From: Puniceicoccaceae bacterium K14
GTDB taxonomy: Bacteria > Verrucomicrobiota > Verrucomicrobiia > Opitutales > Opitutaceae
Reading direction: 5' to 3'
NCBI GenBank assembly: GCA_022538095.1
Contig: JAKYXN010000049.1
Coordinates: 1-39,128, forward strand
DNA length: 39,128 bases
Part shown: positions 1 through 39,128 of the stretch, piece after piece
Position numbering within the stretch: the stretch's first letter is position 1
Layout: every line of letters starts with the position of its first letter
Notes under the pieces: generated by a model
Told to the model about the DNA's origin: nothing
Databases searched by the model: none
What the model saw: the letters and a program-made list of their open reading frames with translations, nothing else
Program-made: the position numbers and the translations under genes

Positions 1-45
1 TGCCTCTTGTGAACGTAACGACTTTCCATCACTCAATATCCAAAC

Positions 46-72
46 AAAAAAAGCCGAAGCAAGCTTCGAGGT
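46..72 (-). terminator. Rho-independent terminator of the lipoprotein-like gene
   Basis: CGAAGC (55-60) and GCTTCG (63-68) form a perfect inverted repeat. Allowing a 4-base loop, the stem is five pairs. A run of seven A on the plus strand (46-52) becomes a U-run following the stem on the minus strand. It sits about 30 bases beyond the stop codon of the minus-strand gene. Confidence 0.7.
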
Positions 73-97
73 ATTAGACCCAAGGGGAATAAACGAA

Positions 98-751
98 TCA
101 ACGAGCAAGCGGCGGCTCGTACAATTCTCTCGAAAAAGCTTCACCAAATTTCGATCCCAATACCTCATTTACGAGATTCAAATTACGATATTCGTCACCA
201 GATAGTTTTTCCACCTCTCTCGTAAATGAATCCATAAAATAGGAGATTATATCAACCTTCCAACTACCTTCGTTTCTAAAACGTAAACGAAGTCTAATTT
301 TCCGCCCATTCACGAGGAGCTGCCCACCTGCAACGCCATCGAAAAAATCAATTTGCTCGATGTCATCTCCAACAAAATCATCAATCAACAATGGTTGCCA
401 CAAAGGGTGCACATCCCCAGAGCCAAGCGATCTGCTTCCCTCCGCAGCGATTGCCCACGCTTGCTCTCCCCACGACTCCCGAAGCATGCGAGCTCTCAAA
501 ATCAGGTAGAGATCAAAACGCTTCAGTTTTTCCAAGTCCTTGCGCTTCCCATAATAAACCCAAGCTTCCAAACCTTTCAGATGCGACTTCGTCGAAGTCG
601 ATAATTCAGCCCCAATTTCCTCCATTCCACCATTATCGAGAGCCGTTCTAAATCGTTCAAAAACCTCGCTTGGCTTCTCTTGCCCACGTTGGCATCCCAT
701 CGAAAATACGATAAGACAAAAAGCTAGAATTCGGGAAAAAACAGCAAGCAT
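98..751 (-). CDS. Small lipoprotein-like protein of unknown function
   Basis: I do not recognise this 217-residue protein. The open frame extends upstream to 892, but I prefer the ATG at 751 because it begins with a short hydrophobic stretch ending in Phe-Ser-Met-Gly-Cys at residue 20. This looks like an imperfect lipobox, so the mature protein is probably a lipid-anchored envelope protein. The remainder is soluble, mixed alpha/beta in composition, and ends in a segment (VDIISYFMDSF) reminiscent of small NTF2-like or DUF4878-type folds; that comparison is weak. It is transcribed away from the carboxylase operon, has its own terminator, and no neighbour suggests its role. The longer 264-residue form would bury the hydrophobic segment internally and is less likely. 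Confidence 0.6.
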   Translation of the reverse strand: MLAVFSRILAFCLIVFSMGCQRGQEKPSEVFERFRTALDNGGMEEIGAELSTSTKSHLKGLEAWVYYGKRKDLEKLKRFDLYLILRARMLRESWGEQAWAIAAEGSRSLGSGDVHPLWQPLLIDDFVGDDIEQIDFFDGVAGGQLLVNGRKIRLRLRFRNEGSWKVDIISYFMDSFTREVEKLSGDEYRNLNLVNEVLGSKFGEAFSRELYEPPLAR

Positions 752-935
752 CTCTTCACAAAACTGACGCAAATCGACTTGGCAATCGTGAAGCGACCCG
801 CTGGCTTTCCCAACAGCATTTGAATGCTCAAAATAAATCGAGCCATAGTCGTTTACACTGATTCCAGTTACGGGCAATCCCCCTTCGGGCACTTAATTGA
901 GCAACTTCGCTACAAAATTCTTCTGAAGCCACCCA

Positions 936-950
936 TGGCATAAGGAATGC
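936..950 (+). promoter_or_regulatory. Candidate sigma-54 (-24/-12) promoter of the carboxylase operon
   Basis: TGGCATAAGGAATGC matches the sigma-54 core TGGCAC-N5-TTGC, with GG and GC separated by exactly ten bases. The predicted start of transcription is near 962, about 70 bases before the first gene. Sigma-54 control would suit a nitrogen-scavenging operon. I could not see a clear NtrC-type enhancer dyad upstream, so this remains a candidate. Confidence 0.45.
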
Positions 951-970
951 TTAAGATTTTCGTTAGATCA

Positions 971-996
971 TATTACAAAGTAGATTTTTTGTAATA
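971..996 (+). promoter_or_regulatory. Perfect 9-bp dyad, candidate operator of the NikR-like regulator
   Basis: TATTACAAA (971-979) and TTTGTAATA (988-996) are exact reverse complements with an 8-base spacer. Read as TATTAC-N14-GTAATA, the half-site spacing resembles operators of NikR-family regulators, which bind widely spaced half-sites. It lies 35 bases before the first operon gene and just downstream of the sigma-54-like element, so binding would block transcription. Assignment to the regulator at 4049 is inferred. Confidence 0.5.
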
Positions 997-1031
997 CCCA
1001 AACATCTGAACGGACAAATTAATATATAGCT

Positions 1032-2009
1032 ATGAAACTACCAAAGACATTCCGCTACGCAGCTGCCACTTTTGCGGCTGCTTGTTCCCTCCTCCTCACT
1101 CAAATTTCCCAAGCAGACACCCTCAAGGTTGGATACAGCGACTGGCCAGGCTGGGTAGCATGGGAAGTCGGTATCAGCAAAGGCTGGTTCGAAGAAGCGG
1201 GTGTCGATGTTGAATTCGAATGGTTTGAATACGTCGCTTCTATGGATGCCTTCGCTGCTGGCCAAATCGATGCAGTGTGCATGACCAATGGAGATGCGCT
1301 TGTCACAGGTTCAACTGGAGCTGCTAACGTGATGATCCTCATCAACGATTTCTCAAACGGTAACGATATGGTTGTCGCTGCCCCCGGAATCGAATCTATT
1401 AAAGATCTTAAGGGCAAAAAAATCGGTGTTGAAATCGGATTCGTTGGCCACCTCCTCCTTCTCAATGGCTTGGAAAAAGCTGGTTTGAGCGAGTCAGATG
1501 TTGAACTGGTAAATATGCCAACTCACCAAGCAGCCCAAACACTCGCTTCGGGAGATGTTGACGCGATCGTCGCCTGGCAGCCAAATTCTGGCGAATCGCT
1601 CAAAGCGGTCGCCGGTTCTACAAAAATTTATTCGTCAGCTGACGAGCCTGGCCTCATATACGACACGCTTGCGGTATCCCCAGACAGCTTAGCAGAATAC
1701 GCATCTGAATGGAAAAAAGTAATCGATGTTTGGTACAGAATTGTCGACTACATCAAGGATCCAGCAACACAAGCGGATGCCATTGAGATCATGTCAGCAC
1801 GAGTTGATCTCAGTGCAGAAGACTACGCTCCATTCGTCAAAGGAACCTACATAGTCACCAAGAGCCAGGCAAACTCCATTTGGAAAAAAGCTGAAGGATT
1901 CAAATCCATATACGGCTCTTCAAAAATTGTAGACGACTTCAATGTAGCCAACGGAGTTTACACAGAACCACAAGAGATCGAAGAGTACTTAGATTCTTCT
2001 TTGTACTAG
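1032..2009 (+). CDS. NitT/TauT-type ABC transporter substrate-binding protein
   Basis: This is the periplasmic binding protein of an ABC importer placed with urea carboxylase genes. Residues 1-28 form a Sec signal peptide (positive N-terminus, Ala-rich core, cleavage after Ser-Gln-Ala). The mature part begins [15 protein letters not shown], typical of the SsuA/TauA/nitrate-binding fold, and continues with '[16 protein letters not shown]'-style ligand-loop sequence seen in the family. The length of 325 residues is normal. It is the first gene of a same-strand operon with permease (25 bases downstream) and ATPase. No Shine-Dalgarno motif precedes the ATG. Known relatives in urea-carboxylase loci are predicted to carry urea- or guanidine-like compounds; the true ligand cannot be read from the sequence. 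Confidence 0.88.
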
Positions 2010-2034
2010 TCGAATAAATACAACATCTCTCTAC

Positions 2035-3081
2035 ATGTCTTCTGGATCCAATTGGTTTGCCATCCGTAAGGAACTCACACCTAGCCAGAGTACCTTTCTC
2101 ACGGGGCTCTCATTTCTGCTGCCTGTTTTGCTATGGTGCGCGGTAAGCTATGTGCCCTGGATTTGGCATCCAATGGTGGAAATTCAGAATAAGGGAGATG
2201 TTTCTTATTTCCGCGAAGGACGTCTAGTAAAGAAAGACGTCTTTCAAAGGGAAAACAACAAGATGCTCGAAGCCGGAAAAACGCTCGCTTTGGGCAAACC
2301 TGCAAACCCGATATATCTGCCTCCACCGCACCAAGTGGCGAAAGCAATGTATACAGGCTTCACCACCAAACCGAGGCGAAAAGGTGAGCCATGGCTTCAC
2401 GAAAGTCTGTTACACAGTGCAAAAATCATCTTCTGGGGCTTCACTCTGTCATCTTTAATAGGCGTTCCACTGGGCATCCTAGCGGGATGCTACAGTTTCT
2501 TCAAAAAACTTTTCGAGCCGTTTATTGAATTCTTCCGATATTTGCCGGCTCCGGCATTCGGAGCTTTGGCAGTCGCAATATTAGGAATTTATGACGCGCC
2601 GAAGGTCTCCATCATCTTCATAGGAACCTTCTTTCAACAAGTCCTCGTGATTTCCAATACTACGAGTAAGCTTGAAGTGTCGCTCATCGAAGCCGCCCAG
2701 ACCCTCGGAGCCAATCGTATCCAAATGCTCACACGTGTAGTAATTCCAGGAATACTGCCTAATTTATATAAGGATCTACGCATCTTACTCGGCTGGGCTT
2801 GGACCTACCTAATTGTTGCAGAAATAGTGGGAACGAGCACGGGGATTACTTGGTTCATTAACCAACAAGCGAAATACCGTATCTACGAAAACGTATACGC
2901 AGCCATTTTCATGATCGGGTTTATCGGTCTCGCAACAGACCTCATTCTCGGTTGGATAGGCGACCGACTGTTCCCTTGGGAAAACGCACGTAAAGGAACT
3001 CAAGAGGGCGTGTTATCGCGTATGTTCTCATCGATTACAAAATACTTGAGAAGCCTCACCTCAAAAACCGCCTCTTCGTAA
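2035..3081 (+). CDS. ABC transporter permease, NitT/TauT type
   Basis: This is the inner-membrane subunit of the importer. A first hydrophobic segment (about residues 22-44) is followed by a polar stretch of roughly 60 residues, then a canonical binding-protein-dependent permease domain. The cytoplasmic EAA loop, which docks on the ATPase, is visible as [14 protein letters not shown] followed by a conserved Ile-Pro-Gly-Ile-Leu-Pro. Several strongly hydrophobic segments follow toward the C-terminus. At 348 residues it is longer than SsuC-type permeases (about 250-270) because of the extra N-terminal helix and loop; an extended form of this kind is plausible in this subfamily. The ATPase gene starts 7 bases after the stop codon, indicating co-transcription. 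Confidence 0.87.
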
Positions 3082-3088
3082 TCAGACA

Positions 3089-3982
3089 ATGAATATTGAT
3101 CTACCAAGTTATTTAGACCAATCCGAGGCAGTCAAAAAACGCTTTGACGAGCTAAAGAAACGTGAAGTCCTACTCGACGTACAGAACCTCGACAAGGACT
3201 ACATCACCCGAAAAGGAAGCGTTACCGCCCTCAACAAGGTCAATTTTAAAGCATTTAGGCGTGAGTTCATCTCAGTCATCGGGCCTTCTGGATGTGGAAA
3301 ATCAACCTTGATAAGAATCCTTGCAGGCTTGGAAGACCCTACCGGGGGACAAGTTCTCCTAGACGGAGAACCGATTTCTGGCCCCTGCCCCCAGAGAGGA
3401 ATGGTATTCCAAAATTACACCTTGTTCCCCTGGCGCACGGTGAAAAAGAATGTCATGTTCGGCCTAGAAATGGCCGGAGGCAGTGGCACCGAAATCGAAA
3501 GCGAAGCCAAGCAATGGATCGACCTAGTGGGTCTCAGCAAATTTGAAAACGCGTATCCCAATCAACTCTCCGGAGGGATGAAGCAACGCGTCGCCATTGC
3601 ACGCGCCTTGGCCAACAAACCGCGTATTCTACTAATGGATGAGCCATTTGGAGCACTCGATGCCCAAACACGAGCTAATATGCAATCACACCTCCTCCAA
3701 ATCTGGAAGAATATCAACATAACCATTTTGTTCATCACCCACGACCTCGACGAAGCCATCTATCTCTCAGATCGAATCCTCGTCCTCAAGGCTCACCCAG
3801 GCGAAGTGCAGGAGGTAATAGAAGTACCCGTCTCCCGCCCCCGATCGCCTGAACAGTTTTTAAACCCAGAATTTATAGCCACCAAAAACCGACTTGAAGA
3901 GCTCATTCACCCTAAGTCCGATAAGGAATCCGAAGAGCTAAACATTGTTCGTATGACGAATGTTAATGATAACATAGAATAA
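3089..3982 (+). CDS. ABC transporter ATP-binding protein, NitT/TauT type
   Basis: This is the ATPase that powers the importer. All nucleotide-binding motifs are intact: Walker A GPSGCGKS (65-72), Q-loop Gln108, signature LSGGM (160-164), Walker B LLMDEP (181-186) and the H-loop His218 in FITHDLDEA. The first 25 or so residues precede the usual ABC start and look amphipathic and charged, a modest extension. The length is 297 residues compared with about 250-270 for SsuB/TauB. It is followed after 66 AT-rich bases by the regulator gene, the only sizeable gap inside the operon, which could hold an internal promoter. Confidence 0.92.
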
Positions 3983-4048
3983 TACTTTTTTTCTTAAAAA
4001 TAATATAGACTTGGGGCAAATAATGCTTCATTCCACCCACTAAATTCG

Positions 4049-4486
4049 ATGAACGAACGAGACACAACAGAGCGAATCAGCATGACGCTGCCAAAGTCGA
4101 CCCTGTCACAACTGGACAGTATGGTTGATCGTCGCGGCTTTTCAAACCGATCTCAAGCCATCACTGAAATCATCAACAAAGAGCTCGTTGAATACAACCA
4201 GCGACTTGATGAGACCGTTATGGCAGGAACCATTACGCTCTTTTATAACAATGCTCGCTCGGGCCTTCCAGGCAAACTGGCCAAAATTCAACGAGCTCAT
4301 ATCAATGAAGTCATAAGCTCACTACATGTTCAACTCGAAGACAACCACACCATGGAAGTAATCCTGGTACAAGGTCCAGCTGCCAACCTTCGAGAAATCG
4401 CAGACGAGTTAATAACCTGCAAAGGAGTCAAAACCGGCAACCTCAACTTAACAACGGTTGTCCTCCCTCCAATTCATTCAAAATAG
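4049..4486 (+). CDS. NikR-like ribbon-helix-helix regulator with altered metal site
   Basis: This is a 145-residue DNA-binding regulator. The N-terminal ribbon-helix-helix ([19 protein letters not shown] then [10 protein letters not shown]) and the C-terminal ACT-like ligand domain match the NikR family in order and length. By hand alignment to E. coli NikR, the four high-affinity nickel ligands His76, His87, His89 and Cys95 fall on Arg, His, Gln and Thr here, so only His87 is kept. The protein therefore probably does not sense nickel through the classical square-planar site. Lying inside an operon for urea- or guanidine-type nitrogen use, it probably controls that operon, perhaps through the dyad at 971-996. 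The effector is unknown. Confidence 0.85.
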
Positions 4487-4493
4487 TAGTCAA

Positions 4494-5216
4494 ATGTCAT
4501 CAAAACCTCTATACACTAAGACAATCAAAAGAGGAGCTATGTGGTCGAACGTAATTGGCCGTGGCAAAACTCTACGCCTTACAGATCTCGAAGGTGGAGC
4601 CAATGTTGGCATGCTTCTCTATAATGAGGCACATCCGATAGAGCGTTACAACATGCCGGACACTCTCAAAGGTCAGCACATCTTTTACCTAACGGCCCCC
4701 TACTGTCTACACTCGGACATGGGAAGAATCTTCTGCTCCATAACAGAAGACACTGCAGGCTGGCACGACACGGTCTGCGGATGCTCAGACGCAAAACTCG
4801 TTAAAGAAAAATATGGAGAATCCACTTTTCAAGATTCTCGTAACGACTTTTATCGCAATGCCAAAGAAAATTTCCTCATTGAACTTGGCAAATGGGGATT
4901 GGGAAAAAAGGACCTAGTCCCGAACCTAAACCTATTTAGCAAGGTAGTGAGCGACGAAAATGGATCACTTTCTTATGTCGAAGGTGCAAGCAAAGCGGGC
5001 GACCATATAGACCTTCGTTTCGAAATGGACTCAATAGTAGTGATAAATACCTGCCAACATCCACTTGATCCATCTCCCCAATACGCACCCAAGGAAGTTA
5101 AGTTGGAAGTATTTCAGTCGCCAACGCCTGACAAAGAAGACGCTTGCCGCCTATCACGTCCAGAAAATGAACGTGCATTCGAAAATACTGAGGACTACTA
5201 CGCTCTACGTGGGTAA
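4494..5216 (+). CDS. DUF1989 protein UAAP1 (carboxyguanidine deiminase subunit family)
   Basis: This belongs to the urea amidolyase-associated protein 1 family (DUF1989). In characterised guanidine-degrading bacteria, the UAAP1/UAAP2 pair forms carboxyguanidine deiminase (CgdAB), which converts carboxyguanidine to allophanate and ammonia. Family features visible here are the ADTx- and HDTxxGxCS-like signature ([17 protein letters not shown]) and the later 'NLNLFSKV' segment. I chose the ATG at 4494, 7 bases after the regulator's stop, giving 240 residues; the frame stays open to 4458 but would overlap the regulator. Older annotations call such proteins aminomethyltransferases, which is unsupported. 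The paired partner follows after 32 bases. Confidence 0.88.
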
Positions 5217-5248
5217 CCCTAATCTCCAACCACTCACCCACGCAACAA

Positions 5249-5884
5249 ATGTTAGTTGAAAGCAAACAAGATCCATCTAATGCCCTCTACAGCAAGACTA
5301 TTCTCGCTGGCGATCATTGGATGAAAGAAATTAAAAAAGGCCAAACCTTTCGCATTCTTGATCTAGAAGGTAATCAAGCAGCTGATACACTCTTTTATAA
5401 CGCTCACGATCCAAGCGATCGCTATAGCGCGTCTGACACTGTTCAACGTCAAGCAGCTGTTTACCTAACAACCGGTACAGGTCTTATTTCCACTGAAGGC
5501 AATACCTTGCTAACAATCACTGCAGACACCTGCGGGCGTCACGATACACTAGGAGGCGCTTGCTCTCGCGAAAGCAACACCATGCGCTATGACTTAGAAA
5601 AAGATCACATGCACGCCTGTCGGGATATTTTTCTCTGTGGTATAACTGAATGGGGTCATGGGATGGGCAAACGGGACATCACGTGCAATATCAACTTTTT
5701 CATGAACGTTCCTGTCACCCCAGACGGAAAGCTCACCTTCGCAGATGGGATCAGCGCTCCTGGACGGTACGTCGAAATGAAAGCAGAAATGGATGTAATC
5801 GCTCTTATTTCAAACTGCCCACAATTAAACAATCCCTGTAACGCATACAATCCGACTCCTGTCCAAGTATTCATTTGGGACTGA
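5249..5884 (+). CDS. DUF1989 protein UAAP2 (carboxyguanidine deiminase subunit family)
   Basis: This is the second, shorter DUF1989 paralogue (211 residues), matching urea amidolyase-associated protein 2. It shares with its upstream neighbour the opening pattern ([11 protein letters not shown] versus [11 protein letters not shown]) and the signature [17 protein letters not shown], followed by a conserved '[10 protein letters not shown]' segment and an '[13 protein letters not shown]' strand near the C-terminus. The two genes probably arose by duplication and, by analogy with CgdAB, the products act as a heteromeric deiminase in the cytoplasm. It is followed 40 bases later by the carboxylase gene, consistent with one transcript. 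Confidence 0.88.
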
Positions 5885-5924
5885 CAAGTAACCCCCGTTG
5901 CAGAACTATTAATCATCACTTTCC

Positions 5925-8900
5925 GTGTTCTCTAAAGTATTAATTGCAAACCGCGGCGAGATCGCTTGTCGTGTCATTCGCACTCTGAAGGCAATGGGCA
6001 TTAAGTCCGTAGCCATCTATTCAGACGCCGACACGTACGCCGACCACGTCAACCAAGCAGACGAAGCAGTCAGAGTCGGCCCAGCCCCCGTAAAAACTAG
6101 CTACTTAAATATTGAGGCGATTCTAGACGCTGCAAAGTCGCTTGGCGCTCAAGCAATCCACCCGGGATACGGTCTCCTAAGCGAAAATGCTGAATTTGCT
6201 GAAGCTTGCGAAAAAGCTGGGATCGCTTTCATAGGCCCGACTCCAGAGCAAATGCGCAACTTTGGTCTTAAGCATACTGCCCGCGAAATCGCCATAGCCA
6301 ATAATGCTCCCTTATTACCGGGTAGCGACCTTCTATCGAGCCAAGAAGAAGCTGCGAAAATTGCTTTAGAAATTGGCTACCCTGTCATGCTAAAATCCAC
6401 AGCAGGCGGAGGTGGGATTGGCATGAAATTATGCTGGAATGAAGAAGAGCTACGCGAAGCATACGAATCCGTAAAACGACTGAGCTCGAACAATTTTGCT
6501 AACAACGGGATATTCCTAGAAAAATTTGTTCAGCGTGCTCGTCACATTGAGGCCCAAATTTTTGGAGACGGTAATGGAAAGGTAATCGCACTCGGTGAAC
6601 GCGATTGCTCTGTGCAACGCCGCAATCAAAAAGTCATAGAGGAGACACCCGCACCGGATATTTCCGATGAACTCCGTCGCGACCTTCTCGATACTGCAGT
6701 TCGCTTAGGCAAAGCCGTCAACTATCGCTCAGCAGGAACAGTCGAATACGTCTACGACGTTGATGCATCGAAATTCTATTTTCTAGAAGTAAACACACGC
6801 CTCCAGGTTGAACACTGTGTCACCGAGGAAGTTACCGGAACTGACTTAGTCGAATGGATGGTTCGACAAGCTGCAGGAGAAATGGATGACCTCGACTCAA
6901 TCTCGGTCGAACCAAGCGAGTGGGCAATTCAAGCAAGAGTTTACGCCGAAGACCCAAACAAAAATTTTCAACCCTCGTCAGGTCTGCTGACGGAAGTAAG
7001 TTTCCCAAGCGGCATTCGAGTCGAAACGTGGATTGAGACGTCTACCGATGTAAGCCCTCACTACGATCCCCTCCTCGCAAAGATTATCGCCAAAGGAGAC
7101 AATCGAGACGAAGCCATTGAGAAGATTAAGGTAGCGCTAAAGGGCTCAAGAATTTGCGGAATCGAAACCAACCTCGAATATCTCCATCAAATTACAGAAG
7201 CCAAAACCTTTCTTGATGCGAAACACACTACCAAATTCTGCGATTCGTTAGCCTACCGCCCACACAGCATCGACGTAATTGAATCTGGCACACAAACAAT
7301 GATTCAAGACTATCCAGGACGTGTCGGCTACTGGAGTATCGGCGTACCACCATCGGGCCCCTTCGACCCCTATTCTTTCCGTCTTGGCAACAAAATCCTT
7401 GGAAACAAAGAGAACTGCGCGGGCTTGGAAATCACAGTAACAGGGCCAACTCTCAAGTTTAATCGCGATACCAAAATCTGCCTGACTGGAAGCAAAATGA
7501 ATGCGACCCTTAACGGTTTGCCCTTAGAATTTTGGAAGCTCATCCAGGTCAGAGAAGGCGACGAACTTGACTGCGGTAAAACAGAAACGAATGGCTGCAG
7601 GGCCTACTTAACAATCCTGGGCGGCTTCGATGTCCCTGACTACCTTGGTAGTAAATCTACTTTTACTTTAGGTCAATTCGGAGGGCACTCCGGAAGAGTG
7701 CTTCGCTCTGGAGATGTTCTCCACTTTCATGATACTCAACAGTTAGATATTCAGACTGTTGACAAGCTAGAAGACAAACTCCCCAAGTACGATAACCATT
7801 GGGAGATAAAAGTTCTTTACGGTCCTCACGGAGCACCTGATTTCTTCACTGAAAAGGATATCGATATGTTCTTCTCAACTCACTGGGAAGTTCACTACAA
7901 CTCGGCTCGTACAGGAGTTCGACTCATAGGCCCTAAACCCGAATGGGCTCGAAGCGATGGAGGCGAGGCCGGTTTACACCCATCCAACATCCACGACAAC
8001 GCCTACGCAATTGGAGCGATTGACTTCACCGGAGACATGCCAGTGATCCTCGGCCCAGATGGACCCAGCTTGGGCGGTTTCGTTTGCCCAGCGACCATAA
8101 TCAAAGCGGACCTATGGAAAATGGGACAAGTCAAAGCAGGCGACACCATCCAATTTCTCAAAGTAAGCCAATCCAAAGCCAACCAGCTAGAACGAGAACT
8201 GGAATCAGTATTCAGGAAAACTCCACTACCTGAATTAACCATCTCAAAGTACGGCGAGGACGACGCTATATTGCACACCAGTCCGGCACGGGAAGACCTA
8301 CCTGAGGTCTGCTATCGTAGATCAGGAGACGACAACCTTCTGATCGAGTTTGGCCCCATCGTACTCGATTTGAAATTGCGCTTCCGAGCACACGCATTGA
8401 TGGAAGCGGTCAACGGAACTTCGATTGCGGGCATCTTAGAACTTACGCCTGGGATACGGTCCTTGCAAATTCACTACGATAGCTTGAGAATTTCTGCCGA
8501 CGAGCTCATTGAGACTGTCATAGAAATCGAACAAGCTCTCCCGCCTCTCGACCAGTTAAAGGTAGCCACTCGTATTATTCACCTGCCACTTTCTTGGGAT
8601 GACGAAGCCACCAAGCTTGCAATTCGAAAATACGTGCAATCCGTCCGAAAGAACGCTCCTTGGTGCCCGAGCAACATTGAGTTCATCCGCCGTATCAACG
8701 GACTCGAATCCGCCGAAGATGTTAAGGAAATCCTATTCAATGCAAGTTATCTTGTAATGGGGTTAGGCGATGTCTACCTCGGCGCTCCGGTCGCTACTCC
8801 TGTTGATCCACGACATCGCCTCGTGACAACAAAGTACAATCCTGCTCGAACGTGGACACCGGAAAACGCCGTCGGAATCGGCGGAGCCTACCTTTGCGTT

Positions 8901-9524
8901 TATGGAATGGAAGGACCCGGTGGTTACCAATTTGTCGGTCGCACCGTCCAAATGTGGAACAAATACAAGCAGACTCAAAACTTTATCGAAGGGAAACCTT
9001 GGCTCTTAAGATTCTTCGACCAAATTAGGTTCTACGAAGTATCCACAGAAGAATTGCATCAAATGAGAGAGGATTTTCCACACGGTAGGTTCGAACTTAA
9101 AGTTGAAGAAGACACCTTCGACCTCGCTCAATACATCGATTTCTTGGAAACGAACGAAAACTCGATATCAGATTTCAAAACGAAGCAGCAAGCTGCGTTT
9201 GACGAAGAGCGCGAACGATGGATACAATCCGGCCAAGCTGAATTCGAAGAAGATACGCCCTTAGATAATCTGATCAATTCGGACAACGCCATACCAGAAG
9301 GTCACCAAGCCCTAAGCACAAATGTTCCAGGCAATATCTGGAAAGTTAACATCGAAGAAGGTCAAATGGTCAACAAGGGCGATACCCTCATTATTGTAGA
9401 ATCAATGAAAATGGAAATTCCAGTCACTGCGAAACAAAGCGGTGTGATAACCAAATTGCTCGTGAGTGAAGGATCATCTGTCTCAGCTGCCCAGAACTTA
9501 TGCATTTTGCATCCAGGCGAATAA
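5925..9524 (+). CDS. Biotin-dependent urea/guanidine carboxylase
   Basis: This multidomain enzyme carboxylates urea (to allophanate) or guanidine (to carboxyguanidine) using ATP and bicarbonate. Domain order: biotin carboxylase (about 1-450) with ANRGEIACRVIRT at the start, the Gly-rich loop GGGGIGM (161-167) and FLEVNTRLQVEH (287-297); a carboxyltransferase region of KipA/KipI-like halves (about 455-1050); and a C-terminal biotin carrier domain with VESMKMEI, the biotinylated Lys being residue 1162. Start is GTG at 5925, directly before Phe-Ser-Lys. Unlike yeast Dur1,2 it is not fused to allophanate hydrolase, which is encoded next. The presence of two DUF1989 genes favours guanidine as substrate; the absence of a visible ykkC riboswitch leaves urea possible. 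Confidence 0.95.
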   Translation: MFSKVLIANRGEIACRVIRTLKAMGIKSVAIYSDADTYADHVNQADEAVRVGPAPVKTSYLNIEAILDAAKSLGAQAIHPGYGLLSENAEFAEACEKAGIAFIGPTPEQMRNFGLKHTAREIAIANNAPLLPGSDLLSSQEEAAKIALEIGYPVMLKSTAGGGGIGMKLCWNEEELREAYESVKRLSSNNFANNGIFLEKFVQRARHIEAQIFGDGNGKVIALGERDCSVQRRNQKVIEETPAPDISDELRRDLLDTAVRLGKAVNYRSAGTVEYVYDVDASKFYFLEVNTRLQVEHCVTEEVTGTDLVEWMVRQAAGEMDDLDSISVEPSEWAIQARVYAEDPNKNFQPSSGLLTEVSFPSGIRVETWIETSTDVSPHYDPLLAKIIAKGDNRDEAIEKIKVALKGSRICGIETNLEYLHQITEAKTFLDAKHTTKFCDSLAYRPHSIDVIESGTQTMIQDYPGRVGYWSIGVPPSGPFDPYSFRLGNKILGNKENCAGLEITVTGPTLKFNRDTKICLTGSKMNATLNGLPLEFWKLIQVREGDELDCGKTETNGCRAYLTILGGFDVPDYLGSKSTFTLGQFGGHSGRVLRSGDVLHFHDTQQLDIQTVDKLEDKLPKYDNHWEIKVLYGPHGAPDFFTEKDIDMFFSTHWEVHYNSARTGVRLIGPKPEWARSDGGEAGLHPSNIHDNAYAIGAIDFTGDMPVILGPDGPSLGGFVCPATIIKADLWKMGQVKAGDTIQFLKVSQSKANQLERELESVFRKTPLPELTISKYGEDDAILHTSPAREDLPEVCYRRSGDDNLLIEFGPIVLDLKLRFRAHALMEAVNGTSIAGILELTPGIRSLQIHYDSLRISADELIETVIEIEQALPPLDQLKVATRIIHLPLSWDDEATKLAIRKYVQSVRKNAPWCPSNIEFIRRINGLESAEDVKEILFNASYLVMGLGDVYLGAPVATPVDPRHRLVTTKYNPARTWTPENAVGIGGAYLCVYGMEGPGGYQFVGRTVQMWNKYKQTQNFIEGKPWLLRFFDQIRFYEVSTEELHQMREDFPHGRFELKVEEDTFDLAQYIDFLETNENSISDFKTKQQAAFDEERERWIQSGQAEFEEDTPLDNLINSDNAIPEGHQALSTNVPGNIWKVNIEEGQMVNKGDTLIIVESMKMEIPVTAKQSGVITKLLVSEGSSVSAAQNLCILHPGE

Positions 9525-9529
9525 ATTCA

Positions 9530-11326
9530 ATGAATACACTTTCCTTTGATATAACATCGCTGCAAGAAGCGTACTCGAATGGCAGCATAACCGTAAGCGA
9601 GGTAATAGAAGAGACTCTCAAACGTATCGAAGCCGGCGATTCCAAAATTTGGATATCACTCGACTCGCGTGAGAACCTACTCAAACAAGCCAACCAGCTT
9701 GAGGCGAAGGCCCCATCCTCCCTACCTCTTTACGGAATCCCATTCGCCGTTAAGGACAACATCGATGTCGCTAACTTGCCTACAACTGCAGCCTGTCCCG
9801 ACTATAAACGATTCGCTGAAGAAGATGCCACTGTCGTTGCTCTCCTCAAAGCAGCGGGGGCTATCCCAATTGGAAAGACGAATTTGGACCAATTCGCAAC
9901 CGGGCTTGTCGGCGTTCGCTCGCCCTATGGCGTTCCGGGAAACTCATTTAATCCTAAGTATATCCCGGGTGGCTCAAGCTCTGGCTCCGCCGTGTCAGTC
10001 GCGCTCGGACAAGTAAGCTTTTCTTTAGGAACGGATACTGCTGGTTCTGGTCGAGTCCCCGCCTGCTTCAACAACTTGGTCGGACTAAAACCAAGCAGAG
10101 GGCTTTTGAGTAACTATGGTGTCATTCCTGCGTGCAAATCACTTGACTGCGTATCCATTTTTTCACTCAACGCAAGCGATGCTCAAGCAGTGTTAAGGAT
10201 TGCCGGAAGTTTTGACAATAAGGATCCCTACTCCCGTTCTGCACCAACAGAACTCCAGTCTACTCGAGCATTTGCACGGCCAAAAATGAAATTCGGGGTA
10301 CCCAGCCCTGAACAACTGAACTTTTTTGGCGATTCTCAGTACCAAGAACTCTTCCTTAAAACAGTAAAGCGCCTAGAAGATTTGGGGCATGAAGCGATAA
10401 TAGTTGATATCAAGCCTATGCTCGCTGCTGCTCGTTTACTCTACGAAGGTCCTTGGGTAGCTGAACGCTATTGGGCAATTCGTGAACTCATCGAAAACGC
10501 TCCCGATGTGTTGCACCCGATCACAAAAACAATCATCGAAAAAGGCATCGATCACACGTCTGTCGACACCTTCGATGCACTCTACAAATTGCAGGCACTA
10601 CGTCAGACAGCACAAACTGTCTGGGAAAATATCGACTTCATGGTAACGCCAACTGCAGGCACTCACTACACAATAGCAGAAGTTGAAAGTAATCCGATCG
10701 AGCTTAATTCAAACCTTGGATACTATACCAATTTTATGAATCTACTCGATCTTTCGTCCGTGGCCACACCAACAGGGTTCACCGATTCAGGCATGCCATT
10801 CGGCATTACATTAATCGGTCAAGCGTTCGAAGACGAAAAACTTCTCGCTCTGTCGCATGAGCTCCAAACAGCTTCTGATTTGCCTTTAGGAGCCACCCAG
10901 CATAAGCGCTTTCCTGAGCCGAAAAAGCCAGTATTCGAGACGCTTCCAATTGCGGTCTGCGGAGCTCACCTTAGCGGACTTCCTTTGAATCACCAGCTAA
11001 CAAGCCTTGGAGCTACCTTATCAGTAAAAACGAAATCAAAAGGCTGCTACCGTTTGTTCGCTCTCCCCGGAACGACGCCACCAAAACCTGGAATGATCCG
11101 CGACGATGCAGAGGGTGCAGCCATCGAAATCGAAATTTGGGATCTCCCCAAAACTCAATGGGCACATTTTATCGATTGTATTCCTTCCCCACTTGGGATC
11201 GGGAATATTGAACTCGAAGACGGCAGCTTTGTCAAAGGGTTCAGCTGCGAAACATGGGCGACAGAGGGGGCTAAAGAGGTCACCCACTTCGGAGGCTGGA
11301 GGGCTTACCTCAATTCTATTGCATAA
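9530..11326 (+). CDS. atzF: Allophanate hydrolase
   Basis: This enzyme hydrolyses allophanate to ammonia and carbon dioxide, the last step of the urea- or guanidine-carboxylase route. The N-terminal amidase-signature domain keeps the Ser-cisSer-Lys machinery: Lys75 in FAVKDNIDV, Ser149 in GGSSSGSA and nucleophile Ser173 in DTAGSGR. The C-terminal part (from about residue 440) matches the extra domain of AtzF-type enzymes, which acts on the intermediate. The total of 598 residues fits the family. I chose the ATG at 9530, 5 bases beyond the carboxylase stop; the frame is open to 9500. Its 3' end overlaps the convergent protease gene by 11 bases, so the operon ends here without a recognisable terminator. 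Confidence 0.94.
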   Translation: MNTLSFDITSLQEAYSNGSITVSEVIEETLKRIEAGDSKIWISLDSRENLLKQANQLEAKAPSSLPLYGIPFAVKDNIDVANLPTTAACPDYKRFAEEDATVVALLKAAGAIPIGKTNLDQFATGLVGVRSPYGVPGNSFNPKYIPGGSSSGSAVSVALGQVSFSLGTDTAGSGRVPACFNNLVGLKPSRGLLSNYGVIPACKSLDCVSIFSLNASDAQAVLRIAGSFDNKDPYSRSAPTELQSTRAFARPKMKFGVPSPEQLNFFGDSQYQELFLKTVKRLEDLGHEAIIVDIKPMLAAARLLYEGPWVAERYWAIRELIENAPDVLHPITKTIIEKGIDHTSVDTFDALYKLQALRQTAQTVWENIDFMVTPTAGTHYTIAEVESNPIELNSNLGYYTNFMNLLDLSSVATPTGFTDSGMPFGITLIGQAFEDEKLLALSHELQTASDLPLGATQHKRFPEPKKPVFETLPIAVCGAHLSGLPLNHQLTSLGATLSVKTKSKGCYRLFALPGTTPPKPGMIRDDAEGAAIEIEIWDLPKTQWAHFIDCIPSPLGIGNIELEDGSFVKGFSCETWATEGAKEVTHFGGWRAYLNSIA

Positions 11327-12440
11327 TCGAGATTAGTGGCATCGTAACCGTATTTTCAATTCCATCACGAGTGTAGATAAGCTCAATTTCATCTCCGATT
11401 TTCTTGGAGTCAAATAGGTTATACATATCGTCCTGAGTTCGCATCGGTTGACCGTCGATTGACAAAATAATATCGCCAATACTCAAACGTCCACTCGCTT
11501 GCATTGAAGTTCCCCTAAGGCCAGCTTCTTCAGCAGGAGACCTTGAATAGACTTCGTTGATTATGACTCCTTCTGCACCGACAGATTGAGTGATTCGATC
11601 TTTGAAAATGGTTATGCCGATCCCCGCTTGGATCACTTGGCCGTATTCAATAATTTGAGAAACGATTCGCTTGATGTTGTTCGACGGTACAGCGAATCCG
11701 ATTCCTGTCGAATTTCTGAGAATCAAGGTATTCATGCCAATCAAACGACCTCGACTATCCAACAGCGGCCCCCCTGAGTTTCCTGGGTTAATAGCCGCAT
11801 CTGTCTGAATCATATCTCGAATATTAAATCCTTCGACAATAGAAGACATTGTTCGCCCTAAAGCAGATATATTACCCACCGTCAACGTGTGGTCGAGGCC
11901 ATAAGGATTCCCGATCGCTATCGCTTTTTGTCCTACTTGGATTTTAGAAGAATCGGCGACCCGATCGCCAAACGGAATCACATTTGTCTCCCGTAATTCA
12001 ATTTTGAGCACTGCCAAATCCTTCCGAGGCTCTGCCCCCACAAGATCGGCTTGGTACGTGTTACCATCGATAAGCGTAACCGCTACGCGGGATGCCCCCT
12101 GCACTACGTGAAAATTCGTAACAATGTGCCCGTCCTTATCCCAGAGAAAACCAGACCCGGTACCCTTTTGAACCTCAAACACATCGCGTGAGAAAAAACT
12201 GCGGTAATCCTTCAAATTATGAACAAACACAACCGAAGGAGATGCCGTCTGGAATACGCTTATCGTATTTTTCTCATAGGCTAGTAAATCTTCGGCAGTC
12301 TCGCCAGTGGCCAGCGACGGCGCGAAGTGGTCGCCCTCCTTCGCAAAGTAGCGATTGGCTACAAAGCTCAGAATAAATATTACGAAAGCTGTCGCAACTA
12401 TGGGAAATACAAAACGGGCGGGCGATTGGTGGCTAATCAT
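11316..12440 (-). CDS. Membrane-anchored HtrA/DegS-like serine protease
   Basis: This is an envelope quality-control protease of the HtrA family. Residues about 10-28 form one hydrophobic anchor without an obvious cleavage site, as in DegS. The trypsin-like domain carries the triad His111 (VTNFHVV), Asp141 (KDLAVLKI) and Ser222 (NPGNSGGPLLD). A single PDZ domain follows (about 265-370), with the motif GRLSIGDIILSIDGQPM. One anchor plus one PDZ points to a DegS-like or HhoB-like protein rather than DegP, which has two PDZ domains. The total is 374 residues. It is monocistronic, divergent from a Fur-family gene, and ends 11 bases inside the convergent allophanate hydrolase gene. Confidence 0.92.
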   Translation of the reverse strand: MISHQSPARFVFPIVATAFVIFILSFVANRYFAKEGDHFAPSLATGETAEDLLAYEKNTISVFQTASPSVVFVHNLKDYRSFFSRDVFEVQKGTGSGFLWDKDGHIVTNFHVVQGASRVAVTLIDGNTYQADLVGAEPRKDLAVLKIELRETNVIPFGDRVADSSKIQVGQKAIAIGNPYGLDHTLTVGNISALGRTMSSIVEGFNIRDMIQTDAAINPGNSGGPLLDSRGRLIGMNTLILRNSTGIGFAVPSNNIKRIVSQIIEYGQVIQAGIGITIFKDRITQSVGAEGVIINEVYSRSPAEEAGLRGTSMQASGRLSIGDIILSIDGQPMRTQDDMYNLFDSKKIGDEIELIYTRDGIENTVTMPLISIMQ

Positions 12441-12549
12441 ACGGCAACTCTTTTATACAAATCTCGTTTCTCTCCCCACAAGCGCAAAGACCAAATTTGA
12501 GATATTTAGGATTTGTCCTTTTTCCAAATTTTACCGAGCCTGCGTGTAA

Positions 12550-12975
12550 ATGGCTTCAACAGACAACAAACTCGAAAATGCTATCTCAAACCTAAAAAAG
12601 GAGAGCCTACGCATAACCGAACCGCGCAAAGCACTCTTGAAGCTACTTATTGACACTCATAAACCATTGTCGGCTGAGGAGTTACACGAAGCTTTGGGCA
12701 GTGAACAATATGATCTAGTCACCGTATACCGCAATTTAGAAACCTTCGAAAAAGCGGGTATAGTCAGTCGCATCCCTACGGAATCTGGCAAGGGCTTGTA
12801 CGAAATGAATGACGAGCAAAAACATTACCATCACATCATTTGTCGTCATTGCCATAAAGCTGAAAAACTCGATGAGTGCCATATCCACGAACTCGAAGAA
12901 ATTGCTACCAAACTCGGCTTCAGCAACATCACACACGTACTAGAACTTTACGGCGTTTGCCAAGAGTGTCGCTAA
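12550..12975 (+). CDS. Fur-family transcriptional regulator
   Basis: This is a 141-residue metal-dependent repressor of the Fur/Zur/PerR family. The winged-helix part contains RITEPRKALL and YDLVTVYRNLETF, the usual recognition-helix sequence. The C-terminal dimerisation half has a His-rich segment (HYHHIICRHCHK) and two CxxC pairs, Cys98/Cys101 and Cys137/Cys140, which bind structural zinc. The regulatory metal cannot be decided by eye. PerR usually has an Asp among its regulatory ligands, Zur relatives often have long His-rich tracts, and this protein has features of more than one. It is divergent from the HtrA-like gene with 109 bases between the starts. Confidence 0.92.
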   Translation: MASTDNKLENAISNLKKESLRITEPRKALLKLLIDTHKPLSAEELHEALGSEQYDLVTVYRNLETFEKAGIVSRIPTESGKGLYEMNDEQKHYHHIICRHCHKAEKLDECHIHELEEIATKLGFSNITHVLELYGVCQECR

Positions 12976-13000
12976 AACCGTATTCGCTTTGGAAAAGCTA

Positions 13001-13022
13001 AAATTGGCTACATAGCCAATTT
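13001..13022 (+). terminator. Stem-loop downstream of the Fur-family gene
   Basis: AAATTGGCT and AGCCAATTT form a perfect 9-bp stem with a 4-base loop, 25 bases after the regulator's stop codon. There is no long U-run beyond the final three T, so termination strength is uncertain. Confidence 0.45.
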
Positions 13023-13051
13023 GTAATAATTCATTCGATACTTGAGATGTG

Positions 13052-13100
13052 CCCAATGACGCAGCCCACCTTTTTTCGAAATTAATTTCGTTTCATTGGG
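13052..13100. repeat. Nested inverted repeats upstream of the double-receiver gene
   Basis: CCCAATGA (13052-13059) pairs perfectly with TCATTGGG (13093-13100). Inside lies a perfect 14-bp palindrome, CGAAATTAATTTCG (13077-13090). The element ends about 107 bases before the next start codon. It could be a protein-binding site or a structured leader; nothing identifies the binder. Confidence 0.45.
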
Positions 13101-13207
13101 GAAGACCGTAAAGATATTCCAGTTTAGGTCGTCGATAAACGCAATACAACGAGACAAATGCTTGAGAGAGTCAGATTTCTCTTCTCACACGATTTCCATA
13201 GCGATCA

Positions 13208-14101
13208 ATGAAGATTTCCGTTCTGCTAGTAGAAGACAGTAAAGTTATAACGAAGCTCATCCTGTCCCTCTTAAACAAAGCCGATTCAATCGAGTTCGAA
13301 GTATCGACCGCCGCTTCCTTTAAAGAAGCGAAACAACTACTTGAAACTCAACAATATGCCTGTGTCTTACTTGACCTCACGTTACCAGATAGCGCGGCTA
13401 ATGACACTTATTCGCGCCTTCACTCGATCATTCCCGATATTCCCATCGTCGTCACTTCTGGCTCCTCGAATGACCAGCTCGCACTAAATGCCATGAAGAG
13501 AGGTGCTCAGGATTATCTGCTTAAATCCGATCTCAGCGCCCGTCTTCTTGCGAAAGCGATCACTTACAGTATCGAGCGTAAAAAGCTGCTCCTCGAAGCC
13601 GAAGAGAAAGAAAAAGTGCTTCGTCTACAGCTCGAAGCCGCTGAAGCGAAAATCTCTAGGCAAAACAAACTCCTCGGAAAAAATAAAACGACAGCCTGTT
13701 CGCAGGATTTCGATCTCCAGCTCAGCAAAGAAGAGGCCAAGCGCATTCTCCTGGTGGAAGATAGTGTCGTTAACCAAAAGCTCACTACCATCATGCTGGA
13801 AAAGCTAGGGCTTGAAGTTTCGGTAGCGGAGAACGGTGAAAAGGCCATTCAAGCGTTTCAAGAACAACCATATCACCTTGTCCTAATGGATATTCAAATG
13901 CCAGTCATGGACGGTGTAACAGCCACAAAAGCTCTTCGCGAAAGCTATGGCCCTGAAGAAAAAGTCGTTATCATCGCTCTCAGTGCCACCGCAAGCGATG
14001 AGATGAAAGAGACATTCCAAAAAACCGGCTTTAACGAAGTGCTCACCAAACCTGTAGACCCAGAGATACTCGATCAAACATTCGCTCAGTACCTTAGATA
14101 A
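13208..14101 (+). CDS. Response regulator with two receiver domains
   Basis: This is a signalling protein with a receiver domain at each end and no recognisable output domain. The first receiver (about 3-120) has acidic Glu9/Asp10 and phospho-acceptor Asp56 in LLDLTLP. A charged, Glu/Lys-rich segment (about 122-158) is probably a coiled coil. The second receiver (about 178-297) has VEDSVVNQKL, phospho-acceptor Asp228 in LMDIQMPVMDG, and the Lys of TKPVDP. The second domain most resembles receivers of hybrid histidine kinases (ILLVEDSVVNQ). No kinase gene is adjacent. A role as a phosphorelay hub or in controlling a partner by protein contact is inferred. Confidence 0.9.
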   Translation: MKISVLLVEDSKVITKLILSLLNKADSIEFEVSTAASFKEAKQLLETQQYACVLLDLTLPDSAANDTYSRLHSIIPDIPIVVTSGSSNDQLALNAMKRGAQDYLLKSDLSARLLAKAITYSIERKKLLLEAEEKEKVLRLQLEAAEAKISRQNKLLGKNKTTACSQDFDLQLSKEEAKRILLVEDSVVNQKLTTIMLEKLGLEVSVAENGEKAIQAFQEQPYHLVLMDIQMPVMDGVTATKALRESYGPEEKVVIIALSATASDEMKETFQKTGFNEVLTKPVDPEILDQTFAQYLR

Positions 14102-14160
14102 AAATCCAAGCTAGTACCTAAACCAATTTAAGCCACTAGGAGCCAAGAGCACGAAACGAG

Positions 14161-15006
14161 CTAGACTGTATGCAACATCGCCGATTTTTTCTTAGACACC
14201 CAACGCTCTAATTGCTCCAAAGCCTCCTTGTAGCGCGAGTCACCGATATCCATTGCTTCGAGGAGATTGATCGCTGCGAAAGCATAGTCAGTCGGTAAAG
14301 CGGTCTGTAAAGTCTTGAGTTCACGTGGGTCGATCTCGCCATTGCGAATCATCTGGCGAGCTTCGTTTTCGAGCTCAGTATTAGTTCCTCCACCAACGGC
14401 GTCGTTGTAATTAGCGTTTTTCTTGGAAGGCTTTCCACCGCCGCCACCGCCGCCTTCTCCCGACGAACCGCCTTCTGAAATTCCATCGACTAATTCTGCA
14501 GCCCCACCACGAGGAGTACGATCGACCTTACTTGGATATTTTTTGCCGTCTTTTCCTAGAACATGATCAGGGTGATCAAGCCCTACCGCTTTTCGCACAC
14601 GGCGAACGAGTTCGATAGATACCTTACAGAGATCGGCCAAATAGGCATTAGAAAGGTCGGGCCACTCTTCGAGGGCAATCTCAGCCGCATGCCGTTTATC
14701 AGCATTTGTGCGGTAAAGCCCATTGGTCGCATTCGCCCCGAGAGCATGCTTCAATGCCTCCAAGCGACTGCCTTCAATTACGATTGCTGGAATGTCCTTC
14801 TCCTCGTTGCGTTTTGCCGCAAGAAAGCGGTGAAACCCATCCGCTAAATAGTACTTGGAACCGTCAAAATAGAGATCAATTGGTGGGAACTCTGCCCCAT
14901 TTTTCATGGCTTCCGAGTAGCTATCCACTGCCTCGTCAACCGTCGTAACGCGCGTTTGCGTTCCCGAATAAATATCAATTTGCTCTAAAGGTACTCGTTG
15001 TGTCAT
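14161..15006 (-). CDS. Orphan ParB-like N-terminal domain protein
   Basis: This 281-residue protein has a ParB/Srx-like domain (about 1-95). The family Arg-containing motif appears as ADGFHRFLAAKR (55-66), where chromosomal ParB has GERR. A helix-turn-helix follows (about 118-141, YLADLCKVSIELVRRVRKA), then GKDGKKYPSK, a segment seen in other ParB-like regulators. Next comes a linker (about 179-192) with a run of seven Gly, and a helical C-terminal region. No parA partner is present, and the motif differs from canonical CTPase ParB, so a role in transcription or DNA maintenance is more likely than chromosome segregation. The function is not established. It is convergent with the double-receiver gene. 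Confidence 0.8.
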   Translation of the reverse strand: MTQRVPLEQIDIYSGTQTRVTTVDEAVDSYSEAMKNGAEFPPIDLYFDGSKYYLADGFHRFLAAKRNEEKDIPAIVIEGSRLEALKHALGANATNGLYRTNADKRHAAEIALEEWPDLSNAYLADLCKVSIELVRRVRKAVGLDHPDHVLGKDGKKYPSKVDRTPRGGAAELVDGISEGGSSGEGGGGGGGKPSKKNANYNDAVGGGTNTELENEARQMIRNGEIDPRELKTLQTALPTDYAFAAINLLEAMDIGDSRYKEALEQLERWVSKKKSAMLHTV

Positions 15007-15185
15007 TCGTAATTAAATTATAAAGACAATTCGTTTAAAAAAGGGCAGCCAACGTTTGCATGCTCACAGAACGTGGCAATACTATTCTGAAATCAGACTG
15101 CCTTTTCAGCCGTTTACATTGGCAGTGCGAAACACATTCCTAATTGGAACAAACACCTTTCTCTTCTTTCCCACTGTCAGCCGCT

Positions 15186-15782
15186 ATGAAAAATTTCTTT
15201 AAATTCTTCGCCTACGCGATCGCCATCGCTAGTATGTCCACTACTTACGCCATGAAAGAGAAAGAATCCTCAAAAAATATCGAAGTCGCTACTCTAGGGG
15301 CTGGATGTTTCTGGTGCATCGAAGCAGTAATGCTACGAGTCGAAGGCGTAGAAACAGTCGTCTCCGGTTACACAGGTGGCCATTTGAAAAACCCAAGCTA
15401 CAAGGATGTCACGACTGGTAGAACCGGACACGCTGAGGTCGCTCAAATCAGCTTTGATACTTCAAAAATTTCATTTGCTGAAATTTTGGAAATCTTCTGG
15501 CAGTTGCACGATCCGACCACCTTGAACCGTCAAGGAAATGACGTGGGAACACATTATCGCTCTGCAATTTTCTACCACAGCGATGAACAAAAATCTCTAG
15601 CAGAAAAATCGATAAAAGAAGCGGCTCCTAATTTCACCGACCCGATCGTTACCGAAATCACAGAATTAGGCACTTTCTACAAAGCTGAGGGTTACCATCA
15701 AAACTACTATAACCTTAATAGCAACCAGCCCTACTGCCGCTATGTAATTCACCCAAAACTAAAGAAATTGGGGCTAGATTAA
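15186..15782 (+). CDS. msrA: Peptide methionine sulfoxide reductase MsrA, exported
   Basis: This enzyme reduces methionine-S-sulfoxide in oxidised proteins. The catalytic motif GCFWCIEA places the nucleophilic Cys at residue 41, with a second Cys at 44. GYTGGHLKNPSYKDVTTGRTGHAEV and the YHQNYYNLN segment are standard for the family. I start at the ATG at 15186, which gives a signal-peptide-like N-terminus (MKNFFKFFAYAIAIASMSTTYA), so the enzyme probably acts in the periplasm; the frame is open to 15144. The length of 198 residues with the signal is normal. No MsrB domain or gene adjoins it. Confidence 0.93.
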   Translation: MKNFFKFFAYAIAIASMSTTYAMKEKESSKNIEVATLGAGCFWCIEAVMLRVEGVETVVSGYTGGHLKNPSYKDVTTGRTGHAEVAQISFDTSKISFAEILEIFWQLHDPTTLNRQGNDVGTHYRSAIFYHSDEQKSLAEKSIKEAAPNFTDPIVTEITELGTFYKAEGYHQNYYNLNSNQPYCRYVIHPKLKKLGLD

Positions 15783-15846
15783 TTTACAGCGATCTCGTTT
15801 TCTGAATCCTAAATCTGTATAAGCATCGAATAAATCTAAAGAGATT

Positions 15847-15973
15847 GTTAGAAAATCGATCGATGTTGGTAAACTCTTGATTCTTCGCCACATGAAGATT
15901 CATCTATAGCTACCAATGACGTGTGCTCAAGTTCCCTTAAAGCACACCGAAAAGTTATAAGGAATTTTCTAAC
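15847..15973 (+). other. Candidate structured RNA (three-way junction) in spacer
   Basis: The 281-base spacer between msrA and the CAP-domain gene holds nested pairings. An outer 10-bp perfect stem pairs GTTAGAAAAT (15847-15856) with ATTTTCTAAC (15964-15973). Inside, 15864-15871 pairs with 15911-15918 (8 bp including two G-U), capped by a 5-bp helix (15882-15886 with 15894-15898). Next to it GTGTGCT (15921-15927) pairs with AGCACAC (15941-15947). The two G-U pairs are stable only in plus-strand RNA. It matches no riboswitch class I know. The rest of the spacer shows nothing else clear. Confidence 0.35.
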
Positions 15974-16063
15974 TTAAAACTCTCTACTCCTCGATCAATT
16001 GCCTCACAGATTTAGCACAACACACTGTAGCCTCTGCAGGCAAATCGAGCAGCCACACAAAAA

Positions 16064-19000
16064 ATGATGCGCTCAACCCTCAAACGCTTTGTCCTAGCCG
16101 CTACGTTTCTATCCGGATGTATAGCCGTTCTCGCACAACCAGTAATCGATACAAAATTACTCGAATGGCGTAATAATGATATCGTTTCTCTACTATCTGA
16201 AGGCGAAACACTCGATCTTGGCTCGTTTGAGGTCAATACCCTGAATCGAGAGGAAACAAGAGCATTCTTTAATTCAATTTATATGACATCCGAAAATGTC
16301 GACATGGGATGGACTGGCGACTATTTCAACCTCGACAACACTGTAACTGCAGCAGGCGATATCTCGGAAAACTTCAAACTGGCCACGCTTCTTCGCATCA
16401 ATTATTTCCGTGCGATGTGCGGATTGCCTGCTGACATCATCTTAGATCCAGAGTTGAATGCAAATTGCCAGTTAGCCGCGTTAATAATGAGCGGAAACGA
16501 TTCTCTATCACACTTCCCGCAAACAGATTTATTTCCCAACTACCTAACAATCATCGGTGATGAGACTGCCGGCAAATCCAACATCGCCATCGGGTCTAGC
16601 GGTCCCGATTCCATTGTCGGTTACATGCGAGACAAAGGTGCCAGCAATTACAAAGCAGGTCACCGCCGTTGGATACTATACCCACCTGCTTACAAAATGG
16701 GCACAGGCGACGTTCCAGGTGGAACCGCACCAGACTCAATAATAACCGAAATAACCAATTTTCTCGGGGCGGCTCCAAACAACGACGTTCTGAGATCGGC
16801 CAACTCGCTCCAAGTCATTACAGACTTCAATTCAACACGACCAGTAACCTCTTGGCCCTTTGTATCCTACCCCGCCCCCGGATACGCTCCCTACCAAGTG
16901 GTCTATCCTCGTTGGTCGTTCTCAATTGAAGATGCAGATTTCTCAGGTGCCACTGTCACAATGACACGAAACGGAGAAACCGTCGCTGTTGTGCTAGAAG
17001 ACGAAGCATTTAATATTGGAGACAACACTTTAGTTTGGGTTTACGATAACCAAAATAGCAATGACAGCATCTCTCATACTCAACCATCTGAAGACACTGA
17101 ATACATAGTAACAGTATCCAACATCGCGAATGCTCCACAGAGCGAATACATTTACACAGTTACCGTTTTCGATCCAGCGACTATCGGTGACGATTTTGTC
17201 CCGACTTCAATATCGGGCGCCACAGAACCTCTCATTGGAATCGGAAATAATTACTCAATTCAAAGTCCAGGTAATTGGGTAGACAATTTTAAGTGGAGGT
17301 CTTTCACGTTAGAAAATGAAACAAATGTGTGGGATGCGGAAAATGAAGATCTCAATGCAACCTTCGTGACAGATGACGGTTATGATGTGACTCAATCCGA
17401 GGTTGTTAACAACGGGGCTAATAGTTACCACTTCATTCAAATCGATTTTAACAATCAGTATCTAGAAATCGATACAGAATTCGTTGCGACAGAATCAAGC
17501 TCCATTGGCTTTAATAGCCGAATCCGGGCAATGACTGATGAACAGTTCGCAGAAGTTCAAATTTCTTTAGACAACGGCATCTCTTGGCAAACAATAGACT
17601 CCCAGCAAGGACTCGGCTCAGGCGGAGAATCTGATTTTTCACAACGATCTATAGACTTATCCGACTACCAAGGGTTTTCCTTTCACATCCGTTTTGGTCT
17701 GCTCTTAAAAGGAAATTCTGCGTTCATCGGCACCAATCCACATAGCTTGGAAGGTTGGTTTTTTGACGACATAACCTTTACAAACGTCTTCAAAGTAGAA
17801 AATGCAATTGAAAGCGAGATATCAGAAAACACAAATTTCTCATTTGCACCGTCGGGGTCCGCGACAGTAGCCCTCCAAGCTCAAGGAATTATTTTTGACG
17901 AATATGGAATAGAACGCGGGCCGGTCTTCATCGTTAATCCAGTTTCTGGAACAAACGCAGCTCCAATAGCAGTTGATGATGCTGCTGAAATCGACGAGGG
18001 CGTCATAAATACAAGTGGCAATGTCTTAGACAACGATACGGACAGCGATACAGACGCACAACTGTCAGTAGCCACAGTAGCCAATCTAGAAACCAATGTG
18101 GGTACAGCCATCACAACTACTTACGGAACGATCAGCGTCCAATCAGATGGCAATTTTGTCTACACCCTAGACGCAAGCAACACTGATGTGCAAGGGCTCA
18201 ACGACGGGCAGACACTGGCTGATATCATCCAGTATTCAATAACGGACACCCACGAAACCGCTTCTGCTGAACTCACAATAACTATCAACGGAAAAACGGA
18301 TGTGATTCCCTTCGGCCAACTCATAAACATCTCCACTCGAGGCAAAGTCCAAACGGGGGATAGCATTATGATCGGTGGTTTTGTCATCGAAGGAAACGAC
18401 GACCTCACTGTCCTCGTACAAGGAGTCGCTGAAGAGTTATCTGGATTGGACGAGTCTTCGCTATTAGCAGATCCGTTCATTTCTATCGTCAATGAAGCGG
18501 GTGACGTACTACACAGTAACAACGATTGGGAATCCGACGACGCTGAATTAAAAGCTCAAACAATGACACGTATTGGAGCAACCGAACTCCAGACTGGTAG
18601 CAAATCTGCAGCCTTACTTGAAACACTCTCTCCAGGAATCTACACAGTCTTTCTTTACGGTGTGCAAGAAGCCGAAGGCATCGCCTTAATCGAAGTATAC
18701 GATGCAACTGAAGGAAATGACACAGATAGCGAATTAATAAACATCTCAACTCGCGGAGATGTTGGAATCGAAAGTGACGTAATGATCGGTGGCTTCGTAA
18801 TTGAAGGCAATACAAGCAAAAATGTATTGATACAAGGAGTCGGGCAAGAACTCGTCGGCATCGATAGCGAAAAACTCCTGTCAGATCCCGTTATATTCTT
18901 GGTAAACTCAGAAAACGAAATAATTGCGAGTAACGATGATTGGGAAGTTGAGAATAAAGAGGTAAAAGCAGCTGTAGCCGACTCCCTGGGATCTACAACA

Positions 19001-19126
19001 CTCGTCAGTGATAGCACTTCCGCTGCTCTATACCTAGAACTCGAGCCTGGAATCTACACAGTCATATTGTCAGGAATTGAAGGAGCCACAGGGATCGCAC
19101 TAATCGAAGCTTATATTGCTGATTAG
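16064..19126 (+). CDS. Large secreted CAP-domain protein with VCBS-like and tandem C-terminal repeats
   Basis: This is a 1020-residue secreted protein with a signal peptide (about 1-25, ending in Val-Leu-Ala-Gln). An N-terminal CAP/SCP-type domain (about 85-250) shows LLRINYFRAMCGLP, an 'LSHFP' segment and GHRRWILYPP. Beta-rich regions of Ig-like character follow to about 620, including a stretch typical of lectin/MAM-like domains ('GWFFDDITF'). A VCBS/cadherin-like unit (about 625-745, AVDDAAEIDEG, NVLDNDTDSDTD) precedes two homologous C-terminal repeats of about 130 residues. The start could be the ATG at 16064 or at 16067. No enzyme activity is evident. A role in surface adhesion or extracellular matrix is inferred. 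The gene is monocistronic. Confidence 0.8.
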   Translation: MMRSTLKRFVLAATFLSGCIAVLAQPVIDTKLLEWRNNDIVSLLSEGETLDLGSFEVNTLNREETRAFFNSIYMTSENVDMGWTGDYFNLDNTVTAAGDISENFKLATLLRINYFRAMCGLPADIILDPELNANCQLAALIMSGNDSLSHFPQTDLFPNYLTIIGDETAGKSNIAIGSSGPDSIVGYMRDKGASNYKAGHRRWILYPPAYKMGTGDVPGGTAPDSIITEITNFLGAAPNNDVLRSANSLQVITDFNSTRPVTSWPFVSYPAPGYAPYQVVYPRWSFSIEDADFSGATVTMTRNGETVAVVLEDEAFNIGDNTLVWVYDNQNSNDSISHTQPSEDTEYIVTVSNIANAPQSEYIYTVTVFDPATIGDDFVPTSISGATEPLIGIGNNYSIQSPGNWVDNFKWRSFTLENETNVWDAENEDLNATFVTDDGYDVTQSEVVNNGANSYHFIQIDFNNQYLEIDTEFVATESSSIGFNSRIRAMTDEQFAEVQISLDNGISWQTIDSQQGLGSGGESDFSQRSIDLSDYQGFSFHIRFGLLLKGNSAFIGTNPHSLEGWFFDDITFTNVFKVENAIESEISENTNFSFAPSGSATVALQAQGIIFDEYGIERGPVFIVNPVSGTNAAPIAVDDAAEIDEGVINTSGNVLDNDTDSDTDAQLSVATVANLETNVGTAITTTYGTISVQSDGNFVYTLDASNTDVQGLNDGQTLADIIQYSITDTHETASAELTITINGKTDVIPFGQLINISTRGKVQTGDSIMIGGFVIEGNDDLTVLVQGVAEELSGLDESSLLADPFISIVNEAGDVLHSNNDWESDDAELKAQTMTRIGATELQTGSKSAALLETLSPGIYTVFLYGVQEAEGIALIEVYDATEGNDTDSELINISTRGDVGIESDVMIGGFVIEGNTSKNVLIQGVGQELVGIDSEKLLSDPVIFLVNSENEIIASNDDWEVENKEVKAAVADSLGSTTLVSDSTSAALYLELEPGIYTVILSGIEGATGIALIEAYIAD
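18320..19123 (+). repeat. Two tandem ~130-residue C-terminal repeats in the CAP-domain protein
   Basis: Repeat 1 begins at 18320 and repeat 2 at 18734. Both start with LINISTRG and continue with MIGGFVIEGN, a conserved VQG, 'NDDWE'/'NNDWE', SAALLETL versus SAALYLEL, PGIYTV and a final GIALIE. Divergence at the DNA level shows an old duplication. Similar terminal repeats are common on secreted proteins of Verrucomicrobiota. Confidence 0.85.
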
Positions 19127-19944
19127 GCTCTACCTGTTGTCCTCGCTAATTCACGACACACGCTAGGGCTTCCAGCCATAAAACCGAAGCCCTTCGATTG
19201 TACATGAAATTCGCGTAGGGGAAACTGCGGCTCGCCAAAAAATCGGAATTCCCCTCCGCTCGCTTTAAGAATCGCGTAACCTGCTGCTATGTCCCAGGTT
19301 TTAATGCTGTGTTCAACCACACCATCCGCGAGTCCCACTGTAACGTAAGTAAGGTGAAGAGCACTACTGCCGAAACTTCGGACCTTAAACTTCATTTGAA
19401 GCTTGCTCACATCTGAAACGGATTCCTCGCTCGCCGCAGTCTGCACGGAAATTATACTTTGTGAGGAAACGGACTCTCGATCAATTTTGATTGGAGTATC
19501 ACCAGCAAACATCCCCTTATTTTCACCGCCATGATATAATTTCCGTGAAGCATGGTCATAGACGAATCCATACACAGGATCACCATCTTTCAAGAGGGCC
19601 AAGGAAATGCCGCACAGCGAAATCCCATTAGCAAAATTGTTAGTTCCATCGATCGGATCCAACATCCATGAATAACCCGGCTTAACGGTTATTGGGCAGG
19701 ACTCCGGTTCCAATTCTTCACTGAAAAACTGATCGCTTGGAAACGCTTCTTTGATCTCTTCCATTATTGAAGTTGAAAGCGTCAAATCAGCTTCCGTAAC
19801 TCGAGAGCCATCGTGTTTCCATTCGCTAGCGACCAGCCCAAACATCTTTGAAAAGTAACCAATTTGGCCTCCCACAACTTCAATTCCAAACGATATGCGC
19901 TCTTCTAATCCCATGTCTTCAAAAGAAACGCCAAGACTTCCCAA
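19123..19944 (-). CDS. Inositol monophosphatase family phosphatase
   Basis: This Mg2+-dependent sugar-phosphate phosphatase belongs to the FIG/IMPase superfamily. The metal site is intact: Glu76-Glu77 in FFSEELEP, DPIDGTNNF (96-104) and WDIAAGYAILKASGG near the C-terminus. Family members act on inositol-1-phosphate, histidinol phosphate or PAP, and the sequence alone does not choose between them. Placement beside aromatic amino-acid biosynthesis (DAHP synthase) gives weak support for a biosynthetic role such as histidinol-phosphatase. It is 273 residues from the first ATG; Met11 is an alternative start. The stop codon overlaps that of the convergent CAP-domain gene by 4 bases. Confidence 0.88.
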   Translation of the reverse strand: MGSLGVSFEDMGLEERISFGIEVVGGQIGYFSKMFGLVASEWKHDGSRVTEADLTLSTSIMEEIKEAFPSDQFFSEELEPESCPITVKPGYSWMLDPIDGTNNFANGISLCGISLALLKDGDPVYGFVYDHASRKLYHGGENKGMFAGDTPIKIDRESVSSQSIISVQTAASEESVSDVSKLQMKFKVRSFGSSALHLTYVTVGLADGVVEHSIKTWDIAAGYAILKASGGEFRFFGEPQFPLREFHVQSKGFGFMAGSPSVCRELARTTGRA

Positions 19945-20126
19945 GAAGGAAAGATAAAACGTCTTGAGACTGAAATTTTAACGCAAACAAAGTCGTACGC
20001 CAAATCGTAGGGCTCCAGCTCACGAACGCCAGAGTTGCTAACAATGTCCTAAAAATGAATGCGAATACGGTCGAAGGCGTTGAGCACTCCGAAGCCCGAA
20101 GAAATGCGATCCGGTTAATCGCTATT

Positions 20127-21158
20127 TCATAAACTTCTCAACTTCCAAATCTCGCGACATTTCTCAGCCAACCTCCTGAACTCGTCAGGTCTAATAGCTT
20201 GCTTAGGATCGTCACCTAGACCGCGAGTCGGTTCAATATTACATTCGATGCAAAGTCCATCCGCTCCGTAAGCAACTGCTGACATCGAACAAGACTCGAC
20301 GTACACCGCCTTCCCTACAGAATGAGAAGGATCGACAACCACAGGGGCCCAAGTCTTTTCCTTTAGTAAAGGCGTAATTGATTCATCCGGATGATTTCGA
20401 TACCCCTCAAGCCCAGGGAGAGTCCCCCTTGGGCAGAGCATAATATTCGGATTCCCATAATTAACCACATATTCGGCAGCGGAAATAAATTCATCAATCG
20501 GCCCCATATGGCGTCCTCGCTTTAGCAATACGAACGTATCCTTGCCGTCTATCGCCTTCCCGACTTGGCTGAGCAGCGAATAGTTCAACGCATTGCGAGT
20601 TCCAATTTGCAACATATGCACCCCAGCGTCGATTGCCATTTCCAAGTGACCTTCATCCATCACTTCCGTATTTACTGGCAGTCCGGTCTTACGAGATGCC
20701 TCCATCAAAATATCAAGACACTTGTTGTCTCCTTGATAGGAATACGGGTTAGTCCGAGGCTTCCAAACACCCCCTCTGAGCGCCTGTGCTCCCGCCTCTT
20801 TCAATGCATGAGCCGTCTCATATAAACGCTGCGGGTTTCTAGGATCAATCGTACAAGGACCAGCAATCAACAATAATTCTTTCCCAAGCTCGACGCCGCC
20901 AAAACTTATTGGATGGTTTCGTAATTCCGAACGAATATCCAATAATTTATGGGGCGATTGAATCGTATCGATCCTATCAATATAAGGTAACCCTTCGATC
21001 CGGTTGATCAAAAGTTCATGCCTCTCATCCCCAACAAGAGCATATATACTTTGTGCAACCCCTTCGATTACCTGAATTCGGCAACCAAAGTCTTCTGCTA
21101 TCTTAACAACCCTACCCAGCTCGTCGTCGGACAGCTTCGTTTTCTTCGGAATTATCAT
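20127..21158 (-). CDS. aroF: 3-deoxy-7-phosphoheptulonate (DAHP) synthase, type I-beta
   Basis: This enzyme condenses phosphoenolpyruvate and erythrose-4-phosphate, the first step of the shikimate pathway. It is 343 residues. An N-terminal ferredoxin-like regulatory domain (about 1-75) is followed by the TIM barrel with AGPCTIDP, RGGVWKPRTNPYSYQG, LKRGRHM and VVDPSHSVGK, all hallmark substrate- and metal-binding segments. This layout matches the Thermotoga-type enzyme, whose N-terminal domain confers inhibition by tyrosine or phenylalanine. The gene is separated by 61 bases from the upstream Nudix gene on the same strand, so the two may be co-transcribed. Confidence 0.95.
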   Translation of the reverse strand: MIIPKKTKLSDDELGRVVKIAEDFGCRIQVIEGVAQSIYALVGDERHELLINRIEGLPYIDRIDTIQSPHKLLDIRSELRNHPISFGGVELGKELLLIAGPCTIDPRNPQRLYETAHALKEAGAQALRGGVWKPRTNPYSYQGDNKCLDILMEASRKTGLPVNTEVMDEGHLEMAIDAGVHMLQIGTRNALNYSLLSQVGKAIDGKDTFVLLKRGRHMGPIDEFISAAEYVVNYGNPNIMLCPRGTLPGLEGYRNHPDESITPLLKEKTWAPVVVDPSHSVGKAVYVESCSMSAVAYGADGLCIECNIEPTRGLGDDPKQAIRPDEFRRLAEKCREIWKLRSL

Positions 21159-21219
21159 GCGTGCGATCAGATTACTCAGCCATTAAATAAATAACCGAAT
21201 TACTAACCACAGACAGTAA

Positions 21220-21735
21220 TCACTTTGGTAGAAGCTGTAAAGCCTGCAGGCGATCTAAAATCAGACGAAAGACACTGCTAAACTTCTTGGGCGTAAATTC
21301 AACACGCTCTAGTAGATTCGGAATATTCATCCACTCGCCCACTTCAATCTCATCCAAGTTCAAGCGAAATGGCCCGTCACCAACCGTCCGGTACACCTCA
21401 ATGAACTCATTTCCAGTTTCATCGCTTGGAGTCAGTTTAAACAATGACTCCAGTTCATTTTGGGGCTGCCAGCTTAACTCTTCTTGAAGCTCACGGAGAG
21501 CTGCCGTTAGATAATCCTCCCCGGTATCTACATGCCCTGAGCAGGACGAATCCCAAGCACCCGGCCACGTATCTTTGTTTTGCGAACGTTTTTGCATGAA
21601 AACTTCACCTTCTCCGTTGAAAATCAAAACATGCACCGCACGGTGCATGAGGCCTTTTTCATGAACCTCGGAACGAGCCATTTGGCCAGTTACCTGGTCG
21701 TTTTCGTCTACTACGTCGAAAATATCTTCTTGCAT
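21220..21735 (-). CDS. Nudix hydrolase, IPP-isomerase-like subgroup
   Basis: This 171-residue Nudix protein has a complete box at 67-89 (GHVDTGEDYLTAALREL then QEELSW), in which the usual terminal Gly is Ser88. The opening EDIFDVVDENDQVTGQMARSEVHEKGLMHRAVHV and the WPGAWDSSCSGHV segment resemble YfcD and isopentenyl-diphosphate isomerase relatives. A true IPP isomerase would need a conserved catalytic Cys and Glu arrangement that I cannot confirm, so hydrolysis of a nucleotide or other pyrophosphate is the safer call. Upstream of DAHP synthase, same strand; divergent from the hypothetical gene at 21827. Confidence 0.88.
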   Translation of the reverse strand: MQEDIFDVVDENDQVTGQMARSEVHEKGLMHRAVHVLIFNGEGEVFMQKRSQNKDTWPGAWDSSCSGHVDTGEDYLTAALRELQEELSWQPQNELESLFKLTPSDETGNEFIEVYRTVGDGPFRLNLDEIEVGEWMNIPNLLERVEFTPKKFSSVFRLILDRLQALQLLPK

Positions 21736-21826
21736 GGATTATCGCTTGAACAAAATTGAGTTGAACTAACAAGTAGGCAAACGATATTTGCCCACCGAAC
21801 ACGAGAAAAAATTTCAAACCTTTTAA

Positions 21827-22288
21827 ATGGCAAAAGTAGACGTAGACGTAATCGCAGATGTATTGATCAACAATCAATTCGAACCTGACGTAATTTCCAA
21901 GCTCATCAAAGAGATCGAATCTCAGCAACAAGTTGTCGCTGAAGAAGAGAAAGCGACCCGCGAAGCGCCGGTTAAAAAACAATGGGTCGTCATCGTTTCG
22001 GACCCACGCGGCACACTACCAGAAGACGAAGATTACGTCGGATTTGTAGCCCAGATTCCAGAGTCGGAAGATATTGCGACTACCACTGAACGCCTTAACC
22101 GAGCGGCTTTTGAATTCAACATTTCCAAGAAAGGGCGCAAAAATCCAGTCAAGACTGTCGCAGAGGCCTGCCAAGCAGTTGGGCAAAAATTCCTCAAGGA
22201 ACAAGAAATAGCCATCAAGACCAAGCTACCCGTCACTGTACTTCGAACAGACAACAAGTTGCCGGAAATAACCGTTGAGGACGAATAA
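21827..22288 (+). CDS. Conserved-looking hypothetical protein
   Basis: I do not recognise this 153-residue protein. It is acidic and hydrophilic, with no signal peptide or membrane segment, so cytoplasmic. The N-terminus (about 1-45) is probably helical, followed by a segment with QWVVIVSDPRG and YVGFVAQIPESED that looks like a small alpha/beta domain, and a helix-rich stretch ending 'LPVTVLRTDNKLPEITVEDE'. Codon use matches its neighbours and the frame is clean, which supports a real gene. It is divergent from the Nudix gene (91 bases apart) and convergent with the sigma-factor operon (3 bases between stops). Confidence 0.7.
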   Translation: MAKVDVDVIADVLINNQFEPDVISKLIKEIESQQQVVAEEEKATREAPVKKQWVVIVSDPRGTLPEDEDYVGFVAQIPESEDIATTTERLNRAAFEFNISKKGRKNPVKTVAEACQAVGQKFLKEQEIAIKTKLPVTVLRTDNKLPEITVEDE

Positions 22289-22291
22289 GCC

Positions 22292-22732
22292 CTATTGAGA
22301 GGCTTCTACAGCATCCTGTTTTTCTTTCAGTTCGTGCTTTTTGCGACGCTCTTCGCGATGAGCACGATAGATAATGAGCTGTTCTTCGTTTAGTACCTTT
22401 TCGATCGAATCGTATTTCTCCATTCGGATTGAATGATGTTTTGCCTGGATCTCATCGTTCAAGTCACAATAGGCGTCTGCACATCTGCCAAGAACGCTTT
22501 GCACAAGCTCTTTTTGCTCGTCACTGAGCGTTAGCATTTCGTCATACTTCACCAAGAGCTTCTGGACCCTCGACTCATCAAGAGATCGCAGAATTAGGCG
22601 CGTCTTATTGTCGGGGGCTTCTACTTTTTCGGGCTTCTCAAGCCATGCGATGCTTCCTACTCCGAACAAAAACCCGACAACCAAGGTCGCCAGCAAAATA
22701 AAAACTGCTCTATTCTTCTTAGATTCGCTCAT
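22292..22732 (-). CDS. Membrane-anchored periplasmic helical protein, Spy/CpxP-like
   Basis: This is the third gene of the ECF sigma operon. After a short basic N-terminus, one hydrophobic segment (about 10-29) anchors a periplasmic domain rich in charged helices. LSDEQKELVQ and LNEEQLIIYR resemble the LTxxQ motifs of Spy/CpxP and of heavy-metal-sensor proteins often paired with ECF sigma factors. I start at the ATG at 22732 because it overlaps the upstream stop as ATGA, which signals translational coupling; the frame is open to 22747. Sensing of envelope stress or metal by this protein is inferred. Confidence 0.75.
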   Translation of the reverse strand: MSESKKNRAVFILLATLVVGFLFGVGSIAWLEKPEKVEAPDNKTRLILRSLDESRVQKLLVKYDEMLTLSDEQKELVQSVLGRCADAYCDLNDEIQAKHHSIRMEKYDSIEKVLNEEQLIIYRAHREERRKKHELKEKQDAVEASQ

Positions 22733-23073
22733 AATAATTCCGTCCAATCCTCAACGTAGTTGGCCGCTTCATCCATAAAAATCGAGTCATCATATTGGCC
22801 GTTAAACTCGGAACGTTCCTTCACTAGAACCAATCCGAAAAACGCCCAAATCGCGGCAACAGAAGCAAATCCACCCAAAGCCCATTTTCGAGATGGGGAT
22901 TCAAACAGTCCCACTAGCGCATCGAAAACATTTCCTTTCATTGTTTCCTGAAACGCCCCTTCCAAGGCAAACCGCACCGAATAGCGAACATCGATTTCCG
23001 GAATACTTTTTTTCAAGTTCGCATCTACCAGGTCGTCCCAATTCATGTTATTGTGCTTCATGTGAAATTCCAT
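22729..23073 (-). CDS. Putative anti-sigma factor, single-pass membrane protein
   Basis: This is a 114-residue protein directly downstream of, and overlapping, the ECF sigma gene. The cytoplasmic N-terminal half is followed by one transmembrane helix (about 66-83, WALGGFASVAAIWAFFGLVL) and a short acidic periplasmic tail. The layout and position suggest an anti-sigma factor, although the zinc-binding HxxxCxxC motif of ZAS-type anti-sigmas is absent. A GGAGGAG sequence lies just before the ATG at 23073, the clearest Shine-Dalgarno-like site in the window; an alternative ATG lies at 23061. It ends in an ATGA overlap with the next gene. Confidence 0.7.
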   Translation of the reverse strand: MEFHMKHNNMNWDDLVDANLKKSIPEIDVRYSVRFALEGAFQETMKGNVFDALVGLFESPSRKWALGGFASVAAIWAFFGLVLVKERSEFNGQYDDSIFMDEAANYVEDWTELL

Positions 23074-23668
23074 ACTCCTCCAATAATTTGTTTAAACGTT
23101 TTCTAGCTCGAAAGCTCTTCACCTTTGTTTTTGAAAGGCTCCAGCTCATCTGTTGGCAAATTTCATCCAAACTCATCGACTCTAGATACTGCAAAGTTAG
23201 CACCAGCCGATCCTCAGGCTTTAAGAGAGACAAAATCATTTGAGCTAAATCCGATTTCTCAAACATCGCTACAGCGCTTCGTTGGCCACGCCTTTCATCC
23301 GCAACCAACCCTTTCTCCTCATCTAACAATTTCCGAGCTCGCTCGGACTCACGCTTCGTCTTTCGAATATAATCATAACCCGTATTATATGCGATCTTTC
23401 TTAACCAGTTCTCAAACGGTGCCTCCGGTTTCCAAAGGTTCAATTTCCGAAACGCTTTAATAAATGTATCCTGCACCAAGTCCTCCAAATCAGATTGATG
23501 AGGACAGAATCGATACAAACAGCGCGTTATCATGACCTGGTGCCGATGCACAACTTCATCAAACGCAGCCAAGTCTCCTTCCAAAGAACGTTCCACCAAC
23601 AGAGTATCCTCCCAAGACGCAAATCTCGAGATACCAGAAAATTCAGCTACTCCGCACTGTGATTTCAT
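23048..23668 (-). CDS. ECF-type RNA polymerase sigma-70 factor
   Basis: This alternative sigma factor recognises promoters of a dedicated stress regulon. Region 2 shows HQSDLEDLVQDTFIKAFRKL and the -10-recognising FENWLRKIAYNTGYDYIR segment. Region 4 shows LVLTLQYLESMSLDEICQQM and the recognition-helix residues SKTKVKSFRARKRL. I prefer the ATG at 23668, giving 206 residues; the frame continues to 23710 through an alternative GTG. It heads a three-gene operon with a putative anti-sigma factor and a periplasmic partner, joined by overlaps of 26 and 4 bases. Such operons are commonly autoregulated; I could not pin down the promoter. Confidence 0.92.
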   Translation of the reverse strand: MKSQCGVAEFSGISRFASWEDTLLVERSLEGDLAAFDEVVHRHQVMITRCLYRFCPHQSDLEDLVQDTFIKAFRKLNLWKPEAPFENWLRKIAYNTGYDYIRKTKRESERARKLLDEEKGLVADERRGQRSAVAMFEKSDLAQMILSLLKPEDRLVLTLQYLESMSLDEICQQMSWSLSKTKVKSFRARKRLNKLLEEYGISHEAQ

Positions 23669-24069
23669 ATCACCCACACTTTTACAAAACAACGCTACAC
23701 CGCCCACCACCGCCGCTGCAAGTCAACTGCACAGAGATTTTCAGGCCAGTTGATACGCAATTCTAATTCGAATTCCCAGCTGGGACCCCCTTCTGCTTTT
23801 CCATTTCTTAACAATTTACGTGTTTAATTTAATTCGGCGCATGAAATACTCCCACACATTCGTCTACAAAGGCAGTCATACATCAGCTCCAACTCTGATG
23901 CAAACGAACAACCAGTACCATCGGTTACAGCCGATTGCAAAAATTGCGTTTGCGCCAATCTTAGTGATAGCCTGGTGTATGGACATCTCTCTCCTCCGCT
24001 CCTTTTGCTCAACTTGAAAGTCGAACAAATACTAATCGAATTAGACGTTAATCATAAATCACCCAACCC
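23669..24069. other. Divergent spacer between sigma operon and ovoA
   Basis: No convincing gene lies here. It must contain both promoters. It holds a perfect 12-bp palindrome TCCCAGCTGGGA (23774-23785), a 6-bp hairpin CATCAG/CTGATG (23881-23900) and weaker 5-bp stems near 23920-23953. A 65-codon open frame (23820-24017) has no support beyond its length. Confidence 0.5.
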
Positions 24070-26199
24070 ATGAATACTACTGAACTCAAGGAACTCAAAA
24101 CACCTTACACAGTAAAACTAGACGGAGGAGACCCCGAGGAGAAAAGGGAGGAAATAAGACGCTATTTCCACGAAACCTACGACGCTTACGAAATTCTTTT
24201 CGAAGCTCTAATTGACGACCAAGCCTACTACAAACGAGCAGACGCGCTTCGCCACCCAATTATTTTCTATTATGGGCACACCGCCACGTTTTTCATGAAC
24301 AAGCTCATCCTCGGCAAGTTCATTGATAAACGCATCAACCCGAAGTTTGAGTCTATGTTCGCAATCGGGGTCGATGAAATGTCATGGGACGACTTGAACG
24401 ATGGCCACTATAGTTGGCCAGAAGTAAAAGAAGTAACCGAGTACCGACAGCAAGTTCGCCAAATCATAGACGACTTAATATCCTCCGCCCCCATATCCCT
24501 TCCAATCAATTGGGAAAGCCCATTCTGGACGATTATGATGGGCATCGAACACGAGCGCATTCACCTCGAGACAACATCCGTACTCATCCGGCAACTACCC
24601 ATTGAACTTTTGGATGCCAGACATTCGAGCTGGCAAGTTAGCAATAACCTCGCAGATGCGCCAGAGAACAAACTAATCGAAGTTCCTGGGGCAATTGTCA
24701 CAATCGGCAAGCAATCAGATCAAAACGTCTATGGTTGGGACAATGAATACGGAGTACTAACCGAACAGGTTGAAGATTTCAAAGCATCCAAATTCCTTGT
24801 ATCCAATAAGGAGTTTCTAGAATTCATAAATGACAACGGATATCGAACCAAAGATTACTGGACCGACGAAGGTTGGAATTGGAATCAATACGAAAAAGCA
24901 ACCTCTCCACGATTCTGGATTGAGGAAGATGGCGCATACAAATACCGCTCGATGCTCGACGTGATCGAAATGCCATGGTCCTGGCCGGTTGAAACAAACT
25001 ACTTAGAAGCAAAGGCATTCTGCAATTGGAAAGCAGCCAAAACCGGAAAGCCAATCCGCCTCCCGAGCGAGGAAGAATGGTACCGCCTGCACGAATACGT
25101 TGAATTAGCTGATGCCATCGAATGGGAAAAAGCTCCAGGCAACCTAAACCTGGAAGGACCCGCATCGGCCGTTCCAGTAAATACCCACGAATTCAATCAT
25201 GGATTCTTCGACGTTATGGGTAATGTTTGGCAGCATACTGAAACTCCAATTCGAGGATTCGCAGGCTTCCAAGTTCATCCACTTTACGACGATTTCTCTA
25301 CGCCTACCTTCGACACCAAGCACAATATAATAAAAGGAGGCTCTTGGATTTCAACAGGAAACGAAATCTTGAAAGCATCACGCTATGCCTTCAGAAGGCA
25401 TTTTTATCAACACGCCGGTTTCCGCTATATTGAATCCGATGCCGAGGTAGTCATTCCAGACGACAACTACGAAACAGACACCGAAGTCATTCCATACTGC
25501 GAATTTAACTACGGCCCAGATTACTTTAACACAGACAATTACCCGGAAAAAATTGCCCAAATCTGCCTTGCCCACTCGCAAGAAATAAATAAAGGCAAAG
25601 CATTAAGCTTGGGATGTACCACTGGCCGCTCTGCATTCGAACTAGCGGTCGAATTCAAAAATGTAACCGGAATTGATTCTACCGCCCGCATGATTCGCAT
25701 CGGCGTACAAATGAAAGACAAAGGCTACACCCAGTATGTTCTTCCAAAAGAAGGTGAAATCCATTCTTTCAAACAACGAAATCTTCAAGAGCTCGGCTTA
25801 GATGCTACCCGAGAAAAAGTAGAATTCATGCAAGCAGATATCTCTAATATGAAGGATATCTATTCAGGTTACGATCTCATTCTTGTGGATACAATTCTTG
25901 AAAGGACATATAAACCAGAGAACTTTCTCAAATCCGTTCACCGGCGATTGAATACGGGTGGCATTCTAGTAATATCCTCGACTTACGATTGGCAAGCAGA
26001 CGCCACTGAACGAGAAAACTGGCTCGGAGGCTTTAAGGTCGATGGAGAAAATGTAACGACACAAGATAAGCTAGAATCGATCTTAGGAACAAACTTCAAA
26101 CAAGTGGTAAAACCTCAAGACGTTCCATTCGTACTTCGCAAAAACAAGCGATCCTACGATCACAAAATCGCCCAGGTCACTGTTTGGAAAAAGAGCTGA
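24070..26199 (+). CDS. ovoA: Ovothiol biosynthesis protein OvoA (5-histidylcysteine sulfoxide synthase / methyltransferase)
   Basis: This iron enzyme joins cysteine to histidine as a sulfoxide and methylates the later product, in ovothiol A synthesis. It has 709 residues in the OvoA order. A DinB-like domain contributes iron ligands His70 (YYGHTATFF) and the HxxxHxE motif at 161-167 (EHERIHLET). A formylglycine-generating-enzyme-like sulfatase domain (about 195-460) contains RLPSEEEWYRL, FFDVMGNVWQ and KGGSWISTGN. A C-terminal SAM-dependent methyltransferase (about 470-709) has its glycine-rich loop SLGCTTGRS at 513-521. The fused methyltransferase separates it from EgtB of ergothioneine synthesis. 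No separate C-S lyase gene (OvoB) is adjacent. A terminator follows. Confidence 0.94.
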   Translation: MNTTELKELKTPYTVKLDGGDPEEKREEIRRYFHETYDAYEILFEALIDDQAYYKRADALRHPIIFYYGHTATFFMNKLILGKFIDKRINPKFESMFAIGVDEMSWDDLNDGHYSWPEVKEVTEYRQQVRQIIDDLISSAPISLPINWESPFWTIMMGIEHERIHLETTSVLIRQLPIELLDARHSSWQVSNNLADAPENKLIEVPGAIVTIGKQSDQNVYGWDNEYGVLTEQVEDFKASKFLVSNKEFLEFINDNGYRTKDYWTDEGWNWNQYEKATSPRFWIEEDGAYKYRSMLDVIEMPWSWPVETNYLEAKAFCNWKAAKTGKPIRLPSEEEWYRLHEYVELADAIEWEKAPGNLNLEGPASAVPVNTHEFNHGFFDVMGNVWQHTETPIRGFAGFQVHPLYDDFSTPTFDTKHNIIKGGSWISTGNEILKASRYAFRRHFYQHAGFRYIESDAEVVIPDDNYETDTEVIPYCEFNYGPDYFNTDNYPEKIAQICLAHSQEINKGKALSLGCTTGRSAFELAVEFKNVTGIDSTARMIRIGVQMKDKGYTQYVLPKEGEIHSFKQRNLQELGLDATREKVEFMQADISNMKDIYSGYDLILVDTILERTYKPENFLKSVHRRLNTGGILVISSTYDWQADATERENWLGGFKVDGENVTTQDKLESILGTNFKQVVKPQDVPFVLRKNKRSYDHKIAQVTVWKKS

Positions 26200-26235
26200 G
26201 CAGATTTAGAAATCTCCAATCCAATATATTTCGAA

Positions 26236-26262
26236 GGGCAGCTAAACCAGCTGTCCTTTTTT
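26236..26262 (+). terminator. Rho-independent terminator of ovoA
   Basis: GGGCAGCT (26236-26243) pairs with AGCTGTCC (26249-26256), eight pairs including one G-U, with a 5-base loop. Six T follow immediately. It lies about 37 bases beyond the ovoA stop. Confidence 0.85.
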
Positions 26263-26322
26263 ACGTAAAATTAGGATTCAGTACCGTAACTCGAACTAGT
26301 AAAATTAACGAATAAAAGACCT

Positions 26323-26571
26323 ATGACAATTGACTACGCTGAAGCAGGATGGGCCACCGTCGCCTCCGAATTTGGTGAAAGAGCGACTGAAGAAAAACAA
26401 AAAAATCACTTCGAGGAACTCATGCATTTTGCCCAACGAAACAACATTACTCTGTTTTGGTTCGAAGCCTTTGACGAGGATTGGAAAGGCAATGACAACA
26501 ACCCACTTGGAGCAGAAAAACACTGGGGCATATTCGAAATCGATCGTACACCCAAACTCGTAATTGAATAG
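26323..26571 (+). pseudogene. C-terminal fragment resembling a GH17-family protein
   Basis: This 82-residue open frame reads like the last part of a GH17-type beta-glucan-active protein: 'EAGWAT' corresponds to the ETGWP strand carrying the nucleophile region, and FWFEAFDEDWKG, EKHWGIF and DRTPKLV match the usual end of the barrel. A full GH17 domain needs about 300 residues. The upstream in-frame sequence (26290-26322) shows no further similarity, and the ovoA terminator lies just before it. It is therefore either a degraded remnant with an intact tail or a small independently expressed derivative; the first is more likely. The beta-glucan theme agrees with the GH30 locus next to it. Confidence covers the family resemblance. 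Confidence 0.6.
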
Positions 26572-26585
26572 TAGATAATGGTCCC

Positions 26586-26605
26586 GCCTGGCTTCCTAGC
26601 CGGGC
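26586..26605. terminator. Stem-loop between convergent genes
   Basis: GCCTGGCT (26586-26593) pairs with AGCCGGGC (26598-26605), eight pairs including one G-U, with loop TCCT. It lies between the GH17-like fragment and the end of the ROK kinase operon and could end transcription from both sides, but neither strand has a U-run. Confidence 0.45.
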
Positions 26606-26609
26606 GCTC

Positions 26610-27584
26610 CTACTCTACCTCCGCAAACACCAATGCCGCAGCGCCTAAAATCGCTGCTTCACCCATCGGAAGCTGGCTTTCAATGATCTCGGTTCGGCCT
26701 TTGTAGATCGGGATCATATGCTCTTCGAATGCGTTTCGAATCGGATCCAACAGAATATCTCCAGCCTGAACAGGCCCGCCGAATAGGAAAAAGGCCGCCG
26801 GGCTCGTGACCAATGCAACTGATGCCAATGCTTGGCCAAGGCGCTCGCCTGTTTCCTCGATTGTCGCTTTCGCGACCTCGTCGCCTTTCTCAGCAATCTC
26901 AACGATCTCTTTAGATGTCACCGCATTGATAGGTTTCTCATCGAGCATCGTAGGAATCCCCATTTCAGCAATTTTGGCAAAAAAAGTACGGCGAATTCCT
27001 GTCGCTGAACAATAGTTCTCCAAGCTACCCCGACGCCCATACCCGCAAAAACGTCCCCCGGGATCAAAAGTCATATGCCCCACCTCACCAGCGCAACCGG
27101 TGTGCCCATAGACCATTTTATTATCCACATACACGCCGCTCCCTAAGCCAGTGCCCAAAGTAATCATAATGAAATCCGTGTACTCTTTTGCACCCCCAAA
27201 AATTTTCTCTCCGATGGCTGCTGCATTGGCATCATTGGTCAGCACAACCCTATCCATTCCGAGTCGCTCCCTCAGCATCGCAGCAAGAGGTGTATTTCCT
27301 TTGAAGTTCAAATTCGGAGGCTCCTCGATTGCTCCTGTCCAATAGTTAGCGTTTGGAGCACCTGAACCGACACCGACCCACTCCAAGGAAGCATCAGCTC
27401 CATACGACTCCTCAACCTCCTTCTTGAGCGACTTTATTACCGTCGCCAACTGGTCTGCATAAAGCCCGCCGTCGAAAAAATCTGCCGTATTAAATGAAGA
27501 ATGACCGAGAATCCTCCCGTCTCTATTCACCACGCCTACGCGGGTATTCGTTCCGCCAATGTCGATACCAAATGCCAGTTTCAT
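26610..27584 (-). CDS. ROK-family sugar kinase (glucokinase-like)
   Basis: This probably phosphorylates glucose or a related hexose in the cytoplasm. It is 324 residues, has no N-terminal HTH and so is a kinase rather than a NagC/Mlc repressor. The ATP-binding start DIGGTNTRVGVV (8-19), the catalytic Asp118 in TNDANAAA, and ITLGTGLGSG (141-150) are intact. The structural zinc motif is unusual: His170 and Cys180 are present, but the positions normally occupied by the second and third Cys are Tyr182 and Ser187 (CGYGRRGSLE instead of the family CxCGxxGCxE). It is the last gene of the three-gene enzyme operon, 63 bases after GH30, giving hydrolysed sugar a route into glycolysis. Confidence 0.9.
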   Translation of the reverse strand: MKLAFGIDIGGTNTRVGVVNRDGRILGHSSFNTADFFDGGLYADQLATVIKSLKKEVEESYGADASLEWVGVGSGAPNANYWTGAIEEPPNLNFKGNTPLAAMLRERLGMDRVVLTNDANAAAIGEKIFGGAKEYTDFIMITLGTGLGSGVYVDNKMVYGHTGCAGEVGHMTFDPGGRFCGYGRRGSLENYCSATGIRRTFFAKIAEMGIPTMLDEKPINAVTSKEIVEIAEKGDEVAKATIEETGERLGQALASVALVTSPAAFFLFGGPVQAGDILLDPIRNAFEEHMIPIYKGRTEIIESQLPMGEAAILGAAALVFAEVE

Positions 27585-27647
27585 TTAGCATGGACTAACT
27601 CATTTTTTTGGCTGCGCAACACTTGAATCTCAACAAAGGCAGCTATC

Positions 27648-29174
27648 TTAGTTCTTAAACACCAGTGTCTGAATCGCTTGCGCCGGGATCGAAAGTTCAA
27701 CCGTATTGGTTTCGTCAACCACAAGGGAGTAAACTTTGTCGGACTCTCCCTCATTGAACACAACAACACTTGTGCTGCCGTCTGCGTTAGAAGCGGCTGT
27801 CGCCATCAAAGAATCATCAGAGACATCGATGTCAATGCGCACTGCTCCAGGTCGAATAAATCGCGAGAAATGGCACATCGCGTAGTAAAGAGGCGTGTAA
27901 AAGACCGTTTGCGTCTTGCCATCTATCAGTACCGGCGCGCCGCAAAAGTTACTAGCGTGATTAGGCCCTCCGTTAAAATCCAGTGCGATGTTCCAATCAA
28001 TCCAACCTGTGACCCAGTGATTCATCGTACCAATCATATCGCGGATGTAGCGATACACAGGCGCATACATTGGGTGATCTGGCTTCTCTTCATCAGTTGC
28101 CCATATGTAGCCCCAATCCGTCGCTTCTTTGCGCCAATACCAATCGCTCTCCAACCAAACACCTTCGGGTTCGTCATCTCCTAAAGCATCGATACAGCCC
28201 TCAGATTGAATAATCTCCATTTGAGGAAATTTATTGTGAACCCGGTCCAGAATCTCCCCATAGTAATCCACAGTACTGCTATACCAATGCACCGCGGTTC
28301 CGGCTACATATTGAGCAGCATCTTCGTTACCCAAAATGGTATCCGTCCATTCCTCAACGTGGTTTCTATTTTGGTCGAATACGAAAACTTTCGTATCCAG
28401 TTTTTCTTGCTTTAGCAATGGCCCCAAATCTCTGGCGATGAATTCTGTCATTTCTTCCGGCGAAAAATGCATACTCTCCCAATTTGAATCGTTTCCTTGA
28501 GGTTCATTCTCAGGCGTTAGCCCCCATATATCGATTCCCTCATCAGCATAAGCCTTAATATAACGTACGATGTAATTCGCAAAGGTCGCAGAATACTCAG
28601 GTTTAAGCGATCCGCCATTCCAGTCGTTGTTGTCTTTCATCCATGGAGGCGCTGTCCACGGTGAAGCGACAATCTTGAAATCAGCGCCCTCCACTTGCAT
28701 CGCATCTTGGATTAACGGCAAAACCCATCTTCGATCATGATCAATCGAAAAATGCTCCAACGACGCATCGCCCTCCACCCTAGCATAGGAATAGTTACTC
28801 AAGGAAAAATCGCAACTGCCAATATGCGAGCGCATCAATGTATAGCCGGCCTTGCTTGGAGAAAAATAAGCTTCCAACACTTCCTGACGCTTCTCATCGC
28901 TCAATAGCGACATCACGTAAGCAGAACTCTCGGTGAACGCTCCCCCAAAACCACGCAGCGTTTGAAACTTCTTATTCGAATCGACCGTTATCGCGGTCTG
29001 TGGCACAGCCTGTGGCTGCGAATGAAGTTTCAGCTCAGTCATAGAATCTCCCGCACGGGAAGTCTGATAAATCGTTGGCATCGTCATTTCTTTCGAAAAA
29101 ATAGTAGGCGTAAACGAGATAAACAGACATCCGCAGACAGTTGTCTGAACTAGTTTTTTCAATACATATTTCAT
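27648..29174 (-). CDS. Secreted glycoside hydrolase family 30 enzyme
   Basis: This is an extracytoplasmic beta-glycosidase. A Sec signal peptide (about 1-28) precedes a GH30 barrel in the 508-residue protein. The family landmarks are GFGGAFTESSA (75-85), SPWTAPPWMKDN (171-182), the acid/base Glu224 in TPENEP, and the nucleophile Glu325 in QSEGC. The C-terminal beta-sandwich ends the protein. Family members include glucosylceramidases and endo-beta-1,6-glucanases; subgroup 1 or 3 is plausible here, and the adjacent glucokinase-like gene favours a glucoside. The start codon overlaps the upstream stop as ATGA, showing translational coupling to the 1161-residue protein. Confidence 0.93.
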   Translation of the reverse strand: MKYVLKKLVQTTVCGCLFISFTPTIFSKEMTMPTIYQTSRAGDSMTELKLHSQPQAVPQTAITVDSNKKFQTLRGFGGAFTESSAYVMSLLSDEKRQEVLEAYFSPSKAGYTLMRSHIGSCDFSLSNYSYARVEGDASLEHFSIDHDRRWVLPLIQDAMQVEGADFKIVASPWTAPPWMKDNNDWNGGSLKPEYSATFANYIVRYIKAYADEGIDIWGLTPENEPQGNDSNWESMHFSPEEMTEFIARDLGPLLKQEKLDTKVFVFDQNRNHVEEWTDTILGNEDAAQYVAGTAVHWYSSTVDYYGEILDRVHNKFPQMEIIQSEGCIDALGDDEPEGVWLESDWYWRKEATDWGYIWATDEEKPDHPMYAPVYRYIRDMIGTMNHWVTGWIDWNIALDFNGGPNHASNFCGAPVLIDGKTQTVFYTPLYYAMCHFSRFIRPGAVRIDIDVSDDSLMATAASNADGSTSVVVFNEGESDKVYSLVVDETNTVELSIPAQAIQTLVFKN

Positions 29175-32100
29175 CTGTCTATTAAAACTCCTTCTGGCAA
29201 ATTAACTTCAATGCTTAAAATCGATCCGTTTCTAGCAAATAGAACACGTGATTCCTCTTTCGATAATGAAAAGCCAGTGCGCCTTACAATTTCGCCATTC
29301 CCCATATGGACTACGACTCCAGGTTCATTTCCTAGAGAGTATCGAATCAATGTTTGGCAATAGGTGAACGCAATACAGCCAGTAGGTATCCTTTCCGAAC
29401 TTACTACGCCATCTTGCCCGATGTAATCAAAGACCTTCTCTTCCTTCAAAAATTCAGACTTTCGCAATAGCAAAGGCTTAAAGGAAACAACTCCCTTTTC
29501 CACAAAAACTCCGAGTTCTCCCCATCTAGAAAGAATATCCTCCTTAACTTGTCCAGTCATCCCAGGTTGTTGCACTCCCGCGTGCTTTGGCGTATGTGAA
29601 TAGGCATCCGTCGGGAACGCTCCGTATTGCATCGGCGTCTTATCAAAACCCAGTCCATTCAGCGTTGCGAAATAGTGAGAAGCCAACGAATCCAATACAT
29701 CACTACAGTTCCCACAACAGCATTCCTTGTAATAATTCTCCTGTATTGCCAAGAGCAACTTCGAAACCATGTGCCAATAAACACTCCCTAAGCCCTCATA
29801 GGCGAAAAAAGTTCCCGAGCGTCCCGTAAAACTACGATGATTGAAAGTGTCATCAAAGATGGACAACAGTTTTTTTTCCTCTTCCGCATCGACAACAGCA
29901 GAGTAGTCAACACGAATATCGCTGATTGCCCTAGCCACATCCAAGCTATTGCGAAAGTCCCCGTTAAACCTGAAACCTCCCGAGACATCTTTTGCGATAA
30001 TCCTCTCATCACCCCGCCCGATCATTGACTTCAGCAGTTCTGATTGAGCGATCTTGTCTTCAGACACCCTGTTTTTTTCCAAGAATCTAGGCAATTCACG
30101 ATCTGGATACAAAATATAGCTTTCGACATCTTCTCGATAGAGGGCACTCGACCGTAAACTATCCAACAATTCGACAGCCTTCCTTGGTGTCAGTCGGTTC
30201 GAACTTAAAGCAGCTACTTGTCCTTCCAGCATTTCCGACAAATTATCGATTTCAACACCTCTACCTCCTATAGGACGAAGTAAATTGTAGGAATTAAACA
30301 TCCCGTCTGAGCGTTCATTGGAATCGATAGAGCGCCCAACAAACTTCAAAGCATGAGAGACGTAGGATCTCAATTTTGTTACAGATACACCTATGCGCTC
30401 CAATCCAAACCTTGATTCATACACTGAGTTTCGGAAATTCTCGCCCGCGATTCCTAAAGACTCCAGCATCGCAAACCGCTCTGCAGCCGCAAATTCGTCA
30501 TTGATCAACTTCTCCTTCTCTTCGAGACATGCGAGTTGATCCTCGAGAAACTCAGCCAAATATCGATCAAACAAAACAGCATTGGTAGCTTCCAAATTAG
30601 CTAACTGGCTATCTAAAAATTGCAGATAACGGTAGACATAGCACAGAGTCACAACCGAAACGCCATATCCCACCAATGCATTATTCGCATCATTCCACTC
30701 CGGCCGCTGTGTATTCATCCAAATACCACCATCCGGTACAAAATTAGACATTTTGGCTAATAACGGAGCAAACAGTTTCTCTGTTAAATTAGCCCTAACG
30801 ATATTGCCAGAGGATGTACGCAAAAGCTTATCATCTGCCCCCACGCTCTTTTCACGATTCGCAATTTCATAAGCAGCCTTGTCGTCATAATCAACTGTGT
30901 CACGAGGGTTTTCCCATATTTTGGAAAATCCTTTAATACGATACGGAACGTGAGCGAAAACAAAATTTTCCTGTGACAACAAAGCCTGCAATGCCTCAGG
31001 CTTATGCTTATCCAATGCTTCAAGCAATTTGAGCAAATAGATGATTTGATGATCCCCCCAATAGCCTATATTTGACCAAGCCTCATCAGAATCCAGAATT
31101 TCCCAATCGAACCCATCGCGAGTCACCCGGTAAGGATTGTATCCGTCTGCCGTTGACGAATTTAGAAAGCGACTAATCATTCCCTCGATAAAATCTGGAA
31201 AAGAATAAGCCAAGGGTTCCCAGTTTTGAAAAATGTCTCTCCAATTTCCCTGGTAGGTCAAAATAGGATTTCCCTCTTCGTCTTGAGTTTCAATCGAGAA
31301 CTGATTCCATGGTCGACTGGGGTCACCGTGCCTACGACTAAAAGATAAAGGCAAGTATTCAGTCACTAAGCGCACCAGATCACGGTCACTTGAATCCATT
31401 GCCCAATCGATCAGGTCACTATGTGATATCGTTCGGCCCAAGCCGTTCAAAGCGATTTCATGCCGTTCTGAAACATCCCCATTCCAGGTCCTTAGATAGC
31501 TAATTAAATCCAATACATCAATTTCGTAACCGCAATCGAAGATTCCACCGCGCATAATATTGAACAATGTATTCGAATGATGACGCGCGTCTCGCAAGCG
31601 ATCCGATGTCAGTTGGAAGCCATCCGACAACCCAACTTTTTTCCGAAGTTTTTCATCATTTTTTCGAATATCATTAAGCAATTCCGCGCACAATTTTCCT
31701 TGATCCCCAAGCTGTACACGCAATCCTTCCACTTGCTTCGCATCCTGATTGATATCTGCCACGATCCACCAATCTTTTTTGCCTTTCGAAGGTACCTGAA
31801 AAGTAGATTCGACGAAATAGGCGCAGCGTAATCCACGCGTTTCAGGTTCCAATTCAATTTCACCGCCCTCCCGAAATATTTCTACTTGCGTTGGAGAGAG
31901 TAGCACAGTCTTCGCATCGATACCTAGAGACCATGCTACGGTTGCACGCAGTCCCTCACTTGGCTCCGCTCGATCCGTCGGAATTGAACTTAGGTAGAAA
32001 ATCCCAAGCCTCTCCGCCTCAAGCAATTCGTTCTTTTTGTAGGCGTCAGCCAGATTGCTATAGAGATTCAAGAACGTTTGATTTAGTCCATAAGGGACCA

Positions 32101-32656
32101 AATTTTGAATACCATCCAATAATCGGATGCAGCTACAATTATCCCCGAAGTTTTCGACTGTTGCTTTTTTAACAAACCCAAACCTTTCACTCGTTTCCCA
32201 CGAATACCGAAAAGCAACTTCGAGTTCCAAATGGACTTCCTCAAATATAATTTTGTTGCCGTCGATACTCTTATACAAATTTCTCTGAATACGATCCTTG
32301 CAATAGTCACTGCAAAAGGGTTCCCAAAAAACTGCAGAGCCATTTTTTGCTTCCACCCAAATCAAAGTCGAGCTCCCCACCGTATTCGCGGACTCGAATA
32401 GCTTATCTTGCGTACAGTAAGGAAACAAAGCATTGTCAGCGTCCTTACGACCCGCCGTTAACGCGCCATTACTCGATACGAATATCCAATGGTTCGAACC
32501 GCTAACGATATTCATCAAAAAGGGGGGCAGCCGATCAGAATCCGCTATGCGGTAAAACGGTTTGTCGTCTAATTCAACAAATCCGCAAAAAGACTTCTCT
32601 ATTTGTGGACGCGGTGTTTGCAAAGATGGTTCAATTGGAGGGGTTTGAAGACTCAT
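29171..32656 (-). CDS. Large cytoplasmic protein, probable six-hairpin glycosidase/phosphorylase-like
   Basis: This 1161-residue protein lacks a signal peptide. I cannot place it in a named CAZy family. The N-terminal third looks beta-rich (PFLMNIVSGSNHWIFVSSNGALTAGR, WVEAKNGSAVFWEPF) like the sandwich of GH94/GH15-type enzymes. The centre has highly patterned blocks: RRHGDPSRPWNQFSI, YQGNWRDIFQNWEPLAYSF (from residue 468), STADGYNPYRVTRDGFDWE, YWGDHQIIYLLKLLE and RPEWNDANNALVGYG (Glu653, Asp656), resembling catalytic helices of (alpha/alpha)6-barrel enzymes. It heads the GH30-ROK operon behind a TGCA-N6-TGCA operator and overlaps GH30 by 4 bases. Action on an imported oligosaccharide, perhaps as a phosphorylase, is inferred. 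Confidence 0.7.
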   Translation of the reverse strand: MSLQTPPIEPSLQTPRPQIEKSFCGFVELDDKPFYRIADSDRLPPFLMNIVSGSNHWIFVSSNGALTAGRKDADNALFPYCTQDKLFESANTVGSSTLIWVEAKNGSAVFWEPFCSDYCKDRIQRNLYKSIDGNKIIFEEVHLELEVAFRYSWETSERFGFVKKATVENFGDNCSCIRLLDGIQNLVPYGLNQTFLNLYSNLADAYKKNELLEAERLGIFYLSSIPTDRAEPSEGLRATVAWSLGIDAKTVLLSPTQVEIFREGGEIELEPETRGLRCAYFVESTFQVPSKGKKDWWIVADINQDAKQVEGLRVQLGDQGKLCAELLNDIRKNDEKLRKKVGLSDGFQLTSDRLRDARHHSNTLFNIMRGGIFDCGYEIDVLDLISYLRTWNGDVSERHEIALNGLGRTISHSDLIDWAMDSSDRDLVRLVTEYLPLSFSRRHGDPSRPWNQFSIETQDEEGNPILTYQGNWRDIFQNWEPLAYSFPDFIEGMISRFLNSSTADGYNPYRVTRDGFDWEILDSDEAWSNIGYWGDHQIIYLLKLLEALDKHKPEALQALLSQENFVFAHVPYRIKGFSKIWENPRDTVDYDDKAAYEIANREKSVGADDKLLRTSSGNIVRANLTEKLFAPLLAKMSNFVPDGGIWMNTQRPEWNDANNALVGYGVSVVTLCYVYRYLQFLDSQLANLEATNAVLFDRYLAEFLEDQLACLEEKEKLINDEFAAAERFAMLESLGIAGENFRNSVYESRFGLERIGVSVTKLRSYVSHALKFVGRSIDSNERSDGMFNSYNLLRPIGGRGVEIDNLSEMLEGQVAALSSNRLTPRKAVELLDSLRSSALYREDVESYILYPDRELPRFLEKNRVSEDKIAQSELLKSMIGRGDERIIAKDVSGGFRFNGDFRNSLDVARAISDIRVDYSAVVDAEEEKKLLSIFDDTFNHRSFTGRSGTFFAYEGLGSVYWHMVSKLLLAIQENYYKECCCGNCSDVLDSLASHYFATLNGLGFDKTPMQYGAFPTDAYSHTPKHAGVQQPGMTGQVKEDILSRWGELGVFVEKGVVSFKPLLLRKSEFLKEEKVFDYIGQDGVVSSERIPTGCIAFTYCQTLIRYSLGNEPGVVVHMGNGEIVRRTGFSLSKEESRVLFARNGSILSIEVNLPEGVLIDR

Positions 32657-32957
32657 GACTAAATGAAGAAGTTAAGGATTAATCACTCACTTATAATGCA
32701 ATTTAATGCAATCTTTTTCATTTAAGACCCTCTCCAATTCGTAGAAGCAATGTTTTTACCGTCTACACTCCAATAATTTAGAGATGTTCAACAACCCATT
32801 TATTTGCTTCTAAAACTGTTAGCATCTGCTTACATCTAACCAATTCATAATTTTCAACTTCTCCCCTAAAAGTGTCTTGAAAACTCTGCATTATCCTTTT
32901 CCGATAAAATACCCTTTGCAAAACCTCCACTAGGCTTATCAAAATTATAAGTATTCA
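32657..32957. promoter_or_regulatory. Divergent control region of glycan operon and LacI gene
   Basis: This 301-base AT-rich spacer holds the promoters of the minus-strand enzyme operon and the plus-strand LacI gene. The only strong signal is the palindrome at 32697-32710. I see no gene and no second operator near the LacI start. Confidence 0.6.
32697..32710. promoter_or_regulatory. LacI-type operator upstream of the enzyme operon
   Basis: TGCAATTTAATGCA has the form TGCA-N6-TGCA with near-perfect dyad symmetry. It lies 41 bases before the first gene of the enzyme operon, a position suited to repression. Two further copies lie before the TonB receptor. The neighbouring LacI-type regulator is the obvious candidate binder. 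Confidence 0.65.
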
Positions 32958-34022
32958 ATGGCCAAACCGAACCAAAAGCTAATCGCAGAAAAACTTAAGC
33001 TCTCTCGAACAACCGTTTCTCGATGCTTCACCAACCATCCTAAAATAAACCCAGAAACCCGCGCCAAAGTTTTTCAGCTAGCTGCCGAAATGGGATTCAG
33101 TTATTCGCAACAGAGAAATAGCACTGGCCAACGCGAAGACTCTGAAAGAAATACGATCGCCGTCATCGTAGGTATTGATCGCTCGGTAAAAGACGCTGTA
33201 AAAACAGCCGGCAACGTACTCAAAGGAATCAGCGAAAAAGCGGCAAACGCCGGGCTCGAAATCGAAGTCCACTACATAAATCCCGCAGACTTCAATCCGC
33301 AACCACGCTCACGCAAAATCATCAAAAACGTGAGCTGCACAAACTGGAAAGGCGTCGTACTAATATACAATTTCTCAGAAGCAGCAGTCACGAATGTGAT
33401 GGCAAAATTTCCTACAGTGTCAGTTCTAGAGGACTACCAATCCATTGATGTAGATTGTATTAGCCAAGATCAAGTAAGAGGAATTAGCAAACTAATGGAA
33501 CACCTCCATGATATTGGCCACCATCGGATCGGTTTCATGAGCTGGAAATACGAAGTTAGAACTCCTTGGGTAGAACGCCGCTTAGGAGCTTATGTCGAAA
33601 ACCTATTTCGATTTGGAATCGAGCTGGACCCAAACCTTATCATCAATCTGCAGAAAGACGAAAACTTTTCCCTCAGCCAGCTTGTAGATAAAGTGGCTGA
33701 CCGTATTCAATCCGGAGTAACAGCATGGGTCTGTGCAGCGGATCACCAAGCCTACCATTTGCGAAATGAACTCGAAAAACGCGGAATACGCGTACCCGAG
33801 GATTGTTCAATTACTGGGTATGACGGAATCGAGCCCCCTGAAGGGGCTGATCAGATAACAACAATTCGCATGCCCTTTAAGGATATGGGCCACTCCGCGA
33901 TATCCTCTCTGATAAGAAAAATGGGAAACCCTACTGCTCAAAGGCATAATGTCCAAATTTCAGGCGAGCTACTAATTGACAAATCGACTGCCGCTCCCCC
34001 ACAACTAGCTTCGTCGGTATAG
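32958..34022 (+). CDS. LacI-family transcriptional regulator
   Basis: This is a 354-residue regulator with an N-terminal LacI helix-turn-helix: NQKLIAEKLKLSRTTVSRCF (5-24), then NHPKINPETRAKVFQLAAEMGF, the hinge-adjacent part. The periplasmic-binding-protein-like sensor domain follows (about 68-345), including 'HDIGHHRIGFMSWKYEVR' and 'PEDCSITGYDGIEPPEGADQITTIRMP', as usual. The gene is divergent from the enzyme operon and convergent with the symporter gene, so it sits in the middle of the locus it probably controls. The palindrome TGCA-N6-TGCA is the likely site. The ligand is unknown but should be a sugar derived from the imported glycan. Confidence 0.92.
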   Translation: MAKPNQKLIAEKLKLSRTTVSRCFTNHPKINPETRAKVFQLAAEMGFSYSQQRNSTGQREDSERNTIAVIVGIDRSVKDAVKTAGNVLKGISEKAANAGLEIEVHYINPADFNPQPRSRKIIKNVSCTNWKGVVLIYNFSEAAVTNVMAKFPTVSVLEDYQSIDVDCISQDQVRGISKLMEHLHDIGHHRIGFMSWKYEVRTPWVERRLGAYVENLFRFGIELDPNLIINLQKDENFSLSQLVDKVADRIQSGVTAWVCAADHQAYHLRNELEKRGIRVPEDCSITGYDGIEPPEGADQITTIRMPFKDMGHSAISSLIRKMGNPTAQRHNVQISGELLIDKSTAAPPQLASSV

Positions 34023-34240
34023 AATTTTAACGCCTTTTCAAACGGCCAACGACCCAAGATCTGTAATATCAACAGCCAAAACCGGATATATATCGAATTA
34101 ACAGCTGCAGCTTCACGCTAAAGCCACCAGGTGGATTTGTTCGAGTACGCCAATAAACAAAACAGGCCCTTACATAACAACAAGACCAAAGACTGTATTC
34201 AGTCAAAGAGTAGCCTTTTCCATAAGATACCCAAAAACTC

Positions 34241-35608
34241 CTAAGAGTTTCTTTCGCTCAATTCTTTTTCCATCAAGCTTACATCCTCTTCAGATATAGA
34301 ATAAAAGAAGATCGAAACCGCACCGAGAGTGGCTAAAATCGCAGGAAAGACACTAAACATCAATCGTATCCCCATCATGGATTCACCTGTTTGAGCTTGG
34401 TTTGCGACAAAACCAAAAAACGAAAGAATATAGCCGGACAAGCCCGCCCCCACGGCTAAGCCCATTTTTTGAGCAAATTGTACGCCGGAGAAAACAAGAG
34501 CCGTTGTACGTCTTCCAGATTTCCACTCTCCATAGTCAGCGCAATCTGCATACATAGCCCAAACCAAAGCGGGCGTAGGCCCTGCAATCAACGCTCCAAT
34601 ACAATTCACAAATACCATCATCGAATACTGCTCCGGTGGTATAACAAAAAATACCGCCATTGAAACCGCATTGAGAAGTGTCAATGTTATAAGCAAACCT
34701 CGTTTCCCAAAGCGCTTACTAAGACTACTAGTCATAGCAATCCCGATCATCATAGCAAAGAGGCCGGATGACATAAACACCGCTGTTTTATCAAAAATTA
34801 GGAATATCGCGGCCCCATCATCACCAACGTAATACTTGAAGTAGTACATGATCGCCCCATTGCGAACTGCGACATTCATCAAGGTAAAAATTCCCGCAAA
34901 GAATAGAACAATCCAAGGCTTGTTGCTCAACAACGCTTCAAAATCCTTTCTCAGGTCCAACGTTTTTGGCGAGCGTTTCACTCTCTCTTTCGTCGTCGCA
35001 AAGGTTATCCAAAAAAGCAATATTGAGATAACCGCAAAGATAGCCATCGTCAGTCGAAAACCATTCGCTTCGTCTTCACCACCTAAGATATTTTTAAGTG
35101 GAGTTATAAACGTACCAATCAACCAAGCAGCCCCAAACGCGCAAATAAATCGGTAGGTGGACACCTTAGTGCGTTCTTCTGATACAGGCGAAATCACCCC
35201 CATTAATGCTGAATAGGGAATGTTAATTGCGGTATAAGCCAACATCATTAACGTATAGGTCGCATACGCGTAGGCGAGCTTACTCGCATCTCCCAAGGCA
35301 GGATTTGCAAACATCGCATACCCGAGCAACCCATAAGGAATCGCAGCAAAAAGCAGGTACGGTCTAAATTTTCCCCATCGAGAATTGGTGCGATCTGCAA
35401 CGATTCCCATCAAAGGATCGCTTATTGCGTCCACAGCTTTTGTAGCGATCATCATCGTACCCACTGCTGCCGGCGCTAAACCGAAAATATCAGTGTAGTA
35501 ATACAGTAGAAAAATATTGAATACCTGAAAAAAGAAATTGGAAGCAGCATCGCCCAGTCCATATCCAAGTTTTTCCGAAAACCGTAAAGGTTGGCTAGTA
35601 ATCGACAT
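34241..35608 (-). CDS. GPH-family (MelB-like) sugar:cation symporter
   Basis: This is an inner-membrane secondary transporter of the glycoside-pentoside-hexuronide family in the MFS superfamily. It has 455 residues and about twelve hydrophobic segments. The signature start EKLGYGLGDAASNFFFQ followed by YYYTDIFGL, and the loop ADRTNSRWGKFRPYLL, are diagnostic. It presumably carries the mono- or oligosaccharide released in the periplasm into the cytoplasm, where the 1161-residue protein and the ROK kinase act. It lies 99 bases downstream of the TonB receptor on the same strand, with a stem-loop between them that may dampen readthrough. Confidence 0.92.
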   Translation of the reverse strand: MSITSQPLRFSEKLGYGLGDAASNFFFQVFNIFLLYYYTDIFGLAPAAVGTMMIATKAVDAISDPLMGIVADRTNSRWGKFRPYLLFAAIPYGLLGYAMFANPALGDASKLAYAYATYTLMMLAYTAINIPYSALMGVISPVSEERTKVSTYRFICAFGAAWLIGTFITPLKNILGGEDEANGFRLTMAIFAVISILLFWITFATTKERVKRSPKTLDLRKDFEALLSNKPWIVLFFAGIFTLMNVAVRNGAIMYYFKYYVGDDGAAIFLIFDKTAVFMSSGLFAMMIGIAMTSSLSKRFGKRGLLITLTLLNAVSMAVFFVIPPEQYSMMVFVNCIGALIAGPTPALVWAMYADCADYGEWKSGRRTTALVFSGVQFAQKMGLAVGAGLSGYILSFFGFVANQAQTGESMMGIRLMFSVFPAILATLGAVSIFFYSISEEDVSLMEKELSERNS

Positions 35609-35642
35609 TAAATTTGTGGGGGTTCAATAATTAAAAATGAAA

Positions 35643-35671
35643 GCGACTTCAAACTCAACGTCTGAAGTCGC
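35643..35671 (-). terminator. Stem-loop between TonB receptor and symporter
   Basis: GCGACTTCA (35643-35651) and TGAAGTCGC (35663-35671) form a perfect 9-bp stem with an 11-base loop. On the minus strand it is followed by CTTTCATTTTTAATT, a U-rich tail. It can act as a terminator or an attenuator that gives less symporter than receptor. Confidence 0.6.
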
Positions 35672-35707
35672 AATTCTTACTACAAATCAAACACTAAACA
35701 GAATTTA

Positions 35708-38686
35708 CTAGAACTCCATTCCATACTGAAGTTTCCAACTAATTCCTGGAGCATAAACCCAACCATAACGGTCTTTGTCATCCAAAACATTGTCCAGGTT
35801 CAATTGAACATATGCTGGGCGGTCACTGACTTTGAAGCTATACTTAGCCATCAAATTAACCTCGTAGCGAGGGTCATGCACGCGATTGAAAGGTAATCCC
35901 GTATCTGGATCAGTCGCAATTTGTCCGGAACCGTCAGTAATACCGGACTCAAACTCGCGCTCATCTTGCCACCAAGCTCCAAGCCCAAGAATCAACCCAT
36001 CCAAAGCCCCTTCATCGAATGCGTAGGTAGTCCAAGCACTCAACTCATGTTCCGGAGTATCGTCTTGTGGCTCGCCCTGCAACAAGCCAACGGCTTGCCA
36101 AGTTGACGTGTCTTCTGGGTCCGAATAGGCTTCATTCGGACCAAATGCTCCGCGAAGCCCCCAGTTGCCATCTGGGAAGTACCATACCGCCCAATTATCA
36201 ACATTACCTTCTGCCCACGGATATCTTGGAAAATCTGCAACCTTAGTAACTTCTCTTTCTGTCTTTGCATAATTGAATACAATTTGCCAGTTATCGGTTG
36301 GTTGGTATTGAAGGTTTAGCTCAACACCCTTCGATTCTTCGTTAGTTGGATAATGGGCAGTATAGGTGTTCCCATCTTCAGATCCCCAATCCATAGTTGC
36401 ATTGTTTGTAATGCTATCCTGGGTATACAGCCACCCAGGCCAACCGCCATAAGGATTACCTTCGTCGCCGTAATCAACATTCACCAATTCACCATCCGGC
36501 CCCTCTTCGACTCCCCGAGTCTTATAGAAGACCGAGTTGAGGTAAGCCGCACCTTCACCTGTGCTTGCGTTCACGTACCAAGTAGCGTCAGTTGCTGCGT
36601 CCGCAATAGCCTCAAACGCAGCGCCTGATGCAACCGCTGCATCCCATTCAGCTTGAGAAGCGGCTGCGGCACCATTTCCGCCATTGTTACCTGGGTTAAA
36701 GTTTCCAACATTGTAAATGATATCTGCATCTCGATCGAATTGATTCTTACCCGGAGCAGGTGCCCACCAATATGAAGTTGGTCTACCAATTTGCTCAATT
36801 TCGTAAGCACTAATAGTACCCGATAACTTACCTTCCATTAGTTCGAACTTAATACCAATTTCACGACTCTCCGCAGTTGCAGCATCGATCGGGTTTCCTA
36901 CCGCATCTAAATCGCCGTCGAAATTTGGGGTTATTCCTTCCGATTGTAGTGCAAAGATCGTCAATTGAGGAATAATCTCAAAACTCAAACCAAATTGACT
37001 CGTGTATTTCGATTGTTCAGGCGCATCCACAATATTAGCCGGATCCGTTGTTCGAAGATCAGAAGTTGATGAATAAACTTCGTTTTCGTCTTTTCTGCGG
37101 CCTATAATTGCAGTTATACGATCGTTGAAAAATTTGCCTTGGTACACAAAATAGGAACCTGTGTTTCTAGCTTCAGATACCACGCGGCTCGCAGGCGACG
37201 GCAAGAAACCTGTGGATCCGTCTGAGTTCTGACCTCTCACCCGGTAGATGTACTGAGAAGGATCAAAGTAATTAAATTCGCCATCATCCAATTCTTCTTT
37301 GTACTCATGGCGATTGAACTTCTCGCGAGATTGTCCAAGCAAAATACTATGCGTCATCTTTAGCGAATCAGAATTTGGGAATGTATCAAAACTATAGTTA
37401 AGCTCTCCTCTCCACTGGGCACGATCCAGCTTTTCATTCGTATATGATTCAGTACCTCGACCTATCATCACTAGCGGCGTCCCATCGTCATCTGCAGCAA
37501 GAGCAATATCGCCCTCCGCTGTCATAACATACGTTTCAAATGCAAATCCGTCAGGTTGCTCAATATCCACCTGAGCAATTGATCCGCCCATATCATATTG
37601 ATCGTATTCAACATTCGCTTCGTTATACCCAATTAAAATATTTAGGTTTTCACTGAAACTGTGTGTGACTTGCGTGCGAATATTATCAAAATCTGTATCT
37701 AAATACGTATCATTACCACTAAGACGCATTGTTCGTAATTCCGCAACACCTGGAAAAACGAGGAAACCAGAATTTTCGAGCCTGTCTTGTTGATCAGCAG
37801 CATTCTCTAAGCTCAAACTCGAATTAACGCGTAAACTATTGTATCCATTTCCCGAAGAATTGTAGTCTCCTTCTTCAAAATCGATTGTTACATCCGTTTT
37901 CTCTGTGGGTTTAAAAGTCAAAACTGGCGAAAAGAACAAATGATCGTCCTTTGCTAGCTCTGTATAACTTTCATTTTCTTCATACGCAGCTGTAAACAAG
38001 AACTTAAAGTCCCACGGTGTCCCTAAAGGCATATGGCCTTCGTATGTACCACGGCGATGGCCGTTATTTCCCATAGAAACTGAAGCTACATTCTTTGCAG
38101 AATCCCCAGGCTTCTTAGGGATATAGTTAACAATCCCGCCAAAATTCCCAATCCCGTACAACAAAGCAGATGGGCCGCGAATCACTTCGATTCGCCCTAC
38201 ATTAACTGCATCAGAAGTCACCTGCCTTCTGTATCCATCTCTCAGAGTCGCTTCGGTAATAAATCCGCGAACTTTATACGATGTATTCGTCTTATTAGCT
38301 GTAGTACCTTCTGCATTGTGAACTCCACCAGCTCCCACAGTACTGTTATTTGACCCCGCATCATTCTGAGACGACGTTAAGATACCCGAGCTATAGCGCA
38401 AAGATTCACGAAGATCCGTTGCTCCGATATCATCAATAAATTCTTCCGTAATTACCTCGATAGGCATCGGAATGTCTTTCAATTTCGTATTCAAACGCGA
38501 TCCAGAAATTGTATTTGTCGCTCTGTAACCGGAGTCCCCAGATGTATCCACCTCAAAAGGCGACAATTCATAAACTTCACTTTCAGGATCTTCATCTTGT
38601 CCCTGGACGACTCCAAGGGAAATGGAAGAGGCGACGGCTACGCAAAAAGCGCTCTTCCAGGGTACATGGGTTAGTAGAGTATTCAT
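35708..38686 (-). CDS. TonB-dependent outer-membrane receptor
   Basis: This is an outer-membrane beta-barrel that imports a ligand using TonB energy. A signal peptide (about 1-29, ending Val-Val-Gln-Gly) precedes VYELSPFEVDTSGDSGYRAT, a segment typical of Opitutae receptors that may include the TonB box. The plug domain follows (TKLKDIPMPIEVITEEFID, then RIEVIRGPSALLYGIGNFGG, the latter conserved in TonB receptors). The remainder is a barrel ending in a terminal Phe, as outer-membrane proteins do. It has 992 residues. There is no SusD partner, which is normal outside Bacteroidota. Two operator copies upstream and the downstream sugar symporter point to a glycan ligand rather than a siderophore. 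Confidence 0.94.
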   Translation of the reverse strand: MNTLLTHVPWKSAFCVAVASSISLGVVQGQDEDPESEVYELSPFEVDTSGDSGYRATNTISGSRLNTKLKDIPMPIEVITEEFIDDIGATDLRESLRYSSGILTSSQNDAGSNNSTVGAGGVHNAEGTTANKTNTSYKVRGFITEATLRDGYRRQVTSDAVNVGRIEVIRGPSALLYGIGNFGGIVNYIPKKPGDSAKNVASVSMGNNGHRRGTYEGHMPLGTPWDFKFLFTAAYEENESYTELAKDDHLFFSPVLTFKPTEKTDVTIDFEEGDYNSSGNGYNSLRVNSSLSLENAADQQDRLENSGFLVFPGVAELRTMRLSGNDTYLDTDFDNIRTQVTHSFSENLNILIGYNEANVEYDQYDMGGSIAQVDIEQPDGFAFETYVMTAEGDIALAADDDGTPLVMIGRGTESYTNEKLDRAQWRGELNYSFDTFPNSDSLKMTHSILLGQSREKFNRHEYKEELDDGEFNYFDPSQYIYRVRGQNSDGSTGFLPSPASRVVSEARNTGSYFVYQGKFFNDRITAIIGRRKDENEVYSSTSDLRTTDPANIVDAPEQSKYTSQFGLSFEIIPQLTIFALQSEGITPNFDGDLDAVGNPIDAATAESREIGIKFELMEGKLSGTISAYEIEQIGRPTSYWWAPAPGKNQFDRDADIIYNVGNFNPGNNGGNGAAAASQAEWDAAVASGAAFEAIADAATDATWYVNASTGEGAAYLNSVFYKTRGVEEGPDGELVNVDYGDEGNPYGGWPGWLYTQDSITNNATMDWGSEDGNTYTAHYPTNEESKGVELNLQYQPTDNWQIVFNYAKTEREVTKVADFPRYPWAEGNVDNWAVWYFPDGNWGLRGAFGPNEAYSDPEDTSTWQAVGLLQGEPQDDTPEHELSAWTTYAFDEGALDGLILGLGAWWQDEREFESGITDGSGQIATDPDTGLPFNRVHDPRYEVNLMAKYSFKVSDRPAYVQLNLDNVLDDKDRYGWVYAPGISWKLQYGMEF

Positions 38687-38865
38687 AATTAGCGAGGTAA
38701 GGTAGTTTGCTTGGGTTATTGGTTTGTCGCAGTGAAAAACTACGGATTAACGCAGGTAAACACCAGCAACGAGGGGTGGTTTTGTGGGCTTATTAGACCC
38801 CCAATAAATTCCGTCCGAATCCCGCACTCAAATTAGTTCAATTGCGGCATCATGAGAATTTATGA

Positions 38866-38879
38866 TGCAATTTAAAGCA
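38866..38879. promoter_or_regulatory. LacI-type operator copy 1 upstream of TonB receptor
   Basis: TGCAATTTAAAGCA matches the 32697 operator in 13 of 14 positions; one base in the right half-site differs. It is the copy nearer to the receptor gene. Confidence 0.55.
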
Positions 38880-38907
38880 ATTTAACAAACTCCAGTCAAG
38901 TCATTGT

Positions 38908-38921
38908 TGCATTTAATTGCA
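38908..38921. promoter_or_regulatory. LacI-type operator copy 2 upstream of TonB receptor
   Basis: TGCATTTAATTGCA has two perfect TGCA half-sites six bases apart. Its start lies 42 bases from that of copy 1, close to four helical turns, so both sites face the same side of the DNA. Confidence 0.6.
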
Positions 38922-39046
38922 CCTTAATTGGATTTTACCAATGCAGATCACACTGATCAACTATTCGCTAAAATTCCAATAGGGCCAAGCGACAATCCAC
39001 AAAAAAGCCTTAGAGGAATGAATATCCTATAAGGTAATCGTCCGTC

Positions 39047-39128
39047 CTAGAGCGTATTGACTCTGTTTTGCTTCCAGTTTTCTGGCGTGAGGGCTTCCGC
39101 CTCAAAGTTGGTTAGGTTCGGCAGTTTC
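39047..39128 (-). CDS. Possible 3' end of a truncated gene at the window edge
   Basis: A minus-strand frame is open from the window edge to a TAG at 39047-39049 and encodes about 26 residues ending ALTPENWKQNRVNTL. The amino-acid composition looks protein-like and the frame runs off the window. It is too short to identify. The neighbouring receptor is on the same strand, so it may belong to an upstream gene of the locus. Confidence 0.35.
   Translation of the reverse strand, partial: KLPNLTNFEAEALTPENWKQNRVNTL

Follow-up and report, generated by a model that had tools for sequence, protein, structure and literature searches.

The window, i.e. the whole stretch of 39,128 nucleotides that was analysed, carries a cluster of six genes, among them a large GH149 gene, and beside it a remnant of a GH17 gene. 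The features are as follows.

26323..26571, plus strand: GH17 laminarinase gene remnant, 82 codons from the 3' end, corresponding to roughly the final quarter of the protein (Pfam, 6FCG, GH17 query from genome G018)
26610..27584, minus strand: ROK-family sugar kinase, 324 residues (Pfam, NCBIfam)
27648..29174, minus strand: GH30 family beta-glycosidase, 508 residues, signal-peptide-like N-terminus as judged by eye (Pfam, NCBIfam)
29171..32656, minus strand: GH149 protein, predicted beta-1,3-glucan phosphorylase, 1161 residues, P0001 (NCBIfam, PDB sequence match, active-site residues)
32958..34022, plus strand: LacI-family regulator, transcribed divergently from the phosphorylase gene (Pfam, NCBIfam)
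34241..35608, minus strand: GPH-family (MFS_2, PF13347) sugar:cation symporter, 455 residues (TIGR00792)
35708..38686, minus strand: TonB-dependent outer-membrane receptor, 992 residues (plug domain PF07715)

The phosphorylase frame runs through 1161 codons without interruption on the minus strand and contains the blocks YQGNWRDIFQNWE and RPEWNDANN, while frame 1 of the plus strand is broken by many stops across the same interval. The original prediction had delimited this frame correctly and had left its strand unsaid. The end of the phosphorylase gene overlaps the start of the GH30 gene by four bases, reading ...GACAGATGAAATATG..., in which ATGA provides both the GH30 start and the phosphorylase stop. 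From the GH30 stop, 63 bases lead to the ROK kinase gene. Thus, the gene order behind the previously proposed operon with GH30 and a sugar kinase is confirmed, and we infer from it that the three genes probably form one transcript. Likewise, the overlap behind the proposed coupling to GH30 is present in the DNA and suggests that the two genes are translationally coupled. A promoter scan yielded 5 sites (shuffle mean 10.7) and a terminator scan 3 sites (shuffle mean 6.4), in both cases fewer than in the shuffles.

In a search of NCBIfam, the phosphorylase matched GH149 alone. The equivalog model NF058639.1 (GH149_beta_1_3, "1,3-beta-D-glucan phosphorylase, GH149 family") reached 1529.7 bits, far above its curated cut-off of 1150, aligning residues 25-1153 to profile positions 8-1133 of 1134. 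Pfam, which holds models for GH15, GH63 and GH94, gave no match at E up to 1. A search of all PDB sequences at E up to 10 returned three matches in total, namely Pro_7066, a crystallized bacterial GH149 beta-1,3-oligosaccharide phosphorylase (6HQ6/6HQ8), with 1162.8 bits over residues 18-1155 and, far weaker, 9h8v, named as a cellobiose phosphorylase (41.1 bits), and the GH161 entry 9qqk (40.2 bits). The alignment to Pro_7066 spans 6HQ6 chain residues 34-1171, insert regions included, in a numbering that runs 19 ahead of that of PMC6771811. Since the score lies far above the GH149 cut-off and a scan of genome contigs found at least 591 stretches encoding a relative of the phosphorylase, the similarity is far beyond chance. 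We conclude from its sequence that the phosphorylase is a member of GH149, a family described in 2018 and structurally characterized in 2019 (PMC5827456, PMC6771811). The family fold comprises an (alpha/alpha)6 catalytic barrel, an N-terminal beta-sandwich, a jelly roll and two inserts, Dom 1 and Dom 2. GH94 shares the catalytic plan of GH149 (PMC6771811). The original prediction could not place the protein in a CAZy family, a view that does not survive this clear match to a characterized family of known activity. GH15, GH63 and GH94, for which it had suggested a profile check, are ruled out by the silence of Pfam, the sole NCBIfam match to GH149 and the weak scores of 9h8v and 9qqk in the PDB search.

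The active site of Pro_7066 is formed by W651-N652-D653, with D653 as the predicted catalytic residue, R470-D471, E951 and H959 (PMC6771811). In the alignment, with all letters checked, these residues map to W654-N655-D656, R473, D474, E954 and H962 of the phosphorylase. RPEWNDANN is the block with the catalytic loop, and its W-N-D motif includes D656, the predicted catalytic residue; YQGNWRDIFQNWE is the block with the donor-binding motif, whose R-D pair is held by GNWRDIF. Both blocks had been suspected to be catalytic, and rightly so, as they map onto the active-site motifs of Pro_7066. The phosphorylase hence carries the W-N-D and R-D motifs as well as the donor/phosphate-site Glu and His expected of GH149. 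All seven positions are invariant in 109 of 109 alignment rows (the phosphorylase and 108 distinct relatives), a selection made up of the best 80 of at least 591 matching stretches and of matches from further genomes. A hydrolase of the six-hairpin superfamily (GH15/GH63-like), which had been named as an option beside a phosphorylase, shares the (alpha/alpha)6 barrel class, but the lack of any Pfam match at E up to 1 and the presence of the R-D motif and the phosphate-site His typical of GH94 and GH149 phosphorylases leave this option a negligible chance. The guess of a phosphorylase agrees with the matches to NF058639.1 and Pro_7066 and with the retained active site.

Among the matches listed, the nearest named relatives come from an Opitutales MAG (L009, 56% identity) and from Pelagicoccus mobilis (L010, 55%), and the phosphorylase is at most 56% identical to any aligned relative. 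In a midpoint-rooted FastTree tree of 109 sequences, it groups with L009, L010 and L002, the latter from a genome of the same family as the window, with a support of 1.0; the pairing with L009 alone has a support of 0.755. Pelagicoccus belongs to the Verrucomicrobiota, class Opitutia. Judging from these relatives and the tree grouping, the bacterium of the window probably belongs to the same phylum and class. A GH149 match occurs in 25 of 132 genomes of the order, 24 of them over the cut-off, and the window's own genome is within both counts. In one genome of the order (G088, contig 5, 12933-16333; L118, L119, L122), the GH149 gene lies in three pieces in different frames, reflecting either a broken gene or assembly errors. 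Ten plasmid records also contain GH149, seven of them from Vibrio and one each from Emticicia, Photobacterium and Treponema; identity is below 60% in every case.

Pro_7066 possesses a surface oligosaccharide site on its catalytic domain, formed by E990, Y993 and E994 (PMC6771811). The phosphorylase resembles Pro_7066 in its near full-length alignment and in the seven active-site residues, but differs here: the three residues are replaced by S993, F996 and A997 in the alignment, and a Pro_7066-type surface site is thus absent. The site does not define GH149, as the full E/Y/E set occurs in 37 of the 109 rows; taken singly, the second position is Y in 83 rows and the third is E in 77. We consider the difference to be variation within the family, because these residues are reported to be less conserved among more distant bacterial GH149 sequences (PMC6771811). 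With the surface residues replaced, the chain-length behaviour of the phosphorylase may differ from that of Pro_7066.

The neighbouring genes were assigned by profile searches. The GPH symporter exceeds the TIGR00792 cut-off of 231.35 with 403.1 bits. The best NCBIfam model for the ROK kinase is glucokinase TIGR00744, at 196.5 bits below its cut-off of 260.35. The GH30 protein matches the Pfam GH30 barrel model with 270.5 bits, and among the NCBIfam models an endo-beta-1,6-glucanase fits it best (278.6 bits, below the cut-off of 700). In an alignment with human glucosylceramidase, its E224 and E325 fall on E235 and E340, which we take to be the catalytic pair of that enzyme. A second GH30-like match is found on another contig of the genome. 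As the GH30 protein has a signal-peptide-like start, the phosphorylase and the coupled GH30 are probably not located in the same compartment. In Formosa, the exo-beta-1,6-glucosidase FbGH30 debranches laminarin, which the GH17 enzymes there attack better, or only, once it is debranched (PMC6246565). The window's GH30 protein has in common with FbGH30 the family and a laminarin-type gene setting, and by this analogy it is a probable beta-1,6 debranching enzyme.

Type II GH149 clusters are described as containing a TonB receptor, an MFS_2 (PF13347) transporter, GHs and regulators, Bacteroidetes GH149 loci as containing GH3 and/or GH30_1 plus GH17 and/or GH16, and a LacI regulator as a Type I feature (PMC5827456). 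The window matches the clusters covered in that description in its TonB receptor, PF13347 transporter, regulator and GH30 gene near GH149. It differs from the Type II clusters in that its six-gene cluster has a LacI regulator and no two-component pair. Compared with the loci described there, no intact GH17 gene and no PF00722 match was found in the draft genome, the ROK kinase is an addition, and GH149 and GH30 show the 4-base overlap. Overall, the GH30, ROK, LacI, GPH symporter and TonB receptor genes, as assigned by sequence, fit published laminarin clusters. GH30 genes have also been reported near GH161 phosphorylase genes (PMC6484121). Among the best 80 of at least 591 GH149 loci, 47 have a GH30 match, always on the GH149 strand (47/47), and 33 have none within flanks of up to 10 kb; the 47 are a lower bound, because the flanks were often shorter. 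For loci L002-L008, with flanks of about 1.5 kb, a GH30 match was seen in 0 of 7. The Pelagicoccus locus shares the TonB-GPH-LacI-GH149 set with the window; it differs in having no GH30 match and in adding a GH16 gene and a protein whose match to a GH158 enzyme of solved structure scores 297.3 bits. A search of open PubMed Central found no paper on Pelagicoccus and laminarin.

These comparisons also bear on the substrate. A GH149-fold enzyme might truly act on another beta-glucan linkage or acceptor, e.g. gentio- or mixed-linkage oligosaccharides, and the identity of at most 56% to aligned relatives, the replaced Pro_7066 surface site and the endo-beta-1,6-glucanase model that best fits GH30, albeit below its cut-off and hinting at a beta-1,6-containing substrate, would be in keeping with this. 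We nevertheless consider such a specificity very improbable, since the score is well above the cut-off of a beta-1,3-specific equivalog, all seven active-site positions are retained and the cluster partners are those described for published laminarin loci.

Beside the cluster lies the GH17 remnant. The GH17 Pfam model matches 26320-26562 on the plus strand over model positions 223-303 of 306 (29.7 bits, cut-off 28.2), and no second GH17 match turned up in the draft genome (5.7 Mb, 97.36% complete, 358 contigs). From its first ATG, the frame has 82 codons. The remnant scores 38.9 bits against the structure 6FCG, which we take to be a Formosa GH17 enzyme. Uninterrupted GH17 frames of 345-370 residues occur in four relatives, whose identity to the remnant is 58-64%. 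Across the order, the Pfam model matched 13 of 132 genomes, 9 of them over the cut-off, with the window's own genome within both; it matched 0 of 14 control genomes. An intact GH17 gene served as second query. This gene, of 349 codons, ends just before the GH149 gene in G018, a genome of the same family. Its first 337 residues gave one match in the window's own genome, which fell on the remnant (residues 256-336, 59% identity). Hence, neither the Pfam model nor the G018 query found an intact GH17 gene in the draft genome. For GH16, PF00722 had no match in this draft genome and matched 6 of 14 control genomes. A GH81 search and a GH158 query, both run without a positive control, found nothing in the genome. 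Four GH3 matches are present, all on other contigs. The laminarinase search covered GH17, GH16 (PF00722), GH81 and GH158, and laminarinases of other families may be present. Taken together, these results suggest that the GH17 laminarinase gene of the locus has been lost, although a misassembly at the remnant is possible. The stretch 26584-26606 beside the remnant was considered as a repeat and rejected, as it occurs a single time in the genome with up to 2 mismatches allowed.

The loss of GH17, the retention of the coupled debranching GH30 and the loss of the phosphorylase's long-chain surface site might together indicate that a polymer-degrading laminarin locus has become a scavenging one. 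We regard this as unlikely; if it were true, the bacterium would feed on short branched pieces that other cells release.

The best explanation of the locus as a whole, to which we assign a probability of roughly 95%, is that of a GH149 beta-1,3-glucan phosphorylase acting on beta-1,3-gluco-oligosaccharides within a cluster for laminarin use. Activity, mechanism, fold, compartment, substrate and regulation are carried over here from characterized homologues. Beta-1,3-gluco-oligosaccharides would enter the cell via the TonB receptor and the GPH symporter and would meet the phosphorylase most likely in the cytoplasm. Phosphorolysis presumably proceeds as in GH94, on which we model it: D656 would protonate the glycosidic bond, and phosphate positioned near H962 would attack the glucose at the non-reducing end with inversion. 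The reaction is expected to yield alpha-glucose 1-phosphate and to shorten the chain by one unit. The coupled GH30, probably exported, would take off beta-1,6 side glucose, and the ROK kinase would phosphorylate free glucose. Control of the cluster would fall to the LacI-type regulator.

In its founding paper, the family is recorded from Bacteroidetes, Proteobacteria and Euglenophyta (PMC5827456). Eleven papers in open PubMed Central, PMC6246565 among them, mention GH149 as well as Verrucomicrobi- names, and GH149 may already have been reported from this phylum. The phosphorylase adds a GH149 member that is probably from Verrucomicrobiota and is linked to the bacterial laminarin economy. By sequence it is a typical bacterial representative of an established family in a cluster of a described type, and the general picture of the field stays as it was. 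A practical lesson is that Pfam was silent on this protein, while NCBIfam and the PDB sequences gave its family at once.

Elsewhere in the window, a urea amidolyase-type cluster lies at 1032-11326 on the plus strand, with ABC transporter genes, UAAP1, UAAP2, urea carboxylase (TIGR02712, 1897.5 bits) and allophanate hydrolase, the genes of the two enzymes overlapping by 25 bases. Clusters of this type often act on guanidine. An Rfam search of the window gave no family at gathering score and hence no guanidine riboswitch. The plus strand at 16064-19126 encodes a 1020-residue protein with matches to CAP, bacterial Ig and cadherin-like domains. At 24070-26199, also on the plus strand, we found an OvoA-type 5-histidylcysteine sulfoxide synthase with a methyltransferase domain (ovothiol biosynthesis), for which both curated cut-offs were exceeded.
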